Origin: Sphingomonas bacterium
GTDB lineage: Bacteria; Pseudomonadota; Alphaproteobacteria; Sphingomonadales; Sphingomonadaceae
Assembly (NCBI RefSeq): GCF_028292945.1
Contig: NZ_JAQGLJ010000013.1
Location: forward strand, 1 to 38,294
Length of the DNA stretch: 38,294 bases
Reading direction: 5' to 3'
Positions within the stretch are counted from its first letter, which is position 1; every line of letters starts with the position of its first letter. Under the pieces are notes generated by a model. It worked only from the letters and a program-made list of their open reading frames with translations, was not told the origin of the DNA and searched no databases. This document shows, piece by piece, positions 1 to 38,294 of this stretch. The position numbers were made by a program, and so were the translations under genes.

Positions 1-1
1 C

Positions 2-1657
2 CGCGTTGGTGCCGGACGACGGTTGACGTTCTGCGCGCTCCCCGCCGCCGCCGGTGGCTGGCTGCTGATCGGCCCGATGCCCGCCGACGGCGGCGTGCGC
101 GTGCGGGCCGTGAGCGGCGAGGAGCGACGCTACCCTGCCACCGAAGCCGTCGCTGCGGACGCGCCCGGTGCGCTTTGGGCATCCCAGCAGGTCGGCGAAC
201 TGGCCGACGACCCCGCGCGACACACCGCAATGGCGGAGCTCGCCCGGCGCTACGGCGTCGCCGGCCCGGCGATGTCGTTCCTCGTGCTGGAGACACCCGA
301 CCAATATCTCCGCGCCGGCCTGGCCCCGCCCGCCGGCTTCGCGGACGAATGGATGACGACCTACCGCGCGGCGAAGGTCGAGCATGATGCGGAGAAGGCG
401 GGTGCGCGCCAGGAGCGCCTCACCCATGTGCTCGGCCAATGGGCGGATCGGGTGACATGGTGGAACACCCGCTTCACGCCGCTCGCCCGCGTGCAGCGGC
501 GCAAGCGCGGCAATGATGCGACCGAGATCATGCCACCCGCGATGGTGGTGCCGCCGCCGCCGCCGCCGGCGATAGCGGCGCCAGCCCCGGTCGGGGCCGC
601 GGCGGACGACGACTCGTCCGCCAACATCGTCGTCACCGGCTCACGGGTACGACCGGGCACGACGCCTGCGCCCACCCGGCGACCGTCGTCCACGATCACC
701 CTCGATCTCGCGGATCTCACCGCGCGTCGTCCCTATATCGCGGCGCTCGCCACGGCCGCGCCCGGCGACCGGCTGCGCGTGCTGGCGGAGCAGGAGCGCG
801 CCTATGGTGCCGCGCCGACCTTCTACCTCGACACCGCCGACTGGTTTCGCGGCAAGGGAGACCCCGCCACCGCGATGCAGCTGCTGCTCTCGGCACTGGA
901 GCTGCCGCTCAGCGACGACGAGACGCGCCAGATCGTCGCCTTCCGACTCGAACGCGACGGCGCGCACGATCGCGCGGTCGAACTCGCGGCCGCGCTCGCC
1001 GCCGCCAATGACGGGTTCCGCCCGCAACCGGCCCGCGCGCTGGCGCTGGCGCTGGCGGCGCGCGGGCACGCGAGGGGATTGGCAGGTCGCCCGGATCTAG
1101 AGCGCGCGTTCGCGCTGCTGACCGACGCCGCGCTCGACCCCGCATCGCGGGAATATGACGGGCTGGAGGTGATCGCGCTCGCCGAGGCCAACGCGCTGAT
1201 CCCCGCGATCGAGCGGGCCGGCGGGCGCTGGTCGCTCGACCCGCGACTGGTCGGGCGGCTCGATACCGACGCGCGGATCGTCATCGAATGGACCGCCGAC
1301 GATGCCGACATCGACCTGTGGGTGAACGAGCCCAATGGCGAGCGCGTCTATTATGGCGCGCCGCTGAGCAGTGCCGGCGGCCGCATCTCCAACGACATGA
1401 CCGACGGTTACGGCCCGGAGGAATATGCCATCCGCCGCGCCCCGCCGGGCGCCTATCAGGTCAGGATCAACGGCTATGACGCCGATCGCATCAACCCCAA
1501 TGGCCCGGGTCACGTACTGGTGCGCCTGATCCGTGATTTCGCGCGACCCACGCAGCAGCAGACGCTGGTCGATCTGGACCTGTCGTTCCAGGACGGCCGG
1601 GATCGCGACCGGGAGGACGGGACCCGTCCGGTCGCCACGCTCCGCGTCGGACCCTGA
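2..1657 (+). CDS. VIT/VWA-type exported protein, 3' part, with DUF2135 C-terminal domain (5'-truncated by window edge)
   Basis: The reading frame is open from the first complete codon at position 2, so the gene begins outside the window; the TTG at 23 is unlikely to be the true start. The visible ~551 residues resemble the C-terminal half of bacterial inter-alpha-trypsin-inhibitor-like (VIT/VWA) proteins: a stretch around ARRYGV...SFLVLET is typical of the linker after the VWA domain. A proline-rich segment and an IVVTGSRV motif follow, then a helical tetratricopeptide-like region. The end is a beta domain with DIDLWVNEPNGE, YYGAPLSSAGGR and APPGAYQVRINGY, which fits DUF2135. Family knowledge suggests a periplasmic or cell-surface adhesion-like role; the exact function is unknown. 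The gene converges on the response regulator at 1751-2134. Confidence 0.7.
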   Translation, partial: RVGAGRRLTFCALPAAAGGWLLIGPMPADGGVRVRAVSGEERRYPATEAVAADAPGALWASQQVGELADDPARHTAMAELARRYGVAGPAMSFLVLETPDQYLRAGLAPPAGFADEWMTTYRAAKVEHDAEKAGARQERLTHVLGQWADRVTWWNTRFTPLARVQRRKRGNDATEIMPPAMVVPPPPPPAIAAPAPVGAAADDDSSANIVVTGSRVRPGTTPAPTRRPSSTITLDLADLTARRPYIAALATAAPGDRLRVLAEQERAYGAAPTFYLDTADWFRGKGDPATAMQLLLSALELPLSDDETRQIVAFRLERDGAHDRAVELAAALAAANDGFRPQPARALALALAARGHARGLAGRPDLERAFALLTDAALDPASREYDGLEVIALAEANALIPAIERAGGRWSLDPRLVGRLDTDARIVIEWTADDADIDLWVNEPNGERVYYGAPLSSAGGRISNDMTDGYGPEEYAIRRAPPGAYQVRINGYDADRINPNGPGHVLVRLIRDFARPTQQQTLVDLDLSFQDGRDRDREDGTRPVATLRVGP

Positions 1658-1702
1658 GGCGCGAGGTGCCCTCAAAATCCTGATCGAACCGCATAAAGCG
1701 CT

Positions 1703-1720
1703 CCCCGGCGTCCGCCGGGG
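1703..1720. terminator. GC-rich hairpin between convergent genes
   Basis: CCCCGGCG and CGCCGGGG are perfect inverted arms separated by TC, lying between two genes that converge on it. No clear U-tract follows on either strand, so it may be a bidirectional terminator or simply one of the short palindromic repeats common in this genome. Confidence 0.4.
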
Positions 1721-1750
1721 AAGGCTGACTCAGCGCCGCTGAAACGCGCT

Positions 1751-2134
1751 CTAGATCGCCTCCAGCATACGCCCGCGCGCCGGCTCCACGTTGCTCGTGG
1801 CCAGTCTGGCGGCCGCCAGGATCGACGCTTCGCTGAAGGGCTTGCGCACGAAGCCCAGAGCGGGCGTGGGCTGTTCGATCTGGGCGGGATTGGCGGTCAC
1901 GAACACCACCTTGACCCCATGATCGCGCGCCATGCGCAGCGCGATCGATGGCCCGGTGCAGCCGTCGCGCAGATTGACGTCGACAAACGCGAACTGGCAC
2001 TGGTCGGCCACCTCCATCGCCTCCTGACGATCCGCGGCGATCGCCACCACCTTGTAACCTGCGTCCTGCAGTATCCGCTCCAGATCGAGGGCGACGAAGA
2101 TCTCGTCCTCGACGATCAGCGCCGTCTTGCTCAT
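1751..2134 (-). CDS. Single-domain response regulator (receiver only)
   Basis: This 127-residue protein is one CheY-like receiver domain with no output domain. The acidic pocket is E9/D10, the phospho-acceptor is D52 (FVDVNLRDG), the switch threonine is T80 (VFVTAN) and the conserved lysine is K98 (VRKPF). I chose the ATG at 2134 because MSKTALIVEDE is the usual start of the domain; the longer open frame to 2218 adds no conserved sequence. Stand-alone receivers of this look usually act with HWE/HisKA-type kinases in phosphorelays in alphaproteobacteria (family knowledge). No kinase lies next to it, so its partner is unknown. It sits 58 nt downstream of metW on the same strand. Confidence 0.9.
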   Translation of the reverse strand: MSKTALIVEDEIFVALDLERILQDAGYKVVAIAADRQEAMEVADQCQFAFVDVNLRDGCTGPSIALRMARDHGVKVVFVTANPAQIEQPTPALGFVRKPFSEASILAAARLATSNVEPARGRMLEAI

Positions 2135-2192
2135 GAGTTGATCCAAATCATAAGGTAGCCAACGCCGCGTCGGCGTTACCGTTCCCGGGCCG

Positions 2193-2864
2193 TTAACGAC
2201 GGAGCAGGAAAATGGCATGTTCGGCGAGCAGGTTGGCCGCGCCCGACCCGCGCCGCCGGTCGCCGGCCAGGAACCATTCCCGCTCCACCGTCAGCCCCTG
2301 TTCGCGCACAAAAGCCCGGAAATCGTCCACCGTCAGATGATGGATGTTGGGGGTGTCGTACCAACGCTCGGGCAGCAGCCGCGTGACCGGCATCCGCCCG
2401 CCCCACAACAGGCTCATCCGCACCCGCCAGTGCGCGAAATTGGGAAAGCTGACGAATGCCCGGCCGCCGATCCGCAGCAGTTCGCCAAGCACCCGATCGG
2501 GTGCGTGGCACGTCTGCAGCGTCTGGCTGAGCACCGCATAGTCGAACGATCCGTCGCGATAGTCGGCGAGGTCGACGTCCGCGTCGCCCTGTACCACCGA
2601 CAGTCCGCGTCCCATCGCGGCCGCGACGTTGCCCGGATCGAGCTCCAGCCCCCGCGCGTCGACGCCCTTGCCGTCGCGCAACGCCGCCATCAGCGCCCCG
2701 TCGCCGCAGCCGACGTCGAGCACCCGGCTGCCTGGCGCGATGTGCGCGGCGATCAGCGCCAGGTCGGGGCGCAGGGCTTCTCCCCTCCCGCCTGGGGAAC
2801 CGGCGAAAGTGGTACTTTCACGAGAGCCCTCGGGAGGGCTCGGGGGTGGGCCTGTACCGGACAC
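2193..2864 (-). CDS. metW: Methionine biosynthesis protein MetW, start uncertain
   Basis: The protein is a Rossmann-fold SAM-methyltransferase-like domain with the SAM motif DVGCGDG (residues 50-56 of the longest frame), followed by LELDPGNV, LSQTLQT and PNFAHWRVR, all typical of MetW. MetW works with the homoserine O-acyltransferase MetX in methionine synthesis, and metX lies directly upstream. Homology begins only at ALRPDLALIAAHI (codons near 2774). The 30 residues before it are encoded by short palindromic repeats and look non-native. The only in-frame upstream start is GTG at 2864, which lacks a good ribosome site. A CTG at 2774 is preceded by GGGAGGGGAG at ideal spacing and could be the real start. 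The body of the gene is intact. Confidence 0.85.
   Translation of the reverse strand: MSGTGPPPSPPEGSRESTTFAGSPGGRGEALRPDLALIAAHIAPGSRVLDVGCGDGALMAALRDGKGVDARGLELDPGNVAAAMGRGLSVVQGDADVDLADYRDGSFDYAVLSQTLQTCHAPDRVLGELLRIGGRAFVSFPNFAHWRVRMSLLWGGRMPVTRLLPERWYDTPNIHHLTVDDFRAFVREQGLTVEREWFLAGDRRRGSGAANLLAEHAIFLLRR
2805..2841. repeat. Two small adjacent palindromes inside the metW 5' region
   Basis: GAAAGT-GGT..ACTTTC (2805-2819) and GAGCCCTC-GG-GAGGGCTC (2824-2841) form two consecutive perfect hairpins. They lie between metX and the conserved part of metW and are translated if metW starts at 2864. They look like dispersed short intergenic repeats. Confidence 0.6.
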
Positions 2865-2887
2865 CGTATTGCAATGCCCACCCCCAG

Positions 2888-2978
2888 CCCCTCCCGCAAG
2901 CGGGAGGGGAGATCCGGCAGCCCCTCCCGCAAGCGGGAGGGGAGGTTCGTCGGCAGCCGCTCCCGCAAGCGGGAGGGG
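2888..2978. repeat. Three tandem GC-rich palindromes (REP-like)
   Basis: Copies at 2888-2909, 2921-2942 and 2957-2978 each have 10-bp arms (CCCCTCCCGC and its complement) around AA; the third has one mismatch at 2959. They are spaced 33 and 36 nt apart and the later copies are preceded by GGCAG. The array starts 2 nt after the metX stop codon. Each would fold into a strong hairpin in RNA. This resembles short palindromic repeats of sphingomonads rather than CRISPR, because spacers are only 11-14 nt. Confidence 0.85.
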
Positions 2979-2980
2979 AA

Positions 2981-4108
2981 CTATGCGCCCGTTCCCAAGA
3001 ACCCACGCACGATTCGCTCCAGCTCGGGTGAATCGAGCAGGAAGGCGTCATGGCCGAACGGACTCGACAGCTCCACGAAGCTGGTCGGCGCGCCGGCGGC
3101 GTTGAGCGCCTGGACGATCGCGCGCGAGTCTCGCGTCGGGTACAGCCAGTCGGTGTCGAAGCTGACGATGCAGAACCGTGCGGTGCTGTCCCGGAAGGCA
3201 TCCGCCAGCCGCCCGCCATGCTCCTCGGCGAGATCGAAATAGTCCATCGCACGGGTGATGTAGAGATAGGAGTTGGCGTCGAACCGGTCGACGAAGCTCA
3301 GCCCCTGATGGCGCAGATAGCTTTCGACCTGAAAGTCGGCGTCGAACCCGAACGTCCTCGCGCCATCGGGGCTGTCGGGCCGCGCCTGCAGCCGTCGCCC
3401 GAATTTCTGCGTCAGCCCCGCCTCCGACAGATAGGTGATGTGCGCGGCCATGCGCGCCACCGCCAGCCCCGCCGCGGGCGGATCGTCAGAGGCGTAGTCG
3501 CCGCCATTCCAGCGCGGATCGGCCATGATCGCCTGCCGCCCGACCTCGTGAAAGGCGATGTTCTGCGCCGTGTGCCGCGCGGTCGAGGCGATCACCATGC
3601 ACGCCCGCACCCGGTCCGGAAACGTCGCCGCCCAGCTCAGCGCCTGCATCCCGCCCATCGACCCGCCCACCACGGCCGCCAGGCTGGCGATGCCGAGATG
3701 ATCCAGCAGCAAGGCTTGCGCACGCACCATGTCGCGGATCGTGATGACGGGAAACGCCATCCCGACCGGCGTCCCTGTCGCTGGGTCCGTCGACGCCGGT
3801 CCGGAAGACCCCATGCAGCTGCCCAGCACGTTGATGCACACGACCAAGAACCGGTCGGTATCGATCGGCCGCCCCGGCCCGACCATGCTGGTCCACCAGC
3901 CCGGCTTGCCGGTGCGGGGCGAAGGCGAGGCGACGTGTTGGTCCATCGTCAGCGCATGGCAGACGAGGACGGCGTTCGACGCATCGGCGTCGAGCGCGCC
4001 ATAGGTCTCGTACGCGACCTCGATGGGCGCGAGCGATCCGCCGCCGTCGAGCGCCAGCGGCCCGGGCAGGGTCACCCGGCGTTCCAGCCCGAAGCGCGCG
4101 TCCGTCAT
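2981..4108 (-). CDS. metX: Homoserine O-acetyl/succinyltransferase MetX
   Basis: A 375-residue alpha/beta-hydrolase-fold acyltransferase that activates homoserine for methionine synthesis. The nucleophile is S150 in GGSMGGMQ; the catalytic Asp is most likely D319 (DTDWLYPT) and His is H352 (PFGHDAFL). [15 protein letters not shown] and the lid region with [10 protein letters not shown] are typical of MetX. Length matches the family. The family can use acetyl-CoA or succinyl-CoA and sequence reading alone does not settle which. The gene lies 34 nt downstream of a ChrA-type gene and is followed by metW, its usual functional partner, although palindromic repeats have invaded the metX-metW gap. 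I see no SAM-II-type riboswitch in the short upstream gap. Confidence 0.95.
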
Positions 4109-4142
4109 GGCCGCGCGTCCTAGGCGAGGGCGGCGACAAACT

Positions 4143-5315
4143 CTATCCCGCCCCCGACAGCGTCAGCGCGCCGACCAGCGCACCGATACCCAGCACCACC
4201 GGCGTCGCCAGCTTGCTCTTCCACCGGTACATCACCACCAGCGCGCAGACGAAGACCAGTGCGGCCACCACGAGGTTGGCCGCGTTGCCGACCACGCCGC
4301 GCGCGAGTTCCACCAACGTCACCGCGATCACCCCGACGACGGCCGCCGCGACGCCGGCGAGGAACAGCTGCAGCCGCTGGTTCTCGACCACCGCCTCCAG
4401 CCGCTCGTAGAACAGCAGCGAAAAGGCGAACGCAGGCAGGAACATCCCCGCCGTGATCGCCAGCGCGCCAGCCGGACCACCGCTGATCCAGCCGACAAAG
4501 GTCGCGAAGATCACCAGCGGCGCGGGGAGCACCCCGGCGATGCCGACGCCGTCGAGGAACTGCGCATCGGAGATCCAGCCGCGCCCGGCCGTGTCCGCGC
4601 GCACGAACGGGATCGCAGTGTACGCCCCGCCAAAGGTCAGCAGCCCGCCCTTCAATCCGGCGAGGAACAACGCCGCCATGGTCGCCGGACCGGACACGGC
4701 GGACGCGGCACGCGAGCTGTCTGGCAAAACCGTGATGACGATCCCGGTAACGGCAACCGCGGCAATGATCGTGAGAGCGGCGGAACGATAACGCCCGCTC
4801 GCCGCGAATACGTATGCCAGCCCGCTCGCCGGCAGCACGATCCAGAAACTCACCCCCGCCAGCATCGCCAATGCCGCGCCGACCGCAACCGCGATCAGCA
4901 ACCGTTCGAGCAGGATATGCTCGCCGATCCGATGCACCGCGCGCAGCATCACCGCCAGCACCGCCGCCTGCACGCCCCCGAACATCGCGGTGGCAAGCGC
5001 CCCGCCGACCGGCAATCGCGTATAGGCCCAGGCGGCGGCGAGCATCAGCAGCAGGCCCGGCAGCATGAACCCCAGCCCCGCGAGCACGCCGCCCCACCGC
5101 CCCTTCGCCTGCACCCCCAGATGCACGCATAGCTCGTGCGCCTCCGGCCCGGGCAGTACCTGAAACACCGCCAGCATCCGGTTGAAGCGTGCCGAGCTGA
5201 TCCAGCGCTCCTCGTCGACCAGCTCGCGCCGGATCATCGCGATCTGCGCGACCGGCCCGCCGAAGGCTAGAAACCCGAAGCGCAGGAACCGCACAAACAA
5301 CGCGGCATGGCTCAT
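4143..5315 (-). CDS. chrA: ChrA-family chromate transporter
   Basis: A 390-residue inner-membrane protein with two homologous CHR halves. The first has [14 protein letters not shown] and [14 protein letters not shown] near the N-terminus; the second has [17 protein letters not shown] and [16 protein letters not shown] near residue 220 onward. About ten hydrophobic segments are visible. The family exports chromate, probably by anion exchange; many genomic copies have untested substrates. I chose the ATG at 5315 ([14 protein letters not shown]), because the longer frame to 5636 runs over the divergent hisC start. The gene reads toward metX and may be co-transcribed with it. Confidence 0.9.
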
Positions 5316-5478
5316 CGCCGGAATCCCCGCCTCGCGTTCCGCTGCCCCGTCCGCCTGCATGTCGGCACCATTGCGCCCATGCCCGCGCGCGTCACGCGCT
5401 ATGTCGTTGTCCGCTCGAAAGCCGCGCTTCGAAGCGCAAGGGATGACGGTCCGCGCCGCTGCCGCTACACGCCCGGCC

Positions 5479-6597
5479 ATGACCATCGCCACCGCTCCGC
5501 AGCCCAAATCCTGGATCATGGACATCGCGCCGTACATCCCCGGCCGTTCGACCACCGACGACGGCCGCAAGGTGGTGAAGCTGTCCTCGAACGAGAACCC
5601 GCTCGGTACCCCCGCCGCCGCGCGGCAGGCGTTCATCGACGCCGCGACCAGCCTCGAACGCTATCCCGACGCATCCGGTTCGATCGTCCGCGAGGCGCTC
5701 GCCGAGAAGCACGGGCTGGACCCGGCGCGCATCATCTACGGCAACGGCTCGGACGAGGTGCTGCACCTCGCGGCAGGCGCGTTCGCCGGGCCGGGGGACG
5801 AGGTGATCTTCGTCCGCTTCGGCTTCGCGGTGTACGAGATCGCCGCACGGCGCGTCGGTGCGACGCCGGTGATCGCGCCGGACAAGGACTACGCGACCGA
5901 TATCGACGCGGTGCTTGCTCACGTCACCGATCGCACTCGCGTCGTCTTCATCGCCAACCCCAACAACCCGACCGGCACCTATGCGGCCAAGGATGAGATC
6001 GCCCGCCTCCACGCCGCGCTTCCGGCGCACGTGCTGCTCGTCCTCGACCACGCCTATGCCGAGTATATCGACGGGAACGCGCAGGACGCCAAGGACGATG
6101 GGGGCATGGCGCTCGCCGCCAGCGCGCCCAACGTGCTCGTGACGCGCACCTTTTCGAAGATGTACGGCCTGGCCGCCGAGCGCATCGGCTGGGGCTATGC
6201 CGCCGCGCCGATCATCGACGCGATGCACCGCATCCGCCTGCCCTTCTCCATGACCATCGCCGGCCAGCACGCTGCCGTCGCGGCGCTCGGCGACACCGCG
6301 TTCGTCGACCACGCCCGCGCGCATAATGCGCAATGGCGGCGCTGGTTCTCCGACGAGATCGCCAAGATGGGCAATGCCGGCCTGCGCGCGATCCCGAGCC
6401 AGGCCAATTTCGTGCTGGTGATCTTCGAGGGCAAGCTCACCGCCGAGGTCGCGTACAAGGGCCTGATGGACGCCGGCTACATCGTCCGCTGGCTGCCGGG
6501 CCAGGGCCTGCCCCACGGCCTGCGCATTACGATCGGCACGGCGGACGAGACGCAAGGAGTCGCGGCGGCGTTGCGCGCGCTGGTGGAGGGCGCGTGA
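5479..6597 (+). CDS. hisC: Histidinol-phosphate aminotransferase
   Basis: A 372-residue fold-type I PLP aminotransferase. Key residues: the PLP lysine is K227 (TFSKMYGLA), D190 and Y193 (LDHAYAEY) hold the cofactor, and NPNNPTGT (160-167) is the substrate/PLP loop. SSNENPLG near residue 36 is typical of HisC. The start is ATG 5479; the longer frame upstream overlaps the divergent chrA promoter region. HisC converts imidazole acetol phosphate to histidinol phosphate, and related enzymes also aminate prephenate or phenylpyruvate. Its neighbour is a prephenate dehydrogenase, so a role in tyrosine/phenylalanine synthesis is equally plausible. Confidence 0.93.
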   Translation: MTIATAPQPKSWIMDIAPYIPGRSTTDDGRKVVKLSSNENPLGTPAAARQAFIDAATSLERYPDASGSIVREALAEKHGLDPARIIYGNGSDEVLHLAAGAFAGPGDEVIFVRFGFAVYEIAARRVGATPVIAPDKDYATDIDAVLAHVTDRTRVVFIANPNNPTGTYAAKDEIARLHAALPAHVLLVLDHAYAEYIDGNAQDAKDDGGMALAASAPNVLVTRTFSKMYGLAAERIGWGYAAAPIIDAMHRIRLPFSMTIAGQHAAVAALGDTAFVDHARAHNAQWRRWFSDEIAKMGNAGLRAIPSQANFVLVIFEGKLTAEVAYKGLMDAGYIVRWLPGQGLPHGLRITIGTADETQGVAAALRALVEGA

Positions 6598-6608
6598 TCC
6601 GCTCGCTC

Positions 6609-6716
6609 CGTCATCCCGGGCTTGATCCGGGATCCAACGTGCCGCAAGCCCAAGCTTCTGAGCCGCTTGTCCTGTGCTGGCCGCCTGCTGGACACCGGAT
6701 CAAGTCCGGGGTGACG
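6609..6716. repeat. Long imperfect inverted repeat between hisC and tyrA
   Basis: The left arm CGTCATCCCGGGCTTGATCC (from 6609) and the right arm ending GGATCAAGTCCGGGGTGACG (to 6716) are inverted copies separated by about 55 nt. This family of GTCATCCCGG...TTGATCCGGG palindromes is very widespread in alphaproteobacterial intergenic regions (general knowledge). It sits between two same-strand genes and could form a large RNA hairpin that tunes expression of the downstream gene. Confidence 0.85.
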
Positions 6717-6721
6717 AACTA

Positions 6722-7630
6722 ATGCTCCCCTTCGCCCGCGTCACGATCATCGGTCTCGGCCTGATCGGCTCCTCAATCGCGCGCGCGGTGCGCGCCGAGA
6801 TGCCGAGCGTCCGCGTCACCGGGCATGACGCCGACGCGCAGGTGCGCGAGACGGCGCGGCGGATCGACCTGTGCGACGACATCACCGACACGCCTGGCGC
6901 GGCGGTGATCGACGCCGACCTCGTCATCCTGTGCGTCCCCGTCGGCGCGATCGGCACGGTCGCGGCCGACTTCGCGGGCGACCTGCCCACCGACGCGATC
7001 GTCAGCGATGTCGGCAGCTGCAAGGCGGAGGTTGCGCGCGCGCTGCGCGAGGCGCTGCCGAACGCGACGCTGGTCCCCGCCCATCCCGTCGCCGGCACCG
7101 AACAGAGCGGGCCGGAAGCCGGCTTTGCGACGCTGTTCCACCGCCGCTGGTGCATCCTGACGCCGCTTGACGACACGCCCGAACCTGCGACCCGGCGCGT
7201 CGAGGCGTTCTGGCAGCGGCTCGGCGCCGACGTCGAGGTGATGACCCCCGACCACCACGACCGCGTGCTCGCCATCACCAGCCACCTGCCGCACCTGATC
7301 GCCTACACCATCGTCGGCACCGCCAGCGATCTGGAGGCGGTGACGCAAAGCGAGGTGATCAAATATTCCGCCGGGGGTTTCCGCGATTTCACCCGCATTG
7401 CCGCCAGCGACCCGACGATGTGGCGCGACGTCTTCCTGACCAACCGCGAGGCGGTGCTGGAAATGCTGCAACGCTTCAGCGAAGACCTGACCGCGCTGCA
7501 ACGCGCGATCCGGGTCGGCGCCGGCGACCAGCTCTTCGACCATTTCACCCGCACGCGCGCGGTGCGGCGGTCGATCGTCGAGCAGGGGCAGGACGACGCG
7601 GCGGCGGATTTCGGGCGCACTCACGACTGA
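6722..7630 (+). CDS. tyrA: Prephenate/arogenate dehydrogenase family protein
   Basis: A 302-residue protein with an N-terminal Rossmann NAD(P)-binding motif GLGLIGSS (residues 11-18) and a helical C-terminal dimerisation domain. Motifs of the family are present: VSDVGSCKAEV, PAHPVAGTEQSGPEAG and SHLPHLIAY, whose histidine is the usual catalytic or substrate-binding position. It oxidatively decarboxylates prephenate or arogenate in tyrosine synthesis; no chorismate mutase or ACT domain is fused. ATG 6722 follows the palindromic repeat directly; an open frame from 6674 reads through the repeat and is unlikely to be native. Likely co-transcribed with hisC. Confidence 0.93.
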   Translation: MLPFARVTIIGLGLIGSSIARAVRAEMPSVRVTGHDADAQVRETARRIDLCDDITDTPGAAVIDADLVILCVPVGAIGTVAADFAGDLPTDAIVSDVGSCKAEVARALREALPNATLVPAHPVAGTEQSGPEAGFATLFHRRWCILTPLDDTPEPATRRVEAFWQRLGADVEVMTPDHHDRVLAITSHLPHLIAYTIVGTASDLEAVTQSEVIKYSAGGFRDFTRIAASDPTMWRDVFLTNREAVLEMLQRFSEDLTALQRAIRVGAGDQLFDHFTRTRAVRRSIVEQGQDDAAADFGRTHD

Positions 7631-7795
7631 ACGGGCCGAAAGCGTCAGGTTCGGCTGGTCGGCTGCCGTCTATCATGATGGAGGTTGTCGACACCGCGCC
7701 ATCAGCATCTACCAAGGGCGGCATCGGCAGAAACCGCCCAGGCATTGCCGGCTGCGACACGCTGCCGTGCTCCTGCCTGCGCCGTGGAGGCATGT

Positions 7796-8035
7796 GTGGC
7801 CAGATTCTATTTCCATTCGCGCGACCCTGACGGCGAAGTTCTGGACCCGGACGGCGTCGAGTGTCGCGACCTGGGCACGGTCGCCGATTACGCGTTGCGA
7901 AACGCGCGCGACGTGATCGCCGGCGGTGCGCAAGAGGGAATCATCGATCTGACCGTGCGCATCGATGTCGAGGATGAGGCGGGGTGCATCGTGCACAGCC
8001 TGGCGTTCGGCGATGCCGTGACGATCACCGCCTAG
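7796..8035 (+). CDS. Small DUF6894-like protein
   Basis: A 79-residue protein starting at GTG 7796, five nucleotides after a GGAGG ribosome site (7786-7790). It has the pattern of the small DUF6894 family: ARFYFHSRDPDG at the N-terminus, DPDGVECRDLGTVADYA in the middle and IDVEDEAGCIVHSL near the end. The function of the family is unknown. The longer frame from 7685 has no conserved sequence. It converges on the Crp-type gene at 8063. A second protein of similar pattern is encoded at 10153-10371, on the other side of the two regulators. Confidence 0.75.
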   Translation: MARFYFHSRDPDGEVLDPDGVECRDLGTVADYALRNARDVIAGGAQEGIIDLTVRIDVEDEAGCIVHSLAFGDAVTITA

Positions 8036-8062
8036 ACTGTCACGGGCGCAGGCGACCCCGAA

Positions 8063-8788
8063 CTACCCTTTTCCGAGCGGCGCGATCAGGCGGGAATATT
8101 CTCGTTCGGCCAAGCCGTAGCTGTCCCCGGCGATCTCGCGGAGGCGCGCGCGGTCGAGGATCGTCACCAGCCCGCGCGTGCTGCGGATCGCGCCGGTTCC
8201 CTCGAGCGTGTGGAGCGTCACGGTGACCCCCGACCGCCGCACGGCGAGCATCTGCGCCATGAACTCATGCGTCAGCTCCAGTCGATCGCTGTCGACCCGG
8301 TCGTGGCATACCAACAGCCAGCGGGCGAGTCGCTCCGCCAGTTGATAGTGAGCGTTGGCCATGGCGGTCGCGGCGGTCTGCACCGCGAGCACATGGACGA
8401 ACTGCAGCAGCACGCGGCGCAACCCGGGACTCTGGTCGCTTGCGGCGAGCAGCGCGTCCGAGGCGATGTGGAGCGATGACGCGGCCTCGATCTGCATGAA
8501 GCACCGGTGCGGAGACTTGCCCGCCCCGAGGAGCACGGGCGCGCCGGACATGCCTTCCCTGCCGAATAGGCCCAGTTCGACGGTTTCACCCTCCTCGTCG
8601 TCCACGACGATCGACGCAATGCCGCCCTCGGGAAAGTAGACGCGCTCGATCGGGGTTTCCCTCTCGAACAGGTGCTTTCGCACCGGGAGGTGGGTTCGCT
8701 CGAGGCTGGGTTCCAGCAGCGCGTAGTCTTCGGGCGCCAACGCGCGCAACAGGAGGTTGGCGGTCGACGCCTGCGAGGCCGAGGTCAT
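8063..8788 (-). CDS. Crp/Fnr-family transcriptional regulator
   Basis: A 241-residue protein with an N-terminal cyclic-nucleotide-binding-like beta-roll (HLPVRKHLFERETPIERVYF, GLFGREGMSG) and a C-terminal winged helix (LTHEFMAQMLAVRRSGVT). The beta-roll lacks an obvious cAMP-binding signature and there is no N-terminal Fnr cysteine cluster, so its signal is unknown. ATG 8788 was chosen; an upstream in-frame start at 8824 would add 12 unconserved residues. It is divergent from a second Crp-type gene at 9165, with 376 nt between their starts. Confidence 0.88.
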   Translation of the reverse strand: MTSASQASTANLLLRALAPEDYALLEPSLERTHLPVRKHLFERETPIERVYFPEGGIASIVVDDEEGETVELGLFGREGMSGAPVLLGAGKSPHRCFMQIEAASSLHIASDALLAASDQSPGLRRVLLQFVHVLAVQTAATAMANAHYQLAERLARWLLVCHDRVDSDRLELTHEFMAQMLAVRRSGVTVTLHTLEGTGAIRSTRGLVTILDRARLREIAGDSYGLAEREYSRLIAPLGKG

Positions 8789-8946
8789 GGCGGTGCTTCC
8801 GGGTCGGGGCGGGAGCGCGCGCATCTCTCAGCCGCTCGCGCCCTGATGTCGGCAAGCGATTGCATGCACATAGCACGGATCGCCCGGGTCGCCGCTCTTT
8901 GTGCGCTGGCGTACGCTCTCCCGAAAAGGCGAGCCGTCGGGCATCG

Positions 8947-9041
8947 CGGTAACGCGAACCCCTCCTGTCCGTCGATCCGAACCTAGATCATCGGGTAACG
9001 CGCAACTCGTTGGGAATGGGGGACCTTCCGTTCGGTAACGC
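8947..9041. promoter_or_regulatory. Three direct repeats GGTAACGC in the divergent regulator intergenic region
   Basis: CGGTAACGC occurs at 8947-8955 and 9033-9041, and GGGTAACGC at 8993-9001. Start-to-start spacings are 46 and 40 nt, close to whole helical turns for the second pair. They lie in the 376-nt gap (8789-9164) between two divergent Crp-type genes, which otherwise contains no gene. They are candidate operator copies; no CRP-type TGTGA-N6-TCACA palindrome was found, only a single TGTGA half-site near 9051. Confidence 0.4.
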
Positions 9042-9164
9042 ACACATTATTGTGACGCGATTTAGCTCGAATTATTGATCCACATTCGCGCCGCGTATTG
9101 CGCGAGATGTTCAACCCGCTTTCCGCTGCTTGTGCTGGGCGGGGAGCAGCCTGAAGGTCCATAC

Positions 9165-9935
9165 ATGCCTCGCTCGGACGCGACCCTGGAGCCGCTGGTG
9201 CGCAAGCTGGCCCTCCACAGCGATCTGTTGCGCGAGGAGCGCGAGGCGCTCCTGAGCTTGCGATTCGAGCGCCGTCCGCTCCGCGCGCATGCACAACTGT
9301 TTCGGGGCGTGGACCCCGCGCTGCATTGCTGCGTGCTGCTGGACGGGTACGCCGCGGGCTACAAGCTGCTGCGCGACGGTAGTCGCCAGATCCTCAACGT
9401 GCTGATGCGTGGCGACCTTGTCGGCATCCAGCGTTGCCTGTTCCAGCGCGCCGATCACGAAGTGGAGATGCTGACCGACGGAACCGTCGCGACGATCGCC
9501 GCCGCCGATCTGCAGGCGCTGATGTCCGCTCACTCCGGACTGTCGCGCGCGATATGGAGCGAGTCGCTGTTCCACGGCGCGATCCAGAGCGAATGGATCG
9601 TCAATGTCGGCCGCCGCAGCGCCTCCGCCCGGTTGGGCCACCTGCTGTGCGAACTGGGGGTGCGCAACGAGCAGCAGGGCCTGGGGAGCCGCGACCAGTT
9701 CGAGCTGCCCTTGACGCAGGCGAACATCGCCGACTGCGCCGGGCTGACCGCGGTTCACATCAACCGTACGCTGCGTTCGCTGGACGAGGCGGGGCTGATC
9801 CGTCGTGGCCGCGGGCGGGTCACCATTCCGGACTGGGCGGGCCTGACCAGGATGGCGGGCTTCGATGAACAATATCTGAAACCAAAGCGGGCCGAAGTGT
9901 CGGTCTCGCCGCGTCACCAGCAACAAGGAGCCTGA
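9165..9935 (+). CDS. Crp/Fnr-family transcriptional regulator
   Basis: A 256-residue regulator: beta-roll sensor domain (residues about 20-140, with LFRGVDPALHCCVLLDGYAA and LMRGDLVGIQ) and a C-terminal winged helix with LPLTQANIADCAGLTAVHIN and TLRSLDEAGLIRRGRG. This looks like the Crp-type regulators common in alphaproteobacteria that sense neither cAMP nor an iron-sulfur cluster. Adjacent cysteines in HCCVLL are notable but their role is unknown. ATG 9165 is preceded by AAGG; an upstream in-frame ATG at 9075 would add 30 unconserved residues. A small gene follows after 2 nt. Confidence 0.9.
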   Translation: MPRSDATLEPLVRKLALHSDLLREEREALLSLRFERRPLRAHAQLFRGVDPALHCCVLLDGYAAGYKLLRDGSRQILNVLMRGDLVGIQRCLFQRADHEVEMLTDGTVATIAAADLQALMSAHSGLSRAIWSESLFHGAIQSEWIVNVGRRSASARLGHLLCELGVRNEQQGLGSRDQFELPLTQANIADCAGLTAVHINRTLRSLDEAGLIRRGRGRVTIPDWAGLTRMAGFDEQYLKPKRAEVSVSPRHQQQGA

Positions 9936-9937
9936 CG

Positions 9938-10156
9938 GTGCAGGATCAGATCGCCGTCTCGAACGAGACCGAAGACTATTACTACCGCCGCGCCGAAGCG
10001 GAGCTGAAGATGGCGCAGGCGGCCACCGTGCCGGCGGCCGTCAAGGCGCATTACGAGCTTGCGAACCGGTATCTGGAGCAGCTGCCAAAACCAGGCGACG
10101 ATGCGGTCGCGGTCGAACAGAAACGACCTGTGCTCCGCGCGTTCGCCAAGCTCTAA
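9938..10156 (+). CDS. Small helical protein of unknown function
   Basis: A 72-residue protein starting with GTG 9938, two nucleotides after the stop of the Crp-type gene, so the two are translationally linked. It is rich in alanine, glutamate and tyrosine (ETEDYYYRRAEAELKMAQ, AAVKAHYELANRYLEQL) and is predicted by eye to form a pair of helices like a single TPR hairpin. No signal peptide is seen. I do not recognise a named family. Its stop codon overlaps the stop of the opposite-strand gene at 10153. Confidence 0.7.
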   Translation: MQDQIAVSNETEDYYYRRAEAELKMAQAATVPAAVKAHYELANRYLEQLPKPGDDAVAVEQKRPVLRAFAKL

Positions 10157-10371
10157 AGGCGAACGTCCACACGGTCGCCATAGCGCGTGGTGTGCAGCAG
10201 CAGGCCGGCGGTGTCGGTGATCCTGATCGAATGACTGGGGCTGAAGCGATGCTCCTGCTTCATCTCCTCCCCGACCAGGAAGGGAGCGCCGGCAGCGGCC
10301 GAGATTTTGGCGGCGGCCAGGTCGCCGAACTCCAGCCCCTCCTCGTCGCGCGCCTCGACCGTGGTATGCAC
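10153..10371 (-). CDS. Small DUF6894-like protein, divergent and very close to 10384 gene
   Basis: A 72-residue frame starting at GTG 10371 and ending in TAG 10153. The pattern DEEGLEFGDLAAAKISAA, then RITDTAGLLLHTTRYGDRVDV at the end, resembles the DUF6894 layout (acidic-Gly loop, helix, DxAG beta hairpin), like the gene at 7796. The N-terminal YFH motif of that family is not obvious; only HTTVEARD precedes it. There is no strong ribosome site and its start is only 12 nt from the opposite-strand start at 10384, so the two 5' ends would collide. It fills the otherwise empty 10157-10383 interval. Moderate confidence that it is expressed. Confidence 0.5.
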   Translation of the reverse strand: MHTTVEARDEEGLEFGDLAAAKISAAAGAPFLVGEEMKQEHRFSPSHSIRITDTAGLLLHTTRYGDRVDVRL

Positions 10372-10383
10372 ATGGAGCCGATC

Positions 10384-11253
10384 ATGTCGAACACGCCCCC
10401 GATCTCGCCCACCCCCCACGATCTCACCATCACGCCGCGCGACCGTCGCTTCGGGCGCGGTCACAAGATGTCGCGCTGGTGGTTGAACGACGATCCGGTC
10501 GCCACCGCCTTTTATAACGCGCTGTCCGTGACCTTCCCCAAAGGCGAGGCCTATTTCGTCGACAGTGTCCGCCGTTTCCGCGACGGCACGCCGCCCAAGC
10601 TGGCGGGCGAGATCCAGGCCTTCGTCAAGCAGGAGGTGATCCACACCCGCGAGCATGTCGCGTTCAATCGCCATGTCGCCGAACAGGGCTATGACACGAC
10701 GCCGCTCGATCGCGATGTCGATGCGGCGCTGGCGCTGACCAGGGATCGCCCGGCGATCGCAGCACTCGCCGCGACGACTGCGCTGGAGCACTTCACCGCC
10801 ATGCTCGCCCACGAGCTGATCGCCAACCCGAAGCATCTGGCGGGCGGTGACGAGCAGGCGCGCGCGCTGTGGCTGTGGCACGCGGCGGAGGAGATCGAGC
10901 ACAAGGGCGTCGCCTACGACACCTGGCTGCACGCGACGCGCGACTGGTCGCGGGCGAAGCGGTGGCAGGTCAAGTCGCTGGTCATGCTCGTCACCACCTG
11001 GCGCTTCTTCACCGGGCGCACGCGCGGCATGCTGGAACTGCTGCGCCAGGACGGGCTGTCGGGTCCGCGCATATGGGCGCGGCTGGCGTGGTACGCTTTC
11101 GGTAACCCCGGCATGGCCCGCAAGGTGGCGGGGGTCTGGGCGGCCTATTTCCTGCCTCGCTTCCACCCCTGGAAGCACGACGACCGCGCGCTCATCAACC
11201 TTGCCGAAAGCGATTATGAAGCGGCGATCGCGCCCAGGGTGGCGACGGCCTGA
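10384..11253 (+). CDS. Ferritin-like 'metal-dependent hydrolase' (PF10118 type)
   Basis: A 289-residue all-helical protein with the carboxylate/histidine motifs of the predicted metal-dependent hydrolase family: FVKQEVIHTREHVAFN, ALEHFTAMLAHEL and WHAAEEIEHKGVAYD. Repeated ExxH pairs suggest a di-metal site as in ferritin-like folds. The reaction of this family has not been established, as far as I know. ATG 10384 opens MSNTPPISPTPHDLTITPRDRRF; the longer frame from 10192 overlaps the antisense small gene. It converges with the plsC-like gene whose stop is 4 nt away. Confidence 0.85.
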   Translation: MSNTPPISPTPHDLTITPRDRRFGRGHKMSRWWLNDDPVATAFYNALSVTFPKGEAYFVDSVRRFRDGTPPKLAGEIQAFVKQEVIHTREHVAFNRHVAEQGYDTTPLDRDVDAALALTRDRPAIAALAATTALEHFTAMLAHELIANPKHLAGGDEQARALWLWHAAEEIEHKGVAYDTWLHATRDWSRAKRWQVKSLVMLVTTWRFFTGRTRGMLELLRQDGLSGPRIWARLAWYAFGNPGMARKVAGVWAAYFLPRFHPWKHDDRALINLAESDYEAAIAPRVATA

Positions 11254-11257
11254 TCGT

Positions 11258-11947
11258 CTATCGGTCGTCGAGCGCGTTCATCGCCTCCCATACGCGCCGC
11301 TCCGCCTCCTCGCGCGGCAACCCCGGCGGGATCGCCTCGCCGAAGCGATAGGTGATGACGCCGGCGCGCTTGGCTCCGCGCTTGGGCCACAGCCGGCCGC
11401 TGTCGACCGCGATCGGCACCACCGGCAGCTTCAGCACCTTGTACAGGCCGGCGAATCCCGCCTTTAGCGGCGGCCGCTCGCCCGGCGCGACGCGCGTTCC
11501 CTCCGGGAACAACAGGATCGAGCGACCCTCGGCCGTCAGCGCGGCGCCCTCCGTCATCATTCGCCGCAGCATCGCCGCCGAGGCCTCGCGGTCGACCGCG
11601 ATCGCGCCGTAGACCGTGGTTGCCCAGCCCCACAGCGGGATGCGCGTCAGCTCGCGTTTCAGGATGATCGCCGGCCCGCCCAGCTCATGCTCCAGGTCGA
11701 TCGCCTCGAAGAAGGACTGGTGCTTGACCGCGTACAGCACCGGCCGATCGGGTCGCGGCCCCTCGACGCGCACGGTGATGCCCAACAGCACCCGCGCGCA
11801 CCAACGCTGATACCGCGACCAGGCGCTGGCGTGCCGGATCATCGCCGCCCGGCCGAACCAGGCGGAAATTGGCGTGGTCAGCACGACGAGGATCGATCCG
11901 CCATAAAAGACGATGCGAAACAGCAGCGTCCGCAAGCTGGCGATCAC
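11258..11947 (-). CDS. plsC: 1-acyl-sn-glycerol-3-phosphate acyltransferase (PlsC-like)
   Basis: A 229-residue membrane-anchored acyltransferase that would make phosphatidic acid from lysophosphatidic acid. The N-terminal hydrophobic helix (residues 12-30) is followed by the catalytic block KHQSFFEA: here the usual H-x4-D is H76-x4-E81. The second conserved block FPEGTR and PVVPIAVDSG are present. The H-x4-E form is seen in other alphaproteobacterial members and need not mean loss of activity. Start is GTG 11947, overlapping the stop of the YdcF-type gene by 4 nt (GTGA), so translation is coupled. Confidence 0.9.
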   Translation of the reverse strand: MIASLRTLLFRIVFYGGSILVVLTTPISAWFGRAAMIRHASAWSRYQRWCARVLLGITVRVEGPRPDRPVLYAVKHQSFFEAIDLEHELGGPAIILKRELTRIPLWGWATTVYGAIAVDREASAAMLRRMMTEGAALTAEGRSILLFPEGTRVAPGERPPLKAGFAGLYKVLKLPVVPIAVDSGRLWPKRGAKRAGVITYRFGEAIPPGLPREEAERRVWEAMNALDDR

Positions 11948-12477
11948 GTCCGCCCCGCCCAGATCGCAACCCGGCGCACCAGCAGCTTGTTGTATTCGTT
12001 GAACAACGTGCCGAAGCGCGGCGCGGTCGGCACGCCATCGCCCAGCACCACCAGCCGCGGTCCGGTCGCGGCGCGCAGCTCCATCTCCGCACGCGCGAGG
12101 TGCCAGTCAGACGTCACCAGCCGCACCGTCTTGAAGCGGTTGCGCCGCAGCCACGCCGCCGTCTCATCGGCATTGGACCGGGTATCGACCGCATCCGGCC
12201 CCAGATCGACGCAGCACGCGAGCAGCCGCGGGTCGGCGCCCTGTTCGCGCTGCAGATCGACCTTGCGTACGCCCGCGCCGACGCCCGTCACCAGCATCCG
12301 CTTGGCCTGCTTGCGCGCGAGCAGCTCCAGCCCGCGCTCGATGCGCCCCGGCCCGCCGGTCGGCACCACGACGGCGTCGGTCGTCGATCCTTCCAGCGGC
12401 CCCGGCAACAGCAGCGTGAACGCCACGAAGCCGAGCGCGTACAGGATCACCGCGACGGAGAAGAACCGCCGGATCAC
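11944..12477 (-). CDS. YdcF/SanA-family (DUF218) membrane protein
   Basis: A 177-residue protein with one N-terminal membrane helix (FFSVAVILYALGFVAFTLLL) and a DUF218 domain: DAVVVPTGGPGRIERGLELL, MLVTGVG, DTRSNADETAAWLRR and LVTSDWHLARAEME. DUF218 proteins such as SanA and ElyC act in envelope maintenance; the reaction is unresolved. Starts at GTG 12477 inside the ftsX stop (GTGA overlap). Because the preceding and following junctions are the same type, ftsE-ftsX-this gene-plsC form a tight envelope operon. Confidence 0.85.
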   Translation of the reverse strand: MIRRFFSVAVILYALGFVAFTLLLPGPLEGSTTDAVVVPTGGPGRIERGLELLARKQAKRMLVTGVGAGVRKVDLQREQGADPRLLACCVDLGPDAVDTRSNADETAAWLRRNRFKTVRLVTSDWHLARAEMELRAATGPRLVVLGDGVPTAPRFGTLFNEYNKLLVRRVAIWAGRT

Positions 12478-13352
12478 AGCGTCCGCCTGAGGTTCGCCAG
12501 CACCGCCCAGCGTGCCGCCAGCGTCGCCAGCACCACGAACAGCAGCGGCGTCAGCGCCAGCAGCAGCCAGTCGCCCGAACCCAGCGTCGCGCCGCCCAGC
12601 AGCTCCGATCCCAGCGCGCTGACCTGCGCGCCCATAAGCCACACCACCCCCGCCGCCGCCAGCGCGCCCAGCCCGCCTCCCGCCGCCGCGTCGAGCGCCA
12701 GCCGGCGCTGGAACAGCCGCGCCACCTGCACGTCGGTCGATCCCAGCATGTGCATCACCTCGATCGTCGCGCGGTGCGTCTCCAGCCCGTTGCGCGCCGC
12801 CAGCACCACCACCGCCGCCGCCGCCGCCGCCATCAACGCCACCAGCCCGCCCGCCAGCCAGGTCAGCGAGGCCATGAAGTCGCTGACCGGGCTCATCCAC
12901 GCCTCGTGCCGGTCGACCCGCGCGGCGCCGCTCACGCGCCTGGCGACCGCCGCGACCCGCGCCGCGCCCGTTTCGCTCGGGTCGGCCAGGTCCACGTCGA
13001 TCAGCGCCGGCACCGGCAGCGCCGGGTCCGCGCCGTCTCCGAGCCAAGGCCGCAACAGGCGTTCCAGCTCCGCGCGCGGCACCACCGTCGCCCGCGCGAC
13101 CTCGGGCAGCGCCCGGATCGCGGCCAGAACGCCCGCCACCGCCGCGTCGCGCCGCGCCGGTTCGCCGTCCACCACCTGCACTGTCAATCGCCCCGCCAAT
13201 TGCCGGTCCAGCGCCCCGCGCGCATTCGCCGTCGCCAGCCCTGCCGCGGCCGCCAGCACCAGCAGGAACAGCATCACCGCCATCACCCCGGTCATCGCGC
13301 GCAGGCCGCCGGCCTCGTCCAGCACGCGGCGCTCGTCGGTGCGCCGGTTCAC
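12474..13352 (-). CDS. ftsX: Cell-division ABC transporter permease FtsX
   Basis: A 292-residue protein with the FtsX plan: a short cytoplasmic N-terminus, a first membrane helix (GVMAVMLFLLVLAAAAGLA), a periplasmic domain of about 120 residues, then three membrane helices with the conserved HRATIEVMHMLGSTD between TM2 and TM3. With FtsE it links the divisome to periplasmic murein hydrolases. Start GTG 13352 overlaps the ftsE stop (GTGA); a longer frame continues antisense-free through ftsE but is only a frame shadow. Confidence 0.88.
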   Translation of the reverse strand: MNRRTDERRVLDEAGGLRAMTGVMAVMLFLLVLAAAAGLATANARGALDRQLAGRLTVQVVDGEPARRDAAVAGVLAAIRALPEVARATVVPRAELERLLRPWLGDGADPALPVPALIDVDLADPSETGAARVAAVARRVSGAARVDRHEAWMSPVSDFMASLTWLAGGLVALMAAAAAAVVVLAARNGLETHRATIEVMHMLGSTDVQVARLFQRRLALDAAAGGGLGALAAAGVVWLMGAQVSALGSELLGGATLGSGDWLLLALTPLLFVVLATLAARWAVLANLRRTL

Positions 13353-14077
13353 CCTTCCTGCCTCGGCGGCGGATAGCGCAGCGCGCCCGTGGGATCGAGC
13401 AGCCGCCCCTTGTCGAGCCGCAGCATCACCGCGTGCGGCAGGCGGCTGAGCAGGTGGAAGTCGTGGGTCGCCACCACCACCGTGGTGCCCAGCTTGTTGA
13501 GCGAGTCCATCAGCAACAGCAGCCGTTCGGCCATGTCCGGATCGACGTTGCCGGTCGGCTCGTCTGCGACCAGCATCTCGGGCCGCCCGATCACCGCGCG
13601 CGCGATCGCCACGCGCTGCTGCTCGCCGCCCGACAGCGTCTCGGGCCGGGCATGCGCGCGCTCCCCCAGCCCGACCCAGGCGAGCATCTCCTTGACCGGC
13701 TGCAGCACGTCCGCCTCCGGCACCCCCGCCACCCGCAACGGCAGCGCGACATTGTCCGCCGCCGACAGATGCGGCACGAGGCGAAAGTCCTGGAACACCA
13801 CGCCGATCCGACGCCGAAAGCCCGGCAGCCGGGCGCGCGGCATCGTCACCGCATCCTCGCCGAATAGCCGGATGATCCCTCGGCTCGGGCGCTGGGCGAG
13901 GTACAACAGCTTGAGCAGCGAGGTCTTGCCCGCCCCGCTCGCGCCGGTCAGGAAATAGAACGCGCCGCCGCGGAGGCTGAACGATACGTCCGACAGGACT
14001 TCGGGCGCCGGCGCCTCCGCCCCGCCCGGGCTGCCGTATCGCAGTCCCACATTCTCGAACTGCACGATGGTCGCCAT
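13349..14077 (-). CDS. ftsE: Cell-division ATP-binding protein FtsE
   Basis: A 242-residue ABC ATPase. Walker A is GASGAGKT (45-52), the Q-loop is VVFQDFRLVPHLSA, the signature is LSGGEQQR, Walker B is MLVADEPTGNVD and the switch histidine is in ATHDFHLL. The wording of Q-loop and Walker B matches FtsE. The start ATG 14077 (MATIVQFENVG) is preferred over ATG 14095. It is divergent from the MJ0042 zinc-finger gene, a common arrangement in sphingomonads by my recollection. Confidence 0.93.
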   Translation of the reverse strand: MATIVQFENVGLRYGSPGGAEAPAPEVLSDVSFSLRGGAFYFLTGASGAGKTSLLKLLYLAQRPSRGIIRLFGEDAVTMPRARLPGFRRRIGVVFQDFRLVPHLSAADNVALPLRVAGVPEADVLQPVKEMLAWVGLGERAHARPETLSGGEQQRVAIARAVIGRPEMLVADEPTGNVDPDMAERLLLLMDSLNKLGTTVVVATHDFHLLSRLPHAVMLRLDKGRLLDPTGALRYPPPRQEG

Positions 14078-14154
14078 GGCCCGCGACCTTGGCACGCCAG
14101 CCGCCCGCTCTCAAGCTTGCCACATCGGGCCGCGCCGTGCTTAGATTCGGGACG

Positions 14155-14877
14155 ATGATCCTCCAGTGCCCAGAGTGCCAGACCCGCTATCTCGTTCCCG
14201 ACAGTGCGATCGGCAGCGACGGCCGCACCGTGCGTTGCGCCAATTGCAAGCATAGCTGGTTCCAGGAACCCGCGCCGCTGGACCTGTCGGACGACATCGC
14301 GCCACCGCTACCCGCGCCACCCCCTCCCGCGCCGCTCCCCCCGGTCGCGACCGAGGTCCCGCCTTCCTTCGTCGAGACGACACGCCCGCCAGTTTCGGAC
14401 CCGATCGCCGAGCCGGCCGACGCCTACGCCCCGCGCGCGCCGTTTCGCGCGCGCGCCAATCCGGTCCGCCGCTGGACCGCCGCGGCGCTGGTCGCGGGGG
14501 CGCTGATGCTGGCCGCCGTCGCGGCGATCACCTGGCTGGGCGCGCCGAATATCGGCTCGTGGCTGGGCCTCGCGCCGGCAGAAAGCGCGTTGCGACTGAA
14601 GGACAACCCGATCGAGCGACGTGAGCTCGAGAACGGCTCCGAACTCTTCGCCGTGTCGGGGCAGGTCACCAACCCCTCTGCCACGCGCCAGCGCGTGCCC
14701 GACATCCGCGCCGAGCTTCGCGATGCGCAGGGCCGGATGGTCTACAGCTGGACGATCACGCCGCAGCAACGCACGCTGCCGCCCGGCGGCGCGGTCGATT
14801 TCAACTCCGCGAAGCTTGACGTGCCCGCCAATTCCAAGCGCCTCGAACTGAGCTTCGTCGGCGACACTGCGTCCTAG
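14155..14877 (+). CDS. MJ0042-type zinc-finger, DUF3426-like membrane protein
   Basis: A 240-residue protein that begins with a zinc ribbon: C5-x2-C8 and C28-x2-C31 (CPECQTRY, CANCKHSW). A proline-rich linker and a single membrane helix (residues about 104-126, AALVAGALMLAAVAAITWLG) follow. The C-terminal domain has LENGSELFAVSGQVTNPS, IRAELRDAQGRMVYSW and the proline/glycine loop LPPGGAVDFN, as in DUF3426 periplasmic domains. The function is unknown; it is usually regarded as envelope-associated. ATG 14155 directly precedes the zinc ribbon. Confidence 0.88.
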   Translation: MILQCPECQTRYLVPDSAIGSDGRTVRCANCKHSWFQEPAPLDLSDDIAPPLPAPPPPAPLPPVATEVPPSFVETTRPPVSDPIAEPADAYAPRAPFRARANPVRRWTAAALVAGALMLAAVAAITWLGAPNIGSWLGLAPAESALRLKDNPIERRELENGSELFAVSGQVTNPSATRQRVPDIRAELRDAQGRMVYSWTITPQQRTLPPGGAVDFNSAKLDVPANSKRLELSFVGDTAS

Positions 14878-14957
14878 GCGGGTTGCGAGCGACGGGACGC
14901 TGCGCTAACGCCCCGCTCCTACCGGCCGGAACCTTCGAGGGAACCGGCAAGCGACGT

Positions 14958-15044
14958 GCGGCCGTGGCGGAATTGGTAGACGCGCAGCCTTGAGGTGGCT
15001 GTGTCCGAAAGGACGTGGAAGTTCGAGTCTTCTCGGCCGCACCA
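14958..15044 (+). tRNA. tRNA-Leu (anticodon GAG)
   Basis: An 87-nt class II tRNA with acceptor arms GCGGCCG (14958-14964) and CGGCCGC (15034-15040), discriminator A and encoded CCA at 15042-15044. The D-arm has GGCGGAATTGGTAGACGC, the anticodon stem CAGCC/GGCTG encloses loop TTGAGGT, giving anticodon GAG at 14992-14994. A variable stem (TGTCCGAAAGGACG) and T-loop GTTCGAGTC follow. A decayed recombinase begins immediately after the CCA. Confidence 0.96.
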
Positions 15045-15324
15045 GTCCCGGTCAAAACTGGGCAATGTCCCGTTTGAGACGGGCTTATCGCTGACGAGCA
15101 GGTGCTCGATTGCCGATCGTGTGCCGGTGATGTGAACCTCGCGGCTCGACACCCGCACCTGCTCGACGAGGAGCGACACGCGTTCGTTCAGCCACTTCGC
15201 GATTGCGCGCACGCCCATCTGCCCCCGCGCCGCAGCCGGTAATCGAGAGGTCGTACATGAGACGGACCACCGCTGCCTCATCACCGTCCAATTCGAGTTT
15301 CTTCTTGTGCTTGTTGCCTCGGAT
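15045..15324 (-). pseudogene. Remnant of a large serine recombinase abutting tRNA-Leu
   Basis: On the minus strand, one frame reads RGNKHKKKLELDGDEAA and VVRLMYDLSITG, which is the recombinase-domain pattern of large serine integrases. Near 15221-15240 the reading jumps frame into GQMGVRAIAKWLNERV, the expected continuation. The sequence then passes straight to a C-terminal-type segment (LVEQVRVSSREVHITGT, PSFDRDW) whose last codon coincides with the tRNA CCA. An in-frame TAG lies at 15325-15327. The catalytic N-terminal domain is absent and the middle is deleted, so the gene is dead. I infer the scar of an element that used the 3' end of tRNA-Leu as its attachment site. Confidence 0.75.
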
Positions 15325-15477
15325 CTACGCGATGCGCTGATTGCCCAAAAGGTCGCCCGCTGCGCATTCGACCGACCCGCCAACCAGCTGATCCGGACCA
15401 TCCTCAGTCTGCGCTAAGTCGGCGGGCCGATGCGGGTCGCAGCGCAATGTAACGCGCCGTCAATCGGAGCGCGAATC

Positions 15478-15840
15478 ATGCACTCGTGTAAAACGCTGTT
15501 TCTCGTCGCCGTAGTGGGATCGAGCGCGGCGCAAGCTAGCGGCGCCTATGCGGTCGTCGTCGGCAACGCCGACAACGAAGCCGTGACGATGCTGCGCCCT
15601 GCGGTGCCGCTGACCGCCGCAGTCGTGACCGCCGAGCAGACTGCGGGCAGCTACGCGACCCACGCCGAGTATGAGAAGACCGCCGGCGGCTGGGCGTATG
15701 ACGTAGATGTCGTCAACGGCAGCGAGACGTTCGACGTCCGCGTCGACGCGACTTCCGGCCAGGCGCTCTTATCCACGGAGGACGTCATCGACGGCGACCG
15801 CGATGAGGATGGCGAGCACGGCGAAGACAAGGCCGACTGA
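15478..15840 (+). CDS. Exported PepSY-domain protein
   Basis: A 120-residue protein with a Sec signal (KTLFLVAVVGSSAAQASG) and one PepSY-like repeat: AEYEKTAGGWAYDVDVV, then TFDVRVDATSGQALLSTED, followed by an acidic Asp/Glu-rich tail. PepSY proteins are small periplasmic sensors or inhibitors. It is the first gene of a same-strand run (COG4705 protein, response regulator, kinase, DedA, PAP2), so it may feed the signal sensed by the kinase; this is inference. ATG 15478 is chosen; an upstream frame from 15430 adds no signal-like sequence. Confidence 0.8.
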   Translation: MHSCKTLFLVAVVGSSAAQASGAYAVVVGNADNEAVTMLRPAVPLTAAVVTAEQTAGSYATHAEYEKTAGGWAYDVDVVNGSETFDVRVDATSGQALLSTEDVIDGDRDEDGEHGEDKAD

Positions 15841-15869
15841 TCGCGCACGGTCCCATCAGGAGTATTGTC

Positions 15870-16643
15870 ATGAACCCACTCACCGACGCGTCGTTGCACA
15901 CCATGTTGAACAAGGTGCCGGAAGTCACCTTGGTCTTCTGGCTGATCAAGATGCTGTCGACCACCGTCGGCGAGACGGGAGCCGATTTCCTGATCTTCAA
16001 CCTCGGCTACGGCATGACCCTTACCTCCGTCGTCATGGGTGCGCTGCTCGTCGCCACGCTCGCGTGGCAGATGGGGCTGCGGCGCTACGTGCCCGAGCCC
16101 TATTGGCTGACGGTGGTGCTCGTCAGCATTTTCGGCACTTTGGTCACGGACAATCTCACCGACCAGTTCGGGGTGCCGCTTGCGGTGTCGACCGGGGCTT
16201 TCGCGGTTGGGCTGATCGTGGTGTTCGCGCTGTGGCATCGGGCCGAGGGCACGCTGTCGATCGCAGAGATCGACAACCGCCCGCGCGAGGCTTTCTATTG
16301 GCTGGCGATCCTCATCACGTTCGCGCTTGGCACCGCGGCCGGCGACTGGGTGGGCGAGGGACTGGGCCTGGGCTATAGCTGGTCGGCCGTGTTGTTCGGC
16401 GGGATGATCGCCGTCGTGGCGGCTGCGCGCTTCCTGTTCAACGCCAGCGCGGTGGCGACCTTCTGGATTGCCTATGTCCTGACCCGGCCGCTGGGCGCAT
16501 CGTGCGGCGACCTGCTCGCGCAATCACCTAGCAACGGCGGGCTGGGGCTGGGCACCACCGATACCAGCATCATCTTTCTTGTCGTGATCGTCGGGCTGGT
16601 GATCTACCTGCGCACGGCCATGGCGCGTCCGGCCGTCGCCTGA
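15870..16643 (+). CDS. COG4705-type multi-pass membrane protein
   Basis: A 257-residue protein with about eight hydrophobic segments. It has the hallmark N-terminal motif NKVPEVTLVFWLIKMLSTT with VGETGADFL, partly echoed in the second half (FYWLAILITFALGTAAGDW), suggesting an internal duplication. The family is uncharacterised. It lies 29 nt downstream of the PepSY gene and 28 nt upstream of the response regulator, so the four products probably work together at the inner membrane. Confidence 0.8.
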   Translation: MNPLTDASLHTMLNKVPEVTLVFWLIKMLSTTVGETGADFLIFNLGYGMTLTSVVMGALLVATLAWQMGLRRYVPEPYWLTVVLVSIFGTLVTDNLTDQFGVPLAVSTGAFAVGLIVVFALWHRAEGTLSIAEIDNRPREAFYWLAILITFALGTAAGDWVGEGLGLGYSWSAVLFGGMIAVVAAARFLFNASAVATFWIAYVLTRPLGASCGDLLAQSPSNGGLGLGTTDTSIIFLVVIVGLVIYLRTAMARPAVA

Positions 16644-16671
16644 GCGTGACCGGGTCGGAGGGACGTCGAAC

Positions 16672-17337
16672 ATGCGTGTCTTGCTGGTCGAGGACGACCG
16701 AATGGTCGGCGAGACGATGAGCCTCGCGCTCCAGGACGCCGCCTGCGCGGCCGACTGGGTGCGCGATGGTGCCACGGCGATCATCGCTGCCCGCGACCAG
16801 CATTACGACCTGGTGCTGCTCGACCTCGGCCTGCCCGAACGCGACGGGATCGAGGTGCTTCGCACGATCCGGTCGAGCAACGACGCGGTGCCCGTGTTGA
16901 TCGTCACCGCCCGGGATGCGGTGGAAGACCGGATCGCCGGGCTCGACGGTGGTGCCGATGATTACATCGTCAAACCTTTCGAAATGGGCGAGCTGCTCGC
17001 GCGGATGCGCGCGGTATCGCGACGCAAGGGCGGGCGGGCTGCGCCGCTCCTCACCAACGGCCGGCTGGCTCTCGATCCCGCGACGCGCGAGGCGCGCGTC
17101 GATGACGCCGAGCCGGTTCGGCTCTCCGCGCGCGAATTCTCGCTGTTGCAAGCCTTGTTGCTTCGACCGGGAGCGATCCTGTCGCGATCCGAGCTCGAGG
17201 ATCGCATCTATGGGTGGGGCGAGGAAGTTGAGAGCAATGCCGTCGAATTCCTGATCCACGCGCTGCGTCGAAAATTGGGCCAGACGACGATCCGCAACGT
17301 CAGGGGGGCGGGATGGCTGGTCGATCGGGAGGGCTGA
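16672..17337 (+). CDS. OmpR/PhoB-family response regulator
   Basis: A 221-residue regulator with receiver domain (acidic pocket E7/D8/D9, phospho-acceptor D51 in LLDLGLPERDG, VTARDAVEDRI, KPF) and a C-terminal OmpR-type winged helix (LSAREFSLLQALLLRPGAIL, VEFLIHALRRKLG, IRNVRGAGWLVD). This architecture, with the linked kinase, resembles QseB/PmrA/TctD-type systems. Its stop overlaps the kinase start by one base (TGATG). Confidence 0.93.
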   Translation: MRVLLVEDDRMVGETMSLALQDAACAADWVRDGATAIIAARDQHYDLVLLDLGLPERDGIEVLRTIRSSNDAVPVLIVTARDAVEDRIAGLDGGADDYIVKPFEMGELLARMRAVSRRKGGRAAPLLTNGRLALDPATREARVDDAEPVRLSAREFSLLQALLLRPGAILSRSELEDRIYGWGEEVESNAVEFLIHALRRKLGQTTIRNVRGAGWLVDREG

Positions 17338-18638
17338 TGTCGCAGTCGTTGCAGTTCCGGTTGTCGCTGTGGCTGCTGCTGACCATCGTCGTGGCCGGGT
17401 CGGCGGCAGCGGTGTTCTCCTATTGCTCCGCCTACGCCGAAGCGATCGAGCTGCAGGACGACCAGCTGCGCGAGGCGGCGGCGCTGGCCGGACAATTGAG
17501 CCCGTCTGCCGCCGACGCGGCGCGGATCGCATCCGCCAACGACCATGAAGCGCGGATCGTGGTCGGGCGAGTCGGTGGGCAGGGCGCCCTGCCGCCGGAG
17601 TTGCGCGGTTTGCCTGCCGTGCTGACCCCGGGGTTCCACACCGAACGGGCCGGTGCCCGCGAATGGCGGGTGTTCGTCACCGATCCCGACCAAATGCTGG
17701 TCGCGCAGTCGACTGCCCTGCGCGACGACGTGGCACAGGACGGCGCGGAGCGTGCGCTGCTGCCGTTCGCCGTTGTGCTGCCGCTGCTGTTGCTGGTGGT
17801 GACGGTCATCGTAAGGCGGATGCTCGCTCCGTTGCGCGCGCTGGCGGCGGCGGTCGACGCTCGGAAGGACGACGATCTGAGCGCCATCGGCGATGCCGGG
17901 CTGCCGATCGAACTCCGGCCGCTGGTTGGCGCAACCAACCGCCTGCTCGACCGCATCGGCCAGGCGATGGCGGCGCAGCAGCGCTTCATCGCCGACGCCG
18001 CGCACGAACTCAGGACCCCGTTGGCGGCGCTGATCCTGCAAGCCGAGCGGCTGGACGGTGCCGATCTGTCAACCGATGCGCGCGACCGGCTTGGGCTGCT
18101 GCGACGTGGGCTGGCGCGCAGCCGCTCCCTGCTCGAGCAATTGCTGGCGCTTGCCCGCGCACAGCAGGCCGCGGTCAACCCGGCGGCGGCGACCCCGCTC
18201 GGGCCGGTGCTGCGCGCAGTGATCGCCGAGCAGATGCCGCTCGCCGTCCGCAAGCGGATCGACCTGGGGGTGATCGGCGAGCCCGACGTGACGGTCGCCA
18301 TGGGCGAGCTCGACGTATCGATCCTCCTGCGCAATCTGGTCGAGAATGCGCTTCGCTACACCCCCGAGGCTGGCCGGGTCGACGTCGTCGTCGGGCGCGC
18401 CGGGCACCGCGCGACGATCGCGGTGCGTGATACCGGCCCTGGCATTCCGGTCGAGGAGCGCGAGCGGGTGTTCCAACCGTTCCATCGGCTCGCCGCCGAC
18501 GATCAGGGGTCGGGGCTGGGACTGGCAATCGTCCGCGCGATAGCCGAGCGGAATGGCGCGACGGTCACCATCGGCGATGCGCAGCCCGGCGCCAGCATCT
18601 CGATTACACTTCCCGACACCAACGAAGGACCCGCATGA
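17337..18638 (+). CDS. Membrane sensor histidine kinase
   Basis: A 433-residue kinase. Two membrane helices (about 7-28 and 142-160) bracket a periplasmic sensor of about 115 residues. The HisKA dimerisation box carries H223 (FIADAAHELRTPLAAL) and the HATPase domain has NLVENALRYTP, DTGPGIP and GSGLGLAIVRAIAERNGA. The sensor domain has no recognisable ligand signature. I start it at ATG 17337, which overlaps the regulator stop; the frame from 17313 is an overlap within the regulator. The downstream DedA gene overlaps by 4 nt. Confidence 0.93.
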   Translation: MSQSLQFRLSLWLLLTIVVAGSAAAVFSYCSAYAEAIELQDDQLREAAALAGQLSPSAADAARIASANDHEARIVVGRVGGQGALPPELRGLPAVLTPGFHTERAGAREWRVFVTDPDQMLVAQSTALRDDVAQDGAERALLPFAVVLPLLLLVVTVIVRRMLAPLRALAAAVDARKDDDLSAIGDAGLPIELRPLVGATNRLLDRIGQAMAAQQRFIADAAHELRTPLAALILQAERLDGADLSTDARDRLGLLRRGLARSRSLLEQLLALARAQQAAVNPAAATPLGPVLRAVIAEQMPLAVRKRIDLGVIGEPDVTVAMGELDVSILLRNLVENALRYTPEAGRVDVVVGRAGHRATIAVRDTGPGIPVEERERVFQPFHRLAADDQGSGLGLAIVRAIAERNGATVTIGDAQPGASISITLPDTNEGPA

Positions 18639-19249
18639 CCGCCTGGATCCAGAACCTCGTCGCGCAACTCGGCTATGTCGGCATCGCGCTGCTGATGTTC
18701 GCCGAGACCGTGTTCCCCCCGCTTCCCTCTGAGGTGATCATGCCGCTGGCCGGGATGCAGGCGGGGGCGGGACGCTTCTCGCTGGCCGGGACGATCGCCG
18801 CTGGGGTGACCGGAGCGATGATCGGCAATTTGGCCTGGTATGCGCTGGCCCGTGCGATCGGAGTCGAGCGCATGCGCACCCTGGTCGATCTGCATGGCCG
18901 CTGGTTGACGCTGGACTGGGACGAAGTCGAGCGGGGTCGCTCCCTGTTTGCCAAGAGTGGCGCGACATTCGTCTGCCTCGGCCGGCTGGTGCCCACGATC
19001 AGGTCGATCGTGTCCATACCCGCCGGACTGCTGGCGTTGCCGTTGCTGCCCTTCCTGTTGTGGTCGCTAATTGGCACGACCGTGTGGACCGGGTTGCTCG
19101 CTGGCGCCGGTACGTTGCTGGGCGGGCGCCATGGTGCGGTCGCCGATGTGGTCGGGCCGGTCTCGACTGCGATCGTTGTCGCGATTGTGGGCTGGTATGG
19201 CTGGCGGGTCGCGACCTGGCACCGGCGCAAAGGATCCCGTGATGAATAG
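18635..19249 (+). CDS. DedA-family membrane protein
   Basis: A 204-residue protein with the DedA/SNARE-associated pattern: FAETVFPPLPSEVIMPLAG at the N-terminus, then GAMIGNLAWYALARAIG, and CLGRLVPTIRSIVSIPAG with the conserved arginines in the second half. DedA proteins are undecaprenyl-phosphate or phospholipid translocases needed for envelope homeostasis and, in several bacteria, polymyxin tolerance. Its start is in an ATGA overlap with the kinase and its end overlaps the PAP2 gene by 8 nt, so it is co-translated with both. Confidence 0.9.
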   Translation: MTAWIQNLVAQLGYVGIALLMFAETVFPPLPSEVIMPLAGMQAGAGRFSLAGTIAAGVTGAMIGNLAWYALARAIGVERMRTLVDLHGRWLTLDWDEVERGRSLFAKSGATFVCLGRLVPTIRSIVSIPAGLLALPLLPFLLWSLIGTTVWTGLLAGAGTLLGGRHGAVADVVGPVSTAIVVAIVGWYGWRVATWHRRKGSRDE

Positions 19250-19943
19250 CATGCGCATCAGCTTGCTCCATCGCCCCGCCGCTGCGCTAGCCGTGGCCGC
19301 TGGGCTGCTAGCAGCAGCGGTGCTGTTCCTGCTGATGCTGGGGTCGGAGATCGCCGAGCGGGAGACCGAAATCTTCGACCGCGCAGTGTTGCAGTGGCTG
19401 CGCGACATGTTCGGTAGCTACTCCGGGCTGAAGCGCGTGATGCTGGACATTACCGCGCTGGGCGACACCATCGTCCTGACATTCACCGTGCTCGCGGTGA
19501 CCGGTTTCCTGCTGACGCTGCGGCGCTACCGGTTGGCCGGCATACTGATCGTCCAGGCGGCGGTGGGCACCTCGTTGGCGTCGCTGGCCAAGCTCTGGTT
19601 CGCGCGCGCCCGCCCCTCGATCATCGAGCACTGGGCCGAGGTAAGCAGCGCGAGTTTTCCCAGCGGCCACGCCGCCAATTCCGCAGTGGTGTATTTCGCA
19701 CTTGCGATCCTGGCGGGCCGCGCCGTCCCCACGGCCGCGGGGCGCTGTTACCTGCTCGGCATCGCGGCGGCCTTGGTCGCGGCGATCGGGGTATCGCGCA
19801 TGTATCTGGGTGTTCACTGGCCCACCGACGTGATTGCCGGCTGGGCATTGGGTGGCAGCTGGGCGATCTTTGGCTGGGTCGTGACAGAGCGCCTGGCGCC
19901 CCGCGTCAGTTCCGATAGATTTGTATCAAGAAACCCAGCCTGA
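19242..19943 (+). CDS. PAP2-family membrane phosphatase
   Basis: A 233-residue membrane protein with the acid phosphatase PAP2 motifs: KLWFARARP (motif 1), SFPSGHAANS (motif 2, catalytic His) and SRMYLGVHWPTDVIAGW (motif 3). Such enzymes dephosphorylate undecaprenyl-pyrophosphate or phosphatidic/lipid A phosphates. The start is ATG 19242, inside the DedA gene; an alternative start is ATG 19251. With DedA it suggests that the operon handles recycled lipid carrier or lipid A phosphate under control of the adjacent two-component system. Confidence 0.9.
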   Translation: MNSMRISLLHRPAAALAVAAGLLAAAVLFLLMLGSEIAERETEIFDRAVLQWLRDMFGSYSGLKRVMLDITALGDTIVLTFTVLAVTGFLLTLRRYRLAGILIVQAAVGTSLASLAKLWFARARPSIIEHWAEVSSASFPSGHAANSAVVYFALAILAGRAVPTAAGRCYLLGIAAALVAAIGVSRMYLGVHWPTDVIAGWALGGSWAIFGWVVTERLAPRVSSDRFVSRNPA

Positions 19944-20394
19944 TGTTAGATCAAGTTTGGTAGAAAGGGCCTTAGCATATCAAACTGGTAGCGGGGAGTT
20001 GAACTTCATTCCTAGCCATTCTTAGCTTGCTATTCAGGTTCATGACTGAGTCAGAAATTGGCTTGGACCGATGAACCACATCAATTCTTCCAGATGCTCG
20101 CTCTTGAAGACTTGCCATTGTTGCAGATCGCTATGCTCCGTGCAGCAACGCTTCGGATCAGCTCCGCCTTTCTCGCAGTTCACCTACGCCAGTCGGCCTA
20201 CCCTGCGTCGACGCGATAGCAGTGGAGTGGGTCAGCGTAACGATGCGCGTTGCATGCAAAGCGGCATGTTCTTTTCGCTGCGATATTGAGTGTCGGTTCA
20301 CTCCGTGCGCGCCTTGACAGTTTGGTGTCAGGGAAGAGCGCCTAAGCAACCATCAATCGCAATGGCGACGAGTGGTCAATGACGGGAGCGGGTG
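19944..20394. other. Gene-free AT-richer intergenic region
   Basis: About 450 nt without a convincing gene; a 72-codon frame at 20071-20289 has no ribosome site or recognisable sequence. It is visibly less GC-rich than the flanks. It contains a perfect palindrome TGACTGAGTCA at 20043-20053 and the TGACA/TGTCA dyad at 20314-20331, and probably the promoter of the porin gene. No clear terminator was found after the PAP2 gene. Confidence 0.6.
20314..20331. promoter_or_regulatory. Dyad TTGACA-N6-TGTCAG upstream of the porin, Pho-box-like on the minus strand
   Basis: TGACA (20315-20319) and TGTCA (20326-20330) are inverted arms 6 nt apart, about 65 nt before the porin start. Read on the minus strand it is CTGACAC-CAAA-CTGTCAA, close to the two CTGTCAT half-sites with a 4-nt spacer of a PhoB box (11 of 14). 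However, the orientation points away from the porin. TTGACA could also serve as a -35 element for the porin, but no good -10 is seen at normal spacing. Confidence 0.3.
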
Positions 20395-21816
20395 ATGATC
20401 GGACGATTGGGGTGCCGAAGCGCGCTGATCTGCGGCGGTGTCGTCGCGGCTGTCACCATCGCTGCTCCGGCCGCAGCGCAGAGCCGTCCGGAAATCGGCG
20501 AGCTTCGGGCGCTACTTTTGGCCTTGAAGTCCGATCAGGAAAGATCGTCGAGCCGCATCGCCCAACTTCAGGGCGAGCAGGAGATCGCCGCCCGACGGAT
20601 TGCTCAGCTTGAGGCTGCGCTGGCGACGCGAACGCCTTCCTCCAGTCCGATTGCAGCGGATCGGTTCGAACCCGGCGTCGCAGCAGCCGCAGCGATTAAC
20701 CGGCCGGTTGACCTGGCGGCACACTCCACTTCCCAGGCGCCGGCCGCGGCAATCAACCCCGCCGGCGGCTCCGGTCCAGGCACGCCAGCAATGCAGGCGC
20801 AGGCCAAGCTCGCGCTGTCGGGCGACCTGCGGCTCAGGTACGAAAACAACTCCGGCGATACCGACGCGATCGATCGGAGCCGGCTGGTGATGCGAGGCCG
20901 GCTGCGCGCCGCCTACTCCGTCAACGACTGGCTGACGATCGGTGGCCAGCTTTCCACCGGCGATCCCAACGATCCCAACAGCACGGATATCACGCTGACA
21001 GGCTTTGACAGCGACCTGATGGTTAGCCTGGATCAGGCCTATGTTCGCGCCACCTTCGGCAACCTGACCCTGAACGGTGGCAAGTTCGTGCAACCCTTCG
21101 CACGAACGGAAATGGTTTGGGACGGCGATGTGGACATCCAGGGCGTAGCGGCGAGCTATCGTACGGATCTTGGCGGCGGATCTTCGGCGCGTGCGCACGG
21201 ACTTTACATGATTGTCGACGAGGCGGCCGCTGCTTCGGACAGCTATATGGTCGGCGGTCAAGTTCAGCTCGATTGGCTTTTGGGTGATTTGCGCTTCGAG
21301 ATCGCGGCCGGTTATTACGACTATACGTTGCGAAGCGTTGCGGGTGCGGACGCCGGGGACATCCGCACCAATCGATTCGCGTCAGGAGCGTACCTTTCTG
21401 ATTTCGACCTGCTCGACGTTGTCGGCGGCGTCACTTACTCGGGCCTGGGACCGCAGTGGCCCGTCCGACTGGTCGCTGACTATGTTCACAACTTCGGTGC
21501 GACCACCGATCAGGACTCCGGCTTCGGCGTCGATCTGCTGCTGGGGCGCGGTGTGCAGCACAGGGACTGGCGCTTTGGGTACGGTTACGCCGAGACCGGC
21601 GTGGACGCGGTGCTGGCGGCCTTCAGCCACGACAACACCGACTTGGCGACCAATTATCGGCAGCACAGCATCTTCGGAGAGTATGTGGTGGCGCCTCGCG
21701 TGGTGCTGAACGCGACGCTATTTCATTACCGGCCCAAGTCGTCGCTGTTCACTCCGGCATTTCTGCCCGATGACTGGGTAAACCGGCTGCGGCTGAACTT
21801 GCTGGTGAACTTCTAG
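20395..21816 (+). CDS. Outer-membrane porin (Porin_5-like) with N-terminal coiled coil
   Basis: A 473-residue protein with a signal peptide (to about AAAAQ), then a heptad-patterned helical segment (LRALLLALKSDQERSSSRIA...IAQLEAALA) typical of the trimerising coiled coil of this porin group. A proline/alanine linker leads to a beta-barrel from about residue 140: SGDLRLRYENN, RSRLVMRGRLRAAY, NLTLNGGKFVQPF. The barrel ends in the terminal phenylalanine LRLNLLVNF needed for BAM recognition. Start ATG 20395 has GGGAG six nucleotides upstream; a GTG three bases earlier is possible. The substrate is unknown. It opens a plus-strand trio that converges on the binding-protein array. Confidence 0.85.
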   Translation: MIGRLGCRSALICGGVVAAVTIAAPAAAQSRPEIGELRALLLALKSDQERSSSRIAQLQGEQEIAARRIAQLEAALATRTPSSSPIAADRFEPGVAAAAAINRPVDLAAHSTSQAPAAAINPAGGSGPGTPAMQAQAKLALSGDLRLRYENNSGDTDAIDRSRLVMRGRLRAAYSVNDWLTIGGQLSTGDPNDPNSTDITLTGFDSDLMVSLDQAYVRATFGNLTLNGGKFVQPFARTEMVWDGDVDIQGVAASYRTDLGGGSSARAHGLYMIVDEAAAASDSYMVGGQVQLDWLLGDLRFEIAAGYYDYTLRSVAGADAGDIRTNRFASGAYLSDFDLLDVVGGVTYSGLGPQWPVRLVADYVHNFGATTDQDSGFGVDLLLGRGVQHRDWRFGYGYAETGVDAVLAAFSHDNTDLATNYRQHSIFGEYVVAPRVVLNATLFHYRPKSSLFTPAFLPDDWVNRLRLNLLVNF

Positions 21817-21910
21817 GCCATGCGGCGTGCGCCGGGCGACAGGTTGCTGACAGTTTTCCACGCTAGTCCCGTTGTAGAAAAAAGAAGCATCAAGAGAGGG
21901 TATAGCTGAA

Positions 21911-22462
21911 ATGCGCATCAAATTACGTGCAGTGCTCGCCACCGCGCTCATCGGCGTCGTCGCCGCTCCCACCGTCGCTCAGGATATCCCGCGTGCGGCG
22001 TCTACCCCGCAGACGGCCAAGAACTGGCGCGGCCCGACCGGCAAGATCAAGGCGCAAGCCTTGGTCGACAAGCTGATCGCCGGCCACAAGGAGATCATGA
22101 GCATCACCATGCACGCTCAGCCTGACGGGTTGACCGGCGACGCATACACGATGATCGCGGGCTCGTTTCCCGATCGGATCGGCAACACGTCCTCGCCCGG
22201 CGACATCATCACCGCCAAGAAGGGCGTGACCCAGGTCGAGTCGAAATGGGGTACTCCAGATTACGGCAAGAAGGTCTCGATCGTGATCCCGCTGAAGGAC
22301 AGTGCGGGCAAATACCTGCCGGTTGCGATGGTTATCGCCTTTCATCAGTCGCCGGCCACCCGCAAGAAGGATACCGACTTCATGCAGCCGGGGATCGCGA
22401 TCCGTGATGGGCTCAGCAGGCAGATACCGAACCTCGCATCCCTCTACGCACCCGCCGGCTAA
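21911..22462 (+). CDS. Small exported protein, possibly Cache/PDC-like
   Basis: A 183-residue protein with a clear Sec signal (LRAVLATALIGVVAAPTVAQ). The mature part has SITMHAQPDGLTGDAYTMI, then DRIGNTSSPGDIITAK, and VSIVIPLKDSAGKYLPVAMV. This spacing resembles the single sensor (Cache/PDC) domains that bind small ligands, but without any membrane or signalling domain attached. I do not recognise a named family, and the Cache suggestion is inference. It lies 94 nt after the porin and 50 nt before the YncE-type gene, and is probably co-transcribed with both. Confidence 0.75.
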   Translation: MRIKLRAVLATALIGVVAAPTVAQDIPRAASTPQTAKNWRGPTGKIKAQALVDKLIAGHKEIMSITMHAQPDGLTGDAYTMIAGSFPDRIGNTSSPGDIITAKKGVTQVESKWGTPDYGKKVSIVIPLKDSAGKYLPVAMVIAFHQSPATRKKDTDFMQPGIAIRDGLSRQIPNLASLYAPAG

Positions 22463-22512
22463 GCCTCGGTTCGGCTGATCGTTCGGGGCAGCGAGTCCCC
22501 AGGAGGTATATC

Positions 22513-23565
22513 GTGAAGAACCTGAAGCTGTTGGCGGCGCTCATCGGCGCCGCCGCCGTCCTGTTGCCTGCTGCAGCGGCCGAACCGCTCTACGTGCTTG
22601 AGAGCGCAACAGTCCTGCCCAGCTCCGATACCGACTGGGACTATATCAAGCTTGAGCCGCACGGCAGCCGGCTGTTCATCGCTCGTCGCAAGGACGGATT
22701 GAGCGTCTTCGACGTCGACCAAAAAAGGGTCACGGCGACGGTGGCGAACACTGATGGCGCCAACGGCCCGCTGCTGCTGCCGGCAATCGATCGCGGCTAT
22801 GTGGTCAACACCGACGGCTCGATCACGGTGTTCGCGTTGAAGTCGCTCAAGGTGCTCAATCGGATCAAGCTCGCCAATGACGGCGGGCTCAACACCATCA
22901 CCTACGATCCTTCCACCAAGCGGTTGCAGGCGGTGGTGGGGTCTCGGGCCGCCGAGTCGGCATGGTTCACCCTGGACGCGATGACCGGCAAGCTGCTGAG
23001 CAAGACCGTCTTTCCTTTCAAGAAGATGGACGAGCCCGCGCCTGACGGGAAGGGGGGGCTGTTCGCGCCCGCGCGGTACGACAAGCTGCTCCTGAAGCTT
23101 GATTCCAGGACGCTCAAGGAGATCGGTCGTTGGGAGATCAACTGCGAGCAGGTTGTTGCAGTAGAACATCGGGCTGACATCAACCGGCTGCTGATCGGCT
23201 GCAGGGGCGACAAGCCGGTCTTCCTGGCGCTCGACGCGACCACGGGCCGGCAGATCGCGTCGGTGCCGATCGGCAAGGGCATCGACGGCATGGTTCATGA
23301 CGAAAAGCGCGGGCGGATCATCACATCCAACGGCGGCGATTCCAGCCTCACCGTCATCAAGCAGGACGGGCCGGACAGCTATCGGTTGCTCGGCAACATC
23401 CAGACCCGGCCGCAGGCACGCACGATGCAGATCGACGAGCGCAACGGCAAGCTGTACCTCGTCACCGCCGATGCGACCTTTCCGGCACCCGGCGTCGACG
23501 GCAAGCCCGCGCCGCCCTACTTCCATCCCAACAGCTTCACGGTGCTGACCTATAAGCCGATGTAG
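22513..23565 (+). CDS. Exported YncE-family beta-propeller protein
   Basis: A 350-residue protein with a signal peptide (LLAALIGAAAVLLPAAAAEP) and repeated blades of about 40 residues: GSRLFIARRKDGLSVFDVD, GYVVNTDGSITVFALKSL, ITYDPSTKRLQAVVG, KPVFLALDATTGRQIASVP, NGKLYLVTADATFP. This is the seven-bladed YncE/YVTN type. Start is GTG 22513, seven nucleotides after a perfect AGGAGG (22501-22506). In E. coli yncE sits beside the TonB-dependent receptor gene yncD, so its position facing a TonB-receptor operon is noteworthy. Its ligand is unknown. It ends 24 nt from the end of the array. Confidence 0.85.
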   Translation: MKNLKLLAALIGAAAVLLPAAAAEPLYVLESATVLPSSDTDWDYIKLEPHGSRLFIARRKDGLSVFDVDQKRVTATVANTDGANGPLLLPAIDRGYVVNTDGSITVFALKSLKVLNRIKLANDGGLNTITYDPSTKRLQAVVGSRAAESAWFTLDAMTGKLLSKTVFPFKKMDEPAPDGKGGLFAPARYDKLLLKLDSRTLKEIGRWEINCEQVVAVEHRADINRLLIGCRGDKPVFLALDATTGRQIASVPIGKGIDGMVHDEKRGRIITSNGGDSSLTVIKQDGPDSYRLLGNIQTRPQARTMQIDERNGKLYLVTADATFPAPGVDGKPAPPYFHPNSFTVLTYKPM

Positions 23566-23589
23566 GGCGGAACCCCGGGCGACGGACGG

Positions 23590-24489
23590 TCAGTCGAGCG
23601 GTCGATATGGGCCGCGTGCGATGATCGCGCGGGCGGCCGCACTGCTTATGAAGACGGCGAAGTCGGCTGCGATCGGACGGGGCACGGGATCGGCATACGC
23701 CACGACCTCGCGCTCGAACGGATAGCCAGGCTGACCGGGCAAGCGTGGCTGCCCGTCGACCACGACGGGAAGCACGCGCGTGCCGGGGTATTTGGTGGCA
23801 TCGCCAAGACCAAGCGCAGCCGGGTCGCGCGCAACTGCAGCCGCGATCTCGGCTCCGAAGCTGTCGCGTCCAAGATCAGGTGCGCGGACGTCGGTTCGCT
23901 CGCGGACTCGGCGCCAGTCGAGCTGGACGCGGCCGGCGAGCAACGACGCGCGCAGGTAGCGGCCGGTGCCGCCGTCCGACCATGGCATCACCACCACGAC
24001 CGGCCGTTGCGCCAGCGGGCCGCCGGCGCCGAGTTCTGTCCAGCGCGGTGGGTCACCGTACGCCCGAAAGGCGACCGTAAGCTGTTCACGGGTTATCGCC
24101 CGGAGCGAATTGTCCACATGCACCCGCACCGCCAGCGCGGGCGAATGGCCCGGCGTTGCAACGCTGCCGCGAAACACCGGTGTCGCCACCGGCAGCTTGC
24201 GGTGGATCCACTCATAGGCTTTCAGCTCTTGATCATGGCCGCGCCGGCCGATGATCGCCAGTTCGGAACGACCGGTCGAAAAGCGTGCCATCGCCACGTC
24301 GCTGCCGACAGCGAGGATGGCGACACGCCGGCCCGGACGTGCCCGCTCATAGGCCGCGGCAAGCGCCCGCAGCGTCGGCGCGAGCTGGGCGCTGGTCGCC
24401 ACCTCCAACACCGGTCCGCTGCGCGCGGGCGGCGCGATCTCGGCGCTGAGGGCGAGCGCCGCGATCGGCAGCATAAGGTAGCGGATCAT
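23590..24489 (-). CDS. PstS-like binding protein J (last, shortest array member)
   Basis: A 299-residue exported protein, the last gene of the array. A signal peptide (LMLPIAALALSAEIAPPA) precedes a PBP-like fold: VGSDVAMARFSTGRSELAII is the first ligand loop. DGGTG (172-176, in MPWSDGGTGRYL) stands where PstS has its SGT phosphate loop, making J the only member besides A with a recognisable version. It lacks the NIRTWGQLGL and LSREGQ motifs of the other members; WTELGAGG and FISSAAARAI stand in their places. It is therefore the most diverged, although intact. Start ATG 24489 overlaps the upstream stop by 4 nt. No lipobox. Confidence 0.8.
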   Translation of the reverse strand: MIRYLMLPIAALALSAEIAPPARSGPVLEVATSAQLAPTLRALAAAYERARPGRRVAILAVGSDVAMARFSTGRSELAIIGRRGHDQELKAYEWIHRKLPVATPVFRGSVATPGHSPALAVRVHVDNSLRAITREQLTVAFRAYGDPPRWTELGAGGPLAQRPVVVVMPWSDGGTGRYLRASLLAGRVQLDWRRVRERTDVRAPDLGRDSFGAEIAAAVARDPAALGLGDATKYPGTRVLPVVVDGQPRLPGQPGYPFEREVVAYADPVPRPIAADFAVFISSAAARAIIARGPYRPLD

Positions 24490-25544
24490 TGCAGCTTCGC
24501 CCGTTCGCGCAGCAGCGTCGCGCGGTCGAGCGGTAGGTAGCCGCTGTCCTCGACCAACGCCGTCTGTCCCTCGCGGCTGAGGATGTAGCGCAGGAACTCG
24601 CGATCGGCGGGCGTCATGCCCTTCCCGGGTGCGCGATCGACGATTGCCGGGATGATCCGCACCAGGGGATATCGCCGCGCCATCAGCGTGGCATTGGTCG
24701 CCGGGACAAAACCACGCTTCGCGCTCCAGGCGAGCGGCAGCGCACGTACCATCGGATTGGCGAAGCGCACATTGGAGATGCCGATCCCGCCGGGGTCTTT
24801 GGCGAGCGCCTCCAGGATCAGCTGCCCGTGCTGGATGACCTGCCCGTTCGGCTGGGTGACCGGCATGTATTCGCGCGACGCCGGATTCCACCGGTGACTG
24901 TCGCAGAGCACGCGCTCGCGGAAGAACAGCGCGAAGTCGACATCGGTCTTCCAGACATAGGGCTGGATCGGACGTCGCGCCCACGCCCCCGTAAGGCCGA
25001 GCCCGTCCCAAGTGCGGATGTCGCCGGGACCGCAGCGATTGCCCGCTCCGAACACCCCTGCAAGCTGGCGGACCGTCAGCCCAGCTAGCGGATTGTCGCG
25101 ATGGACGAAGACCATGTGCGCATAATCGAAGAAGTTCGTGTCGACGCTGCCGTTCGCTATCTCGACGATGGTCGGCGCATAGCCCTTCGCGCGGCGGAAC
25201 ATGCGCGCCGACGCCGGACTGATCTCTTCGCCCAAGATGGCGAGCGTACCCGCGCCACTGGCAAGCGCGCTGACCGCAGAGGCCGTTCCGTACATGCGGT
25301 AATCGAGCCGGACGTCGGGGTGATCGCGCTGGAACTCGGCGAACCACCGCCTGACGAGGGCGCCGACGAAATCGTGCCGCGGGCTGCCATGTCCCCAGAC
25401 GCTGATCGTGCCGCGCACACTGGGGCCGGGCGTGTAGGACGGCAGCGAAGCCAGGGTGCGCGCGACGTAAGGGTCTATCGCCGGGCGGGGCGGCTCGCTG
25501 GCGGCCGCGCAAAGCAGGGCGACGGCAAGAACGAGGCGCTTCAT
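24486..25544 (-). CDS. PstS-like binding protein I
   Basis: A 352-residue exported protein. MKRLVLAVALLCAAASEP is a Sec signal; the cysteine is not followed by a lipobox-like context, so a lipoprotein is unlikely. Framework: LPSYTPGPSVRGTISVWGHG, MYGTASAVSALASGAGTLAI, HRDNPLAGLTVRQLAGVFGA, IRTWDGLGLTGAWARRPI and FLRYILSREGQTAL. The loop that is SGT in PstS reads YVWKTDVDFALFF, so phosphate ligation of the classical type is not expected. Starts at ATG 25544 in a 4-nt overlap. The longer frame to 25988 is a shadow of gene H. Confidence 0.85.
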   Translation of the reverse strand: MKRLVLAVALLCAAASEPPRPAIDPYVARTLASLPSYTPGPSVRGTISVWGHGSPRHDFVGALVRRWFAEFQRDHPDVRLDYRMYGTASAVSALASGAGTLAILGEEISPASARMFRRAKGYAPTIVEIANGSVDTNFFDYAHMVFVHRDNPLAGLTVRQLAGVFGAGNRCGPGDIRTWDGLGLTGAWARRPIQPYVWKTDVDFALFFRERVLCDSHRWNPASREYMPVTQPNGQVIQHGQLILEALAKDPGGIGISNVRFANPMVRALPLAWSAKRGFVPATNATLMARRYPLVRIIPAIVDRAPGKGMTPADREFLRYILSREGQTALVEDSGYLPLDRATLLRERAKLQ

Positions 25545-26527
25545 CGCACGTCTTCCAGCTTGCCCAGCTGAGCCCGGGCGATATCCCGCGAGAGCGGCAG
25601 GTAGCCCGTCTCCGCCACCAGCATCTGCCCCTGTTCCGACAAGACAAAGCGCAGGAAGGCAAGCACGTGAGGGGCGAGCGGCGCGCCCGGCTTGCGCGCG
25701 AGGAAGGCGAAGGCGCGGCGGGCGAGCGGATATCGCCGAGCGGCCACGCTGTCCCGGGTCGGCGATACCGCCTCGCCGTCGCCGTCCGCCAGCGCAACGA
25801 GCTTGAGCCCGTCCACCGCCTGCGCCGGATTGGCGATCGCCAGCGCGAACCGGTCGCCCCGCGCGCCCTCGCCGATGCGGTCCGCAGCCTTGGCCACCGT
25901 GCCGTCGAGGCGGTGACGATCGCGATATTCGACGATCCGGTCCCAGCACATGCGCCGGTCGTTGCCGGTGACGCGCTTCTGGAGCCACGCGCCGGTCCGT
26001 GTCGCAAGGTCATAGCTGTGTATGCGGATGGGCCCGTGGCGCCATGATCCACCGGCGCCGAGCTGGCCCCAGGTCGTGATCGCGCGCGGCTGATCGCCAC
26101 AGTCGAGGATGCGCGACAGCTGATCGAGGGTCAGTGATCGGATCGGATTGTCGCGCGCGACCAGAACTGCGATCGCGTCGGATTTGCCGGGCTCGCTGAG
26201 GCTGCCGGTCGCGATCTCGATCCGCGTAGCCGCATATTCCTTGGGCCGGGAGAAGCCGTTGTCATCGACGATGTCGTTCTCCCGCCCCAGCAGTGCGACA
26301 TCGGCGACCCCGCCAGTCAGGCCATGGATGGCGCTGTCGGACCCCTTCATGTGGAATTCGATGCGCGCGTCAGGGTGCGCCTTGCGATACGCGGTCGCCC
26401 ACGCCTCGGCGACCCCCAGCAGCGCGGGCGTGCCCCAGATGCGGATCGGTGCGACCGCAGGCTCCGCCCGCGTGGCCGACGCCAACAGCACAGCCGCGAG
26501 CGAGGCGATGATCGGTGCGGCCTTCAT
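25541..26527 (-). CDS. PstS-like binding protein H
   Basis: A 328-residue exported protein with signal IIASLAAVLLASATRAEP. The mature domain begins directly with IRIWGTPALLG and lacks the LPxYxP entry of its neighbours. Other framework: MKGSDSAIHGLTGGVADVAL, IATGSLSEPG, ARDNPIRSLTLDQLSRILDC, ITTWGQLGAGGSW and FLRFVLSEQGQMLV. The SGT position reads HSYDLATRTGAWL. A C-rich pair (LDC, RMC) might form a disulfide in the periplasm. Both junctions are 4-nt overlaps. Confidence 0.83.
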   Translation of the reverse strand: MKAAPIIASLAAVLLASATRAEPAVAPIRIWGTPALLGVAEAWATAYRKAHPDARIEFHMKGSDSAIHGLTGGVADVALLGRENDIVDDNGFSRPKEYAATRIEIATGSLSEPGKSDAIAVLVARDNPIRSLTLDQLSRILDCGDQPRAITTWGQLGAGGSWRHGPIRIHSYDLATRTGAWLQKRVTGNDRRMCWDRIVEYRDRHRLDGTVAKAADRIGEGARGDRFALAIANPAQAVDGLKLVALADGDGEAVSPTRDSVAARRYPLARRAFAFLARKPGAPLAPHVLAFLRFVLSEQGQMLVAETGYLPLSRDIARAQLGKLEDVR

Positions 26528-27627
26528 GCGAGCACCCTGCGCTGCCGCTCTGCCGCGGCAGGTGACAGTGGCAGATAACGGCCGTCGCGGTTGATCGCCT
26601 CCTGCCCCTCTCGGCTGAGGACGAATTGTAGGAATGCGCGCGCGCCGGGGTCGATGCGACCGTCCGGCCGCCGATCGATCACCGCCGGCAAGGTCCGCGC
26701 GAGCGGGTAGCGCTGTTCGATCAGGCTCGCCTGATCGACCGTGACGAAGGGCCCCGCCGGCGTGTGCGCAAGCGCCAGCGGTTTGACGTCGGGTCCCGCG
26801 TAGCGGATGTTGGACACGGCCAGGCCGCCAGAATCCTTGGCGAGCGCGTCCAGAATCTGTTGCCCGTGATCGTAGATCGTGCCGTCGGGATTGTTGATGT
26901 GGGCGAACTCGCGCAAGGCCGAGTTCCAGCGATGGCTGCCGAGCAGCACCGCGTTTTGCAGGTAGAAGCCGAAGCTGTCGTCGATCGCCCAGCTATACGG
27001 CACGATCGGCCGTTCGGCCCAGCGGCCGCGCAGGCCCAGTTCGCCCCAGCGGCGAATGATCCGGTCGCCGCGGCGGTGCTCGACGCCCAGAATCGCATCC
27101 AGTTCGACCAACGAGATGCGTGCCAGGGGATTGTCGCGATGGACGAAGATCATCTGCGCGAAATCGAAGTTGCGGATGTCGACGCTGCCGGTCATCAGCT
27201 CGACGCCGGTCGGCGGATAGCCCTTCACGCGTTCGAACGCGCGCGCGGCGTCCGGCAGGATCTCCTCGCCCAGCAAGGCGACGTCGCCGAGCCCGTTGTA
27301 GAGCGCCGGGATGCCCGACGAGGTCCCGTAGAGGTGAACGTCGAGCCGCGCCCGGGGATGGAAGCGCCGGAAACCCTCCTGCCACAGATCGACGAGATGG
27401 TGCATCCAGGGAAGCTTGCGGTTGCCATGGCCCCAGAGCCGGATCGGGCCGTCGAACCGCCTATCGGGGCGGTATGGCGGGAAAGTGGCCACCACGCGCA
27501 CCGCGACGCTGCCAGGCGGCTGCGGCCGCGGATCGATACGCTGCACGGCCGGCGTCAGGCGCTGCGCCATCGCCGGCAGCCCCAGGCTGGTGACGACGCC
27601 GCCCAACACGGCGCGCCGAGTCGTCAC
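26524..27627 (-). CDS. PstS-like binding protein G with Tat-type signal
   Basis: A 367-residue exported protein starting with GTG 27627 (GTGA overlap). The N-terminus TTRRAVLGGVVTSLGLPAMA has twin arginines followed by a hydrophobic stretch and an AxA-like cleavage site, a Tat-type signal, unlike the Sec signals of the other array members. Framework: FPPYRPDRRFDGPIRLWGHG, LYGTSSGIPALYNGLGDVAL, VHRDNPLARISLVELDAILG, RWGELGLRGRWAERPI and FLQFVLSREGQEAI. The SGT position reads YSWAIDDSFGFYL. It is closest to protein I by the GTSS/LLGEEI loop. Confidence 0.85.
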   Translation of the reverse strand: MTTRRAVLGGVVTSLGLPAMAQRLTPAVQRIDPRPQPPGSVAVRVVATFPPYRPDRRFDGPIRLWGHGNRKLPWMHHLVDLWQEGFRRFHPRARLDVHLYGTSSGIPALYNGLGDVALLGEEILPDAARAFERVKGYPPTGVELMTGSVDIRNFDFAQMIFVHRDNPLARISLVELDAILGVEHRRGDRIIRRWGELGLRGRWAERPIVPYSWAIDDSFGFYLQNAVLLGSHRWNSALREFAHINNPDGTIYDHGQQILDALAKDSGGLAVSNIRYAGPDVKPLALAHTPAGPFVTVDQASLIEQRYPLARTLPAVIDRRPDGRIDPGARAFLQFVLSREGQEAINRDGRYLPLSPAAAERQRRVLA

Positions 27628-28844
27628 CGCGCGTCCAGCTTGGCTAGCTGGTCGCGTGCCGCAGACGGTGTCAGGGGCAGATACTTGCCGTCGTCCTGCA
27701 CCGCCGCCTGACCTTCCCGGCTAAGGACGTAGCGGAGGAACTCGCGCTTGAGCGGATCGACCGGCCTGCCCTTCTTCTTGCCCAGATAGTAGTAGACGTC
27801 GCGCAGCAGCGGATAGCTGCGATCCTGCACCGTGCGGATCGTGAGCGGCACGGGCGCAGCCCCATCCTTGGACAGCGCCAGCGCCTTGGTCTGGGGGGTC
27901 AGGAAAGGGATGCCGGTATAGGCGATGCCATAGCGGTCCTTCGACAGCGCGTCTGCGATCAACTCGCCGCCGGGGGTCAGCGACCCGTCGGCCTTCAGCC
28001 CTGCGGCGTTGGAGAAGGCGCGGATATTCTCGTTCCACTTGGACGAGCCCTTGATCACCCTTTTGTCGATCTCGTCGCCGAAATGATATTTCGCGTTGTA
28101 AGCGTAGATGGTGATCGGCTTGTTCGCCCATTCGCCTTTGAGGCCGAGCTGGCCCCACGTGCGGATGTTCTTCTCGGGGCCGCGCGCCCAGTCGGTTCGC
28201 CAGGTCAGCCCGTCCCAACCGCCGTCGCGCTGCGCGCCGAAGATGCCGTCGAGCTGTTCGAAGCTCAACTGGCTGAGCGGGTTGTCCTTGTGGACCAGGA
28301 TCGCCAGCGCGAACGACCAGCCGCGCACGTCGTAGCTGCCGGTCGCCATGACGATCTCCAGCGGCTCGACCGTAGCAACGCCCACCTCGCCGCCCCCCGC
28401 GCCGCCTTCGCGCTCGAAACCCTTCAGCTCGTCCCACAAAGCCTGCCTGCCCATCGGCGCGAGATCGGCGACACCCGCGATCAGCCCCGGAAAGGCGACT
28501 GCCGAGGACGTAAGATTATCCTCGAATTTCACGTCCGGATGATGCTTGCGGAATCCGGCCTCCCAGATCTCCACCAGGCCCGAGTCCTTGATGTAGTTGT
28601 TGCCCCATTGGCGCAGCGTGCCTTTCATCGGCGGCGACGGCCGATACTCGGGGAGCCCCGACAGGTCGAACTGAGGCTGGTAGAACTTCTTGACCTTGCG
28701 CGCCTTGGTGCCGATCGCACGCGCCTTGGAGAGTGCGTCGGCATCTCGCGTCGATCCCGCCGGATTGTCCTGTGCGACCGCGGCGGGGCAGAGTGTGATC
28801 GCCACGGCGAGCGTGAAGCCGCTCCATGCTTTTAGGCAATTCAT
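27624..28844 (-). CDS. PstS-like binding protein F
   Basis: A 406-residue exported protein. I start it at ATG 28844 (MNCLKAWSGFTLAVAITL), the first start with a signal peptide and with GGAGA upstream; the frame to 28973 adds unrelated residues. The LC-PAA sequence is not a lipobox because leucine precedes the cysteine. A lysine-rich spacer (KARKVKKFYQPQFD) leads to LSGLPEYRPSPPMKGTLRQW, then SSAVAFPGLIAGVADLAPMG, MATGSYDVRGWSFALAILV, LDGIFGAQRDGGWDG, NIRTWGQLGLKGEWANKPI and FLRYVLSREGQAAV. The SGT position reads YAYNAKYHFGDEI. It is followed by gene G with a 4-nt overlap and preceded by a 70-nt gap, the longest in the array. Confidence 0.88.
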   Translation of the reverse strand: MNCLKAWSGFTLAVAITLCPAAVAQDNPAGSTRDADALSKARAIGTKARKVKKFYQPQFDLSGLPEYRPSPPMKGTLRQWGNNYIKDSGLVEIWEAGFRKHHPDVKFEDNLTSSAVAFPGLIAGVADLAPMGRQALWDELKGFEREGGAGGGEVGVATVEPLEIVMATGSYDVRGWSFALAILVHKDNPLSQLSFEQLDGIFGAQRDGGWDGLTWRTDWARGPEKNIRTWGQLGLKGEWANKPITIYAYNAKYHFGDEIDKRVIKGSSKWNENIRAFSNAAGLKADGSLTPGGELIADALSKDRYGIAYTGIPFLTPQTKALALSKDGAAPVPLTIRTVQDRSYPLLRDVYYYLGKKKGRPVDPLKREFLRYVLSREGQAAVQDDGKYLPLTPSAARDQLAKLDAR

Positions 28845-28914
28845 GCCGAAGTCTCCGGCTTTCGCCACTCTGCGGCAGCGACTTGTGCGGTTCGCGGCAA
28901 CATCGTCACTGGCT

Positions 28915-30126
28915 TCAACCTCCCTCTCCCTGCGTGGCCGCACCCACGGCGTCGATAGCTCGTAGCTGGGCATGCGCGGCTTCGGCCGTGAGAGGCAGGT
29001 ATTTACCGTCCTTCATGATCAACGCTTGACCCTCGCGACTAACGACGAAGCGCAGGTATTCGGCGATCAGCGGGTCCAGCTTCTCGCCGGGCTTGCGGTT
29101 GGCGTAGAAATACACTTCCCGCGTTAGTGGATATTGTCGTGCCTGGACGCTTTCCAGCGTCGGCATGACGTACGGCCCGGCGGCAGTCTTCGCCAGCGGC
29201 ACGGTTTTTACATTCGGCTTGTCGGCGTAGAGCATCGCCGTGTACGTAATAGCGTACTTGTCCTTGCCCAGGTCGTCCATCATCTGATCGCCCGCGTTCC
29301 ACAGCTTGCCATAGTCGCCGTCGCTCTCGCGAACTTTGTTGCTGTATTCGGTCAGCGTCTCGTTCCACTTGTACCCGCCGCCGAACACCTTTTCGGCGAA
29401 GTCGCGGGGAAAGTGGAAGTTCAGCGTGTAGGCGAGCACGCGAATCGGCTTGTTCGCCCATTCGCCGGTCAGCCCAAGCTCGCCCCAGGTGCGAATATTC
29501 TTCTCAGGGCCGCGCGCGACGCTTTCGTCCCAGCTGTTGAAGTGCCAGCCGCCGTCGCGCTGAGCCCCGAAGATTCCGTCAAGCTGCTCGATGGACAGCT
29601 TGGACACTGGATTGTCCTTGTGGACGAACGGCACCAAGGCGAACGACCAGCCCGACACATCAAACGATCCGGTCGCCATCATAATCTCGACCGGTAGCGT
29701 GCCCATCACCCGCTGATAGGCCTGCAACTCCTCCCAGCTTGGACGTCGACCCATCGGAGCCAACTCGGCCTGACCCGTGTAGAGCCCGGCCATACCGATA
29801 AAGGTGCTTTCCAACTTGTTTTGAAAGCGTACCTTGGGATGATACTTCTTGAACGCGTTCTCGAAATATCCCTCCAGGGGACTGTCGGCTAGGTAGTTCG
29901 ACCCCCATTGCCGGATCAGGCCCTTCATCGGCTTGGATGGTCTGTATTCAGGCAGGCCAGACAGGTCGAATGCCTTGGTGTAGGCGCGGCGCAGGCCCTT
30001 GGTCTTCAGTGCGTCGGCGCGTGCCTTCTGCAGGTCGAGCGAGTTCATCGACCCCACCGGTGTCGTTTGCGCGTGCGCGACGGCAGATGTGGTCAGGGCG
30101 AGCGCGATCAGCATGGTACGGGTCAT
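28915..30126 (-). CDS. PstS-like binding protein E
   Basis: A 403-residue exported protein with signal MLIALALTTSAVAHAQ. It is very similar in layout to F: a basic spacer, LSGLPEYRPSKPMKGLIRQW, FIGMAGLYTGQAELAPMG, MATGSFDVSGWSFALVPFV, HKDNPVSKLSIEQLDGIFG, NIRTWGELGLTGEWANKPI and YLRFVVSREGQALI. The SGT position reads LAYTLNFHFPRDF. The E and F copies share long stretches such as LDGIFGAQRDGGW, so they probably arose by a recent duplication. Start ATG 30126 is in a 4-nt overlap with gene D. Confidence 0.88.
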   Translation of the reverse strand: MTRTMLIALALTTSAVAHAQTTPVGSMNSLDLQKARADALKTKGLRRAYTKAFDLSGLPEYRPSKPMKGLIRQWGSNYLADSPLEGYFENAFKKYHPKVRFQNKLESTFIGMAGLYTGQAELAPMGRRPSWEELQAYQRVMGTLPVEIMMATGSFDVSGWSFALVPFVHKDNPVSKLSIEQLDGIFGAQRDGGWHFNSWDESVARGPEKNIRTWGELGLTGEWANKPIRVLAYTLNFHFPRDFAEKVFGGGYKWNETLTEYSNKVRESDGDYGKLWNAGDQMMDDLGKDKYAITYTAMLYADKPNVKTVPLAKTAAGPYVMPTLESVQARQYPLTREVYFYANRKPGEKLDPLIAEYLRFVVSREGQALIMKDGKYLPLTAEAAHAQLRAIDAVGAATQGEGG

Positions 30127-31319
30127 GGCGCGGGCTCCAGCTTAGCGAGTTGTGCCCTGACCACCGCGGCGGTCAGCGGAGTGTAGCGGCCCTCGCGCTG
30201 GATTTGCTCCTGGCCCTGCTGGCTGAGGATGAAACGCAGGAACTCCTCGACCTTGGGCTCCATCGGCCGGCCAGGCGGCTTGTCGGCGTAAAAGAAGATC
30301 TCGTTGATCAGCGGGTAGCTGCGGTCGCGGGTCGTCTCCAACGTCCGCTGAACGAAGGGCCCACCGTCGAAGCCCTGCACGGCGAGTTCCTTCAGCTTCG
30401 GACCCAGTGCTAGGGGCGAGGCGATGCAGATCGCCAGCGGGTCGCTCTCCGCGTAGGCAAGCACCTGCTTGCTCCACGAGTTGATCGTGTTCTCTGGCGT
30501 CGCGTAGTTGGCGAAAGCCTGATAGCCTTCCACCCACTGATCGCTGCCGCGAAGCACGCGATTCTGGAACACGCCCTGGATGTTTGCGCGCGGGCTTTGT
30601 CCACACGTATGGATCGGCTTGTTCGCCCATTCGCCCATCAGGCCCAGTTGGCCCCAGGTGCGGATGTTCTCCTCGGGTCCGCGCTTGAAGGGGTAGTCGT
30701 TGCGATAGGTGCTGCCGTCATAGCCGCCATTCCTCGCGCCTCCGAACACCCCGTCCAGCTGCTTCATGCTGATGCGGGTGATCGGATTGCTCTTGTGGAC
30801 GAGGATGATGAACCCGGGCGACCAGCCATAAACGTCGTGCGAGCCGGTCGCTGCAGTGATCTCCGTGATCGGATATTTGAATACCTGTTCGAAGGTCAGG
30901 TGGTCCATCAGCGTCGCCGGCCGGCCGACGCCCAGGTCAGCGACCTTGCCCGCCACACCAGGCACCGCGATGCCGGCGGTAGGCAGATTATACTCGATGA
31001 CGACGCCGGGCTGGTGCTTCCTGAACTCGGTGGCCCAATATCCGCCGAGCGGCCCATCCTTGAGGTAGTTGCTCCCCCAGATCCGAAGCGTGCCCGACAC
31101 CTGCCGTCGGGGCTGGTAACGTGGCAGATCGCTCAGATCCCACTTCTTCGTGTAGCCGCCGAGTTCCGCGTTGCGCTTGCGGAAGTCGGTGACGTTGAGC
31201 GTCCAGATGCTACGCTTGGCGTTGGGGTTCTGGCTGGTCTGCGCGGGCGGCGGAGGCGTTTCTTGCGCCAGCACCGACGCGTTGAGAAGCAGGACGACGG
31301 ACGTGAACAGCGTTTTCAT
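30123..31319 (-). CDS. PstS-like binding protein D
   Basis: A 398-residue exported protein; ATG 31319 opens signal LFTSVVLLLNASVLAQE, so the longer frame to 31412 is not needed. After a proline-rich spacer come LSDLPRYQPRRQVSGTLRIW, TAGIAVPGVAGKVADLGVG, AATGSHDVYGWSPGFIILV, HKSNPITRISMKQLDGVFG, NIRTWGQLGLMGEWANKPI and FLRFILSQQGQEQI. The SGT position reads CGQSPRANIQGVF, keeping a serine but not SGT. Both ends are 4-nt overlaps with the neighbouring array genes. Confidence 0.88.
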   Translation of the reverse strand: MKTLFTSVVLLLNASVLAQETPPPPAQTSQNPNAKRSIWTLNVTDFRKRNAELGGYTKKWDLSDLPRYQPRRQVSGTLRIWGSNYLKDGPLGGYWATEFRKHQPGVVIEYNLPTAGIAVPGVAGKVADLGVGRPATLMDHLTFEQVFKYPITEITAATGSHDVYGWSPGFIILVHKSNPITRISMKQLDGVFGGARNGGYDGSTYRNDYPFKRGPEENIRTWGQLGLMGEWANKPIHTCGQSPRANIQGVFQNRVLRGSDQWVEGYQAFANYATPENTINSWSKQVLAYAESDPLAICIASPLALGPKLKELAVQGFDGGPFVQRTLETTRDRSYPLINEIFFYADKPPGRPMEPKVEEFLRFILSQQGQEQIQREGRYTPLTAAVVRAQLAKLEPAP

Positions 31320-33679
31320 GGACGATCTCCCGAGCTGGCAGTGACCTGGGGCACGATGCGGTCCAGTTTGGCCGCCTCGACGCGCGACACGGCGGCGGTG
31401 AGCGGCAGCCACTTCCCGTCTTGCTGGATGATCTCCTGCCCATCGCGGCTGAGCACGAAGCGGAGGAACTCGCGCACCCGGGGATCGAGCGGCTGCCCCG
31501 GCGCGGCATCGGCATAGGCATAGGTTTCGAGGTGCAAGGGATAGGTGCGATCTTGAACCGTTCCCAGCGTCGGCGCGACGAAAGGGCCGGTCGCGTCATG
31601 TGCTACCGGGACGATGCGCGCCCCCGCGACGCCGATGCCGGGCTCGGCAAAGGCGATGCCGCAGCCATCGCGCACCGCGGCCGCCACACGGTCGCGACCC
31701 GGCTGCGTGCGGGCCCCGGTGCTGTCGAGCGCGAGCGGTATCTCGCGCGCGGCGTCGTTCCACATGTTGCCGCCGACCAGCACCTTGCGTTCGAAGACCG
31801 ACATGAGATGGTATTTGAGCGGCGGCACATACACCGTGATCGGCCGACTGGCGCAGCGCCCGGTCACCCCCAGCTGCCGCCAGAAACGGATGTTGGCGTC
31901 GGCGCTCCGCCCGGCCTGCCGCCGCCAGGTGGTCGATACCCAGCCGCCGCGCCGCGGCCCCCCGAAGATGCCGTCGAGCTGACGGATTGTCAGGCCTTTG
32001 AGCGGATTGTCGCGCGCGACGTAGATCGCGAAGGCCGGGCTCCAGCCGGGGACGTCGAACGACCCCGTCGCGACCTGGATCTCGCGCGGCGAGCGATCGT
32101 GCTTCAGCTGGAAGTCATAAAATTCGCCGGCGAAATAGCTGCTCCACTTGCGCCCGATCGACAGATCCACGGCACCGTCGATCAGGTCGCCATCTTTCAG
32201 ATCGAAGCTGATGCCTGGATGCTGGCGGGTGAAGGCCGCAATCAGCGCCCTGCCGGCGGTCCCGGTTGTCAACTGACCGCTGGCCGGCATCCGAATAACG
32301 CCCGCGACCGGCCGCTCGGGCGTGTAGCGTGGCAGGCCCGAGAGATCGAAGCGCTGTGTGTAAAAGGCCTTCGACGCCGGCGTGCGACCCGTTTCATCGG
32401 GGCTGTCGCCGTCCCACTTCCTCGGCGCCAGCTGCGCCAGTTGAAGCCCCAACGCGTGGGGATCGACGCGCTCGCCGACGGCATCCAGCTTGCGTCGCAT
32501 CTCGGCCGCGCGGGGCGCGGGCAGGGTAATCCACTTGCCGTCGCGCTGCACACCGTCCTGGCCGTCACGGCTGAGCATGAACTTCAGGAACGCCTTGACC
32601 AGCGGGGTCAGCCGCTTGCCCGGCGCCAGTCGCACCTGCGCCCATTGTTCGACGAATAGGGGATAAGATCGGTCGCGCAGCGATTGCAGGGAGATCGGCA
32701 CGAACGGCCCGGCCGCGGTCGCGCCGAGCGGCACCGCGCGCACCCCCGGCCGGTTGGAACCCATGTCGGAAAAGGAGATGCCGTAGCGGTCCTTGGTCAG
32801 ATCCTTGACCATCTCGACGGAGGAGGAATAGCGCGTGCCGTCGGCGTTGGCCTCGTGGCTGTATTCGCGCGTGTTCTCGTTCCACATGTCGCCGCCGTCG
32901 AAAACCTTCCGTTCGAAGCCGAGCTGGATGTTGTATTTGAGCGGACGGCCGTAGATCGCGATCGGTTTGTCTGCCCATTCTCCCGTCAAGCCAAGCTGAC
33001 CCCAGGTACGGATGTTCTTCTCCGGCCCGCGAGCGGCGGACCGATCCCAGGTCGTGCCCTTCCAGCCGCCGGTACGCGCGCCTGCGAAGATGCCGTCGAG
33101 CTGGCTGACGCTTAGATGTGTTAGCGGGTTGTCCTGGTGAACGTAGATCACGAACCCGGGACTCCAGCCGGGCACGTCGTAACTGCCGGTTGCCCAATCG
33201 ATCTCGAACAGCCGCTCGCCCGTGGCGAGTTCGTATTGCGATGCCGCGCGCAAGCGATCGGAGATGCGCGGACCGGTCTCGATGTCGACTGCTCCCGAGG
33301 CGATCGTGCCCTTGGGCAGGATCACCACCTTCACCTTGGGATGGAAGCCCTGAAAGGCCGCGACCCACTGATCCTTGATCAACCCATCGTGAAGGTAGAG
33401 CCCTGAGACGCGGATCGTCCCCGAAAGCTGTTCGGCAGGGCGATAGGCGGGCAGGTCTGCAAGTGGCTGCAGATCGGTGTAGAAGCGCTTGTGCTTGCGT
33501 GCGTCGGTCCGCGAATCATGTTCGCCACGGATGACGAGGTTCTCGCGCATGCCGTCGCCGAGCCGATCCAGGAGCTGTTGATAGGTCTCGCCGGTCGGGC
33601 GCTTGTCGTCCTGCGCGCCCGCCACGGCCGCACTCAGCAGTGCGACCGCGACGATCCCCATCCTGGTGTACCGGATCAT
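31316..33679 (-). CDS. PstS-like binding protein C with two tandem binding domains
   Basis: A 787-residue exported protein, the longest array member. The signal is VAVALLSAAVAGAQ. Domain 1 spans about residues 76-398 (LPAYRPAEQLSGTIRVSGL, ATGSYDVPGWSPGFVIYV at 163-180, NIRTWGQLGLTGEWADKPI at 222-240, LSRDGQ at 369-374). Domain 2 spans about 447-773 (LSGLPRYTPERPVAGVIRM, ATGSFDVPGWSPAFAIYV, NIRFWRQLGVTGR, LSRDGQ at 743-748). The SGT positions read YGRPLKYNIQLG and YVPPLKYHLMSV, so both halves share LKYx. Each half corresponds to a whole neighbouring gene, so this is a fusion of two array members. Start ATG 33679 has GGAG at normal spacing. Confidence 0.87.
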   Translation of the reverse strand: MIRYTRMGIVAVALLSAAVAGAQDDKRPTGETYQQLLDRLGDGMRENLVIRGEHDSRTDARKHKRFYTDLQPLADLPAYRPAEQLSGTIRVSGLYLHDGLIKDQWVAAFQGFHPKVKVVILPKGTIASGAVDIETGPRISDRLRAASQYELATGERLFEIDWATGSYDVPGWSPGFVIYVHQDNPLTHLSVSQLDGIFAGARTGGWKGTTWDRSAARGPEKNIRTWGQLGLTGEWADKPIAIYGRPLKYNIQLGFERKVFDGGDMWNENTREYSHEANADGTRYSSSVEMVKDLTKDRYGISFSDMGSNRPGVRAVPLGATAAGPFVPISLQSLRDRSYPLFVEQWAQVRLAPGKRLTPLVKAFLKFMLSRDGQDGVQRDGKWITLPAPRAAEMRRKLDAVGERVDPHALGLQLAQLAPRKWDGDSPDETGRTPASKAFYTQRFDLSGLPRYTPERPVAGVIRMPASGQLTTGTAGRALIAAFTRQHPGISFDLKDGDLIDGAVDLSIGRKWSSYFAGEFYDFQLKHDRSPREIQVATGSFDVPGWSPAFAIYVARDNPLKGLTIRQLDGIFGGPRRGGWVSTTWRRQAGRSADANIRFWRQLGVTGRCASRPITVYVPPLKYHLMSVFERKVLVGGNMWNDAAREIPLALDSTGARTQPGRDRVAAAVRDGCGIAFAEPGIGVAGARIVPVAHDATGPFVAPTLGTVQDRTYPLHLETYAYADAAPGQPLDPRVREFLRFVLSRDGQEIIQQDGKWLPLTAAVSRVEAAKLDRIVPQVTASSGDRP

Positions 33680-33693
33680 GGTCGAGGCTCCGC

Positions 33694-35436
33694 TCAGTCG
33701 AGCTTCTTGCGCTGCTCGGCCAGATACTTGGCGTCGAGCGGATAGTAATAGCCGACCCTGGCGATGATTTCCTGCCCCTCGCGGCTCAGCACGAAGCGCA
33801 TGAACTCGCGCACCTTGGGATCGAGCGGCTGACCCGGCGCCTTGTTGACGTAGAAGAAGCCGTCGCGATGCAGCGGATAGCTGCGGTTGGCGACGGTCTG
33901 CGGCGTCAGCGCGATCGCCGGTTCGCCCTTCTTCTCCGAAATGCGCAGCACCTTGAGATTGGGGAAGTTCTTGACGTGCATGAGGCCGGCGATGCCGATG
34001 CCGGTGGTATCCTTCGAGAGAACCTCCAGCGGCCGCCGCGAGTCAACCTGCAGACCGAAATCGTCGGACGTGGTCTGCTTCGCCTCCACATATTCCATGA
34101 AGTTGGAGTTCCACTTCTTGGACCACTTGAACCAGTTGCGCTCGAAATAGGTCGCGAAGCCAGGCGCCGAGTAGCCGTAGGTCTGGATTTCCTTGTTCGC
34201 CAACGCGCCTCGAACGCCGAGTTGGCCCCAACTACGAATGTTTGTCGACTTGGGGCGCGCGAATTCCGACGTGAAGCGGAAGTCGTTCTCAGCCGCTTTC
34301 CAGCCGCCCGACCGCTCGGACCCGAATACCCGCGTGAGTTCGTCCACCGATATCTCGTTGAGCGGATTGTCCTTGTTGACCACGATCGCCCAGGCCCACA
34401 GCGAGCCGCGCTTCTCATAGCCACCCGACGCGACCGAGATCTCGGTCGGCATATAACCGAATGTGTTCCAGAACGGCATCATGTCGGTGATCTTCGCATC
34501 GTCACCCATCGGTGCGACATCCGAAATGCCGGTGTACAGGCCCGCGATGCCGCCCTCGGACGATGACGCATTGCTCCAGCTGATGCGGATGTTGGGATGA
34601 AACGCCTGGAACCCCTTCATCAGGTACTCGACCGCGTTCTTCAGTTCGGAGCCGTACACACGCAGGGTGCCGGTGATCTTGGTGTCGGGTTTGTACCCCG
34701 GGAGATCGGGCAGCGACGGGGGCGGCAGTTCGGTGTAGCGCGCGATCGTCTCCGGCCCGGTGGTGCGCAGGCTTTCCTTGACCTTGTCGAGACGCGCGTA
34801 GCCCGCGTTGCTGCTGGTCAGATTGGCACGCAGCCCGGTCTTGACCTCCTCGGACCGCCGGAATGAGATCGGATCCCGATACTCCATCACCAGCCAGGTC
34901 TTGCCTTTCCCGTCGGCCTGGCGCGCCTGATACATCGAATGGCGCATCATGATCCGTGCGTTCGTCTGGCTCTCCATGAACGGTGCAATGTAGTTGGTGG
35001 CGAAATCCCGCGTTGCCGCGGCAGGTGCAGTCGGCTGGTACTCGTTGACCTTGAAGACCGAATAGTTGCTGTCGCGCGGGGTACGTTCGCCATGCGACAG
35101 CCGGTCGACACGCACCACCGTCACGGCGCCGAGCTTGGACTGGTTGGTACGGACCCACGCCTCATAGTCGGTTTCGGTCGGAAACTCGACTTGGACAAAG
35201 GTTGCAAAGCCAGGGTTGGCACGCTGTTCGGCGTCCAGCCACAGCACGTCCGACACCTCGCCGGACTGACGCCACGCCGACAATTTGTCGGCCAGGTCGG
35301 CCGGCGCTTGGGCGCCGGCTGGTACCGTGATGACGATGTTGGCGGGATCCGCCAGCGCGGGCGTGGCGGTGACAAGCGCGATGAACGACGCCAGCGGTGC
35401 GGCGGCGCGGAGGACAGATTTCGGCAGGAAGCGCAT
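33694..35436 (-). CDS. PstS-like binding protein B with extra N-terminal domain
   Basis: A 580-residue exported protein. The signal ends near TATPALAD (residue 30). Residues 31-235 are an extra region with no match to the other members; two segments (FVQVEFPTETDYEAWVRTNQ and WLVMEYRDPISFRRSEEVKT) look like paired ferredoxin-like alpha+beta units, as in dimeric alpha-beta-barrel proteins (inference). The PstS-like domain is about 245-580: LPGYKPDTKITGTLRVYGSE, EGGIAGLYTGISDVAPMG, VNKDNPLNEISVDELTRVFG, NIRSWGQLGVRGALANKEI and FMRFVLSREGQEII. The SGT position reads YGYSAPGFATYFE, one step from the pattern in A. AAAGGA precedes the ATG at 35436. Confidence 0.85.
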   Translation of the reverse strand: MRFLPKSVLRAAAPLASFIALVTATPALADPANIVITVPAGAQAPADLADKLSAWRQSGEVSDVLWLDAEQRANPGFATFVQVEFPTETDYEAWVRTNQSKLGAVTVVRVDRLSHGERTPRDSNYSVFKVNEYQPTAPAAATRDFATNYIAPFMESQTNARIMMRHSMYQARQADGKGKTWLVMEYRDPISFRRSEEVKTGLRANLTSSNAGYARLDKVKESLRTTGPETIARYTELPPPSLPDLPGYKPDTKITGTLRVYGSELKNAVEYLMKGFQAFHPNIRISWSNASSSEGGIAGLYTGISDVAPMGDDAKITDMMPFWNTFGYMPTEISVASGGYEKRGSLWAWAIVVNKDNPLNEISVDELTRVFGSERSGGWKAAENDFRFTSEFARPKSTNIRSWGQLGVRGALANKEIQTYGYSAPGFATYFERNWFKWSKKWNSNFMEYVEAKQTTSDDFGLQVDSRRPLEVLSKDTTGIGIAGLMHVKNFPNLKVLRISEKKGEPAIALTPQTVANRSYPLHRDGFFYVNKAPGQPLDPKVREFMRFVLSREGQEIIARVGYYYPLDAKYLAEQRKKLD

Positions 35437-35457
35437 AACGGGTCCTTTGTTGAAAGA

Positions 35458-36513
35458 TCAATCGAGCTTGGCGAGCTGCTCGCGACGCATTGCGGCAGGC
35501 AGCGGGAGGTAGTTTCCGTCGGCGACCAGCGTCTGACCTTCATCGCTCAATGCGAAACTTAGAAAGGCCTTCAGCTTCGGGTCGAGCGGAGCGCCTGGTT
35601 TGCGGTCAAAATAGATGTAGATGTTGCGCACCAGCGGATAGCTACGGTCGCGAAAGCTCGCCTGGGTCGGGACGACGGCCCTGCCGCCTCCGCGCGGCGC
35701 GACTGCCAGCAGCTTCAAGCCGGGAATCCCTTTCGCCTGACTCATCGTGGTCCAGCCGATGCCGTAAGGGTCCGTTGCTAGCTCGTTGCCCAGCATGTGC
35801 TTGGCGCCCAACGTCTGCCCGGCTTTGTCGATGGCGGCGATCTGCTTGCTGCCGGTCTCCACATAGCCCTTGTAGTTCGGGTTCCACTTGTCCGTGTTCG
35901 CAAGGACATGGAGCTGGAAGAAGCGTGTCGTGCCCGAAGGTCCGTGCCCATAGGTCTGGATCGGCGCGTCCTTCCACTTGCCTGTCAGGCCGAGCCTCCC
36001 CCAGCTGCGGATGTCCTTGTCGGCGCCTCGCGCGCCCGCGGGCGTCCAGACGAACCCGTCCAGTCCGCCATTGCGCGCCGCGCCAAAGACGCCATCAAGC
36101 TGATCGACCGAAATCTCGGTGAGCGGATTAGATTGGTGGACGAAGACCACCGGCCCGTTTGATCGCCCATCCACGTCGAAAGCCCCCGACGCGACCACCA
36201 CGAACGACGCCGGGTAGCCGCGCGTCTCGTAGAAGCTCAGCGCTTCCACGATAGACGGCTCGCCCCCGTTCGGGCCTAGGTCGGCCTGATAGGTAACAAG
36301 GCCTGGGAACGCCGCATCACTGGTCGGCAGCGTGTCCTTGAAGGTCACCTGTGGAAAGCGGCGCTGGAACGCCTCCTCCCACTTCTTCAAGACGCCGCCG
36401 AGCGCAAAACCGTAGTTCCGAATCTCGCCGGCGATGGGTGCCGGAGCGCCGCCCTGCGCCGCCGCCGCGTTCGGCAGCGCGCAGATCAGCAGCGCAAGCG
36501 CGAACCGTTGCAT
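35458..36513 (-). CDS. PstS-like binding protein A (first array member, SGT loop intact)
   Basis: A 351-residue exported protein with signal FALALLICALPNAAAAQ. Framework: GEIRNYGFALGG, TSDAAFPGLVTYQADLGPNG, VASGAFDVDGRSNG, VHQSNPLTEISVDQLDGVFG, DIRSWGRLGLTGKWKDAPI and FLSFALSDEGQTLV. Residues 189-199 read GHGPSGTTRFF, with S193-G194-T195 placed exactly where PstS has its phosphate-binding SGT. Its start codon shares one base with the stop of the TonB-dependent receptor (TGATG), so it is translated directly after the receptor. A true phosphate, arsenate or related oxyanion ligand is plausible. Confidence 0.87.
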   Translation of the reverse strand: MQRFALALLICALPNAAAAQGGAPAPIAGEIRNYGFALGGVLKKWEEAFQRRFPQVTFKDTLPTSDAAFPGLVTYQADLGPNGGEPSIVEALSFYETRGYPASFVVVASGAFDVDGRSNGPVVFVHQSNPLTEISVDQLDGVFGAARNGGLDGFVWTPAGARGADKDIRSWGRLGLTGKWKDAPIQTYGHGPSGTTRFFQLHVLANTDKWNPNYKGYVETGSKQIAAIDKAGQTLGAKHMLGNELATDPYGIGWTTMSQAKGIPGLKLLAVAPRGGGRAVVPTQASFRDRSYPLVRNIYIYFDRKPGAPLDPKLKAFLSFALSDEGQTLVADGNYLPLPAAMRREQLAKLD

Positions 36514-38294
36514 CAGAATGTGAACCGCGTCGTCAGCGTCCCATAGCGCGGCGCGCCGGGCGAAATCTGGATCCGTGCCGTGGCACCCGTGTTCTCGATG
36601 TATCGCTTGTCGAAGATGTTCCCGACCTTGAGGTTCACCGAAAAGCCCTTGCCGGTATAATACAAACCGGCATCGACGATGGTGTAGGCCGGCAGCGGGA
36701 TGATGCTGAGATCCGTGGCGGTGGTCGGCAGCACACCGGTCCGCTCACCGGTATAGATCACGCCCAGGCCAATCCCGATGCCGTTCGAGAAGTCGTAGCG
36801 CGTCCACATGTTGGCCGCGTTCTTGGCGACGTTCGGCAGCTGCCGGCCCTCCTGAAACTCCGAGCCGGGGCGGGCCTCCAGCACGAAGGCCTTGATGTGC
36901 GTGTAGCCGAGGATGACCTGCCAATTGTCGACCGGCGTCAGATTGCCCTCAATCTCAAAACCGTCCGACCTGCCGCGGCCGATCTGCGTCGCGCACGTGC
37001 CAAAGGTGCAGGCGTCGGTCGTGACCTGCCCACGCTGATCGATGCGATAGACCGCGGCGGTGAACGAGAGTCGATTGTCGAGCAGGTTCTCGGCCTTCAC
37101 CCCGGCTTCGACCTGCGTACCGGTGATCGGCGTGAACACGCCGAGATTGCCGTTGAAGTCCTGCAATGCCGGGTCATTGGGCACGAAGGACTGGGCATAG
37201 CTGCCGTAGAAAGTGACTTTCTTTGACGGCTGGATGAGCACGCCCGCGCTTGGCAGAAAGCTGCGCTTGTCGGTACGCTTGAGCCGCGGCGAGTTGAGGC
37301 GGCGATTCGCCTCCACGTCGGCAGTCTCGCTGAAGTTTCGGCCGCCGAGGCTGACCTTCAACCATTCGGTCAATGTCAGCAGGTCGGAAACGTAGATGCC
37401 GTAGTTGCTCTGCCTGACATAGCGGTCGGTCAGCAGGATCGCTTGATTGGCAAGCTGCGGGTTGGTCGCGCCCAGGCTGTCGAATGCCGGCGTCGTTGTG
37501 TAGATCGGGTTGTACAGCCCGATATCGAGACAGGTGCCGTTTACCGGACACAGGCCCGTGGTGGCGTTGCGGTTGCTGGAGTTAAAGAACTTCAGCCGGT
37601 TCTCATTGACCAGGTCCTTGCCGAAGTTGAGCCCGACGAGCAGCTTGTGCCCGACCCCGAAAGTGTCGAAATTGCCGGAGAGGTTCGCGTCGACATAGTC
37701 GTATTGGCGCGCCGTCTGGAGATGGCGCGCGCGCCGCAGAACACGACGCTCGCCAGCCACAAGTGCATAGCCGGTGTTGCTGAATTCTTTCTGGTTGCTG
37801 TCGTACCGCACCCGACGATAGCCGATGTTGGCGCGCCAATCGGCACCGAACTGGTGCTGCAGGAACAGATTGACCGCCGATCCCGTTTCCGCACGGAAAT
37901 CTGTCGGCTGCTGATACGTGGTGGTGATGTCCGCGATCTGGCTGGGGTCGAAGAACGTCACACCGCTGACGGTCACCTGCGGCGCGACCAGGAATTGGTC
38001 GAAATGCTCGCGCGTGTGACGATATTCATATTGCGCAGTCAGCGCCGTGTGCTCGCCGATATTCCAGGTCAGACTGGGCATGATAAATTCGGACTTGCTG
38101 AACGCGAAGTCGCGAAAGCCCTCCCGGCTACTGATCTCGCCAACGATCCGTCCTAGGATGGTGTCACCGACCAGCGAGCCGGTCACATCCACCGCGCCGG
38201 TGATAGAATTGCGATCGAAGTCGTCAACGAACCTGGAAACGAAGGTAGTGCCGCGCAGTTCGGCGACTGCGGCGAAGTTGCGCTTTGGCTTCTT
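36513..38294 (-). CDS. TonB-dependent outer-membrane receptor, C-terminal part (N-terminus beyond window)
   Basis: The frame is open from the right edge (38294) to TGA at 36513; about 593 residues are visible, all beta-barrel. Strand-loop features: HTALTAQYEYRHTREHFDQF, GADWRANIGYRRVRYDSNQ, LLVGLNFGKDLVNENRLKFF, LLTLTEWLKVSLGGRNFSE, VTFYGSYAQSFVPNDPAL, VEAGVKAENLLDNRLSFTAA and the terminal YGTLTTRFTF ending in Phe. The FDKRYIENTG turn near the end is typical of ferrichrome-type (FhuA/FhuE-like) receptors. Two loops carry close cysteine pairs (CPVNGTC and CTFGTC). The plug domain and TonB box are not visible. It is the lead gene of the array and its promoter is off-window. Confidence 0.9.
   Translation of the reverse strand, partial: KKPKRNFAAVAELRGTTFVSRFVDDFDRNSITGAVDVTGSLVGDTILGRIVGEISSREGFRDFAFSKSEFIMPSLTWNIGEHTALTAQYEYRHTREHFDQFLVAPQVTVSGVTFFDPSQIADITTTYQQPTDFRAETGSAVNLFLQHQFGADWRANIGYRRVRYDSNQKEFSNTGYALVAGERRVLRRARHLQTARQYDYVDANLSGNFDTFGVGHKLLVGLNFGKDLVNENRLKFFNSSNRNATTGLCPVNGTCLDIGLYNPIYTTTPAFDSLGATNPQLANQAILLTDRYVRQSNYGIYVSDLLTLTEWLKVSLGGRNFSETADVEANRRLNSPRLKRTDKRSFLPSAGVLIQPSKKVTFYGSYAQSFVPNDPALQDFNGNLGVFTPITGTQVEAGVKAENLLDNRLSFTAAVYRIDQRGQVTTDACTFGTCATQIGRGRSDGFEIEGNLTPVDNWQVILGYTHIKAFVLEARPGSEFQEGRQLPNVAKNAANMWTRYDFSNGIGIGLGVIYTGERTGVLPTTATDLSIIPLPAYTIVDAGLYYTGKGFSVNLKVGNIFDKRYIENTGATARIQISPGAPRYGTLTTRFTF

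Follow-up and report, generated by a model that had tools for sequence, protein, structure and literature searches.

A TonB-dependent receptor and eleven PstS-fold domains in a Sphingomonas genome: a candidate module for di- and tricarboxylate acquisition

A binding protein is usually taken to belong to an ABC, TRAP or TTT importer, and genes of the PstS-like kind often carry phosphate-related names. In the Fec ferric-citrate system of E. coli, a TonB receptor is combined with a periplasmic binding protein. The locus described here resembles Fec in these two components and in the citrate chemistry proposed for it; it differs in having many binding proteins, in that the proposed carriers are symporters, and in that the receptor of a related locus (L056) was nearer to the pyochelin/ferrichrome receptors than to FecA. 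With PstS of the PstSCAB system (P. aeruginosa, 4omb/4pqj), the proteins of the array share the fold, the family PF12849, the LPxY motif and the C-terminal framework.

The nearest precedent is the expansion of orphan TctC/Bug proteins in Bordetella, Cupriavidus and Rhodoplanes, in which exported paralogues likewise outnumber their membrane partners and the characterised ligands are carboxylates or amino acids (PMC5994714, PMC5812351). These expansions are described as mainly lineage-specific, with genes spread over the genome, and TctC/TTT proteins are not of the PstS type, whereas most positions of the present array had orthologues in distant groups and were linked to a receptor; the word "TonB" occurs 0 times in the two main texts. 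The sequence-only reading knew of no system with so many tandem paralogues after one receptor. A nine-gene tandem array of orphan TctC/TTT binding proteins in Rhodoplanes narrows that claim, although it belongs to a different family and its main text does not contain "TonB" (PMC5994714). Searches of the open-licence PMC literature showed no description of a receptor plus PstS-like array.

Gene content of the locus

The window (the whole analysed stretch of 38,294 nucleotides) contained a receptor gene and a minus-strand run of ten consecutive genes, B2 to B11, with eleven PstS-fold domains at 23590-36513. This layout, already proposed from the letters, was confirmed by the gene coordinates and by a six-frame search that returned 11 PF12849 places. 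The conserved module was larger than first described and extended to the genes at 20392-23565, of which the porin is a probable member. The features were as follows.

36513-38294, minus strand: TonB-dependent receptor, C-terminal 593 aa (TonB_dep_Rec_b-barrel, E 4.3e-49)
35458-36513, minus strand: B2, position 1, PstS-fold binding protein (PF12849 60 bits; orthologue clade support 0.999); the only domain with SGT at the phosphate-loop position in the loop alignment
33694-35436, minus strand: B3, position 2, N-terminal ferredoxin-like/dimeric alpha-beta-barrel repeat (residues ~27-240) fused to a PstS-fold domain (~255-580)
31316-33679, minus strand: B4, positions 3 and 4, one chain with two PstS-fold domains (two PF12849 stretches)
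30123-31319, minus strand: B5, position 5, PstS-fold (38.1 bits; reciprocal best hits, 79% with L051)
28915-30126, minus strand: B6, position 6, PstS-fold (35.1 bits; L051 counterpart 83% identical; clade support 0.997)
27624-28844, minus strand: B7, position 7, PstS-fold (43.1 bits; clade support 0.978)
26524-27627, minus strand: B8, position 8, PstS-fold (25.5 bits against a cut-off of 27; clade support 0.996); leader twin-arginine-like, judged by eye
25541-26527, minus strand: B9, position 9, PstS-fold (68.2 bits; clade support 0.988)
24486-25544, minus strand: B10, position 10, PstS-fold (34.2 bits; clade support 0.983)
23590-24489, minus strand: B11, position 11, the most divergent PstS-fold protein (40 bits; clade support only 0.683)
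22513-23565, plus strand: exported protein of the YncE/YVTN-like beta-propeller type, encoded convergently with the array (sub-threshold matches to generic propeller families)
21911-22462, plus strand: small exported Cache/PAS-like protein (NWGP), array partner
20392-21816, plus strand: Porin_5 outer-membrane porin (PF16930, 1.3e-24), probable module member

Six of the nine junctions among the array genes were 4-bp overlaps, and the remaining three were gaps of 14, 21 and 70 bases. Export-type leaders were judged by visual inspection and from a hydrophobic stretch; pattern search found a lipobox in 0 of 10 proteins, in agreement with the first inspection. The contig stops at 38294, which leaves the receptor gene without its 5' part; the missing N-terminus was not found on the other contigs of the genome (best of 7 matches 22-30% identical). 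The receptor was 58% identical to the full-length L056 receptor, whose best PDB sequence match was the enantio-pyochelin receptor 3qlb (E 4.9e-28) and whose closest PDB relatives were the siderophore receptors 3qlb, 1xkw, FhuA and CntO/FoxA.

Genes 68% identical to the beta-propeller gene adjoined the arrays of L051 and L054, and the porin shared 51-52% identity with Porin_5 genes in the surroundings of these two arrays (L171, L172). XoxF3 clusters also contain TonB and YncE genes, but a lanthanide link was rejected, as the account of those clusters, in the part considered, mentions no such array (PMC10875860). NWGP was 63-69% identical to partner proteins in L171 and L054, and relatives of it occurred in 22 of 67 array loci and in 0 of 38 control stretches. 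The best Foldseek matches of its model (pLDDT 86.1) included citrate-bound CitA (2j80), and DcuS was also among the matches; 2j80 ranked second behind PcaR, with E 1.8e-4 and a modest TM of 0.37/0.52. GAF domains ranked first by VIA (Z up to 10.8), in whose lists the absence of a family is no evidence. No Pfam Cache match was obtained for NWGP at E up to 0.01; a homologous domain in L121 had sub-threshold sCache_3 matches. The pair at 16672-18638 was considered as TctDE and found to be QseBC/PmrAB-like instead, so it is not claimed as part of the module.

Binding-protein family and the permease question

HMM search showed that the array proteins did not fall into unrelated families: all ten matched PF12849 (PBP_like_2), nine of them above the curated cut-off, and none matched TctC/Bug PF03401 at E up to 0.1. 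The framework motifs reported earlier were real as a consensus and not universal across the 11 domains. Exact LPxYxP was present in 7 domains, LDGxFG in 6, ATGSxDVxGWS in 5, and IRTWGxLGLxGEWA and LSREGQ in 4 each; with relaxed patterns, the latter two motifs, and DNPL as well, were present in 10. Among solved structures, 4pqj and 4omb, both of phosphate-binding proteins, were closest (E about 6e-68). The model of B3, the one protein of the ten that was modelled, had a PstS-type two-lobe fold (pLDDT 87.8); its C-terminal part matched 4omb (Z 27.1, 291 residues, rmsd 6.4), and a match to 3mcs (Z 15.2) concerned chiefly the N-terminal part. This N-terminal domain also occurred as stand-alone copies in L054, L121 and L108, and double-domain counterparts of B4 in L051, L052, L053, L055 and L056.

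Unlike PstS, which works with PstC, the array stood behind a TonB receptor. Alignment with P. aeruginosa PstS showed that the SGT loop, which contacts phosphate, was lost in 10 of 11 domains and that a 9-residue insert was present in all 11. Phosphate is therefore an unlikely substrate, as judged from the missing loop. The cut-off of the phosphate-binding PstS profile TIGR02136 (206.6) was reached by 0 of 10 proteins, the top score being 91 bits (B4). Searches of the whole genome (99.99% complete) gave zero matches to pstC and zero to the ABC-import permease family PF00528, while the same searches were positive in 14 of 14 control genomes; no match to the PstB profile TIGR00972 exceeded its cut-off. 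The permease missing from the window was thus missing from the genome, and an ordinary Pst locus with genes just beyond the window was ruled out. Array bearers do not generally lack ABC-import permeases: PF00528 was found in all 18 other array-bearing genomes (3 to 107 each), and its total absence was special to the source genome.

Related loci and their neighbours

A collection scan of neighbourhoods found 67 related loci in several phyla, with at least 4 adjacent copies in 36 of them; 15 of the 67 came from one Opitutaceae MAG. A sphingomonad-wide trait was ruled out, since among 149 family genomes matches with E below 1e-30 were found only in the source genome and G025, and the same-genus genome G091 had zero. 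Searching 289 class genomes with the B3 family gave 18 matching genomes at E 1e-30, including the source genome; the other 17 (154-208 bits) probably represent ordinary PstS. Genome G179 had two B3-family places side by side.

BLAST identity within the window had a median of 33% and a maximum of 50% (102 ordered pairs; up to 52% in the MAFFT alignment), while counterparts of array positions in other loci were up to 83% identical. Recent tandem amplification was rejected because of this difference. Positions 2, 3, 5 and 11 had weak orthologue support or none. By these sequence comparisons, the paralogues are old, and most array positions have orthologues elsewhere.

Carboxylate genes recurred near related arrays: CitMHS, DctA, DASS and CitF (citrate lyase) exceeded NCBIfam cut-offs, 2HCT and TctC exceeded Pfam cut-offs, and PrpD, and malate synthase with isocitrate lyase and PepSY_TM, were also found. 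CitMHS or DctA directly preceded the receptor in the sphingomonad loci L051, L052, L054 and L056 (gaps of 63, 13, -11 and 52 bases), as did a carrier in the gammaproteobacterial L070 (71 bases). The order in L051 was TctD-like regulator, kinase, solute-binding protein, CitMHS, receptor and array, with Porin_5, DctA, a Cache-like gene and malic enzyme on the divergent side. Novosphingobium kunmingense and Sphingomonas gilva each have CitMHS followed by receptor and array. The regulator pair, solute-binding protein and CitMHS lay upstream of both the L051 and L054 receptors, as in citrate loci of the TctDE/CitMHS/OprB type. A like set was found on contig C12 of the source genome, where a kinase, CitMHS, OprB and DctA occurred together and a solute-binding protein and a regulator were recognised by eye; C12 lacked the receptor and array, which form the addition to this type of locus. 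No carboxylate carrier was present in the window, and the CitMHS and one DctA of the source genome were on a contig without array genes.

One or more of eight carboxylate seeds occurred in 13 of 67 array loci but in none of 38 stretches without arrays that were taken from genomes carrying them, a comparison that is optimistic because these families had been noticed in the same loci before they were picked as seeds. The remaining 54 loci had none of the eight, and the 15 loci of the Opitutaceae MAG contributed 0 of the 13. With length limits, seeds were present in 12 of 52 loci of at least 12 kb and in none of 23 controls of at least 11 kb (Fisher p 0.014). DctA occurred in 8 loci, where its density in the genomes predicts 0.67 (Poisson P 5.8e-7). 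In a Pfam tally of 116 unlabelled neighbours, 2HCT was narrowly first with 4 members, followed by five families with 3. RND pumps were near arrays too (4 loci against 1 control). Other binding-protein folds and unrelated enzymes were also seen near related arrays, and L167, a control stretch of the Opitutaceae MAG dropped for array-type genes, carried 2HCT.

Proposed function and rival explanations

The array is read here, with little better than even confidence, as a TonB-dependent module for acquiring di- or tricarboxylates, most likely citrate and perhaps metal-citrate, which are handed to ion-coupled symporters. An organic-acid system is preferred to phosphate because related clusters in other phyla often lie near citrate and dicarboxylate carriers. 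In such a module, the receptor would import the carboxylate or metal-citrate complex across the outer membrane; anciently diverged PstS-fold proteins without the phosphate loop, one subfamily per array position, would capture different carboxylate species in the periplasm; and the ligand would cross the inner membrane through CitMHS, DctA, 2HCT or DASS symporters without an ABC permease. The Cache-like protein may recognise this ligand too, serving as a sensor or docking part, and PepSY_TM, where present, may reduce the metal. The propeller would also have a role here, and the capture of different species would account for so many receptors being kept. More tentatively, and with doubt, about ten non-redundant receptors, some two-domain or fused, could form an ordered periplasmic relay or complex that links the outer-membrane receptor to ion-coupled carboxylate symporters, in a horizontally shared TonB-powered machine that would give high-affinity binding-protein uptake without an ABC, TRAP or TTT permease.

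Uptake of iron or another hard metal is fairly unlikely. The receptor would then take a chelate and the binding proteins chelate variants, PepSY_TM would reduce the metal, and the carboxylate carriers would only recover the chelator. The siderophore-type similarity of the L056 receptor agrees with this, as does PepSY with a 2Fe-2S protein in Paraburkholderia L121. PepSY_TM-type genes, which were present in 12 of 67 array loci (in L056 within the array itself) and in none of the 38 controls, agree with it as well. However, carbon-metabolism enzymes lie near arrays, and the neighbours inspected showed no recognisable siderophore synthesis or FecCD-type permease. A purely sensory role, in which the binding proteins take no part in transport and serve to hand ligands to TctE-like kinases or other sensors, is unlikely: ten or more receptors would serve one kinase, the array is linked to an outer-membrane receptor and carriers, and the window's own kinase pair is of another type. 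It draws on the 2CSK_N domains of the regulator/kinase pairs in L171, which also has a separate solute-binding protein beside CitMHS, on the 2CSK_N kinase beside CitMHS on C12, on Cache-like domains fused to receptors, and on the precedent of the Bordetella citrate-binding TctC homologue BctC, which signals through BctE (PMC5812351).

A secreted or surface assembly of the subunits, for adhesion, an appendage or matrix, had been offered in the sequence-only reading and is very unlikely; export-type leaders, many paralogues, the two-domain chain and the fusion would suit it, but no lipobox was found, no secretion machinery was noticed among the window genes, and it is carriers and a TonB receptor that recur as partners. 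Scavenging of phosphate or another oxyanion by many PstS copies with an unlinked carrier is highly improbable: the fold, the nearest solved relatives and the SGT retained in B2 speak for it, while the loop loss, the lack of pstC, the TIGR02136 scores and the recurrent carboxylate genes speak against it.

Of the sequence-only reading, the lack of a permease partner stood, and TonB-supplied periplasmic capture with many specificities is in keeping with a receptor link that recurs and with array positions that are orthologous yet distinct. New in comparison are the connection with carriers and enzymes of di-/tricarboxylates, the partners of Cache-like, beta-propeller and PepSY type, and the occurrence in other phyla. 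The carboxylate module gives a directly testable substrate class, di-/tricarboxylates and metal-citrate. Eleven PstS-type domains lie after a TonB receptor in a genome devoid of PF00528 permeases, and sets of this kind recur in several phyla; some "phosphate-binding" names in databases may therefore be mistaken, and a periplasmic stage with several receptors may exist in TonB systems.

Array architecture and the missing ABC partner

Six-frame and protein profile searches identified eleven PstS-type (PF12849) domains on ten genes (B2 to B11, of which B4 has two domains), adjoining the gene of a TonB-dependent receptor, which is cut short by the contig end. The features of the window were:

20392-21816 (+), Porin_5 gene
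21911-22462 (+), small exported Cache-like protein
22513-23565 (+), beta-propeller protein
23590-36513 (-), array of ten binding-protein genes
33694-35436 (-), B3, position 2 of the array

Gene coordinates and profile matches confirmed that the array described in the sequence-only reading is real. From the coordinates, six of the nine gene junctions had a 4-base overlap. All ten proteins had an export-type leader (by eye and hydrophobic stretch), and pattern inspection found a lipobox in none of them, in agreement with the claim that they are not lipoproteins. The shared motifs held as a consensus and not as a universal framework, being present in 4 to 10 of the 11 domains depending on strictness. 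In the B3 model, a ferredoxin-like/dimeric alpha-beta-barrel repeat, similar to small monooxygenase-type folds, was fused to the PstS-type domain.

The window's genome (2.79 Mb, 99.99% complete) had 11 PF12849 places, all inside the window. The lack of a permease noted for the window extended to the whole genome: profile searches gave no match to pstC or to the general import-permease family PF00528, and all 26 PstB-family matches were under the cut-off. Both the pstC and PF00528 searches were positive in 14/14 control genomes, with pstC above the cut-off in 12. PF00528 genes were present in all 18 other array-bearing genomes; thus, their absence is not general to array bearers.

Among solved structures, the family profile came closest to the P. 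aeruginosa phosphate-binding protein (4pqj/4omb; E about 6e-68), which was also the best structural match of the B3 model (Z 27.1). Alignment showed that the SGT loop, the phosphate contact site of PstS, was absent from 10 of the 11 window domains, and that nine extra residues, which read GSxDVxGWS in typical members, preceded the VHKDNP strand in all 11. None of the ten array proteins reached the PstS subfamily cut-off. Judged by the pocket, the array members would not be phosphate proteins.

Distribution and age of the arrays

Named genome contigs were scanned with six window domains; 109 stretches were confirmed and the best 80 were kept, giving 67 loci. These came from sphingomonads, Betaproteobacteria, Gammaproteobacteria, Opitutaceae, Acidobacteria, Eremiobacterota, a Phycisphaeraceae MAG, Streptomyces, and Actinopolymorpha. 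The 67 are not independent observations, as 15 were from one Opitutaceae MAG and several lay on common contigs. With a purpose-made simple gene finder, at least four adjacent same-strand binding-protein genes were found in 36/67 kept loci and at least eight in 12 (longest run, eleven), and a receptor lay within two genes of the array in 21/67. Within the window's own family, strong matches were rare (2/149 genomes, the window's and one other). Such patchy occurrence, together with the high identity seen across phyla, points to possible transfer.

The heavily loaded MAG was JAQUYL01 (about 3 Mb; L063, L082, L083, L086, L090, L092, L093, L097, L100, L101, L103, L106, L112, L113, and L117). Short versions of three and two genes occurred in L062 and L067 (Streptomyces, Actinopolymorpha), with no receptor gene labelled in the stretches as sampled. 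Plasmid pSA1 of Novosphingobium resinovorum (L118; 1.76 Mb, typed conjugative) had a smaller version and a CitMHS-like gene (phmmer), on a stretch that has no listed features.

Array order was kept in close relatives, window position n matching their position n, and only partly kept in other loci. Positions 1-10 of L051 were reciprocal best hits with the window (58-83% identity) and position 11 was not; in L056 every position except 7 gave reciprocal best hits. B3 shared 72% (L088), 69% (L068), 68% (L071), 67% (L069), 64% (L102), and 59% (L063) identity with Opitutae proteins; the median identity among window paralogues was 33%. A phylogeny built on 175 domains of 18 loci placed seven of the 11 window domains (positions 1, 4, 6, 7, 8, 9, and 10) each in an orthologue clade of its own, supported at 0.978 or higher; support was weak or absent at positions 2, 3, 5, and 11. 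By sequence comparison, the paralogues are old and ordered.

The closest known analogue was the orphan TctC expansions (PMC5994714, PMC5812351). These are of a different family, whereas the present array is linked to a TonB receptor; the word "TonB" occurs nowhere in either main text. Searches of open-licence PMC papers found no account of the receptor-array module. The statement that no system with so many tandem paralogues after one receptor is known has to be qualified, as the Rhodoplanes TctC arrays reach nine members in the other family (PMC5994714).

Recurrent partners and the carboxylate link

Partners were sought by phmmer, with seeds from array loci, in all 67 loci (1.03 Mb) and, as controls, in 38 stretches without arrays (504 kb; at least 11 kb long in 23 cases) from 18 array-bearing genomes; 40 such controls had been taken and two were excluded for array-type genes.

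Table. Recurrent partners (array loci; controls)
Receptor: 24/67; 0/38
Cache-like small protein: 22/67; 0/38
B3-type N-terminal domain: 18/67; 0/38
NMT1-type binding protein: 13/67; 0/38
Beta-propeller: 13/67; 1/38
PepSY_TM: 12/67; 0/38
RND pump: 4/67; 1/38

The window genes at 20392-23565 were 50-69% identical to genes near the L051 and L054 arrays, and L056 had a PepSY_TM gene within its array after the seventh domain. Cache-like domains also occurred as a tandem pair N-terminal to the receptor barrel (L121:13060-15951, L064:7798-9747) and within a long protein labelled beta-propeller (L115:8041-9933). Opitutae loci including L088, L069, and L094 had NMT1-type binding proteins interspersed in their arrays, and L088 an SBP_bac_3 protein as well; these arrays thus combine several binding-protein folds at one locus.

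The Cache-like model (pLDDT 86.1) had 22 Foldseek matches at E ≤0.001, including citrate-bound CitA 2j80 (1.8e-4) and 1p0z (2.7e-4); DcuS 3by8 gave 2.5e-3, and TM-scores were modest. The second structural aligner placed GAF domains first. Taken together, these matches make a small-ligand fold of PAS/GAF/Cache type likely; the citrate link is only suggestive.

Table. Carboxylate genes near arrays
CitMHS: L051, L054
DctA: 8 loci
2HCT: L057, L071, L076, L080
DASS: L080
TctC: L070
CitE/CitF: L099
Succinyl-CoA-ligase/citryl-CoA-lyase-like protein: L056
Malate synthase and isocitrate lyase: L096
PrpD: L116
Lactate racemase: L086

Tested examples of CitMHS, DctA, DASS, and CitF passed NCBIfam cut-offs; 2HCT and TctC were above Pfam cut-offs, 2HCT was under NCBIfam cut-offs, and CitE fell just short (429 vs 443). 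Carboxylate seeds matched 13/67 array loci and 0/38 controls, or 12/52 loci of at least 12 kb and 0/23 controls of at least 11 kb (Fisher p 0.014); since these families were picked after being seen in the loci, the seed counts weigh less than the other checks. DctA was observed in 8 loci against 0.67 expected from 58 places in 88.8 Mb (18 whole genomes; P 5.8e-7), for loci that are not independent and with an expectation raised by seven of the 18 genomes being known to have DctA at an array. Among 116 unlabelled neighbours tallied by Pfam family, 2HCT ranked first (4 members), followed by PALP, SBP_bac_5, MFS_1, DUF3016, and SBP_bac_3 (3 each).

CitMHS or DctA lay upstream of the receptor by 63 (L051), 13 (L052), -11 (L054), and 52 (L056) bases, and DctA by 71 bases in L070. 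The order in L051 was regulator (best model TctD, sub-cut-off), 2CSK_N kinase, solute-binding protein, CitMHS, receptor, and array, with divergent Porin_5, DctA, Cache-like, and malic enzyme genes. Another contig of the window's genome (C12) carried CitMHS, OprB, and DctA along with a 2CSK_N kinase, which shares 62% identity with the kinase near the L056 array; a solute-binding protein and a regulator were recognised there by eye. The genome had one CitMHS and four SDF carriers in total.

Proposed import scheme

The receptor would import a carboxylate or metal-carboxylate, a graded set of binding proteins would capture it, and the ligand would then pass through symporters, with hand-off from binding protein to CitMHS/DctA as a putative step. 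The scheme itself does not yet explain the number of proteins; the simplest idea, we infer, is that ten receptors are kept for different metal-citrate species or different acids. Such import, capture, and symport would account for the partner genes, for the lost phosphate loop, and for the absence of PF00528 permeases.
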